From: a virus
Virus record (IMG/VR): IMGVR_UViG_3300008262_000142
Location: 1-48,674 of that record
Reading direction: 5' to 3' (one strand)
Length of the DNA stretch: 48,674 nt
Part shown: piece after piece, positions 1 to 48,674 of the stretch
How positions within the stretch are numbered: the stretch's first letter is position 1
How the letters are laid out: every line of letters begins with the position of its first letter
The notes under the pieces: model-generated
What the model saw: only the letters and a program-made list of their open reading frames with translations
Database searches by the model: none
What the model was told of the DNA's origin: nothing
Made by a program: the position numbers and the translations under genes

Positions 1-11
1 ATATCCTAGCA

Positions 12-227
12 TCATAAGCAGTATTCATCTCCCTCAATATATCCATAGTATTCATTGTATGATTGTTTTAAGTTATCAGGTGCAAACTGCATAAATCTAT
101 ATTCAGCATATGCTTCACCTTCATCTAAGTTAGATTGATTCCAATCTTCAAATAATGCTTGCTCAATATCTACTTGAATTGCTCCAAGGATATGTTCTCC
201 TACTGTATCTGTAAATGCTTCTGACAT
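12..227 (-). CDS. hypothetical acidic protein, 71 aa
   Basis: I do not recognise this protein. It is small, acidic and rich in aromatic residues, with no membrane segment or cysteine motif. Its ATG overlaps the TAA of the upstream gene as TAATG, so it is translationally coupled and is the last complete gene of the operon driven from about position 989. Its own TGA overlaps another ATG at position 12, so a further gene probably begins there and leaves the window on the left. Confidence 0.65.
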   Translation of the reverse strand: MSEAFTDTVGEHILGAIQVDIEQALFEDWNQSNLDEGEAYAEYRFMQFAPDNLKQSYNEYYGYIEGDEYCL

Positions 228-961
228 TATGCTTCCGCCTTTCTATATTCGGGTACTTTAGTTTCTAAGTATATACTATGGGTCTGACAAATTGCTACAG
301 CCTCTAGGTCTGCCTCGCCAAGCCAGTTGCATACATTACATATTTCACCACATTCGTTTTCGCAGTATTCCAGTTCATTAACTGCATCACAATCACGGCA
401 CATATTATCGTATTCTGATTCTGAGATAACTTCACCACGGAGGAATTCCATTTCCCCACCCCAGCCTGTCTCTTCTTCATATGATAAAGTAAATAGTAGT
501 GTTGGGTATTGTGCAGATAGTTTAGATATAGCACCAAGAGGTCGTGACCATGCAGTATTAAAGTTGTAATGAACTACATAGTTCTCGCCATTCTCTGCTT
601 CTTCCATATTAGTATCAGGATACTTATCATCTTCTGATACAGCCACGTCCCACTTAGTACCCCACTCACGAACATTAAAGTTGTACCAGTCATTGGTCTC
701 AAACTTCATTGCCTGAGAAAAGTCGGTGGAACGAGGAGGTTGTCCATGATATACTTCATCAGTAATACCAGCATCCTTATAGTTATAGATATTATGAAAA
801 GCAAAGATAGGATTAACATACTTAGTCTGCTTGACATCATATGATAAATCACCTACAGGTGTAATAGAATAAATAAATGGCTTATTCATCTGCTTGATTA
901 GATTTTTAACTTGCTCAGGATTACCCTCAATAGTTAATCCATTAAATACCCAGTTTGGCAT
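227..961 (-). CDS. YubB/Api92-like ferredoxin-fold domain protein (DUF1281-type), 244 aa
   Basis: The N-terminus (MPNWVFNGLTIEG) and the following strand-helix pattern match the Api92/YubB ferredoxin-like domain family found in phages and plasmids, whose role is unknown. The C-terminal third has four Cys pairs or near pairs (CRDC, CENECGEICNVC), suggesting a bound metal. The start at 961 is chosen over an ATG 28 codons upstream because GAAAGG lies just before it and the promoter at 989-1010 falls inside the longer frame. It is the first gene of a two-gene operon. Family assignment is from memory of the N-terminal motif. Confidence 0.7.
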   Translation of the reverse strand: MPNWVFNGLTIEGNPEQVKNLIKQMNKPFIYSITPVGDLSYDVKQTKYVNPIFAFHNIYNYKDAGITDEVYHGQPPRSTDFSQAMKFETNDWYNFNVREWGTKWDVAVSEDDKYPDTNMEEAENGENYVVHYNFNTAWSRPLGAISKLSAQYPTLLFTLSYEEETGWGGEMEFLRGEVISESEYDNMCRDCDAVNELEYCENECGEICNVCNWLGEADLEAVAICQTHSIYLETKVPEYRKAEA

Positions 962-988
962 TTTATATCCTTTCGTTGATATGTTCCT

Positions 989-1071
989 ATTATAGACTAG
1001 ACCACTGACAAATGTAATACTATTTGGGTGTGTTTCACACCACATTTTGTATGCATGTGGTCAAGATCACA
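989..1071 (-). promoter_or_regulatory. early-type promoter with upstream CRP-like site
   Basis: On the minus strand TGTCAG (1005-1010) is followed by exactly 10 bp and a perfect TATAAT (989-994). A CRP/GlxR-like palindrome TGTGG-N6-TCACA lies at 1056-1071, centred about 81 bp upstream of the predicted start near 982. The leader contains CAACGAAAGG before the ATG at 961. Confidence 0.7.
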
Positions 1072-1143
1072 AAATTCCAGGGAAATTTTTATTGACTTCT
1101 TAAAAGAAATATATTACCCTTAGTCTTTTCACCTTTAGATTAA

Positions 1144-1548
1144 TTATGCATTAACCCTTGAGTACTTATTAATAAATGAATCCAATGTCATTGTGAACAT
1201 GGGCTCGTCTTGCATTCCACGGACCGTAAATTGGTTACCGTCCTCGGACCATGGCTCTTCCTCATGAAGGCTAAACGTTTTATTTACCCAATCAATTACA
1301 GGAATTTTGTGCTCGTTGTCTAGGATATTGTTAACACTTAATCCCCAGCCAGTTGTCTCGTGCCACTGGTCTCCGACTAAATGTGAAATAACAATACGTG
1401 TAGCATATGATTCGTCATCCCAGCGAGAACGTGCTGCCTCTACTGCATCTGCTAAATTGCCTAGCATTTCATGTCCAGCCCAGTGTCCATACAATACAAT
1501 TGTTTGACCATTAGACTGTTTAAATCCAAAGTTTGCTCTGTCGCCCAT
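1144..1548 (-). CDS. conserved actinophage hypothetical protein, 134 aa
   Basis: The N-terminus MGDRANFGFKQSNGQTIVLY followed by GHWAG is a pattern I know from many actinobacteriophage proteins of about this length; the function is not established. No membrane segment or signal peptide is visible. It is the last gene of the operon that begins at 2719, one base after the stop of the DUF7455-like gene. About 70 bp separate its stop from the regulatory site of the next operon; I see no clear T-tract terminator there. Confidence 0.75.
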   Translation of the reverse strand: MGDRANFGFKQSNGQTIVLYGHWAGHEMLGNLADAVEAARSRWDDESYATRIVISHLVGDQWHETTGWGLSVNNILDNEHKIPVIDWVNKTFSLHEEEPWSEDGNQFTVRGMQDEPMFTMTLDSFINKYSRVNA

Positions 1549-1549
1549 T

Positions 1550-1747
1550 TTAATCCGCCATTTCTACTAGTTGAGGTGCTTCTTCCTTTTTGTTTAATTC
1601 TATCACTTCATAAGCGATTTTGTCAAGACTAGGCTTGAATTTGTTAAAGTGGTGGCCACAGAAAGCAAGCTCTCCGCTAACCATCTTAACAAGATACATT
1701 GCAGGTACTACTGAGTTACACTTATCACAGCCAACCCATTCGCTCAT
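1550..1747 (-). CDS. DUF7455-like zinc-binding protein, 65 aa
   Basis: The first 33 residues contain CDKC and, 20 residues later, CGHHF (C7, C10, C30, H32/H33), spaced like the DUF7455 family of small actinophage and actinobacterial proteins. A single zinc ribbon is the likely fold. The function is unknown. The start overlaps the stop of the preceding gene as ATGA, so translation is coupled. Confidence 0.75.
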   Translation of the reverse strand: MSEWVGCDKCNSVVPAMYLVKMVSGELAFCGHHFNKFKPSLDKIAYEVIELNKKEEAPQLVEMAD

Positions 1748-1890
1748 ATTGTTCCGCCTTCAATCATGTCAGATAGTCGATCAAGAATCCATGTATCAAT
1801 ATCAGTGATATCAATCTCTGCTAGTTTTTCTATAATTTCTTCACGAGCAAACTTGTACCCGTCTTGGAAACCTTCTTTATAGTCTGACAT
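1744..1890 (-). CDS. hypothetical acidic protein, 48 aa
   Basis: This short frame (MSDYKEGFQDGYKFAREE...) has an AGGAG-like ribosome site directly upstream and ends in an ATGA overlap with the DUF7455-like gene. It looks like a single amphipathic helical hairpin rich in Asp, Glu and Ile. The repeated GF/GY-Asp pattern at the N-terminus is common in phage miniproteins of unknown function. The tight packing between two better-supported genes is the main evidence that it is real. Confidence 0.65.
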   Translation of the reverse strand: MSDYKEGFQDGYKFAREEIIEKLAEIDITDIDTWILDRLSDMIEGGTI

Positions 1891-1898
1891 TTTATCTC

Positions 1899-2102
1899 CT
1901 AGTATCCTGTAGTCTTGTATTCGCTTACATAAGATTCAGTTAAGTTATACTTATCACGAATCCTGCTCACTTTCTCAATACTACCAGTTCCAATGTTGAA
2001 AGTCAATGCACCAATTACTTGTGGGTCAAGTCCAGTTATCTCTGCATCCCAATAGGCCCTCTCCATGGAGAGCCTATTAGGAGCGGTAAGTTCAAAATAC
2101 AT
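1899..2102 (-). CDS. hypothetical protein, 67 aa
   Basis: I do not recognise it. The N-terminus resembles a short strand-helix fold (MYFELTAPNRLSMERAYWDA). The start overlaps the TAA of the upstream gene as TAATG, so it is coupled to that gene's translation. No cysteine motif or membrane segment is present. Confidence 0.65.
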   Translation of the reverse strand: MYFELTAPNRLSMERAYWDAEITGLDPQVIGALTFNIGTGSIEKVSRIRDKYNLTESYVSEYKTTGY

Positions 2103-2719
2103 TACCCCTCGATTCTATCTACAGATGATGATAGCCAACTGATACCGTCTGAGTCATAAGACACAGTGTCAAAATCAATATCATGAATTAGATTGTGTGC
2201 ACTCTCTTCATCACGAGCATTAACTGTAATTGAATATAGAACTGTTACTTCTAGTTCAAACTCATTTGTTAGTTCAAATCCACAGATGCCAGCAATTTCT
2301 TCTGCTTGAAATTCTGTAAGAGATTCGTCATCAAGTCCTTCGAGTGTGAACACCTTCATGTCATCACGTAATTTGCTTAGAGTTCCTGCAGTTGCATAAT
2401 CACGCTGAGTTATACGCTGGATGTGCTCTTCTAACTGTGTAATGCGGGCCTTGTTATCTACTAACTGTGACTCAAGGAATTCTCGTGTCATGTAGTGATT
2501 ATCTGTAGTTGTTTCCATTTTTACCTCTTCCGTTGTTGTTGGTGTAATTGTAGCATGCTCGACTGACAATAAGGTAGTCTTACGTCCGCAAGGGCATGTG
2601 AGTTCTGTCACACCTGAAGGAAAACCAAATCCATCAGATGATGTTAATTGAATTAAAGAATCGCATTCATCTGGGTCACAGACAAATGTATATACGCTTG
2701 ATACTAGTTCGTTGGTCAT
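2102..2719 (-). CDS. fused two-part protein: CPCG-motif N-terminus plus coiled-coil C-terminus, 205 aa
   Basis: Residues 1 to about 67 contain CDPDEC and TCPCGRK, a zinc-finger-like pattern, and then continue in frame into a second part beginning METTTDNHYM at residue 68, which has a helical, heptad-like stretch (LEEHIQRI) and an acidic C-terminal domain. The chosen start at 2719 lies 7 bases after a TATAAT, so the message would be leaderless; a longer frame to 2884 would run through the tRNA-Asp and is rejected. A complete second promoter and leader lie inside the frame and would start the second part alone at 2518 (137 to 138 aa). No function is known to me. Confidence 0.65.
   Translation of the reverse strand: MTNELVSSVYTFVCDPDECDSLIQLTSSDGFGFPSGVTELTCPCGRKTTLLSVEHATITPTTTEEVKMETTTDNHYMTREFLESQLVDNKARITQLEEHIQRITQRDYATAGTLSKLRDDMKVFTLEGLDDESLTEFQAEEIAGICGFELTNEFELEVTVLYSITVNARDEESAHNLIHDIDFDTVSYDSDGISWLSSSVDRIEG
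2547..2568 (-). promoter_or_regulatory. internal early-type promoter inside an open reading frame
   Basis: TGTCAG (2563-2568), exactly 10 bp, then TACAAT (2547-2552), followed by a leader with CAACGGAAGAGG and the ATG at 2518. It matches the promoters that precede whole operons, but sits within codons of the 205-aa frame. Confidence 0.65.
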
Positions 2720-2726
2720 GTAGAGA

Positions 2727-2793
2727 ATTATACAGGGTCCCACTGACATTTGTCTATAGATTCCAGGGAAAATTTTATGTGATCCGTAACACA
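2727..2793 (-). promoter_or_regulatory. early-type promoter, leaderless, with CRP-like site
   Basis: TGTCAG (2743-2748), 10 bp, TATAAT (2727-2732). The ATG at 2719 follows the -10 box by only 7 bases, so no ribosome site fits in the message. A CRP-like site TGTGA-N6-ACACA lies at 2778-2793, about 65 bp upstream of the predicted start. Confidence 0.65.
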
Positions 2794-2825
2794 AAATTTC
2801 CTCCCTAAGTACTGCGGGCATTTTG

Positions 2826-2899
2826 CGATCTGTAACGGACTTGAACCGTCGACCTCTACCGTGACAGGGTAGCGCTCTAACCAACTGAGCTAACAGACC
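2826..2899 (-). tRNA. tRNA-Asp (anticodon GTC)
   Basis: A full cloverleaf can be drawn on the minus strand: acceptor GGTCTGT with ACAGATC (one G-T pair), D stem GCTC/GAGC, anticodon stem CTACC/GGTAG around loop CTGTCAC (anticodon GTC), a five-base variable loop, and T arm GACGG-TTCAAGT-CCGTT. The discriminator is G and CCA is not encoded. It lies between the DUF932 gene and the next promoter and was probably cotranscribed with DUF932. Confidence 0.93.
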
Positions 2900-2910
2900 A
2901 AATAAAAATT

Positions 2911-2940
2911 GTGAGCAGTTTTAATTCATGCTCAGGAATT
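2911..2940. repeat. 30-bp dispersed repeat, copy 1
   Basis: This segment matches 4418-4447 at about 25 of 30 positions (GTGAGCAGTTTT...CTCAGG). It contains the inverted repeat TGAGCA...TGCTCA with an 11-base loop. It lies between the DUF932 stop and the tRNA-Asp 5' end, so it may be a processing or termination hairpin. Confidence 0.6.
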
Positions 2941-2946
2941 TTTTTA

Positions 2947-3954
2947 TTAAAACGCAGAAACTAATTTTTTAATTTTATTTTTTTCTGCGGTAAGAATTGG
3001 GTCAAAGCCTGATGCACCTGCCATAAGTGTTTCAGAATTGCCACGACCTGAACGATAGTAGTCAAGGCGTTCAGTAAGTGCATTGAACGCACCCCACTTA
3101 GTTCCCTTGATGTTAGCGTTAGTTGGTGAGTTATGGTAAAGGTTATCAAGTAGCACAACCTTATTTTCCCACTTAGTTAGCGCAACCTTAGCAGAATCTT
3201 TATCTGGCTTAGGATAAATTGTCTGAATCAACTTAGAGAATTCAGCATCAGTAATTGACTGAGTGTAAAGAGCCTGAGCCTCTTTTTCGAATTCATCAAA
3301 GTATCCGAGAGCGAGTCCAAGAGTTTCACGAGCAACCTGAATACGACCCTCAACAGATTGTGTGTGACGAATCTTGAAAGATTGCTTAGCATTACGCATT
3401 GCAAGATTCAAGGTGTTTTGGCATACAACACGAACAGGAGTAACTGCAGCCTGAACAGCAACAGACCCGTCATGAGATGTCCATACGATTAGATACAACT
3501 TAGTCTCATCGTTTGCACCTTGTGGGTCAAGTACCATAGTGCGTGGAATGTCCACAGTACCAAATACAACTTTACCGCTACGCAATGAGCCAGCAGATTC
3601 CCAACGGCAATCAGCATTAGCATCATGAATTGCATCAGCAAATGCAAATAGTTCCTCATTCTGCACAGGCTTGTAACGCTTGCCAACAGTGGCAAGAACA
3701 TCAGTTCCCTGATTGAATGGGTTATCACGAATAACTAACTGAGCATTAGATACATCATTCCATGTATCTGAGATGTGGTCAGTTAGTGGAGATAGGCGAA
3801 CATTCCAATTGGAAAGTTTTGCCTCATCTAACATCATTTGAGTTGTAACATCTTCATCTTGTGTAAAGATGCGATTTGCGAGATTGTGCCAAGCAGGTGC
3901 GCCACGTAGAGCGAAAGCAACTTGACCGTTTTCGGTTTCGAGATTATGAGCCAT
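2947..3954 (-). CDS. DUF932 / phage-plasmid-like protein (TIGR03299 type), 335 aa
   Basis: The sequence pattern (MAHNLETENG near the start, ALRGAPAWHNLAN, then WNVRLSPLT and TPVRVVCQNTLNLA) is characteristic of the DUF932 / TIGR03299 family found in phages and plasmids, often of about 300 to 370 residues. The function is unproven; the family is often encoded with replication or early genes. The start at 3954 is chosen because AACGAAAGG precedes it and the predicted transcript begins near 3979, which excludes the ATG 18 codons further upstream. It forms the head of a transcript that can continue into tRNA-Asp. Confidence 0.88.
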   Translation of the reverse strand: MAHNLETENGQVAFALRGAPAWHNLANRIFTQDEDVTTQMMLDEAKLSNWNVRLSPLTDHISDTWNDVSNAQLVIRDNPFNQGTDVLATVGKRYKPVQNEELFAFADAIHDANADCRWESAGSLRSGKVVFGTVDIPRTMVLDPQGANDETKLYLIVWTSHDGSVAVQAAVTPVRVVCQNTLNLAMRNAKQSFKIRHTQSVEGRIQVARETLGLALGYFDEFEKEAQALYTQSITDAEFSKLIQTIYPKPDKDSAKVALTKWENKVVLLDNLYHNSPTNANIKGTKWGAFNALTERLDYYRSGRGNSETLMAGASGFDPILTAEKNKIKKLVSAF

Positions 3955-3985
3955 TATTTTTTTACCTTTCGTTTGATTAGTTGTA

Positions 3986-4061
3986 AGTATAACAGATGCC
4001 ACTGACATTGTCTATGATTAGTTACTATATGTCCGAATTGATCCATGTGATTAATCTCACA
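3986..4061 (-). promoter_or_regulatory. early-type promoter with perfect CRP-like site
   Basis: TGTCAG (4002-4007), 10 bp, TATACT (3986-3991). A perfect TGTGA-N6-TCACA palindrome lies at 4046-4061, centred about 74 bp upstream of the predicted start near 3979, followed on the plus strand by the recurrent AAAATTCCAGG. Confidence 0.75.
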
Positions 4062-4073
4062 AAATTCCAGGCG

Positions 4074-4105
4074 TTTTCCACAGGCCTTCTTAAACCTGTG
4101 GATAA
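4074..4105. other. inverted pair of DnaA-box-like sequences
   Basis: TTTTCCACA (4074-4082, one mismatch) and TGTGGATAA (4097-4105, perfect complement of TTATCCACA) face each other, with CCACAGG/CCTGTGG able to pair as a 7-bp stem. The same spot in other inter-operon gaps holds ACGACACGCC instead. Whether DnaA binds or a hairpin forms is not known. Confidence 0.4.
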
Positions 4106-4140
4106 CCCCGCACATTATTGGGGGCCAAGCTTGGGCGGGG
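4106..4140 (-). terminator. GC-rich nested hairpin, possible terminator
   Basis: CCCCGC (4106-4111) pairs with GCGGGG (4135-4140), enclosing the palindrome CCAAGCTTGG. It lies just downstream of the minus-strand gene 4162-4389 and lacks a T tract, as is usual for actinobacterial terminators. Termination is inferred. Confidence 0.4.
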
Positions 4141-4161
4141 TAGAATAAACTACCCAGCCTT

Positions 4162-4389
4162 TTACTTAGATAAAGATTTTACGTAGTTTACTGTCTCCAT
4201 TGGAAAGAAAGCAGCAGATGTCTTTTTCTTATTCTTTTGATCATAGACAAAAGCTTTAACGTTTCCGTCAAACCGCTTTAAGTTTGAGAATACTAATTCT
4301 TTTAGGCTCTCATTGTCATAGCCTTCATCTGAATAAATAGTTAAATCGTTTTGCTTTACTTCGTCGTACATTTCAATCTTGAAACGCAT
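4162..4389 (-). CDS. hypothetical protein, 75 aa
   Basis: This lysine-rich protein begins MRFKIEMYDEVKQNDLTIYS and has no membrane segment or cysteine pair. AAAGGA lies 6 to 10 bases before the ATG. Unlike its neighbours it lacks the TGTC(A/G)G promoter module; instead the second copy of a 30-bp repeat lies just upstream. It is flanked by hairpins on both sides, so it is probably a single-gene transcript or depends on read-through from the 4563 gene. Confidence 0.6.
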   Translation of the reverse strand: MRFKIEMYDEVKQNDLTIYSDEGYDNESLKELVFSNLKRFDGNVKAFVYDQKNKKKTSAAFFPMETVNYVKSLSK

Positions 4390-4417
4390 TTTGTTCCTTT
4401 GATAGTAGGGATAATTG

Positions 4418-4447
4418 GTGAGCAGTTTTGATACTTACTCAGGTATT
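4418..4447. repeat. 30-bp dispersed repeat, copy 2
   Basis: About 25 of 30 positions match 2911-2940. Here it lies 29 bases upstream of the ATG of the 75-aa gene. On the minus strand both copies read CCTGAG...AAAACTGCTCAC. Confidence 0.6.
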
Positions 4448-4528
4448 TACACCTCATGCAGTTGGTGCGAACTGGATAATAGTATTTTTATAATCGCCCT
4501 ATTATCAGGCGAAGTCTAATTCTAACAT

Positions 4529-4555
4529 GGGAGGCTAGATTTTGTCTAGCCCCCC
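4529..4555 (-). terminator. hairpin downstream of the 140-aa gene
   Basis: GGGAGGCTAGA and TCTAGCCCCCC form an 11-position stem with one A/C mismatch and a five-base loop. It begins 8 bases after the stop of the minus-strand gene 4563-4985, and no T tract follows. Confidence 0.6.
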
Positions 4556-4562
4556 AAATTAT

Positions 4563-4985
4563 TTAGAGATAACGAGCAACCGCTTGATAAGTTGATGTGG
4601 AAACTGTTTCCTCATCTGTCATCTTTAGGATACGGATTGCGTTTTCCATTTCCTCTTTCTGCTCACGATAAGTGTGTTGATGAATAACCTCGAAATCCTT
4701 TTCAGGTTCAGCAGGGAAGTTGCCTTCCTTTACAACAATGTCAAAATCAACATTGAGAGTGTTGTTCCAATTACGATAGCCTGTGCGTAGGTTTTCAGCC
4801 TTTGAGAAGTTAGCGATAGCCCACTTTCCAATTTCCTTTTTCCACGCTTCGTGTGCTTTCTGATACTTAGCCTCGTTTGTTTCTTGTGAGGCGTAGTCCT
4901 TGTTTAGTTTATCAAGAGCAGTTTCTAGTGCCTTGATTACCTTTGGTGTTGCGATTTTTACTGAGATTGCTTTTCCTCTAGCCAT
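4563..4985 (-). CDS. hypothetical coiled-coil-like protein, 140 aa
   Basis: The protein is mostly helical, with charged heptad-like stretches (residues about 15-60 and 105-125) and an N-terminal MARGKAISVKIATPKV strand. The pattern is common in small phage proteins of unknown function. It has its own promoter (5022-5043), a leader with CAACGAAAGAGG, and a hairpin after its stop, so it appears to be a single-gene transcript. I cannot assign a function. Confidence 0.7.
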   Translation of the reverse strand: MARGKAISVKIATPKVIKALETALDKLNKDYASQETNEAKYQKAHEAWKKEIGKWAIANFSKAENLRTGYRNWNNTLNVDFDIVVKEGNFPAEPEKDFEVIHQHTYREQKEEMENAIRILKMTDEETVSTSTYQAVARYL

Positions 4986-5021
4986 TTGTTTTCCTCTTTC
5001 GTTGGTTGGTTGTATTTGGTT

Positions 5022-5043
5022 AGTATAGCAGAGGGGTCTGACA
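5022..5043 (-). promoter_or_regulatory. early-type promoter without CRP-like site
   Basis: TGTCAG (5038-5043), 10 bp, TATACT (5022-5027). The stop of the upstream gene is only 23 bp away, and no TGTGA-N6-TCACA palindrome is present in the expected interval. Confidence 0.65.
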
Positions 5044-5066
5044 AATTGAGACCCCCCTGCCCTTTG

Positions 5067-5249
5067 CTAATTACCTGCCAAAGTGCTTGCTGATACTGAT
5101 GTCCAGCGAGTTTCCTTGTTTGGCATTTCTAGTAGCACACGCACCGAGCCAGATGCTTGTGGGTGTATCTCTTTGATAACACCTGTCTTTTTTGACTTTA
5201 GGGTGGTGAATAAATCGCCAACCTGATACAATCGGTCTTGTATTGTCAT
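5067..5249 (-). CDS. hypothetical SH3/KOW-like small protein, 60 aa
   Basis: The alternation of short strands around VGDLFTTL, GVIKEI and VRVLLEM looks like a small beta-barrel (SH3 or KOW-like), a common fold in phage miniproteins, but this is a judgement from pattern alone. AAAAGAGG lies before the ATG. It has its own promoter at 5278-5299 and ends 23 bp before the next one. Confidence 0.7.
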   Translation of the reverse strand: MTIQDRLYQVGDLFTTLKSKKTGVIKEIHPQASGSVRVLLEMPNKETRWTSVSASTLAGN

Positions 5250-5277
5250 TTATTGCCTCTTTTCTTTGTAGGGTAGT

Positions 5278-5353
5278 ATTGTAGCATTGGGGGCTGACAT
5301 TTATCAACCCCCATCTCATTATTTGAGAAAGTTATTGTGTGACTTTAGTCACT
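5278..5353 (-). promoter_or_regulatory. early-type promoter with CRP-like site
   Basis: TGTCAG (5294-5299), 10 bp, TACAAT (5278-5283). A CRP-like TGTGA-N6-TCACT lies at 5338-5353, centred about 74 bp from the predicted start near 5271, and overlaps the 3' end of the upstream gene. Confidence 0.65.
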
Positions 5354-5614
5354 TTCAGGTAGCCAAAACTCCAAGTGGTGTTGGTCTACAATTGCGTGTG
5401 CGGGTGCGTGACTCATGCCTTTATAGAATACGCCTTCAGGCATAGCAATAAATCGATCAAAATCCTCGTCATAGTATGCGTCAATAGCATCTATGCAAGG
5501 TTGCACCATAGATAGCGGAACGGGTGGGTAGTGATTACCCTGTAAGTGATACGCTAATTGTGTTTCTAAATCTAATACACTATCCTGAATACCTAACGCT
5601 GTTACACTTCCCAT
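5345..5614 (-). CDS. hypothetical protein, 89 aa
   Basis: I do not recognise it. The start at 5614 (MGSVTALG) overlaps the TAA of the upstream gene as TAATG and has AAAGGCGG about ten bases before it. A start 9 codons earlier at 5641 is possible. The sequence is acidic with several His residues near the C-terminus (APAHAIVDQHH), but no known metal site is clear. Confidence 0.65.
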   Translation of the reverse strand: MGSVTALGIQDSVLDLETQLAYHLQGNHYPPVPLSMVQPCIDAIDAYYDEDFDRFIAMPEGVFYKGMSHAPAHAIVDQHHLEFWLPESD

Positions 5615-5820
5615 TACTGCACCGCCTTTAAGATAGCCCATGAGCCACCCTTGTTAATTTCCTCAATTGCAGGTACAATTGCAGGTAGCAATAAATCTTT
5701 TAGCATTGACTCAAGTAGAATAATTTGATTAGCCTCATCAAGTGCAAGTAGCATTGAGCCTGTTGGGTGGTTTTCATCTACTTCTGTTACGAAGCGGAGA
5801 GAGTGTTCGATAGTTTTCAT
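5614..5820 (-). CDS. hypothetical protein, 68 aa
   Basis: First gene of a two-gene operon (promoter 5850-5871). The chosen start MKTIEHSLRF at 5820 follows AAACGAAAGG; the 13 extra upstream codons run into the promoter. The protein is acidic with two predicted amphipathic helices (QIILLESMLKDLL and AIVPAIEEI). No function is known. Confidence 0.65.
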   Translation of the reverse strand: MKTIEHSLRFVTEVDENHPTGSMLLALDEANQIILLESMLKDLLLPAIVPAIEEINKGGSWAILKAVQ

Positions 5821-5849
5821 TTGTTGCCTTTCGTTTGTTGGATAAGAGT

Positions 5850-5920
5850 ATTTTACCATAGGCCACCGACATTACCTAATCCATTATGGGCGTGTCGCAG
5901 CTTTTGTGATAATACTCACA
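5850..5920 (-). promoter_or_regulatory. early-type promoter with perfect CRP-like site
   Basis: TGTCGG (5866-5871), 10 bp, TAAAAT (5850-5855). A perfect TGTGA-N6-TCACA lies at 5905-5920, centred about 70 bp upstream of the predicted start, followed by TTTTCAGGGG. Confidence 0.7.
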
Positions 5921-5932
5921 TTTTCAGGGGCT

Positions 5933-5962
5933 TGTGGATAACTCCCTTAAACCTGTGGAAAA
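5933..5962. other. tandem DnaA-box-like sequences
   Basis: TGTGGATAA (5933-5941, perfect complement of TTATCCACA) and TGTGGAAAA (5954-5962, one mismatch) are in the same orientation 21 bp apart, or two helical turns. They occupy the place held by ACGACACGCC in other gaps. Confidence 0.4.
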
Positions 5963-5981
5963 CCCCCTATATATGCGGGCC

Positions 5982-6001
5982 GAGCTGACAATTGTCAACT
6001 C
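5982..6001. other. 20-bp near-perfect palindrome in an inter-operon gap
   Basis: GAGCTGACAATTGTCAACTC is symmetric at 18 of 20 positions. It lies 10 bp downstream of the minus-strand gene 6011-6106, beside a second weak hairpin (CCCCC...GCGGG). It may be a terminator stem or an operator. Confidence 0.5.
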
Positions 6002-6010
6002 GACACGCCG

Positions 6011-6106
6011 TTACAATTTAGTAAATACATATATCACCAATAAAATTGGCAGGATAGATATAAATATGAATGCAGATCCGCCAATGATACCTATAGCCTC
6101 ATACAT
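6011..6106 (-). CDS. single-span membrane miniprotein, 31 aa
   Basis: Its ATG overlaps the TAA of the GP88-like gene (TAATG). Nearly the whole peptide is one hydrophobic helix (IIGGSAFIFISILPILLVIY) ending in TKL, so it should sit in the host membrane. Small membrane peptides of this kind are frequent in phage early regions; the role is unknown. It is shorter than common gene-finding cut-offs. Confidence 0.6.
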   Translation of the reverse strand: MYEAIGIIGGSAFIFISILPILLVIYVFTKL

Positions 6107-6828
6107 TATTTTTTACTCGCAGAAAATCTAATATCAGCTTTTCCGTAGACACATAGCCCACATGATACGCATGCGGAGCCCGCATTGCTAATAAGTGGAA
6201 TACTCTTCATATTCTCAGGACACTTAGCGCCAGGCTTGCCAGTCAATTCTTTCATAGTATCTTCGGTTGCAGCGAATGTCTTTCCAAGGTAAGCAAGTCG
6301 GACCTTAGAATTAGTTTTCAAATCGAATGCAATTTCTTTATTCTCATCATCCGTTGAATAGTACAAGGATAGATTAGATACATCCTTAAGAATTAGAGCG
6401 GCAGACTTAACACGTGTATAGACCCAGAATTGAATATCAGGGTGCTTATCAATAACTACTTTCCATGCATATGTATAAGTATCATTGAAAAAATCTCCGT
6501 CCCAGTGTATACGGAATAACTTAGGTGCGTCTTTCTTTTCACAATCAGCAACAAAATCTAGAATCATTTCATTAAGTAGACGGACCATAGTTTCACCGTC
6601 TGCGTCTTTGAGTAATTCCCAATTGTGTAATAGATTAGTTTTTACTCCAGGGAATAACTTTTCGAGTTTTCCTGCGTAGCAAACACTTTCACAAATACTA
6701 GTGGCACCAGGGCACGAGTAAGCCTTTCCAGCAGGTAGTCCGAAGGTGTTAGCAATTGCGGCTTGCTTTCCATTTTTTGTGACAAGGTTAGCCACCTTTC
6801 TATCATTAGATCTTTTTAGTTTAGTCAT
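6106..6828 (-). CDS. GP88-like (mycobacteriophage gene product 88) cysteine-motif protein, 240 aa
   Basis: The N-terminal part has LVTKNGKQAAIANTFGLPAG and CPGATSICESVCYAGK (C39, C46, C50), and the C-terminus has CVSCGLCVYG (C220, C223, C226), the arrangement I associate with the GP88 family of actinophages. The Cys clusters suggest a metal or Fe-S centre. Function is not established. It is the middle gene of a three-gene operon, coupled by TAATG overlaps on both sides, with GGAG about ten bases before the ATG. Confidence 0.85.
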   Translation of the reverse strand: MTKLKRSNDRKVANLVTKNGKQAAIANTFGLPAGKAYSCPGATSICESVCYAGKLEKLFPGVKTNLLHNWELLKDADGETMVRLLNEMILDFVADCEKKDAPKLFRIHWDGDFFNDTYTYAWKVVIDKHPDIQFWVYTRVKSAALILKDVSNLSLYYSTDDENKEIAFDLKTNSKVRLAYLGKTFAATEDTMKELTGKPGAKCPENMKSIPLISNAGSACVSCGLCVYGKADIRFSASKK

Positions 6829-6938
6829 TAGTTATAACTCTCCTTGCAGTTAGTGCAAATTGAATGTAGTTTACAATAGCATGACTTAGCGTCAGGGCGT
6901 ATCATATCTGTTTCATAGTAGTCATCATAAAAATCCAT
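6828..6938 (-). CDS. Cys-rich miniprotein, 36 aa
   Basis: First gene of the GP88 operon, preceded by CAACGAAAGG. After an acidic aromatic N-terminus it contains CYCKLHSICTNC, four Cys and one His closely spaced, able to bind one zinc. Its TAA overlaps the GP88 start as TAATG. Too short for most gene finders, but promoter, leader and coupling all agree. Confidence 0.65.
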   Translation of the reverse strand: MDFYDDYYETDMIRPDAKSCYCKLHSICTNCKESYN

Positions 6939-6967
6939 GAGATGAGCCTTTCGTTGGTTGAATGGCA

Positions 6968-7032
6968 AGTATAGCAGACCCGACTGACATTATATGCAAC
7001 ACGCCCAAAATTCCAGGGTGATTTATATCACG
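6968..7032 (-). promoter_or_regulatory. early-type promoter with CRP-like site
   Basis: TGTCAG (6984-6989), 10 bp, TATACT (6968-6973). A weaker CRP-like palindrome GGTGA-N6-TCACG lies at 7017-7032, centred about 64 bp upstream of the predicted start near 6961; AAAATTCCAGGG adjoins it. Confidence 0.65.
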
Positions 7033-7052
7033 TCCTTAACGACACGCCCGAC

Positions 7053-7070
7053 CCCGCAGCTATGTGCGGG
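7053..7070 (-). terminator. GC-rich hairpin between operons
   Basis: CCCGCA and TGCGGG form a perfect 6-bp stem with a 6-base loop, 9 bp downstream of the minus-strand gene 7079-7210. On the minus strand no T tract follows. Equivalent hairpins occur in the other inter-operon gaps. Confidence 0.5.
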
Positions 7071-7078
7071 CTTTTGTG

Positions 7079-7210
7079 TCAAGTGTCAAATTTATTTTTA
7101 TGTTTGATCTTGCGTGTGTATTTTTTTTTATTACGAACAGGTTGCGCCGCATTACTGCGGCGCAATTCCTGAATTCGTTTTACTTTATCTCGAAGTGAAT
7201 TTTGGAACAT
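7079..7210 (-). CDS. very basic miniprotein, 43 aa
   Basis: The frame (MFQNSLRDKVKRIQEL...) has about 17 Lys/Arg residues, mostly in the C-terminal half (KKKYTRKIKHK), and GAGTGG before its ATG. It follows the 68-aa gene by 22 bp on the same strand. A nucleic-acid-binding role is plausible from charge alone. A perfect 9-bp inverted repeat (7142-7165) lies within it, encoding RRSNAAQ. Confidence 0.5.
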   Translation of the reverse strand: MFQNSLRDKVKRIQELRRSNAAQPVRNKKKYTRKIKHKNKFDT

Positions 7211-7232
7211 TGTATCCACTCGCTTCGTGAAA

Positions 7233-7439
7233 TCATTTTACTACGACCTTTCGTCCTGCACGATAAAAAACTTTTGTGTGACATTTGCCTGCTGGCGTGT
7301 AGAGATTAACAGTTGAGTATTCATCTGCAAAACCCCAATCGGTAAATAAGAAAAAGTTTTCCCATGCCCCGTATTCGTTTTCGTATTCAGCAGACCAATG
7401 CGGAGCATTTCCGTCATAAGCGCAAGTTATTTTATACAT
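7233..7439 (-). CDS. hypothetical protein, 68 aa
   Basis: Begins MYKITCAYDGNAPHWSAEYE and is rich in aromatic residues (ENFFLFTDWGF), suggesting a small beta-rich fold. The start overlaps the TAA of the upstream miniprotein as TAATG; a longer frame to 7481 lies inside that gene and is rejected. No family recognised. Confidence 0.65.
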   Translation of the reverse strand: MYKITCAYDGNAPHWSAEYENEYGAWENFFLFTDWGFADEYSTVNLYTPAGKCHTKVFYRAGRKVVVK

Positions 7440-7564
7440 TAGTTGTTCTCCAATTCTTCCACGCAATCGCATGGCTCGCAATCATAGTCATTATCATTAC
7501 CAAAAAAGATTATTCCGTATCCGTTACAATCTATACAATCTATTTTCATTACTGAGTTAATCAT
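7439..7564 (-). CDS. zinc-ribbon-like miniprotein, 41 aa
   Basis: Contains CIDCNGYG and CEPCDC, resembling half of a DnaJ-type CxxCxGxG zinc site. The start at 7564 is preceded by CAACGAAAGG, and its stop couples to the next gene by TAATG. Function unknown; a metal-bound adaptor or inhibitor peptide is possible. Confidence 0.65.
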   Translation of the reverse strand: MINSVMKIDCIDCNGYGIIFFGNDNDYDCEPCDCVEELENN

Positions 7565-7592
7565 AGTTTTCCTTTCGTTGTTGTTATTGCTT

Positions 7593-7614
7593 ATTATAGC
7601 CTAAGCCACTGACA
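7593..7614 (-). promoter_or_regulatory. early-type promoter without CRP-like site
   Basis: TGTCAG (7609-7614), 10 bp, TATAAT (7593-7598). It begins one base after the stop codon of the upstream gene, leaving no intergenic room for the palindrome. Confidence 0.7.
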
Positions 7615-7615
7615 T

Positions 7616-7759
7616 TTATTCGGCTTCGGGGCTAGTGAATAAGGCTCCCTCATTAAGTAGCCCTACCTCAATGTTAAAGAGTTCATCAGGGGTGGCTTCG
7701 GATAAATCTACCCAGCCTGCCCCGTCTTGATCAATTCTAAAAATTTCAATGTATCCCAT
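7616..7759 (-). CDS. hypothetical acidic protein, 47 aa
   Basis: MGYIEIFRIDQDGAGWVDLS and a short acidic C-terminus. It is coupled by TAATG to the upstream Cys-rich miniprotein. The composition suggests a soluble two-strand, one-helix fold. No family recognised. Confidence 0.6.
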   Translation of the reverse strand: MGYIEIFRIDQDGAGWVDLSEATPDELFNIEVGLLNEGALFTSPEAE

Positions 7760-7923
7760 TAGTGTTGTTCCTCGCAATTCTTTGAGTAATCAAATCCGCA
7801 AAAGTAGCAACCCATAAATTCTAGGTGTTCCTCGCAGTAATACTTAAATTGGCTCTCATCACAGCAAAAATGTTGCTCGTCCGAGATTTCATAAAAATCG
7901 GTTTTGTCGATTATGTTTAACAT
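7759..7923 (-). CDS. Cys-rich miniprotein, 54 aa
   Basis: Preceded by AAACGAAAGG and its own promoter (7953-7974). It contains HFCC, a lone Cys before EEH, GCYFCG and a final Cys, seven Cys or so with several His, so one or two zinc sites are likely. It is coupled to the next gene by TAATG. Confidence 0.65.
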   Translation of the reverse strand: MLNIIDKTDFYEISDEQHFCCDESQFKYYCEEHLEFMGCYFCGFDYSKNCEEQH

Positions 7924-7952
7924 CAGTTTCCCTTTCGTTTGTTTATTTAGTT

Positions 7953-7974
7953 ATTGTATCAGGTAGCACCGACA
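7953..7974 (-). promoter_or_regulatory. early-type promoter without CRP-like site
   Basis: TGTCGG (7969-7974), 10 bp, TACAAT (7953-7958), immediately after the stop of the upstream gene at 7977. Confidence 0.65.
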
Positions 7975-7976
7975 AA

Positions 7977-8189
7977 TTAGTCAGATGTTTTGACCGCTAA
8001 ATAGCGGTATGTATCTTTAAGATTTAGCGGGGCTGAATAATGAGGTCGCACCTGCACTTTGTAGGTATCTGCATTTGCATACCAGACATCATTATTTTTT
8101 TCTGCTGAGATAATTTCACCCTTTAATGATTTTGAGTGATAGGTCTTTCCTACAAGTAGGCTTTCGATAGTATAAACATTTGCGGACAT
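7977..8189 (-). CDS. hypothetical protein, 70 aa
   Basis: The protein begins MSANVYTIESLLVGKTYHS and appears beta-rich (GEIISAEK, VWYANA, YKVQVRPH), similar in feel to small SH3-like phage proteins that carry a 'V/LGKTY' start. The start at 8189 is fixed by AACGAAAGAAGG; the longer frame to 8306 runs through the promoter. Single-gene transcript. Confidence 0.65.
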   Translation of the reverse strand: MSANVYTIESLLVGKTYHSKSLKGEIISAEKNNDVWYANADTYKVQVRPHYSAPLNLKDTYRYLAVKTSD

Positions 8190-8221
8190 TAGTTGCCTTC
8201 TTTCGTTGTTGTTATAAGAGT

Positions 8222-8307
8222 ATTGTACCAGAACGCACCGACATAATCTAATTACTAGCCAGTAATTCCAAATAATGAGACGCTCAACCAATGTGATAAA
8301 TCTCACA
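8222..8307 (-). promoter_or_regulatory. early-type promoter with perfect CRP-like site
   Basis: TGTCGG (8238-8243), 10 bp, TACAAT (8222-8227). Perfect TGTGA-N6-TCACA at 8292-8307, centred about 84 bp upstream of the predicted start near 8215, followed by AAATTTCAGGGG. Confidence 0.75.
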
Positions 8308-8351
8308 AATTTCAGGGGATTTTATAACGACTTCATAACGACACGCCCGAC

Positions 8352-8369
8352 CCCGTGCATATGTGCGGG
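8352..8369 (-). terminator. GC-rich hairpin between operons
   Basis: CCCGTGCA and TGTGCGGG can pair over up to 8 positions with two wobbles. It lies about 35 bp after the stop of minus-strand gene 8404-8502 and is flanked by ACGACACGCC-type repeats. No T tract. Confidence 0.4.
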
Positions 8370-8403
8370 ACGCATCGCCTTTGTCAAGACGACGCGCCGC
8401 TAT

Positions 8404-8502
8404 CTATTGATAATCTTTTAGAATTTCCTCTAATTGATTTATTTGCTCATCGCTAAGATGATCTAATTGAATTGCTTTTTCAAATCCGAATAAATCGCTC
8501 AT
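8404..8502 (-). CDS. acidic helical miniprotein, 32 aa
   Basis: MSDLFGFEKAIQLDHLSDEQ followed by a helix to the end. The ATG overlaps the TGA of the upstream gene (ATGA). It is the last gene of the operon that begins at 9318. Short, but the overlap and acidic amphipathic helix support it. Confidence 0.5.
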   Translation of the reverse strand: MSDLFGFEKAIQLDHLSDEQINQLEEILKDYQ

Positions 8503-8693
8503 TCGTTTTCCATTTCTGCCAAATAATCTTCATGCTCTGCTAAACCAATTGCAAATGCTATTGGGTCACAACATTCTAAAATTTCGGCGGGGGTAAAAGT
8601 AGAGTATCCAATTTTTACATTAGGATAAACATCATTAAGTAAATCTATAAAGCTTTCTTTTGTTTCTATGTCTTTTTCTAATTGTGATTTCAT
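8499..8693 (-). CDS. hypothetical acidic protein, 64 aa
   Basis: Mostly helical, with YPNVKIGYSTFTPAEILECC in the middle. It couples to both neighbours by TAATG and ATGA overlaps. No family recognised; the CC pair is not a typical zinc site. Confidence 0.65.
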   Translation of the reverse strand: MKSQLEKDIETKESFIDLLNDVYPNVKIGYSTFTPAEILECCDPIAFAIGLAEHEDYLAEMENE

Positions 8694-8824
8694 TATTTAG
8701 CCTCCTCTAAGAATAAAGCGTACATTGGTGAACATGTTAAGCAAATTGGATACTCAAAACGGAAATCGAAAAAATCATCTTCCATGTTTACTGAGCATTC
8801 CTCGCAATAAGTTAAATCTTTCAT
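8693..8824 (-). CDS. zinc-ribbon-like miniprotein, 43 aa
   Basis: Two CxxC pairs (CEEC near residue 7 and CLTC near residue 28) with an acidic aromatic loop between them form a clear minimal zinc ribbon. GGAGG-like GAGGC precedes the ATG. Its TAA overlaps the next start as TAATG. Confidence 0.65.
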   Translation of the reverse strand: MKDLTYCEECSVNMEDDFFDFRFEYPICLTCSPMYALFLEEAK

Positions 8825-8826
8825 TG

Positions 8827-8964
8827 TTAAGCCTCCAATTGCTTATAGTCGATTACATGAAAGTCTAATTGTCTCTCAAGTGGCATAGCCTTTAGCCATG
8901 AGTAGGCAGACTCAAAATCATCTGCCTCTACATCTACAAATAACTCAAAATTAAAAATAGCCAT
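8827..8964 (-). CDS. hypothetical protein, 45 aa
   Basis: MAIFNFELFVDVEADDFESA suggests a ferredoxin-like strand-helix-strand fold. The start at 8964 is preferred over 9015 because GAGGAG lies ten bases upstream of it. It overlaps nothing but sits 1 to 2 bp from both neighbours in the operon. Confidence 0.6.
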   Translation of the reverse strand: MAIFNFELFVDVEADDFESAYSWLKAMPLERQLDFHVIDYKQLEA

Positions 8965-8965
8965 G

Positions 8966-9145
8966 TTACCAACACTCCTCACATGTAAATTTGGTAAAGT
9001 CTGCATCTTTTGCAAATACCTCTAAGTAATTATTCGCACAAATTGTGCATGATAGCAAATAAGTTTTTGCCTTTTGATACATGTATGGATTAGAGTTAGA
9101 TAACTCTCTATTCTCCAATACCTCTGATGAAATTAAAATGCTCAT
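8966..9145 (-). CDS. zinc-ribbon-like protein, 59 aa
   Basis: Contains CTIC and, 20 residues later, CEEC at the C-terminus, a typical treble-clef or zinc-ribbon spacing. The start overlaps the TGA of the upstream gene (ATGA). Function unknown. Confidence 0.6.
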   Translation of the reverse strand: MSILISSEVLENRELSNSNPYMYQKAKTYLLSCTICANNYLEVFAKDADFTKFTCEECW

Positions 9146-9318
9146 TTAGTCACATACCAATCTGTCCACATAGGTAAACGCTCTGGGTCATGGTCGCCAT
9201 AGTAGCGAGAGATGTTTTGTTCACAATCTTGGCAGAAAGTAAATTGCTCATCTCCAATTTCTGAGATAGCGGATTTCATAGGGTTATGCTCTACGCATAG
9301 TGTTGTGAGTGAGTTCAT
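9142..9318 (-). CDS. Cys/His miniprotein, 58 aa
   Basis: Contains CVEH and CQDC about 20 residues apart, a probable C-x2-H/C-x2-C zinc site, then an acidic aromatic tail (MWTDWYVTK). First gene of the operon, with AACGAAAGGGG before the ATG and the promoter at 9349-9370. Confidence 0.65.
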   Translation of the reverse strand: MNSLTTLCVEHNPMKSAISEIGDEQFTFCQDCEQNISRYYGDHDPERLPMWTDWYVTK

Positions 9319-9348
9319 GTGAACCCCTTTCGTTGTTGTTATAGTGGA

Positions 9349-9435
9349 ATTGTAGCATGACGGGCAGACATTTCTCTACCTACTAGCGAGTAAGTCCAAG
9401 ATGTGAGACGCTCAGCCTATGTGATACTAGTCACA
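9349..9435 (-). promoter_or_regulatory. early-type promoter with perfect CRP-like site
   Basis: TGTCTG (9365-9370), 10 bp, TACAAT (9349-9354). Perfect TGTGA-N6-TCACA at 9420-9435, centred about 85 bp upstream of the predicted start near 9342. This drives the six-gene zinc-miniprotein operon. Confidence 0.75.
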
Positions 9436-9518
9436 CGCAAATGTCCGATTTGTCCGTCAAATCGACACGCCGTAAAATTTTAGGGGATTTTATAACATGT
9501 TCATAACGACACGCCCGA

Positions 9519-9535
9519 CCCCGTGCTTTTGCGGG
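9519..9535 (-). terminator. GC-rich hairpins between operons
   Basis: CCCCGTGCTTTTGCGGG forms a short stem. Beside it GCTTGA...TCAAGC (about 9540-9556) makes a second stem, matching the paired hairpins of the other gaps. They follow the stop of the minus-strand gene 9571-9699. Confidence 0.4.
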
Positions 9536-9570
9536 CCAGCTTGATCTTGTCAAGCCGACACGCCGTTAGG

Positions 9571-9699
9571 CTAATGTGATTCTTGCCACAATTCACGCAT
9601 CTCCGCTATGAAGTCATGATAAACGATCCTCGCCATGTAGAGGGCGGGGATAGCGATAGATAGTTGCACTAGTGTAGTTAGTAGGCGATTAGTAGTCAT
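9571..9699 (-). CDS. membrane miniprotein, 42 aa
   Basis: MTTNRLLTTLVQLSIAIPAL continues as one hydrophobic helix, then a charged cytoplasmic-type tail (ARIVYHDFIAEMRELW). Coupled by TAATG to the upstream membrane miniprotein, so the two may act together. Function unknown. Confidence 0.6.
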   Translation of the reverse strand: MTTNRLLTTLVQLSIAIPALYMARIVYHDFIAEMRELWQESH

Positions 9700-9836
9700 T
9701 ACTTTACTCTCATTCTCTTATAAACCTTATACGCAATTAGCGCAATAGTAGCGGGGATAATTACTTGCCAAGATAAGGCGATATAGCAGACATAGGTATC
9801 AAACTCTAAGCCGTAGTCATTTAGTTCTAATGTCAT
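9699..9836 (-). CDS. membrane miniprotein, 45 aa
   Basis: An acidic N-terminus is followed by one membrane helix (ALSWQVIIPATIALIAY) and a basic tail (KVYKRMRVK), giving an outside-N, inside-C prediction by charge. TAATG overlaps on both sides couple it into a chain of small genes. Confidence 0.6.
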   Translation of the reverse strand: MTLELNDYGLEFDTYVCYIALSWQVIIPATIALIAYKVYKRMRVK

Positions 9837-9988
9837 TACTTTACCTCTACTCCTCTTACATTGTAGGTAAATCCTTTACCTAGTTTATTTAGTTCGGTCA
9901 TTACATTTAGTAATTCATCTGCGCTATTAGCCTTGTTATCTACTGATGACGATAAGCATCTGCGACATCTGATTGGATAGTATCCCAT
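9836..9988 (-). CDS. hypothetical protein, 50 aa (possible second half of a frameshifted gene)
   Basis: The frame starts MGYYPIRCRRCLSSS, with one CxxC, and ends with a coupled TAATG. No ribosome site precedes its ATG, and its first 49 bases overlap the 29-aa frame 9940-10029 in a different phase. A -1 shift near 9945-9950 would join the two into one protein of about 66 aa. It is either an overlapping gene or the 3' part of a broken or frameshifted one. Confidence 0.45.
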   Translation of the reverse strand: MGYYPIRCRRCLSSSVDNKANSADELLNVMTELNKLGKGFTYNVRGVEVK

Positions 9989-10029
9989 TTAGATACGCTA
10001 TTAGTTTGGTATGAGTATGCGTATGACAT
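9940..10029 (-). CDS. short peptide, 29 aa (possible first half of a frameshifted gene)
   Basis: AAGGAGG lies 8 bases before this ATG and the start overlaps the upstream TAA as TAATG, so initiation here is strongly supported. The frame (MSYAYSYQTNSVSKWD...) stops after 29 codons inside the overlapping 50-aa frame. See the neighbouring entry for the frameshift alternative. Confidence 0.5.
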   Translation of the reverse strand: MSYAYSYQTNSVSKWDTIQSDVADAYRHQ

Positions 10030-10121
10030 TACTTAGCCTCCTTAGTTAGTAGGGCTAGGGCTTGTGCAAGGCTTTCCTTGCGTTGCGCTTCTACAAGCGC
10101 CTTGTATTCGTCTAGTGTCAT
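10029..10121 (-). CDS. helical miniprotein, 30 aa
   Basis: MTLDEYKALVEAQRKESLAQ and on to the end is a single amphipathic helix. Preceded by AACGAAAGG and the promoter at 10155-10176; its 3' end carries the AAGGAGG for the next gene and a TAATG overlap. Possibly a leader-type coupling gene. Confidence 0.55.
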   Translation of the reverse strand: MTLDEYKALVEAQRKESLAQALALLTKEAK

Positions 10122-10154
10122 TTATTCTGACCTTTCGTTGTTGTTATAGTAGGA

Positions 10155-10220
10155 ATTATAGCGGATAGGGCTGACATTATCAACACGACACGCCTAGGCG
10201 TGTGTGTGACATGAGACACA
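10155..10220 (-). promoter_or_regulatory. early-type promoter with imperfect CRP-like site
   Basis: TGTCAG (10171-10176), 10 bp, TATAAT (10155-10160). A CRP-like TGTGA-N6-ACACA lies at 10205-10220, about 64 bp upstream of the predicted start, overlapping the end of the upstream gene. The perfect 16-bp palindrome ACACGCCTAGGCGTGT (10188-10203) adjoins it. Confidence 0.65.
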
Positions 10221-10352
10221 ATGAGCAGGGAGTCTAAAGAGATACTTTAGGAGAGCCTTACGCTCAGAGGTAGTCAATTCAGGGTGGTTAGATTTAACGC
10301 CACCATGTTGGTATTCATAGACGATTGCGTCTAGTGTTTTTTGAGTGAGCAT
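10194..10352 (-). CDS. Cys/His miniprotein, 52 aa
   Basis: Begins MLTQKTLDAIVYEYQHGG and ends HCVSCHTHA, a compact Cys/His cluster that could bind a metal. GAAAGGAG lies 8 bases before the ATG. It is the rightmost gene of the minus-strand early block and a single-gene transcript. Confidence 0.6.
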   Translation of the reverse strand: MLTQKTLDAIVYEYQHGGVKSNHPELTTSERKALLKYLFRLPAHCVSCHTHA

Positions 10353-10383
10353 TTAATTGCTCCTTTCTTTTTGTTATACCTTA

Positions 10384-10459
10384 AGCATAGCAGGGGGGAC
10401 TGACATTTATGCCCGTTTCTCGGGCGTGTCGTCAAAAAACTTTTGTGAGGTCCATCACA
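10384..10459 (-). promoter_or_regulatory. early-type promoter with perfect CRP-like site
   Basis: TGTCAG (10400-10405), 10 bp, TATGCT (10384-10389). TGTGA-N6-TCACA at 10444-10459, about 74 bp upstream of the predicted start near 10377. This is the outermost promoter of the left block; the remaining 140 bp to the divergent plus-strand promoter are AT-rich with no gene seen. Confidence 0.7.
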
Positions 10460-10574
10460 TTCACGCTTAAGCCCATAATTGTATGTGCGGACTATAGAGA
10501 CAAAACGGACATTTCAAATTCGTGTATCATACAAATTAAAAAAATATTAACATTTTATAGAATCTGAAATAGTA

Positions 10575-10597
10575 GTTGACTAGAATTATGCTATACT
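10575..10597 (+). promoter_or_regulatory. plus-strand leaderless promoter
   Basis: TTGACT (10576-10581) is followed by 10 bp and TATACT (10592-10597), the same unusual spacing as the minus-strand modules. The ATG at 10604 is 6 bases after the -10 box, so transcription is expected to start at the A of ATG. Confidence 0.6.
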
Positions 10598-10603
10598 GAT
10601 AAC

Positions 10604-10717
10604 ATGAAATGCAACTTCTGTGATAGACCAAAATACGTTGAGAGATTAAACTCAAAAGGCGTACTAGAAAACTTTTGCGTTATTTGCATCAATAAGCTAA
10701 TAAAGGGCGGGAAATGA
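10604..10717 (+). CDS. zinc-ribbon-like miniprotein, 37 aa
   Basis: Two CxxC pairs (CNFC at residue 3 and CVIC near residue 25) around a basic loop (DRPKYVERLNSKG) give a minimal zinc ribbon. It is apparently translated from a leaderless message. Its TGA overlaps the next ATG as ATGA. Confidence 0.65.
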   Translation: MKCNFCDRPKYVERLNSKGVLENFCVICINKLIKGGK

Positions 10718-10794
10718 AAACTCTTCTTTGGGTAGGTATTATATCGATCCTAGTATGTATATGCGGAATACTTCTGCAAGTCTATACAAACTAG
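10714..10794 (+). CDS. membrane miniprotein, 26 aa
   Basis: MKTLLWVGIISILVCICGIL and a short tail: one membrane helix and little else. GGGCGGG-AA precedes the ATG and the start overlaps the upstream stop. Its last base is the first base of the tRNA-Ile acceptor stem. Confidence 0.5.
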   Translation: MKTLLWVGIISILVCICGILLQVYTN

Positions 10795-10866
10795 GGGATA
10801 TAGCTTAATGGTGAAAGCACTTGTCTTATATACAATAGAGTCTGGGTTCAAATCCCAGTATCCCTA
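10794..10866 (+). tRNA. tRNA-Ile (anticodon TAT)
   Basis: Cloverleaf: acceptor GGGGATA with TATCCCT (first pair G-T), D stem GCTT/AAGC, anticodon stem CTTGT/ACAAT (outer pair mismatched) around CTTATAT (anticodon TAT), T arm CTGGG-TTCAAAT-CCCAG. CCA is not encoded. It reads ATA, which is frequent in the phage's AT-rich genes and typically rare in actinobacterial hosts. Confidence 0.85.
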
Positions 10867-10887
10867 CAATATCAAAATTACGCATGG

Positions 10888-10893
10888 TATAAT
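10888..10893 (+). promoter_or_regulatory. -10 box before the first oxygenase gene
   Basis: A perfect TATAAT preceded by CATGG, 34 bp before the ATG at 10927, with AAGGAG in the leader. No convincing -35 box is seen. Confidence 0.5.
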
Positions 10894-10926
10894 TATTTTA
10901 TAAATGACTTATTTAAGGAGAAATAA

Positions 10927-11847
10927 ATGCAATTAGAACCAATCTTGTTAGGCAAAGACATTTTGCTGTTTAAAAATGTTTTAAATAACCCAAAAGCAGT
11001 TTATGATTTTGTTTTAAAAACAAAAACTGAAAAAGACTTAAACTTTGGCGAGTGGAGCAAGTGGGGCAATATTGGTAGTTATTCAAAAGCATATCCACAA
11101 AATTCAGATGAATGGAAAGGGCTTTCAGATCAAAGCTCTAATATAGTTAAAGAGTGCATAGATATATTTTTTCAGGCTCTAAAGATATACAAGGACTCTT
11201 ACATGAACGAAGAGTACTTTAATATGCATCAATATCCTTTAAACTTTCCAACATCATATGAAGACTTATCCCTAAATAATCCAGAGAACTACTCTATGTC
11301 TGATCTTCCAATATTTGAGATTCCTACTACACAAGCTGGTAAGAACAAGTCCATGGATATACACCTTGATCGATCATTCTGGTACCAGGGTGGATCTAGA
11401 CATATATTTAATTTTAATATTTATATCAACGATGATTATGAGGGCGGAGAAATATTTTTTATTGATGTTGAAAATTCAGAAAAAAAGATTTACGTTGATC
11501 CAAACGGAAACCATATTGAATATTTGTTAGCAGATGAACCACTTACATATAGAATGGAAGCTGGAGATGCTATGTTATTTAGAACAGATGTTTATCATGG
11601 GGTTAAGCCAACTATTGGAAACAAATTTTATTTTAGACAATTTTTAGATGCACCAGAAACAGTAGAAATTCAAAATATAACTGCGGGAATGAATAGCGAA
11701 GAATTAGAACAGTTTAGAAAAAATTCTGAAACAGAAGGCAAATCAAAAATGTTTACTCCAGTGCTATTTGATTCCTTAGAAGATATTGATGTAAATTCCT
11801 ATAAAGATTGGCCAGGAATAAAAATGCCAATTCTTATAAGAAAGTAA
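10927..11847 (+). CDS. 2-oxoglutarate/Fe(II)-dependent oxygenase (prolyl-hydroxylase type), 306 aa
   Basis: The double-stranded beta-helix core carries the metal triad H146-x-D148 (HLDRSFW) and H224 (VYHGVKP), with K233/R237 placed to bind 2-oxoglutarate. The stretch YINDDYEGGEIFF is the signature shared by all eight oxygenases of this window and by the P4H-like 2OG-FeII_Oxy_3 family. The N-terminal 130 residues (FKNVLNNPKAVYDFVL, EWSKWGNIGSY) resemble those of the 33715 and 35288 genes. AAGGAG precedes the ATG by six bases. The substrate is unknown; a hydroxylase acting on a phage or host protein or a small molecule is possible. Confidence 0.88.
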   Translation: MQLEPILLGKDILLFKNVLNNPKAVYDFVLKTKTEKDLNFGEWSKWGNIGSYSKAYPQNSDEWKGLSDQSSNIVKECIDIFFQALKIYKDSYMNEEYFNMHQYPLNFPTSYEDLSLNNPENYSMSDLPIFEIPTTQAGKNKSMDIHLDRSFWYQGGSRHIFNFNIYINDDYEGGEIFFIDVENSEKKIYVDPNGNHIEYLLADEPLTYRMEAGDAMLFRTDVYHGVKPTIGNKFYFRQFLDAPETVEIQNITAGMNSEELEQFRKNSETEGKSKMFTPVLFDSLEDIDVNSYKDWPGIKMPILIRK

Positions 11848-11874
11848 TCATTTTATATTAAAGGAGAAACTAAA

Positions 11875-12561
11875 ATTAATATTATAGATTTTGGTAACGG
11901 AATTAAGGGATATGAAAATTTTGTAACTGATGAGGAACTTGCTATAATTCAAGCTGCTTGCAGGGATGAAAATTTTTGGAAAGGCCCTAAAGGAAGAATA
12001 AATAATAATGAAGTTTGGGATGGTAATATAATAGATCTATCTTTTGAGCAACATGGAGAACTTCAAACGATTGTTCAAAATTTAAACTATAGACTTTTAG
12101 AAACAGTATGCGATGAAACTGTCAGACCATCCTTGGGACCTGGTAACATAATGAGGTTCAGGTCTTCTGATGCTGATAGATTAAAGCTAAATGTAGCTAT
12201 GCAGCTGCATCACGATAAGTTTAATCCTTGGTCTGTTTTAGGCGTAGTTATATATTTTAATGACGATTTTGAAGACGGAGAGATTGAGTATGTTGATCTA
12301 AATATAAAAATAAAGCCTAGGGCTGGAATGATGTTATGTCATCCAGCAGAACTAATACATTTTGTTAATAGAGTTACCAATGGAGATAGATACTTCACAA
12401 CAAACTATATAATGGAGCATTTTTACTGGGATAAGAGAAAGCAGCTTCCAGAAAAAGAATATAAGGCTATAATGCATAAGCATAGAACCCAAGACTATCC
12501 TCCAGTAGACGATGTTGCATTCAATGCAAATTTCAAAAAATCTAATGCTAGAATATTGTAG
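11875..12561 (+). CDS. 2-oxoglutarate/Fe(II)-dependent oxygenase, probable ATT start, 228 aa
   Basis: The frame is open from the stop of the previous gene and has no ATG, GTG or TTG before the TTG at 12133, yet the translation upstream is clearly protein (IIDFGNGIKGYENFVTDEE, a typical oxygenase N-terminus). AAGGAG at 11861-11866 is 8 bases before an ATT at 11875, the best start. The core has H112-x-D114, YFNDDFEDGEIEY, H162 and R172 (ten residues after the distal His, as in P4H enzymes). Starting at 12133 would remove a third of the protein but not the metal triad. The ATG may have mutated to ATT, or ATT is used as in infC. Confidence 0.75.
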   Translation: MNIIDFGNGIKGYENFVTDEELAIIQAACRDENFWKGPKGRINNNEVWDGNIIDLSFEQHGELQTIVQNLNYRLLETVCDETVRPSLGPGNIMRFRSSDADRLKLNVAMQLHHDKFNPWSVLGVVIYFNDDFEDGEIEYVDLNIKIKPRAGMMLCHPAELIHFVNRVTNGDRYFTTNYIMEHFYWDKRKQLPEKEYKAIMHKHRTQDYPPVDDVAFNANFKKSNARIL

Positions 12562-12576
12562 TTGACTAGGATATAT

Positions 12577-12714
12577 ATGAGAAAAAAATATTATTCTGCA
12601 GTATTGATTATATCTGCAATACTAGCTCCAGTATTTATATTTTTATACGAAGTTAAAAAAATGGGCGGGATTCGAGATATCTTTGATGTCGATGACGAAA
12701 ATGAGTCTATATAA
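12577..12714 (+). CDS. single-span membrane miniprotein, 45 aa
   Basis: MRKKYYSAVLIISAILAPVF continues as one membrane helix, followed by an acidic tail (DIFDVDDENESI). AGGA lies 5 bases before the ATG. The positive N-terminus predicts the acidic tail outside. The leader contains the repeat GTTGACTAGGAT also seen before 10604. Function unknown. Confidence 0.6.
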   Translation: MRKKYYSAVLIISAILAPVFIFLYEVKKMGGIRDIFDVDDENESI

Positions 12715-12958
12715 ACACTACCTTGATATATATACGTCCTATTGATAATACTTGGGACAATAAAGGATATCGTCGTAAAGGGACTTTTTGGCCCTCTCCC
12801 GCCCTTGGGTAGGCAAATAGCCTAGTAAAGGCTTAGAGAGCCTATAGAGGCTTTATAAGGGGTATTTCTATGTAAATGGATCGCATATGGATCTATATAT
12901 CCCAGTTGACTAGAATATGGTTCTTCTCGCCGACGCACTTTTTCGCACTATATGGCGA
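12715..12958. other. intergenic region between convergent genes
   Basis: No convincing gene. It holds two small hairpins in tandem (GCCTAGTAAAGGC and AGCCTATAGAGGCTTT, about 12813-12853), possibly terminating plus-strand transcription, a short AGGG...CCCT stem near 12780, and a third copy of GTTGACTAGAAT at 12905-12916 with no gene obviously following it. Confidence 0.5.
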
Positions 12959-13807
12959 TTAATGTTCTTTAAATTCTCCCATGAATTTGCTTGATAGCTC
13001 TGGTCCTTCTAATCCAGAAGCCTGATACTTTTTAATTAGCTCTGGAGTAAACTGTGGATTCTGCTTAAGCGGTGTCATCCAAACTCTTTGAAAATGTTCA
13101 AAGTCTCCATCATAAGCTTCTTTTATTTGTGCATTATATTCTGGGCTTTTGTAATTATAAAAAGTTCCTGGGTTATCTTCTGCCTTAAGAACAAAATTCG
13201 AAAATGCATAGCGAACTCCTTTAGTAACTTTTTCAACACCATGTGTATGAGGATCAAATGCACCATGTACAATTAAATCTCCTCTTTCTGGCTTAATGGT
13301 TAGTCTATTTTCTTCGCCTACTGCTTCATTTTTATTACCGTCTTTATCTATATTTGTGTAAAATATTTCTCCGCCTTCAAAGTCCCCAAAGTACGCTACT
13401 AGGCCATAATCTAGCTCGCAGCATGTTTTCCATACATCTACCTGAGATAATCTGTGACATTCTCCCTTGCCTGGTGAGTCGGAGTGAGTAAACATTCCTT
13501 GATTCATGTGCTCGCTTATAACAAGTACATTATTTTGAGGGTGTATAACATATTCTGGGTAAAGCATCTCACTTGCCTTTGCCCACAATTTATGTAGCCC
13601 CAAGATTGGTGGACTAAGCTTATCTGCATACCAGCTTATAAGCGTTTCTTCATATTTTTGGTCGTACTTATAGTCTCTTAATGCGTCCTCTACAATTTTG
13701 CACTCTTCGTCAGTATAAAACCCTTTAAAAACAAAAACCCCACTTGGTGTCCCGTAATTATCTGGGAAAAAAGAAACCTTTGTGCAATCTTCTCTGTCGT
13801 AAAACAT
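12959..13807 (-). CDS. 2-oxoglutarate/Fe(II)-dependent oxygenase, 282 aa
   Basis: Metal triad H108-x-D110 (FTHSDSPG) and H189 (PHTHGVEK) with R199 ten residues later for 2-oxoglutarate. The shared signature appears as AYFGDFEGGEIFY, with Gly-Asp in place of Asn-Asp-Asp. The C-terminal 60 residues form a tail of unknown role. It is the only oxygenase of the eight on the minus strand and is coupled by TAATG to the small gene upstream of it. The substrate is not known. Confidence 0.87.
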   Translation of the reverse strand: MFYDREDCTKVSFFPDNYGTPSGVFVFKGFYTDEECKIVEDALRDYKYDQKYEETLISWYADKLSPPILGLHKLWAKASEMLYPEYVIHPQNNVLVISEHMNQGMFTHSDSPGKGECHRLSQVDVWKTCCELDYGLVAYFGDFEGGEIFYTNIDKDGNKNEAVGEENRLTIKPERGDLIVHGAFDPHTHGVEKVTKGVRYAFSNFVLKAEDNPGTFYNYKSPEYNAQIKEAYDGDFEHFQRVWMTPLKQNPQFTPELIKKYQASGLEGPELSSKFMGEFKEH

Positions 13808-13941
13808 TATCTTTTACCAACCTTCTCAAGTAGTTTTTTAAAAATTGATTTTTTCTTTTTGTGAGCTTCGGCTTTACATGAGCTATCACAGTTGTGATTA
13901 AATTGTGGACTTGCCATCCACTTTGCAAAATGATGTGCCAT
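13807..13941 (-). CDS. basic Cys/His miniprotein, 44 aa
   Basis: MAHHFAKWMASPQFNHNCDS then SCKAEAHKKKKSIFKKLLEK: a CDSSC pair with flanking His, then a very basic helix. A TATAAT (13951-13956) ends 9 bases before this ATG, so the message has almost no leader. A longer frame to 14010 passes through a strong hairpin and the promoter and is rejected. Coupled to the oxygenase gene downstream. Confidence 0.55.
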   Translation of the reverse strand: MAHHFAKWMASPQFNHNCDSSCKAEAHKKKKSIFKKLLEKVGKR

Positions 13942-13962
13942 AGTAATTATATTATAGCATGC

Positions 13963-13994
13963 GTAAGCCCCTGGAGGCGGATCCAGGGGCTTAC
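13963..13994. terminator. 12-bp perfect hairpin
   Basis: GTAAGCCCCTGG and CCAGGGGCTTAC pair perfectly around an 8-base loop. It lies downstream of the minus-strand operon 14733-14074 and directly upstream of the -10 box for 13941, so it insulates the two. No T tract follows on either strand. Confidence 0.7.
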
Positions 13995-14073
13995 TTGCAT
14001 TTTCATGCATACGCCAGGATTAACTCAACCAGCGTAAATCTATATTACAATTATTGTTTTTAAAAAGCAATAC

Positions 14074-14256
14074 TTAAAACAGATTCTTTTCAAACAATTT
14101 TTCTACAACTCTAGAAAGCAGCATTGTAATCGAAGATCTATACTCAGAGTTTCTTTGCTCTGCTTCCTGCTCAGAAATCCCACTAGAAACCATTGCCTCT
14201 TTGTTGGCAATTTCAAATTCATTTATCATAAATAATAATAACTGTTCTTTATTCAT
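14074..14256 (-). CDS. hypothetical helical protein, 60 aa
   Basis: MNKEQLLLFMINEFEIANKE and the rest predict two helices with a polar surface. It overlaps the upstream gene by 8 bases and lies at the end of a four-gene minus-strand operon. No family recognised. Confidence 0.65.
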   Translation of the reverse strand: MNKEQLLLFMINEFEIANKEAMVSSGISEQEAEQRNSEYRSSITMLLSRVVEKLFEKNLF

Positions 14257-14461
14257 TGTCTTCTCCTGGATTAAAAGACGGAACTGGACCTAATAGGTAT
14301 CCCGCCTCGTGGTACTCAATCATTTTTTCTACGTCTTTTCTGTCAGCTACCTTACTTGCAATTAAGCTAAGAAGATCATATATTCTGTGCAGCATTATGT
14401 AATTAACCATGGGCAAATTGTCCTCTAGGTTATTTTGCTGGATCTGAGGGTCTTCCTGCAT
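14249..14461 (-). CDS. hypothetical helical protein, 70 aa
   Basis: After a polar N-terminus, MVNYIMLHRIYDLLSLIASK is a likely amphipathic helix. The C-terminus is acidic and Pro/Gly-rich. It overlaps neighbours on both sides (32 and 8 bases). Function unknown. Confidence 0.65.
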   Translation of the reverse strand: MQEDPQIQQNNLEDNLPMVNYIMLHRIYDLLSLIASKVADRKDVEKMIEYHEAGYLLGPVPSFNPGEDNE

Positions 14462-14537
14462 CTGTCCACCAAATTTCTCTCCCCATATTATCTGTTATAG
14501 AAATTATGGATGACTCAAATTCACTTTGTTTGTTCAT
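14430..14537 (-). CDS. short peptide, 35 aa
   Basis: MNKQSEFESSIISITDNMGR then EIWWTDAGRPSDPAK. It overlaps the upstream gene by 17 bases and the downstream gene by 32. No clear ribosome site is isolated because the upstream coding region covers it. Plausible by tight operon packing, but unproven. Confidence 0.4.
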   Translation of the reverse strand: MNKQSEFESSIISITDNMGREIWWTDAGRPSDPAK

Positions 14538-14733
14538 CGACTAATCTTACTATATCGTCATACTTTTGTAAACCAACCGTGTTCTTATATTTACACTCTA
14601 GGCAATAAAGATATATCTCAGACTCCCCATCCCCATTACAAAGTAGAAGACCTTGATCCTGTGGGCATATTAGCTTTGGGACAAGGCCTTCTATTGAAAG
14701 TTTTATATAAGTAGACACATATTGTATCTTCAT
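14521..14733 (-). CDS. zinc-ribbon-like protein, 70 aa
   Basis: Contains LICPQDQGLLLC and YCLECKYKN: four Cys in a ribbon-like spacing, with a strand-rich N-terminus (MKIQYVSTYIKLSIEG). GAAAGGA lies about ten bases before the ATG. First gene of the operon running to 14074, 13 bp after the lysozyme gene. Confidence 0.7.
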   Translation of the reverse strand: MKIQYVSTYIKLSIEGLVPKLICPQDQGLLLCNGDGESEIYLYCLECKYKNTVGLQKYDDIVRLVDEQTK

Positions 14734-14745
14734 TATATATCCTTT

Positions 14746-15294
14746 CTAGTTATTAGGAAATTTTAAATAAAATTCCATTGCTCTTGGGGTTAAACCCTTC
14801 CAAGCAGACCAATCACTTCCGCCATTGGTCATGTAATACGCTATCTCTGCATTTTTAGTTGGGTCAAACAACGACTCATTTGACTTCAAGTTAAATTTTT
14901 CTTTACGATCTACGCCGAGATTACCCAACATGTTGATCTGAAAAATTCCGTAAGAACTGTCTCCAGTTGCTCTGTTACCATTGTAAGCTAATGGTCGTCC
15001 ATTGGACTCCCGCTTTGCAATGGCCCAAGCCGTTCTAAGGGCTTTTCCTTCAAATCCTACTGTAGACAACAGTTCTATTAGTTCTGAGTCCGTAAGCATT
15101 TCTGAAGGCTTATAAACAGTATTGCTGTACTTTTCTAAGGTTTCTTTCTTAAGTTGTACTTCTGTCTTTGGTTTTACTATTTCTGCTTGAGCTAGTGCAA
15201 CAGTATTGCTGTTTGAAAACAAAAACATTGTTGCTACTGCAATTGCTGTCCAGTGATGAACAACACTACTCAAACTTTCTTTTATATTCTCCAT
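14746..15294 (-). CDS. transglycosylase SLT-type lysozyme with N-terminal signal/anchor, 182 aa
   Basis: Residues about 84-182 form a soluble-lytic-transglycosylase-like domain: AIAKRESNGRP with catalytic Glu96, then GDSSYGIFQIN, the standard SLT/goose-lysozyme core, and AEIAYYMTNGG. Residues 14-37 are hydrophobic and end ALAQA, a good signal-peptidase site or membrane anchor, so it acts on peptidoglycan outside the membrane. The start at 15294 is chosen because AAAGGAGG is 8 bases upstream; the ATG two codons earlier is too close. Probably the phage endolysin or a virion-independent cell-wall hydrolase. Confidence 0.87.
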   Translation of the reverse strand: MENIKESLSSVVHHWTAIAVATMFLFSNSNTVALAQAEIVKPKTEVQLKKETLEKYSNTVYKPSEMLTDSELIELLSTVGFEGKALRTAWAIAKRESNGRPLAYNGNRATGDSSYGIFQINMLGNLGVDRKEKFNLKSNESLFDPTKNAEIAYYMTNGGSDWSAWKGLTPRAMEFYLKFPNN

Positions 15295-15327
15295 TGGCAT
15301 TTCCTCCTTTAGAGATAGCGAAGTATA

Positions 15328-15357
15328 ATCATACCATTCCAACAAAGAACATGTCAA
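15328..15357 (-). promoter_or_regulatory. sigma-70-type promoter for the lysozyme operon
   Basis: TTGACA (15352-15357), 18 bp, TATGAT (15328-15333), a standard spacing unlike the early modules. It overlaps back-to-back with the divergent promoter of nrdJ. Confidence 0.65.
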
Positions 15358-15370
15358 ATGGTTTTTACTA

Positions 15371-15398
15371 TTGACATAGAATATCTAAATAGTATACT
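15371..15398 (+). promoter_or_regulatory. sigma-70-type promoter for nrdJ
   Basis: TTGACA (15371-15376), 16 bp, TATACT (15393-15398). The 200-bp leader that follows holds two G runs (15405-15419), a long AT-alternating stretch, and a 12-codon frame (15577-15615) overlapping the nrdJ start. I see no cobalamin-riboswitch consensus. Confidence 0.65.
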
Positions 15399-15598
15399 TC
15401 CAATAGGGGGGTCGGGGGGTCAGCAAATCAACATAAATCAACATATATTATATATATGTATATATAGAGTATTATATATTATAGTTAACTAAAAAACAAT
15501 AATAATTTTTAACTATCTTTTCTTTTATAAAAAAGTTTGATACACTTAGACTTCACTTAAAAATTAATCAATCCGTATGGCGGAAGAAAAGGCGACAA

Positions 15599-17533
15599 AT
15601 GAAAAATACTATTGAAAATCCTTATGAAAACTTTATTGCACTATCAAGATATGCTAAATGGGTAGAAGCAGAAGGACGTAGAGAAACATGGGGAGAAACA
15701 GTAGATAGATATTTTTCTTTCATGACCAATCACTTAAAAGAAAACCATAATTACATTCCAAATGAGAAGCTTGTTGCGGAATTAAAAGAGTTTGTATTTG
15801 AACGAAATGTTATGCCGTCAATGAGATCTGTAATGACTTCTGGCGCAGCACTTGAAAGAGATAATGTAGCAGGATACAATTGTGCTTTTTTGCCAGTCGA
15901 TTCACCTAGATCATTTGATGAAACAATGTATGTACTTATGTGCGGAACTGGTGTAGGATTCTCAGTTGAGTACAAGTATATTAATAAACTTCCTGCCGTC
16001 CCAGAAAAACTAGAGAAGTCAGACACTATTATTGTTGTTGAAGATTCAAAGCAAGGATGGGCAAAAGCTTATCGTGAACTATTGGCACTTCTTTGGACAG
16101 GACACATTCCAGCAATAGATGTAACTAAAGTTAGACCTGCTGGTGCAAGATTAAAGACAATGGGTGGAAGATCTTCTGGTCCTCAGCCGCTAGTCAATCT
16201 TTTTGATTTTACTATTGCTAAGTTTAAAAATGCAGCAGGTAGAAATCTTAAGCCAATTGAATGTCATGATATCATGTGTAAGATTGGTGAAGTAGTAGTT
16301 GTTGGTGGAGTAAGAAGATCTGCAATGATTTCACTATCAAACATTAATGATATTGAAATGGCTCAGGCAAAGGCTGGTAATTGGTGGGAAGGTAATACAC
16401 AACGAGCATTATCTAATAACTCAGTTGCATATTCAAGAAAGCCAGAAATGGAACAGTTTATTGCAGAGTGGAAATCTCTTTACGATTCAAAGTCTGGTGA
16501 ACGTGGTATTTACAACGTAGCCGCAGCTCAAGCTCAGGCAGCTAAGTTTGGTCGTAGAGATCCAGAGATTCATTATGGGACTAACCCATGCTCTGAGATT
16601 ATTTTAAGGCCTTATCAGTTTTGTAATCTTTCAGAAGTAGTATTGCGTGAGAAAGACACCAAAGAAGATATTGCAAACAAAGTAAGGCTTGCAACAATAC
16701 TTGGAACCTGGCAGTCAACTCTTACAGACTTTAAGTACCTAAGAAAAATATGGAAAGATAACACAGAAGAAGAGAGACTTCTTGGTGTTTCTTTGACAGG
16801 ACAATTTGGACATAAATTTATGTCTGGTAAGCAAGATATAGTTGCTTTAGAATCTTACTTAATGTCTTTAAGAGAGTATGCTCGTGAAACTAATAAAGAA
16901 GAGGCTGGGAAAATTGGGATTCCTGAGTCTGCAGCTATTACATGTGTAAAGCCTTCTGGAACAGTATCTCAATTGGTCGGGGTATCTTCAGGAATGCATC
17001 CATGGCATTCACCATATTATATTCGCACAGTTCGTGGTTCAAAAGGAGATCCAATTTCTGTTTTCCTAAAAGAAGTTGGAATACCAGTAGAAGATGATGT
17101 AATGAAGCCTAATGAAACATATGTATTTTCATTCCCAGTAAAAGCACCAGAAGGTGCAATTGTTAGAAATGATTTAACTGCAATTGACCACTTAAATATT
17201 TGGCTTGTTTATCAAAGAGCTTGGTGTGAGCATAAGCCTTCTATTACTGTTTCAGTGAAAGAAGAAGAATGGATGGAAGTAGGAGCTTGGGTATACAAGA
17301 ATTTTGATGAAGTATCTGGAATTTCTTTCCTGCCACACTCAGAGCATACATATAAGCAAGCACCTTATCAAGAAATTTCAAAAGAAGAATATGAAGAGCT
17401 TTTATCTAAAATGCCAAAGAATATTAGGTGGGAAGATCTCTCTTTTTATGAAACAGAAGATGGAACTTCAACAAACGCCACTTTGGCTTGCAGTTCAGAC
17501 GGAAATTGCGAACTTGTAGATATATCTGCCTAG
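15599..17533 (+). CDS. nrdJ: adenosylcobalamin-dependent (class II) ribonucleotide reductase, 644 aa
   Basis: It converts ribonucleotides to deoxyribonucleotides for phage DNA synthesis, using B12 to make the thiyl radical. Visible landmarks: C95 (GYNCAFLP) and C342 (FCNLSEV) as the reducing pair, N329-P-C331-S-E333 (NPCSEI) as the radical site, and the C-terminal ACSSDGNCELVDISA with C631/C637 for re-reduction. PSGTVSQLVGVSSGMHPWHS is the conserved phosphate-binding loop. It resembles the monomeric RTPR type known from lactobacilli and many actinophages. The start has a weak AAGG; a regulated leader is likely. B12 must come from the host. Confidence 0.95.
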   Translation: MKNTIENPYENFIALSRYAKWVEAEGRRETWGETVDRYFSFMTNHLKENHNYIPNEKLVAELKEFVFERNVMPSMRSVMTSGAALERDNVAGYNCAFLPVDSPRSFDETMYVLMCGTGVGFSVEYKYINKLPAVPEKLEKSDTIIVVEDSKQGWAKAYRELLALLWTGHIPAIDVTKVRPAGARLKTMGGRSSGPQPLVNLFDFTIAKFKNAAGRNLKPIECHDIMCKIGEVVVVGGVRRSAMISLSNINDIEMAQAKAGNWWEGNTQRALSNNSVAYSRKPEMEQFIAEWKSLYDSKSGERGIYNVAAAQAQAAKFGRRDPEIHYGTNPCSEIILRPYQFCNLSEVVLREKDTKEDIANKVRLATILGTWQSTLTDFKYLRKIWKDNTEEERLLGVSLTGQFGHKFMSGKQDIVALESYLMSLREYARETNKEEAGKIGIPESAAITCVKPSGTVSQLVGVSSGMHPWHSPYYIRTVRGSKGDPISVFLKEVGIPVEDDVMKPNETYVFSFPVKAPEGAIVRNDLTAIDHLNIWLVYQRAWCEHKPSITVSVKEEEWMEVGAWVYKNFDEVSGISFLPHSEHTYKQAPYQEISKEEYEELLSKMPKNIRWEDLSFYETEDGTSTNATLACSSDGNCELVDISA

Positions 17534-17599
17534 TGGTAGAATTAAGTATTGGGTAAAACCAAAATTCATGGGCAACACCGCCCAAATGGAGATGATAAT

Positions 17600-17842
17600 A
17601 TGGCTATCAAAAATTTTGATAAAGCTGATTTAAATAAAGACGGGAAAGTAACTATGCAAGAACAGATTTTATCTGCACTAGGATCATACGGAAGAGCGTT
17701 TTTAGCAGCAGCAATGGCTCTATACATGACTGGAAATACAGATCCAAAAGATTTAGTTGCCGCTGGATTTGCAGCAATTGCTCCAGTAATCTTGAAGGCA
17801 TTGTCGCCTAGCGACCACAGCTTTGGATTTAAGTCTAAGTAA
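17600..17842 (+). CDS. EF-hand membrane protein, possible holin, 80 aa
   Basis: Residues 10-21 (DLNKDGKVTMQE) fit the 12-residue EF-hand calcium loop with D10, N12, D14 and E21 in place. They are followed by a hydrophobic stretch (YGRAFLAAAMALYMTG) and a second one (LVAAGFAAIAPVILKAL), so two membrane helices are likely, as in small holins. GGAGATGATAAT precedes the chosen ATG; a start 17 codons earlier is possible. Placement after nrdJ and before the tail genes does not decide function. Calcium binding and holin activity are both inferences. Confidence 0.65.
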   Translation: MAIKNFDKADLNKDGKVTMQEQILSALGSYGRAFLAAAMALYMTGNTDPKDLVAAGFAAIAPVILKALSPSDHSFGFKSK

Positions 17843-17858
17843 TTATTAGTCGATTAGG

Positions 17859-17891
17859 AATGCCCTTATGCTAAAATAGTGTAAGGGCATT
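17859..17891 (+). terminator. 10-bp hairpin with a -10-like loop
   Basis: AATGCCCTTA and TAAGGGCATT pair perfectly around a 13-base loop and are followed by TCTCTTT. It follows the possible holin gene and precedes the fibre block. The loop holds TAAAAT, so the segment may also promote transcription of 17911. Confidence 0.65.
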
Positions 17892-17910
17892 TCTCTTTAG
17901 GGGTAAAAAA

Positions 17911-18255
17911 ATGGCAGCGCAAAAAAATTTTCAAGTAGACGAAAATACCACATTTACGTTTGAGGTTCAATACCTAGACGAAGATAACTCTCCTATACAA
18001 TTAAATCATCACACAGCTAAAATGCAAGTAAGAGATACCCAGGGTGGCAAAAAACTTGCATTTACTTTGACAGATCAAGATGGAATTACAATAACACCTT
18101 CACTTGGAAAATTGTCTATATCTGTATCCTCAGAAAGAACAAAAAAACTTTTTTATCCAAAATCAGCTTATGACCTTGTTTTAATTGATCCAAGTGTAAA
18201 TATAACAAGACTTTTAGAGGGATACTTGACATTGAATAGGGCGGTAACACTATAA
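17911..18255 (+). CDS. tail/baseplate-associated beta-rich protein, 114 aa
   Basis: Begins MAAQKNFQVDENTTFTFEVQ; the pattern of strands with SAYDLVLIDP near the end is like small BppU/Ig-like baseplate proteins that precede tail-fibre genes. It starts the fibre block and overlaps the next gene by TAATG. The detailed role is unknown. Confidence 0.6.
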   Translation: MAAQKNFQVDENTTFTFEVQYLDEDNSPIQLNHHTAKMQVRDTQGGKKLAFTLTDQDGITITPSLGKLSISVSSERTKKLFYPKSAYDLVLIDPSVNITRLLEGYLTLNRAVTL

Positions 18256-18692
18256 TGGCAACCCGCCTCATAGTAACAGAAAATAATCCATTAGTAGTTG
18301 TAAGAGCATCTGGCTCTCCTGGAAGAACAATAATTAGCGGAGAAGGAAATCCAGCCAATTCATTAGGTTCTCCAGGGGACTTTTATTTTGATACATTAAC
18401 TACAAGATTTTGGGGACCTAAGTCTTTAGCCTCAGACTCTTGGGATATAGAAAACAGCTTTGTGTTAGACAAGCAAGTGTCCTATATGTATTCTTGGGAA
18501 ATGAGCCAAATTACTGGTCCAGTAAATGGAATATATTCTGTCTCTATAACTCATAATTTGCAATTTCACCCTAACGTATCAGTTAAGTCTAGTTCTGGAG
18601 ACTTGTTAGAAACTGGAATAGACTATAATAGTATTAACCAAATAACATTGACAATGGCCCAGCCATTTTCGGGGACAGCATACCTGTCCTAA
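18255..18692 (+). CDS. minor structural/fibre-associated protein, 145 aa
   Basis: N-terminal strand (ATRLIVTENNPLVVVRASG), a fibre-type segment GDFYFDTLTTRFWGPK that recurs in many phage fibre proteins, and a C-terminal beta domain. SITHNLQFHPNVSV resembles the TITHNLGTTDVTV end of the 18708 gene, suggesting a shared C-terminal trimer tip. Coupled to the preceding gene. Confidence 0.65.
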   Translation: MATRLIVTENNPLVVVRASGSPGRTIISGEGNPANSLGSPGDFYFDTLTTRFWGPKSLASDSWDIENSFVLDKQVSYMYSWEMSQITGPVNGIYSVSITHNLQFHPNVSVKSSSGDLLETGIDYNSINQITLTMAQPFSGTAYLS

Positions 18693-18707
18693 AAAGGAGA
18701 TAAAAAG

Positions 18708-19907
18708 ATGGCAAGAAAATTTTTAGTTAGCGTTGATTTAAATAAAAATGAATTACTCAATGCTAGAATTCAAAACTTAGGAACTGCTCCATCGAGTCCA
18801 GTATCTGGTCAAGTTTATTATGATACATCTAATAACACAATGTATTACTACAATGGACTTACCTCTCCTAACGGTCCATGGATGCCAATGGCTGCATCTT
18901 CAGAAGCAATACAAGACATAATTAGTAGCTCATTACAAGGTGGAACAGGCTTAACTTCAACATATTCAGATTCAACTGGCGTAACAACTTTAGATTTAGA
19001 TGATACTGCAGTAAGTTCTGGATCTTATGGATCACAGACAAAAATACCTACATTTACAGTAGACCAGCAAGGTAGACTTACTGCTGCTGGAGAAGTAGAT
19101 GTTGCAACAGAACTTTCAATTACTGGAGATATTGGAACAACATCAATTTCACTTCTTGAAGAAGGATTGACAGTAAGCGGCGGAGAAGGAATTGATGTAT
19201 CTGTAACAAACAATACAATTACAGTTTCAGCAGAAGATGCATCTACAACAAATAAAGGTGTTGCTTCATTTGCAGATGCAGACTTTAATGTAAATGCAGG
19301 CGTAGTATCTATAAAAGATATCGATTTAGACTCACAAACAACTGGAGATTATGTCGCTACAATTGTAGGAACAGAAAATCAAGTAGATGTATCTCCAAAC
19401 AGTGGACATAATGCTGCTGTAACCATTGGTTTACCAGACGATGTAGAAATTGTTGGTAACCTTCAGGTTGGCGGAAACTTAAATGTTATTGGAACTGTTA
19501 ATTCTGTAAATACAACACAGATTAATATAGAAGATAATAAAGTAAAGCTTAATAGCAATTTTACTGGAACTCCAACAACAGATGCTGGAATAACAGTAGA
19601 GCGTGGCACTGAAACAGATGTAGAAATTCTTTGGAATGAGACATCTGATAAATGGACGCTAACAAATAATGGTTCAAATTACCATGAAATTGCAAGAAAG
19701 TATGCACAGACTTTAGGTGCATCTTCTACATCTTACACAATCACACACAATTTAGGAACAACTGATGTAACAGTTCAGATATTTGAAGCAGCTGTTCCAT
19801 ATGCACAAGTTGAGGCAGATGTTCTTAGACCAAATGCTAATTCAGTAACAATCAACTTTGCGTCCGCTCCATCAGCTGGAGAATACAGAGTAGTTGTAGT
19901 AGGTTAA
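18708..19907 (+). CDS. tail fibre protein, 399 aa
   Basis: A beta-rich, Thr/Ser/Asn-rich fibre. Residues about 10-60 hold GQVYYDTSNNTMYYYNG, a common fibre attachment motif. Residues about 243-330 contain NLQVGGNLNVIGTVNSV, DNKVKLNSNFTG and WNETSDKWTLTNNG, a module also found in the 1003-aa fibre of this window and in many marine-phage structural proteins. The C-terminus is SYTITHNLGTTDVTV. It probably assembles as a trimer in the tail tip or fibre and takes part in adsorption. Confidence 0.75.
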   Translation: MARKFLVSVDLNKNELLNARIQNLGTAPSSPVSGQVYYDTSNNTMYYYNGLTSPNGPWMPMAASSEAIQDIISSSLQGGTGLTSTYSDSTGVTTLDLDDTAVSSGSYGSQTKIPTFTVDQQGRLTAAGEVDVATELSITGDIGTTSISLLEEGLTVSGGEGIDVSVTNNTITVSAEDASTTNKGVASFADADFNVNAGVVSIKDIDLDSQTTGDYVATIVGTENQVDVSPNSGHNAAVTIGLPDDVEIVGNLQVGGNLNVIGTVNSVNTTQINIEDNKVKLNSNFTGTPTTDAGITVERGTETDVEILWNETSDKWTLTNNGSNYHEIARKYAQTLGASSTSYTITHNLGTTDVTVQIFEAAVPYAQVEADVLRPNANSVTINFASAPSAGEYRVVVVG

Positions 19908-19909
19908 TC

Positions 19910-20365
19910 ATGTCTAGACAGATGCTGGTACCTTTAAGGCTATTAGCCTTGTCAACAGACCCAGCATTTGGGCAAGTTGGAGAAGTATACATAAATACTA
20001 CTACAAAAAACTTGCGTGTTCACAATGGAACTACTTGGATAGAGCTTACTCCTCCAAGTACAGATCCAACTCCATTCTATATGCACACTCACACATTTGA
20101 TGGAGATGTACACACAATAGATATACAGAATCAAATTGACTTTAAGAATCTTGATAATCCGAATACCCCTGGACTTGTTTTACCTGAGATAATTGGATAT
20201 GACGGAGGATTGCCTGGTAGCAATCTTAATAGCCCGTCGTTTGTTGAAGAAACATTATTTGACGCTGGCCTTTTTGACGGAACACAAGAAGTACAAGAAG
20301 AAGTTTTGGGAGGCGGAGGCTCAGAAGATTTTGATGCACCATCACTTGACGGAGGAAATTCATAA
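19910..20365 (+). CDS. fibre-associated acidic protein, 151 aa
   Basis: The N-terminus (GQVGEVYINTTTKNLRVHNG) is a short fibre-type domain; the C-terminal half is acidic and Gly-rich (LGGGGSEDFDAP), probably disordered. It may be an adaptor or a connecting protein in the tail tip. TAATG couples it to the next fibre gene. Confidence 0.65.
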   Translation: MSRQMLVPLRLLALSTDPAFGQVGEVYINTTTKNLRVHNGTTWIELTPPSTDPTPFYMHTHTFDGDVHTIDIQNQIDFKNLDNPNTPGLVLPEIIGYDGGLPGSNLNSPSFVEETLFDAGLFDGTQEVQEEVLGGGGSEDFDAPSLDGGNS

Positions 20366-21945
20366 TGGCATATAAAATTCAATTAAGAAGAGACGTTGCA
20401 GCAAACTGGGCAGCAAATAACCCATTGCTTTTAAATGGTGAAATAGGAATAGAAACAGACACCCTTAAGTTTAAAATAGGTAATGGAACTCAAAGATGGA
20501 ATTCAATAACTTCTTATGCCCTTAAGCCTGGAATTGCTAACGGAGTTGCTACTTTAAATTCGGATGGCAAAATTCCTTTATCTCAATTGCCAGATCAGGT
20601 TTCATTAGATTCTGAAGCCCTACTTGCGATACAAAACGCTTTGTCTTCTATTACAACAAACGACATTGCAGAATCAGTAAATTTATATTTTACAGAACCT
20701 AGAGCAGTAAATGCAGTGCAAGGGTTATTTGACCCAATAGGATCTGCAGATGATGCACTAGATGAGGCAAAACAAGATGCCACAACAAAAGTAAATGCAG
20801 CTCAACTAGCTGCAGCAATAGATGCAACAGACAAAGTTGCTGCCGCACTCGTAACCGCTAAAGCAGACGCTGAAGAATTTACAGTAGCATCAATAAATGC
20901 TTTAAGCACATCTGATATAGAAGAGGGAACAAGACTTTATTTTACAGAAGCAAGAGTTGACAGTATAGTTGATCCACTTATTTTACAAACTAGAGGATAT
21001 GTAGATCAGGAAGTTGCTGGAGCTAAAACATATACAGATGCAGCTTTAGAAGGCTTTATTCCACCAATAACCAATATAGGATCTACTTCAGATGTTCCAG
21101 AAGGATCTAATTTATATTTTACAAATGCAAGAGCAATTTCAGCAACAAATAACGCAAGAACAGCAGTCCTTGTTTCTGCACTAACAGCAGTTGATGATTT
21201 AAGAACAGAAATCAACACAAGTCTAACTAATTATATTCCATTATCAGATAGAAATTCTTCTGGAGGAATTGCTGGACTAGATTCAAATAGTCAAATATTA
21301 GAATCTGCTATCCCCTCAACAATAGCAAGATCATCAGAAATAGTATCTGCAATTGAAGGAGTTATAGACTCTGCTCCAACAGCATTTAATACTCTTAAAG
21401 AAATTGCTGATTATATAGCTGCAGATCAATCTGCAGCTTCTGCAATAACAGCATCTATAGAAACAAAATTAAATATAACTTCAGCAGCATCAACATATGC
21501 TCCAATTTCCTCACCCACATTTACTGGAGTAGTCACAATACCAACAGGTGCACTAATATCTGGATATGCTACAACCATTAATTTGACATCTGGATTAGCT
21601 TCTACTTTGACAGACGCTAATGACTATACAGACTTAGCAATAGCTGGAATTGAAAACTCGCTTGGAGGATATCAGCCAGAATCTGAAAGAAACCAAAATA
21701 GCGGATATGCTGGACTAGATTCAAACGGAAAAATTTTAACTTCTGCAGTTCCAACAATTTCTAATTCAATGATTGAAAATAATTCAATCAATATAAATGG
21801 AACAGCCGTAGCCCTTGGCGGAACAGTTATTACTGGATATACAAATGGAGTTTCTGGTTCTAATGTAAATAAGATTACATATGGAACTGGCTTGACACCA
21901 CCCTCAAGCGGAAATTCTGCTGGAGACATTTACATTCAATACTAA
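20365..21945 (+). CDS. tail fibre with Mtd-like N-terminal domain, 526 aa
   Basis: The N-terminus (YKIQLRRDVAANWAANNPLL, GEIGIETDTLKFKIGNG) matches the major-tropism-determinant N-terminal type domain that anchors fibres to the virion. Three copies of a LYFTxxRA motif (LYFTEPRAVNA, LYFTEARVDS, LYFTNARAISA) separate helical, Ala-rich segments that should form a trimeric shaft. The C-terminus ends YGTGLTPPSSGNSAGDIYIQY. Role: receptor-binding or shaft protein. Confidence 0.82.
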   Translation: MAYKIQLRRDVAANWAANNPLLLNGEIGIETDTLKFKIGNGTQRWNSITSYALKPGIANGVATLNSDGKIPLSQLPDQVSLDSEALLAIQNALSSITTNDIAESVNLYFTEPRAVNAVQGLFDPIGSADDALDEAKQDATTKVNAAQLAAAIDATDKVAAALVTAKADAEEFTVASINALSTSDIEEGTRLYFTEARVDSIVDPLILQTRGYVDQEVAGAKTYTDAALEGFIPPITNIGSTSDVPEGSNLYFTNARAISATNNARTAVLVSALTAVDDLRTEINTSLTNYIPLSDRNSSGGIAGLDSNSQILESAIPSTIARSSEIVSAIEGVIDSAPTAFNTLKEIADYIAADQSAASAITASIETKLNITSAASTYAPISSPTFTGVVTIPTGALISGYATTINLTSGLASTLTDANDYTDLAIAGIENSLGGYQPESERNQNSGYAGLDSNGKILTSAVPTISNSMIENNSININGTAVALGGTVITGYTNGVSGSNVNKITYGTGLTPPSSGNSAGDIYIQY

Positions 21946-21954
21946 GGAGACCAA

Positions 21955-24435
21955 ATGCCGCTAAATATTTTTGACGGTTCCAGTTGGAATCCTTTAAAAA
22001 AAATACAGATTCATGATGGCAACACATGGAATGAATCTAAAGCGGCATATATATGGGACGGATCCGAATGGAAATCCTTACTTGATCTAAAGCCAAAAAA
22101 TACAGAACTTCCTATACTTTCATTGCAAGGAGGAGCTTTCTGGTATGCAGCACAAGAAACTGTTTCTGTTTCAAACGGTGTTTGGGAAAATTCTCCAACT
22201 TCATTTAAATATCAATGGCAAAAGGCAGCATGGACTGGATCTTCATATAGTTGGTCAGACATTGTAGGCAAAACATCTAACACACTATACCTAGATGAAG
22301 ATGAATGGAATTCTACTAAAACATTAAAATACATTGGGTATGTTGTAAGATGTAAAGTTACAGCTACAAATGCTGCTGGAGATAATGACCCAGATGTATT
22401 TACTTTGCCAAGTCCATTAATAGGTCCACAAAAACTTTCTATAGTATCTGCATCTGTAGTGTCAAACGGAATAATAAAAGTAGATTGGACAAAGCCAATT
22501 GGAGCAAATGATTTTTATATACAATATTCAGGTGCAGCTTCTGGAGAAATACAGCTTACTGGAGATGTAAATACATATGAGATAGATACTGGAAATGGAA
22601 GCGGCGGACTTTTGTTGTTAGTAAGACCACTAAATACATCTAATATTAGCGGAACTACGGTTCAAGGTATTGGTGCTAATGCATCTGTTTCTGATGTAAA
22701 GCCTAATAAGCCTGGAGTTACAACAACTATGTCTTCAAGCTCAAGTGGAGGAACCCTATCTTGGTCTTTAAACTTAATCCAGCCAACAGAATGGATTATT
22801 TATGATAATGGAGAAACAGAAACCAGTTCATATTTTTCTGGTGGAGCCAGCCAAACTTCTTATACTATTGATAGAATAGGAGTAGGAGGAACTACTTACG
22901 GATCATACACAATTACTGTAACTGGAACTGCACCAAGATTTACCGAAACTTCATGGTCTTCTTTCCCAGGGTTATCTATAGCATATCCATCAGTTCCTTT
23001 ACCAGTAAATCAAGTTGCACCAACAGTTTCTGGAACTGGAAGATCATTTACATCAACAAACGGAACATGGAGTAACTCAGGTTCAATATCTTCTTATATT
23101 CATGAATGGTATGCGGATGGTGTTAATATACCATTTGGAATTGGAAGCAGCTTAAATCTAGGTGATACAACACAATATGACAACAAGTCAATAACATCTT
23201 CTGTTTATGTATTGACCACTGATTTAAATACTACTTCAAAAACATATAGTAGTAACTCTGTTCAGTCTACTACAAAGGAAGCAGAAGAGCCTACTTCACC
23301 AGTTCAATATTGGGCATGTTGCAATAATGGAGATGGCGTAACTGGAACTTATGCAAATAGCAGCGCAGCTCTTACAGGATTAAACTCAGCATGTGCTGCA
23401 TCTGAGCCAGGAATTAATAATCAGGTTCAGGGAGGTGTATCTAGAACTCCAGTTTGCGTTCCTACAACTTATACTATTCCTAATTTAGTTGGAACATACA
23501 ATCCTGCTAGCACATCAAGTTATAACATTTCAGTTGGAACAGCAGTAGGTACAACTGACTATACTAAAGAGGGGCAAGTGTCTTCACAATCTCCAGTTGC
23601 TGGAACAGTTGTAAATGCATCCCCAATTCCTACAATTACAGTTTATAAATTTACTTATCAAGCTCCACCAGATGAGCCTCCATCAAAGCCAGCATGCCCA
23701 GGAACAATAACAAATGCAGCAGCTTACACTTGTGCAGAGCTAGGAAGAACACTTCTTGGCAACTCTACAACTTATGCAATAAGCGTTGGACAGCAATGTT
23801 GTGGTGATTTAATTTCATGTCCTGCTCCAAGCGCATGGAGCGCATGGAGTACATGTTCTTCTGGAGGAACTCAAACTAGAACTAGAACAAATTACCAAGG
23901 ATCTTCTTGTACAGCATATACAGAAACACAAACTCAATCATGTACCCCGCCAGCAGAATCAATAACCTATTATGGATGCTGCAGTGATGGCGGAGGAGTA
24001 AGTGGAAGCTATACTTCTTCATCAGCTGCAGTTACTGGGCTAGGTGCAAAATGTTCTGAAAACGAATCATTTGTTACACTAAGCGGTGGAGTATATACAA
24101 CTCCTCAAGGTTGCAATGCACCACCACCATTTTTCCCACCGAGCTTCTTCGCACCACCGAGCTTCTTCGCACCACCAAGCTTCTTCTCGCCACCAGGGTT
24201 CTTCGCACCACCGAGCTTCTTCGCACCACCGAGCTTCTTCGCACCACCGAGCTTCTTCGCACCACCAAGCTTCTTCGCACCACCAAGCTTCCCAGCATTA
24301 CCTACAACAGGTAAAACCTGTACATCTGCAAACATATCAATGGCTATATGTAATGGCGGAGGCTGTGACAATAGTGGATGTGCAACTGGAGCAACATGCA
24401 ACAATCCGCAAAACTTTAGCGGAACAGGATGCTAA
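21955..24435 (+). CDS. multidomain tail protein with PASTA-like and TSP1-like domains and FFAPPS repeats, 826 aa
   Basis: N-terminal repeats of IxDGxxWN/WDGSEW (residues 1-45) look like a virion-binding domain. Residues about 50-450 are Ig/FN3-like strands. A PASTA-like domain (YTIPNLVGTYNP to GQVSSQSPVAGTVVN, about 502-560) could touch cell-wall muropeptides. SAWSAWSTCSSGGTQTRTRT (about 624-660) has the Trp ladder and Arg layer of a thrombospondin type 1 repeat. Several Cys-rich CC motifs are present, then ten FFAPPS-type hexapeptides (about 722-780) and a Cys-rich tip. Cys-rich and TSP1-like parts are unusual for a phage. AAGGAG precedes the ATG. Confidence 0.72.
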   Translation: MPLNIFDGSSWNPLKKIQIHDGNTWNESKAAYIWDGSEWKSLLDLKPKNTELPILSLQGGAFWYAAQETVSVSNGVWENSPTSFKYQWQKAAWTGSSYSWSDIVGKTSNTLYLDEDEWNSTKTLKYIGYVVRCKVTATNAAGDNDPDVFTLPSPLIGPQKLSIVSASVVSNGIIKVDWTKPIGANDFYIQYSGAASGEIQLTGDVNTYEIDTGNGSGGLLLLVRPLNTSNISGTTVQGIGANASVSDVKPNKPGVTTTMSSSSSGGTLSWSLNLIQPTEWIIYDNGETETSSYFSGGASQTSYTIDRIGVGGTTYGSYTITVTGTAPRFTETSWSSFPGLSIAYPSVPLPVNQVAPTVSGTGRSFTSTNGTWSNSGSISSYIHEWYADGVNIPFGIGSSLNLGDTTQYDNKSITSSVYVLTTDLNTTSKTYSSNSVQSTTKEAEEPTSPVQYWACCNNGDGVTGTYANSSAALTGLNSACAASEPGINNQVQGGVSRTPVCVPTTYTIPNLVGTYNPASTSSYNISVGTAVGTTDYTKEGQVSSQSPVAGTVVNASPIPTITVYKFTYQAPPDEPPSKPACPGTITNAAAYTCAELGRTLLGNSTTYAISVGQQCCGDLISCPAPSAWSAWSTCSSGGTQTRTRTNYQGSSCTAYTETQTQSCTPPAESITYYGCCSDGGGVSGSYTSSSAAVTGLGAKCSENESFVTLSGGVYTTPQGCNAPPPFFPPSFFAPPSFFAPPSFFSPPGFFAPPSFFAPPSFFAPPSFFAPPSFFAPPSFPALPTTGKTCTSANISMAICNGGGCDNSGCATGATCNNPQNFSGTGC
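24118..24293 (+). repeat. 18-bp tandem repeats encoding APPSFF
   Basis: About ten units of the type GCACCACCGAGCTTCTTC, some varied (SPPGFF, PPPFF). Codons are much more uniform and GC-rich (TTC for Phe) than in the flanks, pointing to recent expansion or gene conversion. A related array lies at 31365-31503. Confidence 0.9.
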
Positions 24436-24453
24436 TAAAATGAAAGGAATACA

Positions 24454-24876
24454 ATGTTAACAGATTCAAGCGTTTTATATGTTAGAGGTGAAGACGGAAT
24501 TAATGGAGTCCCATTAGTTTGGGTAATAGACGGAGAGTGTTTATATGACATTCCAACATGGGCATATTATGCCAATATGTTTATGCTTTCTGATGAAGTT
24601 ATTGATATTTCTGAAGAACATCCAGAGCACAACGGCATTACAGTTAGATTTATAAAAAATGGAACAGTTGTTGATGATTTTCAAACTTCAGAGTATTTTG
24701 GCAGTATTCTTTTGAGCAACCCACAGGTATTAAATTTATTAGATTACCCGTATGGGATGTACGTAGTTTCTCCACACGCAACATTTGATGGAGAAAAATT
24801 TACTATTTTAAATGCTAATATGTCTTCTCTTTTAGAATGGCATCCAATTCAGAATAGACAAACAGATAACACTTAA
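24454..24876 (+). CDS. hypothetical protein in the fibre block, 140 aa
   Basis: Acidic, aromatic, single-domain protein with strands at both ends (VLYVRGEDGINGVPLVWVID; MYVVSPHATFDGEKF). AAAGGA precedes the ATG. It might be a fibre chaperone or minor tail protein by position. No family recognised. Confidence 0.65.
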   Translation: MLTDSSVLYVRGEDGINGVPLVWVIDGECLYDIPTWAYYANMFMLSDEVIDISEEHPEHNGITVRFIKNGTVVDDFQTSEYFGSILLSNPQVLNLLDYPYGMYVVSPHATFDGEKFTILNANMSSLLEWHPIQNRQTDNT

Positions 24877-24878
24877 TG

Positions 24879-24884
24879 TATAAT
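24879..24884 (+). promoter_or_regulatory. -10 box within the fibre block
   Basis: TATAAT preceded by TG (extended -10 type), 28 bp before the GTG start at 24913, with AAGGGG in the leader. Confidence 0.5.
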
Positions 24885-24912
24885 AGTATTTTACTTATTT
24901 AAAGGGGATATT

Positions 24913-25143
24913 GTGTCTAAATCAAGGTGGCAAGAGTACAAGGAAAAAAATGGAGTTACTCCTTTGGACCTTCTCAATCCAATGACAATGCATGCCGAAG
25001 AAGAGGTATCAAATTCAAGAATGTCTATATGCAGATCATGCCCAGAATTAATCAGCCTTACATCTCAATGCAAAAAATGCGGATGTATAATGAATCTAAA
25101 AACAAAGCTACAGGCAGCCAAGTGCCCATTGGGCAAATGGTAA
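24913..25143 (+). CDS. DUF6171-like zinc protein, GTG start, 76 aa
   Basis: C40-x2-C43 (CRSCPELI), C53-x2-C56-x-C58 (CKKCGCIM), C71 and the ending AAKCPLGKW form the pattern of DUF6171-type phage proteins found near tail and capsid genes. Probably two zinc sites. AAGGGG is placed well before the GTG; the alternative frame in the same place lacks this pattern. Function unknown. Confidence 0.8.
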   Translation: MSKSRWQEYKEKNGVTPLDLLNPMTMHAEEEVSNSRMSICRSCPELISLTSQCKKCGCIMNLKTKLQAAKCPLGKW

Positions 25144-25177
25144 ACTATTTATTTGATATTTAAAGAATAAAATAGTG

Positions 25178-25183
25178 TATAAT
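25178..25183 (+). promoter_or_regulatory. -10 box within the fibre block
   Basis: TGTATAAT-type extended -10 box (TATAAT), 33 bp before the GTG at 25217; AAGGAGG lies in the leader. Confidence 0.5.
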
Positions 25184-25216
25184 TAAACAAGAAAGCAAAG
25201 CTCAAGGAGGTAGCCA

Positions 25217-25774
25217 GTGGCCACCAATTATCCAAACAATCTAGATGAATTAATTAATCCAAACGGGACTGATCAGTTATCAGCCCCTTCACATTCTGAG
25301 CAGCATGCAAATGCAAATGATGCAATTGAAGCACTTCAGGTAAAAGTTGGAATAGATGGTTCACAGGATCCAGATTCACTAACATATAAAATTAACGATA
25401 TTGTTTCTATCTTAGGAGATCTAGACAACAACACAGACACAATAACAGAACTGCTTGGTCTAGAAGGAAATAATGACCTTACAGTTTATGGGATTGAAAA
25501 TCCAACAAATGTAGACTCATTTGCAAAAAGCACATGGAAAACAGTAAAGTATAATCTACAAGTTACAAAGGGATCAGATGTGTATGCATCTGAGATCATG
25601 GCAACACAAGATGGCCTAGACATGCTAGTATCAGAGTCTAACATCATATCAAACACAAACAATAGCTTATTTACTTATACCTTTGAAGAAAATTCAGGTA
25701 TAATTAGTTTAAGAATCACCCCTGTTTCTGGTGAAATCGCAGTAAGATTTGTAAGAACAGCATTAAAGGCATAA
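25217..25774 (+). CDS. structural/fibre protein, GTG start, 185 aa
   Basis: The N-terminus NYPNNLDELINPNGTDQLSA, with HSEQHANANDAIEALQVKVG, is a motif common at the start of phage fibre proteins. The rest is beta-rich and ends AVRFVRTALKA. AAGGAGG is 7 bases before the GTG. A short fibre or a fibre-tip subunit is likely. Confidence 0.7.
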   Translation: MATNYPNNLDELINPNGTDQLSAPSHSEQHANANDAIEALQVKVGIDGSQDPDSLTYKINDIVSILGDLDNNTDTITELLGLEGNNDLTVYGIENPTNVDSFAKSTWKTVKYNLQVTKGSDVYASEIMATQDGLDMLVSESNIISNTNNSLFTYTFEENSGIISLRITPVSGEIAVRFVRTALKA

Positions 25775-25803
25775 TAAAAAAAGCAGTAAGAGGAGTCATA
25801 TAA

Positions 25804-27234
25804 ATGGCAACAGTAGTAAAGAATTTTAGAATTAAAAGTGGCCTTATCGTCGAAGGCGCAACAGGTACAATCGGCGGCCAAAATATACTTACAGAGACAG
25901 GCGGAAACGCCTATATCCTCAACCTCGTTGGTGGAGCAACTCTTGTAAAGTCTGTTGATGCAGGCGTATTTAATGTTGATGGTGCTGGTAACCTCACAGT
26001 AAATGCAAATACATTTGATTCATACGGATCAGCCTCAGCAGCTCAAGCAGCAGCAATATCAACTGCAGCATCAGATGCAACTTCAAAGGCAAATGCAGCA
26101 CAGTCTGCAGCAATTACTGCAGCAGCAACAGATGCTACAACCAAGGTTGCAGCAGAAGCAGCACTAAGAGTTTCAGGAGATGCAGCTTCAGTTTCAACTG
26201 CAGCAGCGGATGCAACTGCAAAGGCTAACGCCGCTCAAGCAGCAGCAGAGGCCACTGCATCAGCAGATGCAACTTCAAAGGCAAATGCAGCACAGTCTGC
26301 AGCAATTACTGCAGCAGCAACAGATGCAACATCTAAGGCTAACGCAGCACTTGCATCAGCAAATACTTACACAGACGGAAAGGTTGCAGATCTTGTAGAT
26401 TCTGCACCAGAACTTCTAAATACTCTTAATGAGTTAGCAGCAGCACTTGGTGATTCACCAGATACCATTTCTAACTTAACAACATTAGTTGGAACAAAAG
26501 CTAATTCATCTGATGTAACAGACGGACTTGCAGGTAAGCAAGATACGCTAACTGCAGGATCAAATATTGACATTACAGGATCAACTATTTCTGTAACTGG
26601 CCTTGATTCAGCAGATATATCAGACTTTAACACAGCAGCCGTTGCAGCAACAGCAGCAGCATACGATATGTATGGTGCAGCAGCAGCAGCACAAGAAGCA
26701 GCAGAAGACTACGCAGACGGACTTGCAATCAACTACGATGCAGCAGGTTCTGCGTCAGCAGCACAGAATGCAGCACAAGGATACGCCGATGGTCTTGCCG
26801 TAAACTACGATGCAGCAGGTTCTGCGTTAGCAGCACAGACTGCAGCAGAAGCAACTGCAGCAGCAGCTAATACAGCTCAGCAAAACGGCACAACAGCATT
26901 CACAGCGCTAAATGTAAATGATCAGGCAAAGCAAATTGCAGCATCATCTTCTGGAACAGCAACAGTTCCTGGAACAGCTTATCAGTGGGCAAAGGCTGAC
27001 TATCGTTCAGCTAAGCTCCTTGTTAAAATTGACAATGGAACACACAATGAAATTTCAGAAATCCTAGTAACCCTAGATTCATCAGATAACGTAGCAATTA
27101 CAGAATATGCAATTGTTGGAACTAATGGATCAAGAGGAACAATTACAGCAGAAGTATCTGGTGCAAATGTTATCGTAAAGGTTACACCAACAGACAACTC
27201 AACAGTTAAAGTATCTGGAACATTACTTAAGTAA
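25804..27234 (+). CDS. Ala-rich coiled-coil tail fibre, 476 aa
   Basis: N-terminal attachment segment (VVKNFRIKSGLIVEGATGTI), shared with the 27306 gene, then residues about 75-200 and 280-365 of nearly pure Ala/Ser/Thr/Asp helices (AAQAAA, DATSKANAAQ) that should form a long trimeric coiled coil. ELLNTLNELAAALGDSPDT is the same shaft motif as in other fibres. The C-terminal 100 residues are a beta domain. A 64-bp exact repeat lies in the coiled-coil part. Confidence 0.8.
   Translation: MATVVKNFRIKSGLIVEGATGTIGGQNILTETGGNAYILNLVGGATLVKSVDAGVFNVDGAGNLTVNANTFDSYGSASAAQAAAISTAASDATSKANAAQSAAITAAATDATTKVAAEAALRVSGDAASVSTAAADATAKANAAQAAAEATASADATSKANAAQSAAITAAATDATSKANAALASANTYTDGKVADLVDSAPELLNTLNELAAALGDSPDTISNLTTLVGTKANSSDVTDGLAGKQDTLTAGSNIDITGSTISVTGLDSADISDFNTAAVAATAAAYDMYGAAAAAQEAAEDYADGLAINYDAAGSASAAQNAAQGYADGLAVNYDAAGSALAAQTAAEATAAAANTAQQNGTTAFTALNVNDQAKQIAASSSGTATVPGTAYQWAKADYRSAKLLVKIDNGTHNEISEILVTLDSSDNVAITEYAIVGTNGSRGTITAEVSGANVIVKVTPTDNSTVKVSGTLLK
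26072..26327 (+). repeat. 64-bp exact duplication inside the Ala-rich fibre
   Basis: Bases 26072-26135 and 26264-26327 are identical, 192 bp apart in frame. They encode the helical segment around DATSKANAAQSAAITAAATD. Likely an expansion of the coiled-coil shaft. Confidence 0.85.
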
Positions 27235-27249
27235 TTAAATAAAGGTTTT

Positions 27250-27272
27250 GGGGGATTCCTTAAAAATCCCCC
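27250..27272 (+). terminator. GC-rich hairpin between fibre genes
   Basis: GGGGGA and TCCCCC pair, extendable by A-T pairs, 16 bp after the stop of the Ala-rich fibre. On the minus strand a T run follows; on the plus strand an A run follows, so plus-strand termination is not certain. Confidence 0.5.
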
Positions 27273-27305
27273 ACAAAAAAACACTTAGGGGATATGTGAA
27301 CTTAA

Positions 27306-27668
27306 ATGGCAACAGAAAATAAAAATTTTAAAGTAAAGAATGGCCTAAATGTAGCTGGAACAGCAACATTTAGCTCAGATATTGTTTTAGGGACAGCCCC
27401 GATATCATTTGATACACAAACAAATAGGCTAAAGATTCAAGTAGATGGAACTTGGCAGCCTATTGCTTTATACTCAGAAATTCCAAATGAAGCTGAAATG
27501 CTTTCATTTATGGATGTAGGATTGGCTATTGATTACAATGGTCAACCAACATATATAATTCAAGCAAATGGAGTGACTCCAACAGGAACTAGTAAGTTCT
27601 TATCTGGCGGAGATCCAAGTACTTCAGAGTTTGGAATGACTTTCGATTCAGGAGCATTAGTAGCATGA
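27306..27668 (+). CDS. short fibre/attachment protein, 120 aa
   Basis: Starts MATENKNFKVKNGLNVAGTA, the same anchor motif as the Ala-rich fibre, then TQTNRLKIQVDGTWQPIALY, a common fibre segment. It ends with a small domain. Possibly a short fibre or an adaptor for the large fibre downstream. Confidence 0.7.
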   Translation: MATENKNFKVKNGLNVAGTATFSSDIVLGTAPISFDTQTNRLKIQVDGTWQPIALYSEIPNEAEMLSFMDVGLAIDYNGQPTYIIQANGVTPTGTSKFLSGGDPSTSEFGMTFDSGALVA

Positions 27669-27693
27669 TGCTTAAATATAACAGTTTTAATGC

Positions 27694-27699
27694 TATAAT
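27694..27699 (+). promoter_or_regulatory. -10 box before the 1003-aa fibre
   Basis: ATGCTATAAT (TATAAT with a TGC extension), 31 bp before the ATG at 27730; AAAGGGG lies in the leader. Confidence 0.5.
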
Positions 27700-27729
27700 T
27701 TCAATATATCAAATTAAAGGGGTGGCATA

Positions 27730-30700
27730 ATGTCAACAGTAAGAATTCAAGTACGTAGAGGTTTATCTTCAGAATGGACCGCAGCTAATCCAGTATTAGC
27801 TGCAGGTGAAATGGGTGTTGAAACAAACACTAATAAATTTAAATTCGGTAATGGTTCATCTACATGGACCGCTCTTTCATATGCAGCAGCCGACACAGCA
27901 GCAATTGGTGAAATTTCCCAAGATGCTATAGATCAGGCTCTTTCAATGGGTGCTGGATTAACAAAGACTTATAATGATGGTACAAACACAATAACAATAA
28001 CTGTTGATACAGATGTTATTTCTACAAAAGCGTTTGCAACATCAGAAGCAGCTGCAGCAAAAACAGCAGCAGAAGCAACTGCATCAGCAGATGCAACTTC
28101 AAAGGCCAACGCAGCACTAGCAGCGGCAGAGGATTATACAGATAACGCAATAAGTGGAGTTAATAACTCTTTGGGAGATTATATTCCAGTTTCAGACAGA
28201 GGAGCTCAAAATGGAGTTGCCTCACTTGACACAAATACTAAAATTCCAGTAGCACAAATTGCATTAAATAATTTTAATGGGGTTATCAGTACAAGTGAAA
28301 ATATATTCGGAAACACAATAACAGGAACGAACCTTGTTTCAGAAAATTTGCTAACAGCAAATGATGTAAATATTAGCGGCAATTTAACTGTTAGCGGAAC
28401 TTCAACTACAGTTAACTCAACAAATGTTTCGTATGATGACCCAATGATTTACATTGGTGATGGCAACCAATCCAACGTCCTTGACATTGGTGTTGTGGGA
28501 GCATTCAATAATGGAACATATCAGCATGCTGGTCTTGTACGTGATGCTTCTGACGGAATTTGGAAGCTTTTCTCAGGAGTTACATCAGAGCCTACAACTG
28601 TAGTAGACTTTACTACATACACAAGATCACCTCTTGAAGTTGGTCAAATATATGCTACTGCAGCTCAGATAGGAGCAGTTGGACCACAACAGATTCAGAT
28701 GCTTTCTGATGTTACTGGAAACATTCAAGAGCAACTAGATGCAAAGCTTAATGAGGTTCCAGATAATTCTGTTACAACAGCTAAAATAACAGATGATGCC
28801 GTAACATCAGCTAAAATTGCAGAATCTTCAGTTACTTCAGTCAAGATTGCAAATGATGCAGTTACTTCAGTCAAGATTGCAAATGATGCAGTTATTGAAA
28901 GTAAAATCGCAAATGATGCAGTTAGCGAAGATAAAATATTTGCAGGTTCTGTAACTACTGACAAAATTAGAGCAGCTTCAGTTACTGAAGTTAAAATTGC
29001 AAATGATGCAGTTACTGGAATTAAGATTGCAAATGACGCAGTTAGCGAAGATAAAATATTTGCAGGTTCTGTAACTACTGACAAAATTGCAAATAATTCA
29101 GTTACTGATATTAAAATTGCAGATGATGCCGTAACAGTTAACAAAATTGCGGATTCGGCTATTACAAATGCAAAGATCTCAGCTACAGCAGAAATTGCTC
29201 AATCAAAGATTGCTGGATTAACTCAAGCATTAGACTTAAAAGCAACAATTGATTCACCAAATTTAACTGGATCAGTTGTTCTTCCTTCTACAACAACAAT
29301 TGGATCAGTTGATGCAACTGAAATTGGCTACCTAAATGGAGTTACATCTTCAATTCAAACTCAGTTCGAATCAGCTGCAACAGCTCTTACAAACCACTCA
29401 TCAGATACAACTGATGTACATGGAATTGCAGATACATCACTTCTAGCTACAAAGTCATATGCAGATGGAGCAGTATCAACACACAATGACGATACAACAA
29501 ATGTCCACGGCATTGCAGACACATCACTTCTAGTAACAACAACTGGAACACAAACACTAACAAATAAGACTCTAACAAGCCCAACAATTAATGGAGCTAC
29601 AGTTGGCGGAAACATAGTCCCATCTGTAGATAATACATATGACCTAGGTTCTCCTACTCAAATGTGGAAAGATATCTATGTTGGTCCAGGATCACTTTAT
29701 GTTAATGGACAGAAAGTTCTTCAAGATGAATCAGGAGCAATTGTTGTTTCTGCAGACATTAATGAGAACCTTGGTTTAAGAACAAGCGGAAGTGGTAATA
29801 TCGAGTTTGATCCAACAGGAACAGGCGTAGTTAATGTTAAGGGCCCTCTTGTTATGGAATCAGGCGCAAATATTTCAAGTGCTGATGGAAATGGAATCAA
29901 CTTCTCTAATACAGTAAAGGTTGACTCAATTGCCAGCAAGACAGCAGATACAGACTTATCATTATCAGGAAACGGCACAGGAAAAGTTTATCTTAATGAT
30001 AATGCAGAAGTAAATGGAAACCTTGTTGTTGGTGGAAACCTAACAGTAAGCGGAACAACTACAACTGTTAACAGCGAAACAATTAGTTTGGCTGACAATA
30101 TCATTGATTTAAACAGTAATTTTACTACTGGAACTCCAACAGAAAACGCTGGACTAAGAATTATGCGTGGAGATTCTAATGCGGTTCAAATGCGTTGGAA
30201 TGAGTCTACAGATGTATGGGAGTTCACAAATGATGGAACAACATACTCTTCAGTACTATCAATAAACGATACAGCATTAACAACAGCACTAAACGCAAAG
30301 CTAGCATCTGCTACAGCAGCAACAACCTACGCACCAATTGCTAATCCAACATTTACTGGTACAGTAACAGTTGCAGCATCTGGTGTAGCATTTACAGACG
30401 GAGCACAGACAAAAGCTGGAGTTCCTTCTCTAACAACAATTGGAACAGCAATTGGAGCAGCATACAACCTTTCAACAGGTGGTTTAGGTCTACGGGATCA
30501 ATTAATTCCAGTTTCTGGAGCACACACAATTACAGTTCCAGCAAATGCAACTACAGCTTATCCAGTAGGAACTTCAATAAGCTTCTACCAGTCAGCAGGA
30601 ACAGACGCAGCATTTGCAGAAGCAGCAGGAGTTACAATTTTAAGAACTCCAGGATTAAAGCTTAGAGCACTTCATTCATCAGCAACAATAACCAAGGTCG

Positions 30701-30741
30701 CAACAGACACCTGGTTACTTGCTGGAGACTTGAAAGCATAA
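27730..30741 (+). CDS. large tail fibre with Mtd-like N-terminus, 1003 aa
   Basis: The N-terminus (STVRIQVRRGLSSEWTAANP, GEMGVETNTNKFKFGNG) is the Mtd-type anchor. It is followed by a helical part, a fibre module NISGNLTVSGTSTTVNSTNV (about 215) that recurs as NLVVGGNLTVSGTTTTVNSE near 770, and then ten-residue repeats of the type SVTSVKIAND (about 347-485). Residues 560-620 carry two copies of a HSSDTTDVHGIADTSLL segment. The C-terminus is a beta domain. This is the longest fibre of the window and likely the main receptor-binding protein. Confidence 0.82.
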   Translation: MSTVRIQVRRGLSSEWTAANPVLAAGEMGVETNTNKFKFGNGSSTWTALSYAAADTAAIGEISQDAIDQALSMGAGLTKTYNDGTNTITITVDTDVISTKAFATSEAAAAKTAAEATASADATSKANAALAAAEDYTDNAISGVNNSLGDYIPVSDRGAQNGVASLDTNTKIPVAQIALNNFNGVISTSENIFGNTITGTNLVSENLLTANDVNISGNLTVSGTSTTVNSTNVSYDDPMIYIGDGNQSNVLDIGVVGAFNNGTYQHAGLVRDASDGIWKLFSGVTSEPTTVVDFTTYTRSPLEVGQIYATAAQIGAVGPQQIQMLSDVTGNIQEQLDAKLNEVPDNSVTTAKITDDAVTSAKIAESSVTSVKIANDAVTSVKIANDAVIESKIANDAVSEDKIFAGSVTTDKIRAASVTEVKIANDAVTGIKIANDAVSEDKIFAGSVTTDKIANNSVTDIKIADDAVTVNKIADSAITNAKISATAEIAQSKIAGLTQALDLKATIDSPNLTGSVVLPSTTTIGSVDATEIGYLNGVTSSIQTQFESAATALTNHSSDTTDVHGIADTSLLATKSYADGAVSTHNDDTTNVHGIADTSLLVTTTGTQTLTNKTLTSPTINGATVGGNIVPSVDNTYDLGSPTQMWKDIYVGPGSLYVNGQKVLQDESGAIVVSADINENLGLRTSGSGNIEFDPTGTGVVNVKGPLVMESGANISSADGNGINFSNTVKVDSIASKTADTDLSLSGNGTGKVYLNDNAEVNGNLVVGGNLTVSGTTTTVNSETISLADNIIDLNSNFTTGTPTENAGLRIMRGDSNAVQMRWNESTDVWEFTNDGTTYSSVLSINDTALTTALNAKLASATAATTYAPIANPTFTGTVTVAASGVAFTDGAQTKAGVPSLTTIGTAIGAAYNLSTGGLGLRDQLIPVSGAHTITVPANATTAYPVGTSISFYQSAGTDAAFAEAAGVTILRTPGLKLRALHSSATITKVATDTWLLAGDLKA
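28771..29178 (+). repeat. about fourteen 30-bp repeats encoding a decapeptide
   Basis: Units such as GTTACTTCAGTCAAGATTGC plus AAATGATGCA; 28831-28860 and 28861-28890 are identical, and 48 bases at 28921 recur exactly at 29041. The peptide pattern is xxVTxxKIAN(D/N). Confidence 0.88.
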
Positions 30742-30761
30742 TTGGGAAATAGGAGAATAAA

Positions 30762-31535
30762 ATGTCAAAAAATATAGGTAGAAGAGCATCAGCTCAAGAC
30801 AACTTCATTGGCCCAGATGCACCAACTGGGCTAACCGCAGCAGATCATTTAAATGGAGTTAATAACCAACGGAACTTTAACGATGGAATGATTAACCTTT
30901 CATGGACAGCACCTGCAGCAGGAAATGCACCAACCCAATACAAAATCTTTAGAAGCGGAGTAGAGGTAGGAACAGTAAATGCTCCTACTACTACCTTCTC
31001 TAATACTGGACTAGTTGGTGGCACTTCTTACTCTTACACAGTAAAAGCAGTTGATCTTTATGGAACATCAGTAGACTCTAATACAGCATCAGCTACAGCA
31101 ACAACAAAGCCAGCTGCCCCAACAAGTGCTTCAGCAACAGCTGGAGTTAATGCAAATACAGTTCAGTGGGCAGCACCTGCAACAGGTGGAAAGCCAATCA
31201 CTAACTACTTTGTTCAAGGTAATGATGGAACAACTGGAAATACAACTAACTTATCTATATCGATATCAGATACTGCTGGAACATCACAGTATTATAACGT
31301 ATACGCAGATAATGCTAATGGAAGATCTGCTGCATCAAATAACTCTAATACAGTTACTACGCTTGCACCGTCGTTCTTCTCTCCACCGTTCTTCCCACCG
31401 TTCTTCCCACCAGGGTTCTTTGCCCCACCAGGGTTCTTTGCCCCACCAAGCTTCTTTGCCCCACCAAGCTTCTTCTCCCCACCAGGGTTCTTCTCCCCAC
31501 CGAGATTTGGCTTTACGGGCCTAAGAGCTTACTAA
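30762..31535 (+). CDS. FN3-domain tail protein with FFAPPS repeats, 257 aa
   Basis: Two fibronectin type III domains (residues about 20-115 and 116-200; NLSWTAPAAGNAPTQYKIF, SYSYTVKAVD, NTVQWAAPATGGKPITNYFV) are followed by eight or nine FF(A/S)PPS-type hexapeptides up to the end (about 202-248). FN3 domains in phage tails are thought to bind surface carbohydrates weakly. The Pro/Phe-rich end is shared with the 826-aa protein. AGGAG precedes the ATG. A strong hairpin ends the transcript. Confidence 0.8.
   Translation: MSKNIGRRASAQDNFIGPDAPTGLTAADHLNGVNNQRNFNDGMINLSWTAPAAGNAPTQYKIFRSGVEVGTVNAPTTTFSNTGLVGGTSYSYTVKAVDLYGTSVDSNTASATATTKPAAPTSASATAGVNANTVQWAAPATGGKPITNYFVQGNDGTTGNTTNLSISISDTAGTSQYYNVYADNANGRSAASNNSNTVTTLAPSFFSPPFFPPFFPPGFFAPPGFFAPPSFFAPPSFFSPPGFFSPPRFGFTGLRAY
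31365..31503 (+). repeat. 18-bp repeats encoding FF(A/S)PP(S/G)
   Basis: Units such as GCCCCACCAAGCTTCTTT, less regular than the array at 24118 and with two shortened units (FFPP). Encodes the C-terminal tail of the FN3 protein. Confidence 0.85.
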
Positions 31536-31547
31536 AAAATAAAAAAA

Positions 31548-31575
31548 CAATAGCAGGGGGAAACCCCTGCTATTG
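31548..31575. terminator. 12-bp perfect hairpin with GAAA loop
   Basis: CAATAGCAGGGG and CCCCTGCTATTG pair perfectly around GAAA. On the minus strand it is followed by seven T residues; on the plus strand by TGCTG. It separates the fibre block from the oxygenase cluster. Confidence 0.8.
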
Positions 31576-31595
31576 TGCTGTATATATACAAATGA

Positions 31596-31601
31596 TACAA
31601 T
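31596..31601 (+). promoter_or_regulatory. leaderless promoter of the oxygenase cluster
   Basis: TACAAT ends 6 bases before the ATG at 31608, predicting a transcript that begins at the A of the start codon. A tandem TATATATA lies 16 bases upstream. Confidence 0.6.
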
Positions 31602-31607
31602 GTATTT

Positions 31608-32321
31608 ATGACAAATTTTAATAACAATTATTTATTTTCTTCAAAAGAGCAGCTTGCTCCTGGTATTTGGGTTTATCGAGATGTAATTAAAAAAGAAATC
31701 AATGTGATTGATAGATTAAATAAAATTGGAGAATCTGCTATTAGAGATGGAGACTCCAGGTACGAATGGACTTTTGGCTTTGTAGGTTATAGCGAAAAGA
31801 GACCTTCATACAGGGATTGTGAAGATATTAAAGTTGGTGAAGTTGTAAATATTAATTCTGAAACAGAAAATTTAGTCAATGATCTATGGCGGGATTTAAA
31901 AAATCATCAGTCTCCAGCAGTGGATGATTATTGTGGAATGTATAATGTAAAAATGAACTATTGGGAAGTTATGAATTGTATCCGCTATGGCAAGGGTCAG
32001 CATTTCCAAGAGCATGCAGATCATGGATTTTCATACAGCGCTACAGTTTCTTTGGTAGCATATGTCAATGATGATTATGAAGGAGGAAACCTTTATTTCC
32101 CTAAATTAAATTTAGACATTAAGCCAAAGGCGGGAGACCTATACATATTCCCATCTACATATTTATTTTCACATAGAGCAATGCCAGTTGAATCTGGAAT
32201 GAAGTTTTCAATTGTTACTATGCTAGATTATAATGATCATGCACACAGACCAGAGTTTATGCAAATGAGAGCAAAATGGGTTGAAGAAGATTCAAAAACT
32301 GGTAAAAATTCTCATGTATAG
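31608..32321 (+). CDS. 2-oxoglutarate/Fe(II)-dependent oxygenase, 237 aa
   Basis: First gene of a five-oxygenase operon. Metal triad H136-x-D138 (EHADHG) and H189 (LFSHRAMP); K199, ten residues later, replaces the Arg seen in most of its paralogues and would bind 2-oxoglutarate as Lys does in animal P4H. Signature AYVNDDYEGGNLYF followed by KPKAGDLYIFPS. Leaderless start at 31608. It overlaps the DUF6065-like gene by 8 bases. The substrate is unknown. Confidence 0.88.
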   Translation: MTNFNNNYLFSSKEQLAPGIWVYRDVIKKEINVIDRLNKIGESAIRDGDSRYEWTFGFVGYSEKRPSYRDCEDIKVGEVVNINSETENLVNDLWRDLKNHQSPAVDDYCGMYNVKMNYWEVMNCIRYGKGQHFQEHADHGFSYSATVSLVAYVNDDYEGGNLYFPKLNLDIKPKAGDLYIFPSTYLFSHRAMPVESGMKFSIVTMLDYNDHAHRPEFMQMRAKWVEEDSKTGKNSHV

Positions 32322-33060
32322 GATAGAAGTATTTAATACTAGAGAGTGCCTAGGAGTACTTGAACCACTTTCTGCAAAAAGAAGTTGGATGGAAGAGACG
32401 TTTGAGTCTCATGCCTATAAATGTTTTCCAGTTAGCCTAACAAATCAATTGGGATGGGGAATATCTTTTCCAGAAGACATATCTTTTATTTGGGATGGAA
32501 TATCTGATAGCAGTTCAGATCATGTAAAAATATTATCTGGAGAAAAATATGCTTATCCTGGCAGAGCGAATGCAACAATTAGTTTTTATAGTGGACTAGT
32601 TTTTAAAACCAGTGAAAATTTAAGTCTATTATCAATGCCAGTACCAAATTTATTTATTGATGGTGCAGTTCCATTTACAACACTAATTAGTAGTTCGTTT
32701 TTTACAGGAGAGTTGCCTATTGCCTGGATGATAACAAAACCAAATGAGGTTATAACAATAAAAGCTGGGACCCCAGTTATATCTGTAATGCCAATAGATT
32801 TAGAGTCATTGAATAATTCAGAAATGATTTTTAAACCACTTTCTGAATTCCCAAAGCCAGTATATAATGATATAGAAAATCCTAATGACTACTCTGAAGC
32901 TATTAGAGCTTTAAATCAATCTGGAACATGGTCTAACTTCTACAGAGACGCAGTTGATCATTTAAAAAGAAAAATTGGCTCTCATCAGGTAAAGTCAATA
33001 AGATTAAAAGTTAATAATGCTATAATGAGTTATGGAGGCAAAAATGAAAGCACAAAATGA
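32314..33060 (+). CDS. DUF6065-like protein, 248 aa
   Basis: The segment FPVSLTNQLGWGISFPEDIS and the later TNEVITIKAGTPVI-like strand resemble DUF6065, a family of unknown function often beside oxygenase or modification genes. It looks beta-rich, possibly cupin-like, but lacks a clear His metal motif. The start at 32314 (MYRIEVFNT) overlaps the preceding gene by 8 bases; a start at 32281 is possible. It overlaps the next oxygenase gene by 17 bases, so it belongs to the same operon and probably the same process. Confidence 0.7.
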   Translation: MYRIEVFNTRECLGVLEPLSAKRSWMEETFESHAYKCFPVSLTNQLGWGISFPEDISFIWDGISDSSSDHVKILSGEKYAYPGRANATISFYSGLVFKTSENLSLLSMPVPNLFIDGAVPFTTLISSSFFTGELPIAWMITKPNEVITIKAGTPVISVMPIDLESLNNSEMIFKPLSEFPKPVYNDIENPNDYSEAIRALNQSGTWSNFYRDAVDHLKRKIGSHQVKSIRLKVNNAIMSYGGKNESTK

Positions 33061-33718
33061 TTGGGCTGGTAAAGCACCTAAGTCTATAACTCCATCTGGA
33101 TTTTTTGGGAACTCTTCAGACAATATTGTTGAAATAAAAGATTTTCTTTCTTTAGAAGAAAGAGAAACGCTAATGAATTTTGCATTAAACAATAAAATTT
33201 GGGATATTACAGAAACACATAGAGATGAAGATGGGCTAGTTTTATACGACCATACAATTTGGGAAGATCGTGTATGTACGTACAACTCTCTTATGGCCTC
33301 AGACCCAAGCATACTTGAGTTAATATATAGCATGATAAATAGATTAAAAATAGAAGTAGATGCATTTTTTAACGTAGATGCAAAAGAGACTGGACCAGCA
33401 ATTGTGCGTTGGCCAGTAGGAGCAAGGCAAGAGCCTCATGCAGACAAAGAGTTTCATTCTGGACCAGAAAAAGGAAGGCCAAACGACTTTCCATGGTATG
33501 ATCTAGCTGGACTATTTTATTTTAATGACGACTATGAAGGCGGAGAACTTTATTTCCCTCAACACGGAATTGAATTTAAACCAGTAGCTGGAGCAGCATA
33601 TTTTTTTCCAGGCGACATGAATTATACGCATGGAGTTAGGCCAGTTAAATCTGGTAATAGATTTACGTCGCCATTTTTTTGGACGATAACTAAGCATACA
33701 GGAGAAAGACAGCCATGA
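33044..33718 (+). CDS. 2-oxoglutarate/Fe(II)-dependent oxygenase, 224 aa
   Basis: Metal triad H132-x-D134 (EPHADKEF) and H196 (YTHGVRPV), 2-oxoglutarate Arg R206. Signature FYFNDDYEGGELYF then KPVAGAAYFFPG. The start at 33044 has GGAGG five bases upstream; a start four codons earlier is less well placed. ATGA-type overlap with the next gene. N-terminus (FLSLEERETLMNFALNN) differs from the FxNVLNNP type, so the cluster holds at least two subfamilies. Confidence 0.88.
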   Translation: MKAQNDWAGKAPKSITPSGFFGNSSDNIVEIKDFLSLEERETLMNFALNNKIWDITETHRDEDGLVLYDHTIWEDRVCTYNSLMASDPSILELIYSMINRLKIEVDAFFNVDAKETGPAIVRWPVGARQEPHADKEFHSGPEKGRPNDFPWYDLAGLFYFNDDYEGGELYFPQHGIEFKPVAGAAYFFPGDMNYTHGVRPVKSGNRFTSPFFWTITKHTGERQP

Positions 33719-34530
33719 GCAATTTAGAATATGTAGAGATTTACCCAAATATAGATGTATACAGAAATGTTTTGAATAACCCATCTGAACTTTATGCAAC
33801 AATGAATGAGTCAGAAAAAAAATCAAATGGTAAGTATTTTTTGAAAGCTTGGGATCAGTGGTCACATTTTGGAACATATACGCAAAAAAAAGAGATGTCA
33901 GAATGCTCGACAGACATAGTTAGCTCTGAAATGTTTATAAAAGAAAAAGCCTTTGTTGATGAGATAGAAGACGCATATACTAAGGTTGTTTTAGATTATG
34001 TAGAAAGACACAATATTGATCTTCCAGAAGGATGGCGTTTTAGCGGATGCTCGTACTCTAAATATAATGCAAAAATAGATATGCTTCAGAACAATATGAC
34101 TATGCAGTATCATACTGACCACATTACGTCTCAAAGAGACATGCCTGGAGACAAGTTCTTTTTGACATGCACCATGTATATTAATGATGACTATGATGGT
34201 GGAGATATAGAGTTCTACGTAGATGGCAAATTTATAAATCACAAACCAGTTTCAGGAGATATCCTAGTATTTCCTTCTGTTGAACCATATTTTCATGGTG
34301 TTAAAACAATTAATACAAATGAAAAGTTTTTTGTTAGAAACTTTATAATGGTTCCTCATAATGGAACAGAAGAATGGCTGGCTAATCAAAGACGTTATGG
34401 TGCATACAAGTGGGCACAAATGGAAGCCAAAAGAATAGACTATGAAGATAAAAGAAACATGGTATATTTTAAAGACGGATCTGTTGTCTCATACGAAGAG
34501 TATAACCCTCAAGATATGGGAGGGCAATAA
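33715..34530 (+). CDS. 2-oxoglutarate/Fe(II)-dependent oxygenase, 271 aa
   Basis: Metal triad H133-x-D135 (YHTDHITS) and H194 (YFHGVKTI), with K204 and R208 available for 2-oxoglutarate. Signature MYINDDYDGGDIEFYV. The N-terminus (DVYRNVLNNPSELYATM, WDQWSHFGTY) closely resembles that of the gene at 10927, so these two are probably the nearest paralogues. Coupled to both neighbours. Confidence 0.88.
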   Translation: MSNLEYVEIYPNIDVYRNVLNNPSELYATMNESEKKSNGKYFLKAWDQWSHFGTYTQKKEMSECSTDIVSSEMFIKEKAFVDEIEDAYTKVVLDYVERHNIDLPEGWRFSGCSYSKYNAKIDMLQNNMTMQYHTDHITSQRDMPGDKFFLTCTMYINDDYDGGDIEFYVDGKFINHKPVSGDILVFPSVEPYFHGVKTINTNEKFFVRNFIMVPHNGTEEWLANQRRYGAYKWAQMEAKRIDYEDKRNMVYFKDGSVVSYEEYNPQDMGGQ

Positions 34531-34533
34531 AAT

Positions 34534-35286
34534 ATGGAAAGAGAAATGGTTATAACAAGACATAAAGAAGACATTGTGTCTTATGACAACTTTCTTACCA
34601 AGCAAGAATGTGAAGCAATTATAAATGTGTTAGCAATTAAAATGGAAAAAGATCAGCTAAGATGGATGCCAATTTCTTTTTATGAGTCATACTCTTCTGG
34701 AACTCCAGAACTAAATGACCCAGACACAATTGCCTGTGGCTTGCCAGGAGATTTTTTTCAAGACCTTAGACAAAGAGTCATAAACGCAACAGCAGATATG
34801 GCTGGCAAAGATCCAGAACAAATGTCTCAAATAAGCTGGCATTCACAAAGATGGGCACCAGGAGCATTTGCCAATATGCATTCCGATAATACTTCAAATG
34901 AAGGTGTATCTGGAGCATTTACTAGAAGTAGATACGCAACCTTTCTGTATTTAAATGACGACTTTGAAGATGGAGTACTAAACTTTAAACACGGATTAAC
35001 AATCGTTCCTAAAACTGGAACCCTTGTAACTTTTGCTGGTGGTTTTCATAATATGCATGAAGTTACTACGGTTAAAAAATCAATACGATACACACTTGGA
35101 TCATTTTGGGATGACAGAGAAGAAGAAGATTATCCTCAAGAAGTTAGAGATGCCTGGGCCGCAGAGCTTGCTGAAGTTAGGGCAATGCAAGCAGAACAAG
35201 CCATAGAGTGGGAAGACTACAGAAATAAAGGCATAAGAATAACACCTAAAGGCGAACAGTATCCAGCATCAGAAGTAGAGGGATAA
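34534..35286 (+). CDS. 2-oxoglutarate/Fe(II)-dependent oxygenase, 250 aa
   Basis: Metal triad H116-x-D118 (NMHSDNTS) and H175 (NMHEVTTV), Arg R185 for 2-oxoglutarate. Signature LYLNDDFEDGVLNF. The N-terminus begins with a helix typical of the family (FLTKQECEAIINVLA) and the C-terminal 60 residues are charged and helical. GGAG lies before the ATG and the gene follows its neighbour by 3 bp. Confidence 0.87.
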   Translation: MEREMVITRHKEDIVSYDNFLTKQECEAIINVLAIKMEKDQLRWMPISFYESYSSGTPELNDPDTIACGLPGDFFQDLRQRVINATADMAGKDPEQMSQISWHSQRWAPGAFANMHSDNTSNEGVSGAFTRSRYATFLYLNDDFEDGVLNFKHGLTIVPKTGTLVTFAGGFHNMHEVTTVKKSIRYTLGSFWDDREEEDYPQEVRDAWAAELAEVRAMQAEQAIEWEDYRNKGIRITPKGEQYPASEVEG

Positions 35287-35287
35287 C

Positions 35288-35938
35288 ATGCAGAATCAAA
35301 TAGAGTTCAAACAATTTGTAATGTTTGATTTACAAGTGCTGGATCCACAAATATGGTATTGGGAAAATGCTCTTAGCTATCCAGAACATTTAAAACAGTT
35401 TATTGAAGAAATAGACTCAGATCCGCTTTCATATAAAAGAATATCAAAATGGGAAAACTGGACGGCAAGCGACGATAGCTCTTTTGTATATGGTGCTACT
35501 AAAAATATAATCACCTCTAATTTAAAAGATACAACTGGATCTGATTCAATAGATAAAAAAACACTATATATTGGAAATAGCTTTTCGATGGCATTTGAAA
35601 TGTGTTCAGAAAGATATCTATCTGGACACGGATTAGATAAAAATAATTACAATTTACCACTAAGCAAATTGCCTATTAAAAAATGGAATCAAGGTCAATA
35701 CATGGGGCCTCATTTTGATGGACAAGACGGAGACTCTACTTTAGCATTCTCTCTTGTTGCATACATAAACGATGATTACGAGGGAGGGGAAATTCATTTC
35801 CCAAATCAAAATATCACACTTAAGCCAAAGGCTGGAAGCATGATTATGTTCCCCTCACAACTTCCATACCTACATGAAGTAAAGCCTATTATTTCTGGCA
35901 CAAGGTACATGAGCCCAGCACATGTATATATTAAGTAG
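35288..35938 (+). CDS. 2-oxoglutarate/Fe(II)-dependent oxygenase, 216 aa
   Basis: Last of the five. Metal triad H142-x-D144 (GPHFDGQDGD) and H196 (YLHEVKPI), Arg R206. Signature AYINDDYEGGEIHF then KPKAGSMIMFPS. It ends only 20 bp before the collagen-like fibre gene, which makes that fibre the nearest candidate substrate. Confidence 0.88.
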   Translation: MQNQIEFKQFVMFDLQVLDPQIWYWENALSYPEHLKQFIEEIDSDPLSYKRISKWENWTASDDSSFVYGATKNIITSNLKDTTGSDSIDKKTLYIGNSFSMAFEMCSERYLSGHGLDKNNYNLPLSKLPIKKWNQGQYMGPHFDGQDGDSTLAFSLVAYINDDYEGGEIHFPNQNITLKPKAGSMIMFPSQLPYLHEVKPIISGTRYMSPAHVYIK

Positions 35939-35946
35939 ATAGGTGG

Positions 35947-35952
35947 TATAAT
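35947..35952 (+). promoter_or_regulatory. leaderless-type -10 box before the collagen-like fibre
   Basis: TATAAT ends 6 bases before the ATG at 35959 (six A residues between). AGGTGG just upstream could also serve as a distant ribosome site on a longer transcript. Confidence 0.55.
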
Positions 35953-35958
35953 AAAAAA

Positions 35959-37071
35959 ATGAGCACAACAGGCAAAGGGTTTAGATACCCACAATATACA
36001 GATACTCCAGATGTCCCTAGAGACCTCGGATACCTTGCCGCTGATGTAGATGCCTATCTGGATGATCATCCTGGCCCACAGGGCCCTTCAGGAACCTTAG
36101 AAATAGGTACTGTAACAACTGTTAGCGCATCAACTCCAGCCTCTGTAGTAAATGTTGGAACCCCAGAGGCTGCTATACTCAATTTAGTTTTACCAAGAGG
36201 TGTCGATGGAATAATTGGTGGGCCAGGCCCATCTAATGTTTTATCAATAGGAACTGTTGACCAAGGCGTGTCTGCAAGTGCAACAATAACTGGAACTAGC
36301 CCATCTCAAGTATTGAATTTAGTTTTGCCACAAGGGCCTGCGGGTCCACAAGGGCCACAAGGGATACAGGGCCCTACAACCTTAGCAGTTGGAACAACTA
36401 CAACAGGTGCGGCTGGAACAAATGCTTCAGTAGTTAATACTGGAACAGCTACAAATGCTGTATTTGCATTTACGATTCCAAGGGGGGCAACTGGTGCAAC
36501 AGGTGCTCAAGGACCACAAGGAATTCCTGGATCAAGCGCAACAATAGATCCAATACCAACAACTATTTCATTAAACATACCTACAACATCTGGTTATGGA
36601 GTAAATTCAAACTGGTATCCACTAGCAAACAACTTATACTCAATAGGCCAGCCTATAGATGCAGGTGCTGGAGTAGCATCAAATAGATTTTGGAAAACAA
36701 TATACTCTAACACAGGAACAATAAATACATCTGACGAAAGATTGAAAACAGGAGTTTCTGACTCACTTCTCGGCTTGGACTTTGTTAATTCTTTACGTCC
36801 AGTTAGCTATAAATTTATTGAAGGCGGTAAAGAAGTAGTTGACGGAGATATAGTTTCAGTTCCTGGAACAAGAACTCATTACGGATTAATAGCACAAGAA
36901 GTTAAAGAGGTTTTAGATCAGTCTGGAGTAGAAGATTTTGCGGGATGGGTAAAAATAGACATGTCTCAAGAAGACTCAATGCAGGGATTAAGATACGATC
37001 AATTTATTTCACCACTAATAAAAGCAGTTCAAGAGCTTACAGCGAGAGTTAAAGCCTTAGAAGAGAATTAA
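35959..37071 (+). CDS. collagen-like tail fibre with C-terminal S74 chaperone domain, 370 aa
   Basis: Short collagen-like Gly-X-Y runs (GPQGPSG near 35, GPAGPQGPQGIQGP near 125, GATGATGAQGPQGIPG near 177) alternate with beta segments (LNLVLPRG, LNLVLPQG). The C-terminal 120 residues (TSDERLKTGVSDSL, HYGLIAQEVKEVL, LRYDQFISPLIKAVQEL) form an endosialidase-type intramolecular chaperone (peptidase S74) that trimerises and cleaves itself off. Pro at the Y-like positions makes it a possible prolyl-hydroxylase substrate, next to five such enzymes. Confidence 0.88.
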   Translation: MSTTGKGFRYPQYTDTPDVPRDLGYLAADVDAYLDDHPGPQGPSGTLEIGTVTTVSASTPASVVNVGTPEAAILNLVLPRGVDGIIGGPGPSNVLSIGTVDQGVSASATITGTSPSQVLNLVLPQGPAGPQGPQGIQGPTTLAVGTTTTGAAGTNASVVNTGTATNAVFAFTIPRGATGATGAQGPQGIPGSSATIDPIPTTISLNIPTTSGYGVNSNWYPLANNLYSIGQPIDAGAGVASNRFWKTIYSNTGTINTSDERLKTGVSDSLLGLDFVNSLRPVSYKFIEGGKEVVDGDIVSVPGTRTHYGLIAQEVKEVLDQSGVEDFAGWVKIDMSQEDSMQGLRYDQFISPLIKAVQELTARVKALEEN

Positions 37072-37074
37072 GAC

Positions 37075-38880
37075 ATGTCATATAAATACACTGTCTTAAA
37101 AGATAATCCAGTTGCATTTTTCTTATTGGATGAAGTTCGTTCTGGTGAAGCTGGAGTATACAGCAATCTAACTACACTATATTCAACATACGCAGACTTA
37201 AGAGACAACGGAGTTTCATATGCTGCCGTTAGTGGGTTGCCAATAATTGATTACACTGGAAACTCCATGGAAGGGTATGCAATTAATACTTCAAGCATGG
37301 AAGTGCTTCCTATTATTGGGGCGGGAGTTAGAGGAACTGAGATAAATGAAGATGCTCAAATAAGCCTGAAAGCACTAGGTCTTGGAATGAATAGAAATCC
37401 AGACGGCGCATTTGCATTCGAAATATGGTTTAGTCCAGACAAAGATGACAACGAAGAATATCTTATTATGGGAGATGCTGCAAACTCAATTGGCCTATTC
37501 TATAAAAATGAAAACATTATTTTTAAATGCAGCGCCACACAATCCGTTTGGCACAAAGTCACAAAAAATGAGGCTATGCATGTCGTTGGAATATTTTCCA
37601 AGGATAAAATATCTTTGTATGTAAACGGCAAAATAGCTTCCGAAAGTCCAGTCACCAAGGGCTTTAAATTTACCAATACAAGCTTAAATTTATCTTTAGG
37701 CCCAGCTAATGTAGGAAAAAAGTTTATTGTTGATTCAGCAGCAATTTATGCTTACGAGCTAACTGAACAAAAAATATTAAATCACTATGTGTCTGGGTAT
37801 AAAGAAACTAAGTATTCACAAATTGTTTATTCAAACAATGGAATATTTTTCTCATTAAATTCAACATCAATAAGACCAGACATTTCATACACATATCCTG
37901 GAATAAAAAGCTTAGAAGAAATTGCTTCTGGAGACGGATATTATAATTCTGTTTACAATAGGATTGAGTTTGAAAAAACAGATATAGCAGAATCAAAATC
38001 TTTTGTGTTTGAAGACAGACTATATATTTCAAACCCTGAAGATATTGTTTCTTCTAGACTTTCCTATGGTCAAGACGTAGACAATGTTTTAGTTGAAATA
38101 AAGATACCAGATCAGCCATGGGAAATATGTAAGAATAATTCACCCATGCCTTATTACAACAAAAACCAAAACTCAGAGAGCCCGATATTTGATATAAGAG
38201 TGACCATGACCACAGATGACTCATCCTTTGATCTTCCGTATTTTAATAAGCTAGAAATTGATATGTATTCAAATAAAGATTTCTATTCAGATAACTCTGG
38301 CTCAAAGATATATTCGGAATACGACTACGCTCTAGGTCAATATAATTATCCAGTAAGAATGCAAAATAAATATAATGGTATATCTATGTATTCTGGACAT
38401 GGATTCTCGGTAGACCTTTCTATTGAGCCACGTACAATAGAGATGTTCTTTACACCACGGGCGGGGCAGAATGTATTATTCTCTTCAGCGTCTTCATCAA
38501 TTAAGTGGGGGGCAAATGGAGCAATAACAAAAGCTGGAATTTCTGCTATATATGTAAACGGTATAGATAGAACATCGGAAGCCAACATATCTACATTTCT
38601 TCTAAACGACGTATCACACCATATATTAATAGTCTTGAGCCAGCCTGCCTTAAACATTAAGTTTAATCAAAATCAATTAGACACAGAGTATGGAACTTCA
38701 AACCTATACAACAATATAGCTTTTTATGAAAAGGTATTTACCCCTACAGAGGCAGCCAATAACTATAGACTGTATTGCTCAGATAATTCAAAAATTGTGG
38801 TTGATCCAGGGCTAACTGTATCTGAAAGCAGTCAGGGTCTTGACGGAACCTCCTATTTCGTAAGGTCATTTGGCGAATAG
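37075..38880 (+). CDS. LamG/ConA-like lectin-domain structural protein, 601 aa
   Basis: Residues about 95-235 fit a laminin-G-like/concanavalin fold (FAFEIWFSPDKDDNEEYLIM, KISLYVNGKIASES, LNLSLGPANVG), and a second one appears at about 440-570 (TIEMFFTPRAGQNVLFSS). Such domains bind sugars and are frequent in phage tail tips. The middle has a DIRVTMTTDDSSFDLP segment typical of structural tail proteins. Immediately after the collagen-like fibre, so probably part of the same adsorption apparatus. Confidence 0.75.
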   Translation: MSYKYTVLKDNPVAFFLLDEVRSGEAGVYSNLTTLYSTYADLRDNGVSYAAVSGLPIIDYTGNSMEGYAINTSSMEVLPIIGAGVRGTEINEDAQISLKALGLGMNRNPDGAFAFEIWFSPDKDDNEEYLIMGDAANSIGLFYKNENIIFKCSATQSVWHKVTKNEAMHVVGIFSKDKISLYVNGKIASESPVTKGFKFTNTSLNLSLGPANVGKKFIVDSAAIYAYELTEQKILNHYVSGYKETKYSQIVYSNNGIFFSLNSTSIRPDISYTYPGIKSLEEIASGDGYYNSVYNRIEFEKTDIAESKSFVFEDRLYISNPEDIVSSRLSYGQDVDNVLVEIKIPDQPWEICKNNSPMPYYNKNQNSESPIFDIRVTMTTDDSSFDLPYFNKLEIDMYSNKDFYSDNSGSKIYSEYDYALGQYNYPVRMQNKYNGISMYSGHGFSVDLSIEPRTIEMFFTPRAGQNVLFSSASSSIKWGANGAITKAGISAIYVNGIDRTSEANISTFLLNDVSHHILIVLSQPALNIKFNQNQLDTEYGTSNLYNNIAFYEKVFTPTEAANNYRLYCSDNSKIVVDPGLTVSESSQGLDGTSYFVRSFGE

Positions 38881-38962
38881 CCTACACAATTATTAAAAAA
38901 AGTGCATTGTCATGGCACACAGGCTGGACTTTTGCTAGAAATAATGATAAACTGTTTTACAT

Positions 38963-39301
38963 ATGGAAATCTTAAATCAAAAAAGTCAAGTTATCGAAGA
39001 GACAACTCTAGGAATATATGTTTGGGAAATGCCAGACGGACGCTGGATTGGTGACGATGATGGTAACTTCTTGTCTATAACATCTAAAAAGGGTAATCGT
39101 TCTAGAATGGCTACGCTAGCAGATGCTGTAAGACACTATGGTATTTATGAGGGACAACCAAAATTTTTAGCGGGCAGACGCAAAATAGATGATGAAGAGT
39201 TTGAGTATCAAAACCAAAGACTAAAATGGGGACTTACACCAGACCCATTAGATATTGGAGAATATAAAGATTCAGTTCTTCGAGGGGGCTCAGTAACATG
39301 A
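38963..39301 (+). CDS. conserved protein upstream of portal, 112 aa
   Basis: Contains LGIYVWEMPDGRWIGDDDGN and KWGLTPDPLDIGEYKDS, a pattern seen in small proteins adjacent to actinophage portals. It overlaps the portal start as ATGA, so its level is linked to the portal. A TAAACT box ends 9 bases before the ATG, leaving a very short leader. Function unknown. Confidence 0.7.
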   Translation: MEILNQKSQVIEETTLGIYVWEMPDGRWIGDDDGNFLSITSKKGNRSRMATLADAVRHYGIYEGQPKFLAGRRKIDDEEFEYQNQRLKWGLTPDPLDIGEYKDSVLRGGSVT

Positions 39302-40881
39302 CACAATTTTTAGAAGATGGCCCAGAAGATTCTTACGAGGTATCTGTAAAAAATAGCTCTGATTTATTTTCTTTTAAGAAAGAAAAAGAGCACGTCGATC
39401 CATTTGCAATAGGCATAGAAGAACTTAAAAAAGTAAGAGGCCTTGGCACAAACTTTAAGAGAAAAGTAAATAGAGATTTTGCAAAATCATTTACTGGCAA
39501 AGACGGAGCAGCAACACAGCAGAATTTATTGCAGCAGGCGGTAACTGGCTACGCTATGTTTGACCTTGTTCAACCAATATATAATTTAGAGTATCTTTCA
39601 CAAGTATACGAAGTATCAACATATAACTATGCAGCAATCAATGCAAAGGTTGCAAACATAGTTGGGCTAGGATATTCGTTTTCTGAAACAAGAAAAACCA
39701 ATGACGCAATTGACGCAATATCAGACAACAAGCAATTAGAGAGAGCCAGAAGAAAGCTTAATAAGTTAAAGCAAGATCTTCAGGAGTGGATTGATTCTAC
39801 TAATGATGAAGACACTTTCACAGAAACTTTAATTAAAGTATATACTGATTTAGAAGCTACAGGCAATGGATACATTGAAATAGGAAGAACCACAGCAGGA
39901 GACATAGGATATATTGGTCATATCCCAGCTAAAACAATGAGAGTAAGAAGACTTCGTGATGGATTTATGCAATTGCTTTATGGCAAGGCTGTATTCTTTA
40001 GAAACTTTGGAGACCTAGAAACACCAAATCCAATCGGTGATGTAGAAGATAGACCAAATGAAATTATTCATCTCAAGAAGTACACTCCAATGAATAACTA
40101 TTATGGCATTCCAGACATAGTAGCAGCCCAAGTACCACTTGCTGGAAATGAATTTGCTGGCAGATATAACCTGGACTACTTTGAAAATAAAGCGGTCCCA
40201 AGATATATTATTACTGTAAAGGGTGCAAAGCTTTCCCCAGAGTCAGAAAGAAAACTACTTGAGTTTTTCCAGGTAGGTCTAAAAGGAAAGAATCATAGAT
40301 CTCTTTATATCCCACTTCCAGCAGACACTCAAGATAATAAAGTAGAATTTAAAATGGAGCCAGTCGAGGCTGGAGCCCAAGAGTCATCATTTAATGTATA
40401 TAGACAGTCTAATAGAGATGAAATTTTATTGGCCCACAGAGTTCCAATTACTAAAATTGGAGTCCCAGAAGGAGTATCGCTTGCGAATGCTCGTGATGCA
40501 GACAAGACATTTAAAGAGCAGGTCTGTAGACCAGCACAAATGAGACTTGAAAAAAGAATTAATGCAATAATTGAAGAAAAAACAGATGCTCTAAAAATTA
40601 AATTCGAAGAGCTCACTTTGACCGACGAAGATACGCAATCTCAAATAGATGAAAGATATTTAAGAATGCAGGTAATTACCCCTAACGAAGTTAGAATTAG
40701 AAAGGGTATGATTCCAGTAGATGGCGGAGACGAAATGGTTGAATTAAAACCTCAGCAGGCAGCAGATCAAAGAGCAACTGCTGGCAAAACTAGGGCCAGA
40801 GATTCAGAGAGATCCGCAGCCTCTCCAGACAAATCAGGAGAAGCAAGAAATCCAAAAGGCGACGGCAGTCAAGTCGACTGA
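39298..40881 (+). CDS. portal protein, 527 aa
   Basis: Dodecameric channel at the capsid vertex for DNA entry and exit. Recognised by the length, the N-terminal region and the portal-typical core: YEVSTYNYAAINAKVANIVG, ATGNGYIEIGRTTAGDIGYI, IIHLKKYTPMNNYYGIPDIV, RDEILLAHRVPITKIGVPEG, and a C-terminal acidic/polar tail after VITPNEVRIRKGM. This places it in the PBSX/HK97-like portal group. It begins the virion core; no terminase precedes it in the window. Confidence 0.9.
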   Translation: MTQFLEDGPEDSYEVSVKNSSDLFSFKKEKEHVDPFAIGIEELKKVRGLGTNFKRKVNRDFAKSFTGKDGAATQQNLLQQAVTGYAMFDLVQPIYNLEYLSQVYEVSTYNYAAINAKVANIVGLGYSFSETRKTNDAIDAISDNKQLERARRKLNKLKQDLQEWIDSTNDEDTFTETLIKVYTDLEATGNGYIEIGRTTAGDIGYIGHIPAKTMRVRRLRDGFMQLLYGKAVFFRNFGDLETPNPIGDVEDRPNEIIHLKKYTPMNNYYGIPDIVAAQVPLAGNEFAGRYNLDYFENKAVPRYIITVKGAKLSPESERKLLEFFQVGLKGKNHRSLYIPLPADTQDNKVEFKMEPVEAGAQESSFNVYRQSNRDEILLAHRVPITKIGVPEGVSLANARDADKTFKEQVCRPAQMRLEKRINAIIEEKTDALKIKFEELTLTDEDTQSQIDERYLRMQVITPNEVRIRKGMIPVDGGDEMVELKPQQAADQRATAGKTRARDSERSAASPDKSGEARNPKGDGSQVD

Positions 40882-40934
40882 ATCTAATTGACTACGATTT
40901 GCCTTTTTAGATAGATAAGTATAAAATTAAGCAT

Positions 40935-42302
40935 ATGAACATCGAAAAAAGTCAGTGGTCCTCTGACGGCCAAAACCTTCATTTATCTGTTCCGTTTACA
41001 AAAGTAAACAGAGAGAATAGAACTGTGTCTGGATTTGCAACGTTAGACAATGTTGATCAGACTGGTGATGTCGTAACAGCAGAGGCGAGCCTAAAAGCAT
41101 TTGAAGCTTTTAGAGGAAATCTTAGAGAGATGCATCAGCCACTTGCAGTTGGTAAAGTTGTTTCTTTTAAACCAGAAACCTACTACGATCAAAAATCAAA
41201 AGAATTTTATAATGGCGTTTATGTAACTTCATACATATCAAAGGGCGCACAGGATACTTGGGAAAAAGTTCTTGATGGAACTTTATCTGGATTTTCAATC
41301 GGCGGAAAAATTAAAGATGCAGACAATGAGATTAATAAGTCAACAGGAGAAACTGTTAGATTTATCAAAGAATATGATCTAGTAGAACTTTCAATTGTAG
41401 ATTCACCAGCCAATGAAATGTGTAATATTATTTCAATTGAAAAGGCAAACGGTCAGCTTATTTTTAAAGGAATGGCAACAGAGGTTGTCACAGAAAATAT
41501 TTTTTATTGCGAAGATAGCGACTCTGTTTTCATCTCGACAGACAAGACATACTCTTCTCCAGTAACTGGAAAAGAAGCTACGCTAATTGGCTGGGTTGAA
41601 AGCTCAGACATAAACAAATCAAAAGAGATAGACAAAGTTCTTGCTTCATTTAAGAAGTCAAGAGTTCCGTTGCCTGCAACACAAACAATAGCAAAACAGG
41701 CAAACGTACAAGGAGGTAATGAAGTGGAAAAACTAAACGTACACGGTACAGATTCAGTTGCAGCAGAAGCACCAGTTGTGGAAGCACCAGCTGCTGAAGA
41801 AGTTGTAGTCGTTGAAGAGACCATGGCAGAGACTAAGGTCGAAGCCGTCGAAGATGCACCAGCTGCTGAAGCAGAAGATGCAGATTCTGCTTCTGTAAAT
41901 GTCTTTAAGTCAGTAGATGCAGATGCATCAGCTGCAGTTGAAGTTCAAGAGCCTGATTTTGCAAAAATGTTAGTAGACCTAAAGGGATTCTTTGCAGATA
42001 CTCTTAGCAAGGCTACAGAGGCAAATGCATTGCAGGTTTCTGAAATTAAAGAAACTGTAGAGACTTTTAGCAAGGGCTTAAATGCTCAGATTACAGAATT
42101 AGCAGAAAAGCACAGCGCACTTAGTGCAGCTGTAACAGAAATAAAGGGCACCATTGATGGTGTTCAAAAGCGTGTAGATGCCGTAGAAGGCGATACAGCA
42201 ATCAAGAAGTCCTCAGACCTTGGCGGGTCTGCGGTATTAGCAACAAACAAATCAAAATGGAACGGTTCTTTCCTCGGTTCCGTAAACGAAATATTTAACT
42301 AG
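40935..42302 (+). CDS. prohead protease fused to scaffold, 455 aa
   Basis: Residues 1-165 form the XkdF/HK97-type prohead protease: VSGFATLDNVDQTGDVV, H67 in LREMHQPLAVGKV, S121 in LSGFSIGG, and DLVELSIVDSPANE. The remaining residues, especially 264-455, are acidic, Ala/Glu-rich and helical (ETVETFSKGLNAQITELAEK), as in scaffold domains. The protease should cut the scaffold before DNA packaging. A nested start at 41724 can give the scaffold alone. TAAAAT lies 8 bases before the ATG, so a promoter with minimal leader is possible. Confidence 0.88.
   Translation: MNIEKSQWSSDGQNLHLSVPFTKVNRENRTVSGFATLDNVDQTGDVVTAEASLKAFEAFRGNLREMHQPLAVGKVVSFKPETYYDQKSKEFYNGVYVTSYISKGAQDTWEKVLDGTLSGFSIGGKIKDADNEINKSTGETVRFIKEYDLVELSIVDSPANEMCNIISIEKANGQLIFKGMATEVVTENIFYCEDSDSVFISTDKTYSSPVTGKEATLIGWVESSDINKSKEIDKVLASFKKSRVPLPATQTIAKQANVQGGNEVEKLNVHGTDSVAAEAPVVEAPAAEEVVVVEETMAETKVEAVEDAPAAEAEDADSASVNVFKSVDADASAAVEVQEPDFAKMLVDLKGFFADTLSKATEANALQVSEIKETVETFSKGLNAQITELAEKHSALSAAVTEIKGTIDGVQKRVDAVEGDTAIKKSSDLGGSAVLATNKSKWNGSFLGSVNEIFN
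41724..42302 (+). CDS. nested scaffold protein from internal GTG start, 192 aa
   Basis: AGGAGG (41711-41716) stands 7 bases before an in-frame GTG (residue 264 of the fusion) exactly at the junction between protease part and scaffold part. The arrangement is like lambda C/Nu3, where an internal start makes excess scaffold. The product would be acidic, Ala-rich and helical. Confidence 0.6.
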   Translation: MEKLNVHGTDSVAAEAPVVEAPAAEEVVVVEETMAETKVEAVEDAPAAEAEDADSASVNVFKSVDADASAAVEVQEPDFAKMLVDLKGFFADTLSKATEANALQVSEIKETVETFSKGLNAQITELAEKHSALSAAVTEIKGTIDGVQKRVDAVEGDTAIKKSSDLGGSAVLATNKSKWNGSFLGSVNEIFN

Positions 42303-42317
42303 GGTAGGTGAAATAAT

Positions 42318-43367
42318 ATGAGTAATGAAACATTAGAGAAAGCAATCGCAGCTGGTACAACAGCTACAGGTACTTTCGCATCCACAACTGGTGGAGATGG
42401 AATTCACACTGCGTCTGAAAACGGCAATGGTGGTCTTCTCAACCCAGAGCAATCAGCTCGTTTCCTAGACTATATGTTCGACGCAACCGTAATCGGAAAA
42501 GTCGCACGTACAGTTAGAATGAAGTCTGACACAACAGAAATCGACAGAATCGGCGTAGGCGAGAAGCTTATGAAGCTCGCTTCAGAAGGTGACAACACAG
42601 GCGTTAACGCTGCAGTCACATTCTCAAAGATCTCTCTCACAACAAAGAAGCTACGTCTTGACTGGGAGCTCTCAACAGAGTCACTAGAAGACAATATCGA
42701 AGGTCCAGATCTAGAAGACCACATCGCACGTATGATGGCAACTCAGGCTGGAAACGATATTGAAGACGTTCTACTTAACGGTAACACAGCACTTTCTTCA
42801 GATGCTCTATACAAGGCATTTGATGGTGTTGTAAAGAAGGCCAAGGCAAATGCACACGTCGTAGACGCAGCAGGTGCAGGACTTTCTCGTGCTGTATTTA
42901 ACTCAGCACTTAAGGCACTTCCACGTAAGTACAAGCAGCGTCGTACAGACCTACGCTTCCTTGCAGGATCAAACTTGATCCAGGATTACCTATACTCAAC
43001 ATCACAAAACATTCAGAATGTTAACCCACAGGATATTGCTTCAGGCATCATCCGTGGAGATGTTGCGCCACTAGGTGGACCAGCAGGATACGTAGCTCCA
43101 TACGCTTTCGGTATTCCAATCGTTGAAGTTCCACTTCTTCCAGAGACACAGACTGGCGATTACGCACAGGCTACAGGATCACACGGAGATGTTCACTTGA
43201 CATTCCCTAACAACGTTGTTGTTGGTGTTAAGCGTGACGTAACTGTTTACCGATTCTTCTGGCCACGTAAGGACTCAATCGAGTACACAATGTATACTCG
43301 TGTTGGCGTTCAAATCGAGCAGGCAGACGCTTGGGTAGTTGTAAAGAACGTTAAGGTTGCTTCCTAA
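42318..43367 (+). CDS. major capsid protein (HK97 fold), 349 aa
   Basis: Follows protease/scaffold directly and has typical capsid segments: LLNPEQSARFLDYMFDATVI, ELSTESLEDNIEGPDLEDHI, a P-domain with FLAGSNLIQDYLY and PAGYVAPYAFGIPIVEVPLL, and the C-terminal VVVGVKRDVTVYRFFWPRKD with YTMYTRVGVQIEQADAWVVV. Codon use is shifted to C- or G-ending codons (CGT, CTC, AAG, TAC) relative to neighbours, fitting very high expression. A strong terminator follows. Confidence 0.93.
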   Translation: MSNETLEKAIAAGTTATGTFASTTGGDGIHTASENGNGGLLNPEQSARFLDYMFDATVIGKVARTVRMKSDTTEIDRIGVGEKLMKLASEGDNTGVNAAVTFSKISLTTKKLRLDWELSTESLEDNIEGPDLEDHIARMMATQAGNDIEDVLLNGNTALSSDALYKAFDGVVKKAKANAHVVDAAGAGLSRAVFNSALKALPRKYKQRRTDLRFLAGSNLIQDYLYSTSQNIQNVNPQDIASGIIRGDVAPLGGPAGYVAPYAFGIPIVEVPLLPETQTGDYAQATGSHGDVHLTFPNNVVVGVKRDVTVYRFFWPRKDSIEYTMYTRVGVQIEQADAWVVVKNVKVAS

Positions 43368-43385
43368 TTAGGAATTAATCCAAGA

Positions 43386-43414
43386 AAGGCCCCCAATTAA
43401 TTTTGGGGGCTTTT
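43386..43414 (+). terminator. rho-independent terminator after the major capsid gene
   Basis: GCCCCCAA and TTGGGGGC form an 8-bp stem with a 6-base loop, followed by TTTTCATTTT. It can limit high capsid transcription from entering the connector genes. Confidence 0.85.
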
Positions 43415-43433
43415 CATTTTAATTATACAATGC

Positions 43434-43439
43434 TATAAT
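43434..43439 (+). promoter_or_regulatory. -10 box for the connector genes
   Basis: ATGCTATAAT (TATAAT with TGC extension) 27 bp before the ATG at 43467; AAAGGAG precedes the start. It restarts transcription after the terminator. Confidence 0.55.
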
Positions 43440-43466
43440 GGTTTTACCTAGAAAAAGGAGTATTAA

Positions 43467-43862
43467 ATGTCTTTTGACAAATTAAAGGTCTCAGAGCTAA
43501 AGGCAATTGCAGAAGAGTTTGCAGTTGAAACAGACGGACTAAAGAACAAACAGGATATAGTTGCAGCCCTAGCAGAAGAAGGTGTTACATATGCGGTATA
43601 TGAAAAAACACTTAAAGATGTAGAAGATGCAAAAGAAGAGATTGAAGTCTTACCCGTATTTGATCCAAAGGCAGAGCGCACAGAAGATACAGTACTAGTT
43701 ATGATGACAAGAGCAAACCATAGATACGATATTATGGGGCACACATTTACTCAGACCCATCCGTTTGTAGCAATGAATAAAGATTCAGCTCAACAAATTT
43801 TTGATAAAGAGGAGGGTTTTCGTTTAGCCACACCAAAGGAAGTTCAGGAATATTACGGCTAA
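43467..43862 (+). CDS. head protein with HeH/SAP-like N-terminal domain, 131 aa
   Basis: Residues 1-40 (FDKLKVSELKAIAEEFAVET, NKQDIVAALAEEGV) fit a helix-extended-loop-helix or SAP-like DNA-binding motif, common in small proteins after major capsid genes. The C-terminal 60 residues (VMMTRANHRYDIMGHTFTQT) form a domain conserved in actinophages. Possibly a capsid-associated or head-tail joining protein. Confidence 0.7.
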   Translation: MSFDKLKVSELKAIAEEFAVETDGLKNKQDIVAALAEEGVTYAVYEKTLKDVEDAKEEIEVLPVFDPKAERTEDTVLVMMTRANHRYDIMGHTFTQTHPFVAMNKDSAQQIFDKEEGFRLATPKEVQEYYG

Positions 43863-43877
43863 GCTTAAACGCAACAA

Positions 43878-44858
43878 ATGGAAATTATAGTAGGAACAAA
43901 CTCACCAGTAAAGCAGAGAGTCTTTTGGAAGGGCGGGATAGCCCAAGCAGACTCTTTGCCTACTGTTAAATTTTATGACGTAACTAACGATCCTTCAATA
44001 GAGCCTTCTATAAATCCAAACACTTTACTTCTAACTGAAATTGCAGAAGAGGCAGAAACAGATAGAGGCGTGTATATAGTATATCCTCCAATTTCTCTTA
44101 CAGATAGACCAAGAACATTAAAATTGGTATGGGAGTATGAGGTCGACGAAGAAAGCGTAACTAAAGAGCACCTTCTTGATGTAGTAAAGCCATATGTTGA
44201 TTTAACTGAAGCTGCAGACTCATTAGGATTTGGCTTTGACCAATCTGACCCGAACTATAAAACTTTTGCAGATTTAGCGGCAGCTGAAAAATATGCAAGA
44301 AAGCTTATCGAGAGCTACACTGGTCAAGAGTTTTATTTGTATGATGACGTAAACATAGTTTATGCTACTGGATCAGAAGTTCTCCCTCTTCCATATAAGA
44401 TAAATGAGATACACTCTATACATCTTAATGACATACTATTAGTAGATAGATTAAATAATATTGATAACTGGAATGTACCAGTAGAAATATCTTCAAGTGG
44501 TTTTGGAATAAAGGTTAATAAGTCTGGCCTTCTAGACAATGTTGTTTATACAGCTAATGGAATGGTGCCTCCAAGCATCAATGATTATGGCAGTGGATCT
44601 TTTGTAAACGGGGGATCATACAGAATTGAAGGAAGATATGGCTGGGACGAAGTTCCGCATGAAGTTCAATTAGCCACTATAGAGTTAATGAAAGACTTCT
44701 TCTCTAAAGATAAAGACTGGAGAAACAAGTACTTAAAGAGCATACAGACATTTGACTGGCAGTTTGAATATGACAGTGCAATATTTAGTGGCACAGGAAA
44801 CAACTATGCAGATCAGCTTTTGTCAGATTATGTCTTAAGCACAATGGTTTTGATATAA
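43878..44858 (+). CDS. head-tail connector/adaptor protein, 326 aa
   Basis: N-terminal beta domain (IVGTNSPVKQRVFWKGGIAQ), then a helical adaptor core with AEKYARKLIESYTGQEFYLY and VQLATIELMKDFFSKDKDWR, the arrangement of gp6/gp15-like adaptor proteins that sit under the portal. The extra beta domain makes it longer than the usual 100-200 aa. TAATG couples it to the next gene. Confidence 0.7.
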   Translation: MEIIVGTNSPVKQRVFWKGGIAQADSLPTVKFYDVTNDPSIEPSINPNTLLLTEIAEEAETDRGVYIVYPPISLTDRPRTLKLVWEYEVDEESVTKEHLLDVVKPYVDLTEAADSLGFGFDQSDPNYKTFADLAAAEKYARKLIESYTGQEFYLYDDVNIVYATGSEVLPLPYKINEIHSIHLNDILLVDRLNNIDNWNVPVEISSSGFGIKVNKSGLLDNVVYTANGMVPPSINDYGSGSFVNGGSYRIEGRYGWDEVPHEVQLATIELMKDFFSKDKDWRNKYLKSIQTFDWQFEYDSAIFSGTGNNYADQLLSDYVLSTMVLI

Positions 44859-45286
44859 TGAACAGAATCGTAGACTCTATTCTTAGCATGAAAATAGACG
44901 TTTATTCTCAAGAAGATTATCAGGATCCAAACACTGGCTCCATCAAAAAGTCTTGGATATATCAAAGAACTATACCTTGTTTTGCAAAAGGAATAATAAC
45001 TAATTCTGCTACAAGTAGAGGCGGAGACAACAGATCTATTTCTGTTAAGTATGTAGATAACCAAACTATTGAAATTAGAACCCAGACTAGATTGACATAT
45101 AGGGAAAAGGTTACAAACATTAGGGATAACTCTGGCAACCCAATTTGGGTAGAATTGAATTACCCAAATGACACACCGACAGTATTTGAAATAACAAGCT
45201 CAACACCAATAACAGACCCATTTGGTAACTTGATGGCTTATAACGCAATAGCTAAAAGATCAGAGAGCCAATTAATTGGAGACTAA
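44858..45286 (+). CDS. head-closure/stopper-like protein, 142 aa
   Basis: Size, position after the adaptor, and the beta-barrel-like strand pattern (SMKIDVYSQEDYQDPNTGSI, ISVKYVDNQTIEIRTQTRLT) fit a head-closure protein such as SPP1 gp16. The match is by synteny and pattern rather than by a diagnostic motif. Confidence 0.6.
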   Translation: MNRIVDSILSMKIDVYSQEDYQDPNTGSIKKSWIYQRTIPCFAKGIITNSATSRGGDNRSISVKYVDNQTIEIRTQTRLTYREKVTNIRDNSGNPIWVELNYPNDTPTVFEITSSTPITDPFGNLMAYNAIAKRSESQLIGD

Positions 45287-46070
45287 CGGAGTAGCACTGC
45301 TTCAAGCTTCTTCTGGTCTAGAGAGATTGATGGTAGGCTCAGCCCAGGCGGGTGTTCTAAGAGATAGCAATGTGGCACAGATATCTGCATTCTTATACTA
45401 TCAGGCTAATGTAGCAGCAAGACTAGAATCAAATAAATCATTTCAAAGACTATTTAAAACAACAATATTTAATCAGATAGAAAAAGATTTTGGATTGTTT
45501 ATAGACTCTCAAGCAAGAACAAAACCTAAATCTCTTCATCATGTTTATGAATGGAATAAAACAGGACAATCTACAAGTCGTCTATTTAAGTTAAATCAAT
45601 TAGATGGAGTCGGATTATCATTCAGAATTAATTACGAGTTTAAATTGTCAAAGTCTTCAGTCCCTTCTAAAAATAGAGAGCAGACTAGCAAGTATGTGTT
45701 TGAAAGAAAAGCATCTGTTATGGAAAAGGGAATGCCTATTACTATTAGGCCAAAATCTGCAGAGCGTCTTGTATTTGAAATAGATGGCGAAAAAGTTTTT
45801 ATGCCAAAGGGCAAATCAGTTACAGTTAAAAGTCCTGGAGGAAGAGCCTCAACTAACCAGTTTGATTTAACATATAGCAGATACTTTAGTGGACCAATGG
45901 TAAGCAACTCAATAAAAATGTCTGGATTTCAGAACCTATTTGGAGCCAAGTTTGAAAGAGCAATGAAAGTCCCCTCATCTATTGCTAAGGTGCGTTATTC
46001 CTTTAGTCCAGGTACAATTAGACTACAGGCCGAAGCGGCACTAACAGAAAAATTCGGAGGAGTATTTTAA
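45276..46070 (+). CDS. HK97 gp10-like minor tail protein, TTG start, 264 aa
   Basis: A helical N-terminal part with SFQRLFKTTIFNQIEKDFGL and a basic beta-rich middle (TSKYVFERKASVMEKGMPIT). The position between head-closure and tail-terminator genes is that of gp10-type neck proteins, although it is longer. The TTG start overlaps the preceding gene by 11 bases; no good ribosome site is visible there, so an internal ATG (MVGSAQAG) is an alternative. Confidence 0.6.
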   Translation: METNGVALLQASSGLERLMVGSAQAGVLRDSNVAQISAFLYYQANVAARLESNKSFQRLFKTTIFNQIEKDFGLFIDSQARTKPKSLHHVYEWNKTGQSTSRLFKLNQLDGVGLSFRINYEFKLSKSSVPSKNREQTSKYVFERKASVMEKGMPITIRPKSAERLVFEIDGEKVFMPKGKSVTVKSPGGRASTNQFDLTYSRYFSGPMVSNSIKMSGFQNLFGAKFERAMKVPSSIAKVRYSFSPGTIRLQAEAALTEKFGGVF

Positions 46071-46576
46071 TGCCTAACTATGGAATAGACGCTATGTACG
46101 AGATAAGAAAGCATATATGGCAAGAACTTTTGTCAAACAATATAATTGATGCAAACGCTTACTACAGCGATAACCTTGGCGAATCTATAATCCCAATCAT
46201 TCCAGTTCAACAGGCACCAGAAATGAATCAGTTCTTGAGCGGCAAGACTCATATAGTCTATGACAAGATAGGTAGCACCTATGAAGAAAACTGGCTTATA
46301 TGCTGTGAGAAGATATCCTTTACAATATACTCAGTAGACTTTGCTGAAATCAATATAATAAGAAATATGATGATGGATGTATTTAGAAGAATGGACGATT
46401 CAGCCAGAGACCTAAATAACTCAAAATCAACAGACAAGATCATATTTCACAACACCCTAATCCTAGAGATGTCTCCAACAGAGCCATCCACAGAGCTAGC
46501 AGGGTTCCTGGCGGCAGATGTCATAATAGAGGTCAAGTACTCTAGGACAGTAGGCCCTAAAGGCAGATTTGACTAG
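46070..46576 (+). CDS. tail terminator/completion-like protein, 168 aa
   Basis: Compact alpha/beta protein (MPNYGIDAMYEIRKHIWQEL, WLICCEKISFTIYSVDFAEI) placed directly before the major tail gene, the usual place for the tail-terminator that caps the tail tube. Coupled by TAATG to its neighbour. Assignment rests on position and size. Confidence 0.6.
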   Translation: MPNYGIDAMYEIRKHIWQELLSNNIIDANAYYSDNLGESIIPIIPVQQAPEMNQFLSGKTHIVYDKIGSTYEENWLICCEKISFTIYSVDFAEINIIRNMMMDVFRRMDDSARDLNNSKSTDKIIFHNTLILEMSPTEPSTELAGFLAADVIIEVKYSRTVGPKGRFD

Positions 46577-46686
46577 TTTGCCTTTTAGTTGATTGTAAGA
46601 TAAAATTATACCAAGAGGAAAAGAGCCTAGCCAGCTTAATTTAAAGTAAGTCAATATATATATTTATTTAATGGAGGTTTTACAAC

Positions 46687-47403
46687 ATGGCAAATCAAAT
46701 TGCAGGTAATGCTAAGAATATTCTAGTTGGTGCTTCACCACTATTTATTTCAAACTTAGACGTTACATCAGCAGGATATGTAGAAAATTTTGCACCTGGA
46801 GAACAAGGTTCTACAGCACCAGCATTTTCAGCACCAACAACAACAGTTGATGGAAAGTCTTACACAGATACTTTGAACGAGGTAACTGCATCAACAACAC
46901 CAGCATTCTATTACAGAAACGTTGGTTACACAAACAATGGTCTTCAGGTAACATACAACCCATCATACGGTTCAGTTACAGTAGATCAGCTTCTTGATAC
47001 AGCAAAGCTTTTCAAGGAGTCAATGGAAGTTATGATCGCTACAGAAATGGCAGAAGGTACTCTAGAGAACGTTCTTACAGTATTTGGTCAGAGCTCAAGC
47101 ACACTAACACCAGGATCAACAGTAGATAAGCTTGGTATTGCTGGTGGAGCACTAGGTGAGGCTCCAACAGAGCGTCAGCTTGTTGCAGTAGGTCAGGCAC
47201 CAACTTCTGGAGCAGGCGTAACAAAGGCAGAGCGTGTATACTATGCACGTCGTGTTCTTTCTGTACAACAGTCACAGTTCTCTTTGGCTCGTAACGCAGC
47301 ATCAACATTCCCAGTTACATTCCGCTTGCTTCCAGACGGCTCAAAGGCTGGTCAAGAATACGGTTTCATCGTAGACCGAGTTCTTAACGCAACAGGCGCA
47401 TAA
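46687..47403 (+). CDS. major tail protein, 238 aa
   Basis: Tube-forming subunit by position (between terminator and chaperone) and by its Ala/Thr/Val-rich beta composition, ending ARNAASTFPVTFRLLPDGSK and EYGFIVDRVLNATGA. Codons again shift to high-expression types (AAG, CGT, TTC), as in the capsid gene. GGAGG precedes the ATG and a strong terminator follows, so it is likely made in large amounts. The 110-bp gap before it holds AT-rich sequence with possible -10 boxes. Confidence 0.82.
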   Translation: MANQIAGNAKNILVGASPLFISNLDVTSAGYVENFAPGEQGSTAPAFSAPTTTVDGKSYTDTLNEVTASTTPAFYYRNVGYTNNGLQVTYNPSYGSVTVDQLLDTAKLFKESMEVMIATEMAEGTLENVLTVFGQSSSTLTPGSTVDKLGIAGGALGEAPTERQLVAVGQAPTSGAGVTKAERVYYARRVLSVQQSQFSLARNAASTFPVTFRLLPDGSKAGQEYGFIVDRVLNATGA

Positions 47404-47422
47404 TTAATTCTTATTAATTAAT

Positions 47423-47452
47423 AAAACCCCCCTAAGAAATTAGGGGGGTTTT
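47423..47452 (+). terminator. rho-independent terminator after the major tail gene
   Basis: AAAACCCCCCTAA and TTAGGGGGGTTTT form a 13-bp stem with a GAAA loop and T tract. It works in both directions. Confidence 0.9.
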
Positions 47453-47478
47453 CTATTGCTATGGTATTTATGATATGA

Positions 47479-47484
47479 TACAAT
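47479..47484 (+). promoter_or_regulatory. -10 box for the tail-assembly genes
   Basis: TACAAT, 30 bp before the TTG start at 47515, with TAGGAGG in the leader. Confidence 0.5.
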
Positions 47485-47514
47485 AATTAAGACGAGATCC
47501 TAGGAGGATTTAAA

Positions 47515-47868
47515 TTGGCAACAACAGTATATGATGTAGAAGAAATTCAGCTACAAAACGGGGCAACCGTAAAGCTAAAGCCTTTAACAATTAAAGAGCT
47601 TAGAAAGTTTATGGCTGCAATTAGCAAGACAGCAGAAGTAACTACAGAAGATGAAACTTTAACAATTCTTATTGATGCTTGTGCAGTAGCACTAGAGAAG
47701 CAGCTTCCAGAATTAGTTGCAGATAGAGACGCATTTGAGGACGTATTAGATGTACCAACAATTAATCGTATCCTTGAAGTTTGCGGCGGCATTAAGATGG
47801 ATGATCCAAATTTATTCAGACTTTTACATCTATGCAAAAGTCTGAGTCAGAAAAAAGAAAGTTCTTAG
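47515..47868 (+). CDS. tail assembly chaperone, short form, TTG start, 117 aa
   Basis: Small helical protein between major tail and tape-measure genes, the position of the G-type chaperone of long-tailed phages. TVKLKPLTIKELRKFMAAIS and the rest match that type. GGAGG is 8 bases before the TTG. Its 3' end overlaps a second frame in the -1 phase at an A6 tract, so a minority of ribosomes should make the longer form. Confidence 0.82.
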   Translation: MATTVYDVEEIQLQNGATVKLKPLTIKELRKFMAAISKTAEVTTEDETLTILIDACAVALEKQLPELVADRDAFEDVLDVPTINRILEVCGGIKMDDPNLFRLLHLCKSLSQKKESS

Positions 47869-48053
47869 CTGCAATACAAGGTGTAGACCTTGAAGGTGGC
47901 GAGGAAGAAGAAAGCCCCAAGAGCTTTGAAGATGTAAAAAGAAAAGCACTTGGAATTACTGCAGATGCATCAGATGTTGTTTCGTTACAAGGTCAGTTTG
48001 CATCAGACGCAGGATTTGGTATCGGAGCTGGCCTCGGATACAAAAAGGAGTAA
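47832..48053 (+). CDS. tail assembly chaperone, frameshift extension (GT-like)
   Basis: This frame lies in the -1 phase to the short form, overlaps its 3' end, and has no ribosome site of its own. It is acidic and ends GFGIGAGLGYKKE. It is expected to be made as a fusion, after slippage at CAG-AAA-AAA (47848-47856), giving a protein of about 179 aa that wraps the tape measure. Confidence 0.72.
   Translation: MQKSESEKRKFLAAIQGVDLEGGEEEESPKSFEDVKRKALGITADASDVVSLQGQFASDAGFGIGAGLGYKKE
47850..47856 (+). other. probable -1 frameshift site
   Basis: G-AAA-AAA in the zero frame of the chaperone gene, 10 bases before its TAG. Slippage by -1 enters the downstream frame (reading KRKFLAAIQG). A first-position mismatch in the P site makes it weaker than the classical A-AAA-AAG. 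Confidence 0.6.
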
Positions 48054-48056
48054 GAG

Positions 48057-48674
48057 TTGGCAGATCAAAATATAGTAACCAACATAACTGCGACGGCTAA
48101 TTTTTCTAGCCTAACAGCGCAGTTACAAGCGGTTACTCAGCAACTCTTAAAACTCCAAGCTACAACAATTGGTTTAAATAAGAATCTGACTAGCCAGGTT
48201 GGAGTCATGAATCGTCAGTTTGACGAAACCATGCGCTCCACTGGCCAGTTCTCTAGACACTTCGTAACATTAACTTCAGACGTATCTAAGTTTGGTCAAA
48301 ACCTAGATAGCGGAAGAATGAAGCTTGGCCAATACTTTAGAACTTGGCAAGGACATACACAAAAGACTAGTTCACTAGTTAGAGATTTAGCCAAGCAGCA
48401 GGTTATGCTTGAGAATGCAATAATCCAGCCTATTGGTAAGAATGCACAAGGATTAATGCAGTACAACGTAATGGTTCAATCTGGACTAGACGTTACAAAG
48501 AATAAGTCAGCGCTTCTAAGACAAGAACTAGCCATCATGAATAAGGTTATGATGGATGGATCTAATCAGCTAATTAACTGGGGTAAGAATACACAGTGGG
48601 CTGGTAGACAGCTTACTGTAGGTTTAACTGTACCACTTGCAGCTTTTGGTATGGCGGCAGCAAAAGCATTTAGA
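48057..48674 (+). CDS. tape measure protein, 5' part, TTG start
   Basis: Open to the right edge (206 codons visible). AAGGAG is 4 to 5 bases before the TTG, just after the chaperone stop. The N-terminus is helical and Gln-rich (FSSLTAQLQAVTQQLLKLQA), followed by NWGKNTQWAGRQLTVGLTVP and AAFGMAAAKAF, a motif typical of tape measures near the first membrane segment. It sets tail length and helps DNA entry. Confidence 0.88.
   Translation, partial: MADQNIVTNITATANFSSLTAQLQAVTQQLLKLQATTIGLNKNLTSQVGVMNRQFDETMRSTGQFSRHFVTLTSDVSKFGQNLDSGRMKLGQYFRTWQGHTQKTSSLVRDLAKQQVMLENAIIQPIGKNAQGLMQYNVMVQSGLDVTKNKSALLRQELAIMNKVMMDGSNQLINWGKNTQWAGRQLTVGLTVPLAAFGMAAAKAFR

Follow-up and report, generated by a model that had tools for sequence, protein, structure and literature searches.

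The 48,674-base virus record analysed here (IMG/VR record IMGVR_UViG_3300008262_000142, 38% G+C; the whole stretch is called the window below) encodes a putative 2OG-Fe(II) oxygenase whose translation very likely starts at an AUU codon at position 11875. On this reading the codon is used by initiator tRNA behind a strong Shine-Dalgarno sequence, initiation is probably inefficient and sensitive to IF3, and it is perhaps coupled to the gene upstream. The open frame, established from the sequence and its translation, spans 11848–12561 on the plus strand and begins directly after a TAA at 11845–11847. The features of its start region are:

11860..11866, plus strand: Shine-Dalgarno sequence AAAGGAG, with 8 nt between the end of the motif and ATT; identical in four other contigs (L001–L004)
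11875..11877, plus strand: proposed start codon ATT (AUU), with no canonical start codon in the 27-nt leader or the first 86 codons
11875..12561, plus strand: 2OG-Fe(II) oxygenase gene, 228 codons plus stop
12133..12135, plus strand: TTG at codon 87, the start given by an ORF caller with a restricted set of start codons; rejected as the start; TTA in L004

The initial annotation had described 86 codons free of ATG, GTG and TTG and an AAGGAG exactly 8 bases before the ATT, and both descriptions are borne out: the first in-frame canonical codon is the TTG at 12133, and the AAGGAG core lies at 11861–11866. ORF callers limited to ATG, GTG and TTG yield 142 of the 228 residues, beginning at 12133, and so cut off the N-terminal third, as that annotation had said, together with the part of the fold that precedes codon 87. 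The whole window was surveyed for stop-to-stop frames of at least 90 codons in which the first canonical start is absent or at least 40 codons in. There are 11 such frames, and the other 10 (2 on the plus strand, 8 on the minus strand) overlap longer ORFs by inspection, which leaves the oxygenase frame as the one clear case in the window.

The motif by itself proves nothing, since AAGGAG-N(5-9)-ATT occurs at chance frequency (4 in the window against 3.64 expected, with 49 of 100 shuffles reaching 4). AAGGAG-N(5-9)-ATG occurs 8 times against 2.71 expected, a count reached in 0 of 100 shuffles, and AAAGGAG also stands 8 nt before the ATG of the gene at 18708. The putative start at 11875 is the in-frame near-cognate codon at a normal Shine-Dalgarno distance, and what raises it above chance is that it stands where a conserved coding frame begins and is kept in an orthologue. 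In favour of this position, the ATG of a homologue (L128:3738, 30% identical) aligns to ATT 11875, gap-free through F16, and PHROG profile phrog_274 aligns its position 8 to residue 9 of the protein. Predicted RNA structure at the start showed nothing beyond shuffled sequences in the window (z 0.48) or in L004 (z −0.02). Initiation at another near-cognate codon slightly downstream, ATT 11881 or ATA 11884, is improbable. Both codons are also unchanged in L004, but their Shine-Dalgarno spacings would be 14 and 17 nt, whereas the 16 other starts with a Shine-Dalgarno match of at least 5 nt have spacings of 4–11 nt (among 39 hand-picked starts, with 2–14 nt searched), and a start at either codon would remove part of the strand modelled at residues 2–7.

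Orthologues and coding constraint

The gene is present in four other IMG/VR contigs, and the comparison of the codon in related phages that the initial annotation had proposed gives ATT, together with AAAGGAG, in all five contigs, namely the window and L001–L004. L001 and L002 equal the window sequence over the whole gene and L003 does so over its 186 codons, where the contig ends inside the gene. These three come from differently numbered metagenomes and carry indels relative to the window elsewhere; they are near-clonal with it and therefore serve mainly as evidence against an assembly error. L004, the sole diverged orthologue found, is 88% identical to the window in DNA over 3.6 kb. In the gene itself, 77 of 687 nucleotides differ and the proteins are 94% identical (dN 0.030, dS 0.690, dN/dS 0.043), and in L004 the ATT and the AAAGGAG are retained, as is the distance of 27 bases to the upstream stop.

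The TTA at codon 87 of L004 counters initiation at 12133 only, the finding that the initial annotation said would overturn its reading. The first canonical codon in L004 is a GTG at codon 78 that is absent from the window, the first one common to both sequences is ATG at codon 93, and the 27-nt leader contains no canonical start codon in either the window or L004. Over codons 1–86 the two sequences differ with dN 0.045 and dS 0.721 (dN/dS about 0.06), and 26 of the 33 differences fall at third positions; the low ratio indicates that this stretch has been selected as protein in both lineages. Protein-level constraint on codons 1–86, with no canonical codon shared within them, implies some initiation upstream of codon 78 without a canonical codon. 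Internal stops are absent from the gene across the five contigs (in L003, up to the contig end). By this comparison, the gene is one long constrained at the protein level with ATT in place, ATG having been restored in neither lineage.

Conservation was rejected as proof of selection for the ATT itself, which would be an overclaim: of the gene's 5 further ATT codons, 3 are unchanged in L004, and third-position T-to-G differences between the two sequences number 1 among 96 T sites. ATT could persist across this divergence with no selection for it. The surrounding 36 nt (11860–11895) are identical at 35 positions in L004, yet 3 of 675 such stretches are fully identical, so the similarity around the start is no proof.

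These data also bear on whether the gene is decaying, its ATG lost before the lineages split and its product now made scarcely or not at all. A single substitution separates ATT from ATG, and the homologue L128 has ATG at the aligned position. An ATG-to-ATT difference also separates near-identical phages in another gene (L107, described below), a case showing that an isolated ATT in start position is not necessarily a durable start. Decay is nevertheless very improbable given a dN/dS of 0.043 overall and 0.062 in the N-terminal third, over a dS of 0.69, with no internal stop in five contigs. The initial annotation had offered two options, a genuine ATT start or an ATG lost by one substitution. 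The former is well supported by the ATT and Shine-Dalgarno sequence kept at dS 0.69, by purifying selection on the N terminus and by a modelled strand right after residue 1. A recent loss or a sequencing artefact finds no support, with ATT in 5 of 5 contigs, one of them diverged, and what stands of the second option is that an older loss may have preceded the lineage split.

Readthrough of the upstream TAA (11845–11847), producing a fusion of two oxygenases, is likewise very improbable. Both oxygenases are in one frame, and the 27-nt linker between them lacks a stop and has equal length in L004. However, the linker contains the conserved Shine-Dalgarno sequence, which a readthrough product would not need, and the upstream stop is TAA in both the window and L004. 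Moreover, changes that alter the residue make up 3 of the 4 codon changes in the linker but 13 of the 70 within the gene (Fisher p 0.03, on small numbers), so the linker is unlike coding sequence and a fusion unlikely. An error in sequencing or assembly is almost certainly not the explanation, nor is a start at TTG 12133. The virus record that makes up the window comes from a sequence collection, and the ORF caller begins the gene at 12133; yet all five contigs have ATT, including the one that is 88% identical in DNA, codon 87 reads TTA in L004, and the N-terminal third is under constraint.

Scans of viral sequences with the protein, a two-sequence alignment, a pattern for the start region and two active-site patterns all gave the same four contigs and no further orthologue; three other proteins of the window, used as queries, retrieved 30, 53 and at least 80 loci. 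With tblastn over 189 loci, the close relatives among the matches listed were the same contigs and the window's own record, and the other rows among the 90 of 127 listed were at most 46% identical, over part of the protein. One genome scan returned 12 stretches, none of them related, and phage records contained no match for the oxygenase protein or for the DNA of positions 10000–14000.

The predicted oxygenase and its surroundings

An AlphaFold2 model built with a 26-sequence alignment (pLDDT 80.2, pTM 0.79) has a confidence of 93–96 over residues 1–30 and an opening strand at residues 2–7. A start at codon 87 would delete modelled strands 2–7, 10–14 and 52–54 and helices 19–30, 32–36 and 58–78. 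Foldseek against the PDB returned 255 matches with E no higher than 0.001, headed by seven bacterial prolyl hydroxylase entries, and for many prolyl hydroxylases of known structure the alignment begins at residue 1 of the model. The highest Z given is that of 8k0m_A (Z 15.1, rmsd 2.8, 169 aligned); 3itq_A has Z 14.0, rmsd 3.2 and 157 aligned. The likeness to the prolyl hydroxylases 5iav, 3itq, 4iw3 and 3gze extends over the whole domain (VIA Z 13.8–14.5, Foldseek E 2.6e-6 or better), whereas sequence identity to prolyl hydroxylases of known structure is 12–23%, and the 228-residue protein matches no Pfam family, including PF13640 (2OG-FeII_Oxy_3), at E 0.001 or 0.05. The predicted product is thus a prolyl-hydroxylase-like 2OG-Fe(II) oxygenase fold, a double-stranded beta-helix. 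The HxD...H triad and a distal Arg are present and aligned with homologues:

12208..12216, plus strand: H112-x-D114, predicted iron ligands; in the alignment of 26 homologues, some lack them
12358..12360, plus strand: H162, predicted third iron ligand, invariant in the alignment of homologues
12388..12390, plus strand: R172, predicted 2-oxoglutarate-binding Arg, at least 90% conserved in the alignment

We take H112, D114 and H162 to be the iron ligands and R172 the 2-oxoglutarate Arg, as is usual in the family. The best two PHROG matches, phrog_2297 (E 2.8e-07) and phrog_274 (E 2.2e-06, its profile position 8 aligned to residue 9), are labelled DNA endonuclease / DNA endonuclease V, and the third, phrog_81 (7.3e-05), is labelled 2OG-Fe(II) oxygenase. 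An endonuclease identity was rejected, the labels being judged mis-annotations on the grounds of the fold and the HxD...H residues.

The ATT-start oxygenase sits in a cargo stretch with two other 2OG-Fe(II) oxygenases, next to a tRNA gene:

10794..10867, plus strand: tRNA-Ile (UAU), found by ARAGORN and by Rfam (tRNA, 74 bits); also in L001–L004
10927..11847, plus strand: upstream 2OG-Fe(II) oxygenase gene (PF13640 7.3e-06, 27.3 bits, above the cut-off)
12959-13807, minus strand: third 2OG-Fe(II) oxygenase, below the Pfam cut-off

The upstream gene starts at an ATG with AAGGAG 6 nt before it; it shares the frame of the ATT-start gene and ends at a TAA 27 nt before the ATT, making it a possible coupling partner. 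Initiator tRNAs have three G-C pairs in the anticodon stem. The tRNA at 10794 was rejected as a special initiator on its UAU anticodon and on a stem that, by reading, lacks these pairs, and it is judged to be an ordinary tRNA that reads AUA and has no connection with the AUU start.

The window also encodes a phage portal protein and a ribonucleotide reductase 65% identical to those of Streptomyces phages, which together indicate a tailed phage, probably of actinobacteria. Its origin is presumably freshwater, judging by the type of metagenome in which the related contigs occur. A second cluster, at 31608–35938, holds five 2OG-Fe(II) oxygenase paralogues, each with an ATG start. Between small leftward genes at 7000–10500 lie several direct repeats of 45–61 nt (common blocks include AACGACACGCC and CTTTCGTTGTTGTTATA), possibly repeated control regions. 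The near-identical contigs differ from the window by indels of 113–158 bases at 1129, 7227–7339, 9231–9388 and 9947, which suggests gain or loss of small cargo pieces, or assembly differences. Two long proteins (20365–21945 and 27730–30741) have an N-terminal Mtd_N (major tropism determinant) domain.

Other candidate near-cognate starts

A survey of related phage contigs (191 loci, 1.87 Mb, redundant) listed 54 open frames, one of which (L182) is the ATT-start oxygenase itself. Six were inspected closely (L141, L028, L110, L170, L171 and L107), and the remaining 47 were dropped on reading only, as antisense-like or as leaders before an ordinary start. L141 was rejected on homologues that align only from residue 11, and L028 on a leader that is tRNA-like by reading and is followed by an ATG. 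L110:4073-4630 (minus strand) is a TylF-like methyltransferase frame with its first canonical start at codon offset 119.

Three further leads are described here. L171:4680 (IMGVR_UViG_3300042478_002123) is a 151-codon frame for a small CxxCC protein, with 27 codons free of canonical starts and an ATA at a plausible distance after AAAGGA. Among 36 records from cyanophages or marine phages, the 20 listed show homologues that align from the residue next to the ATA; the cyanophage homologues have ordinary TTG starts (S-CAM1 by reading, S-RS29 as annotated) and hence give no support for a conserved near-cognate start in this family. In Synechococcus phage S-CAM1 (L191:295, HQ634177) the annotation of SXBG_00171 seems 58 codons late, the frame having an in-frame TTG at 295 that overlaps the stop of the sliding-clamp gene. 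L170:6426-6428 (minus strand; IMGVR_UViG_3300042987_003181) is a TylF-like methyltransferase with a CTG, overlapping the stop of the upstream frame, where L123, L134, L135 and L136 have ATG. Among the family homologues viewed, only these four have ATG at that position, and L060, L074, L092 and L110 differ N-terminally. L107:2434 (the contig of L024, IMGVR_UViG_3300043568_001841) is a 100-codon frame with ATT where L025, L026, L043 and L045 have ATG; L025 is otherwise identical in the stretch compared, and in L037, L038 and L040 the ATG lies instead three codons upstream. This ATT is found in one contig only, has no clear Shine-Dalgarno sequence and may be a mutation or an error.

None of the L170, L171 and L107 leads has conservation support. 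That near-cognate starts are a recurrent translational throttle in cargo genes of this freshwater phage group (the AUU of the oxygenase and perhaps the AUA of L171, the CUG of L170 and the AUU of L107) is unlikely; if it were true, each throttled accessory protein would be scarce and tied to host IF3 level or growth state.

Proposed initiation at AUU and known near-cognate starts

In the proposed mechanism, AAAGGAG 8 nt upstream would position the 30S subunit, and initiator fMet-tRNA would be accepted on AUU with a single mismatch. The product would be a prolyl-hydroxylase-like 2OG-Fe(II) enzyme of 228 residues that begins with Met. Known AUU genes suggest by analogy that initiation would be inefficient and sensitive to host IF3, and low initiation would make the enzyme scarce relative to the oxygenase encoded directly upstream. 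Ribosomes terminating at the TAA 27 nt upstream may re-initiate at the AUU. We infer the use of AUU, its efficiency, IF3 sensitivity and coupling, and the enzyme activity. By the same analogy, reduced expression from the ATT start is plausible, the start probably gives a low, IF3-sensitive oxygenase level, and the gene is perhaps under IF3 control with coupling to the upstream gene. In the available portion of one study, re-initiation is strengthened by a Shine-Dalgarno sequence, weakened by excess IF3 and lowered by greater intercistronic distance (PMC2268962). The 27 nt to the upstream stop is not a short distance and counts against coupling.

The combination used here, a long canonical-free leader with a Shine-Dalgarno sequence, coding constraint and conservation, forms a comparative test that detects such genes without experiments and could be applied across phage collections. 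The accessible part of the open-access literature yielded no phage with a conserved AUU start, and one may exist in print; if confirmed, the oxygenase gene would be a phage example.

The E. coli gene pcnB reportedly has an AUU start and is translationally limited, going by the title of a 2002 report by Binns and Masters. There too AUU stands on a protein-coding gene, but a bacterial chromosomal one rather than a phage gene. According to the available portion of a second study, IF3 represses non-canonical starts, infC begins with ATT in E. coli and ATC in Streptomyces, and sigR of Streptomyces has an IF3-repressed GTC start (PMC5472188). Like infC, the phage oxygenase appears to be a protein-coding gene whose near-cognate AUN start is kept in relatives; infC, however, is a cellular gene autoregulated via IF3, whereas the phage enzyme has no known IF3 link. 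The likeness to sigR, as far as that portion describes it, lies in a rare start mis-annotated by start-restricted gene callers, and the window phage is akin to Streptomyces phages by its ribonucleotide reductase; unlike the phage gene, sigR starts with GTC, and both its regulatory role and its repression by IF3 are proven. In Staphylococcus aureus, the Shine-Dalgarno sequences of cvfC1 (AUU) and ccpN (AUA) are extended; in the accessible part of the source, reporter expression from these starts in poor medium is about 10% of that from AUG, and ccpN reaches up to 30% in rich medium (PMC13009471). These two genes share with the phage oxygenase a conserved non-canonical start and a strong Shine-Dalgarno sequence, but they are bacterial and, in the same source, proven by ribosome profiling and reporters, whereas the phage case is known from comparative sequence alone. 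AUU starts are thus already known, and the phage enzyme gene with its conserved AUU would add one more case to this group.
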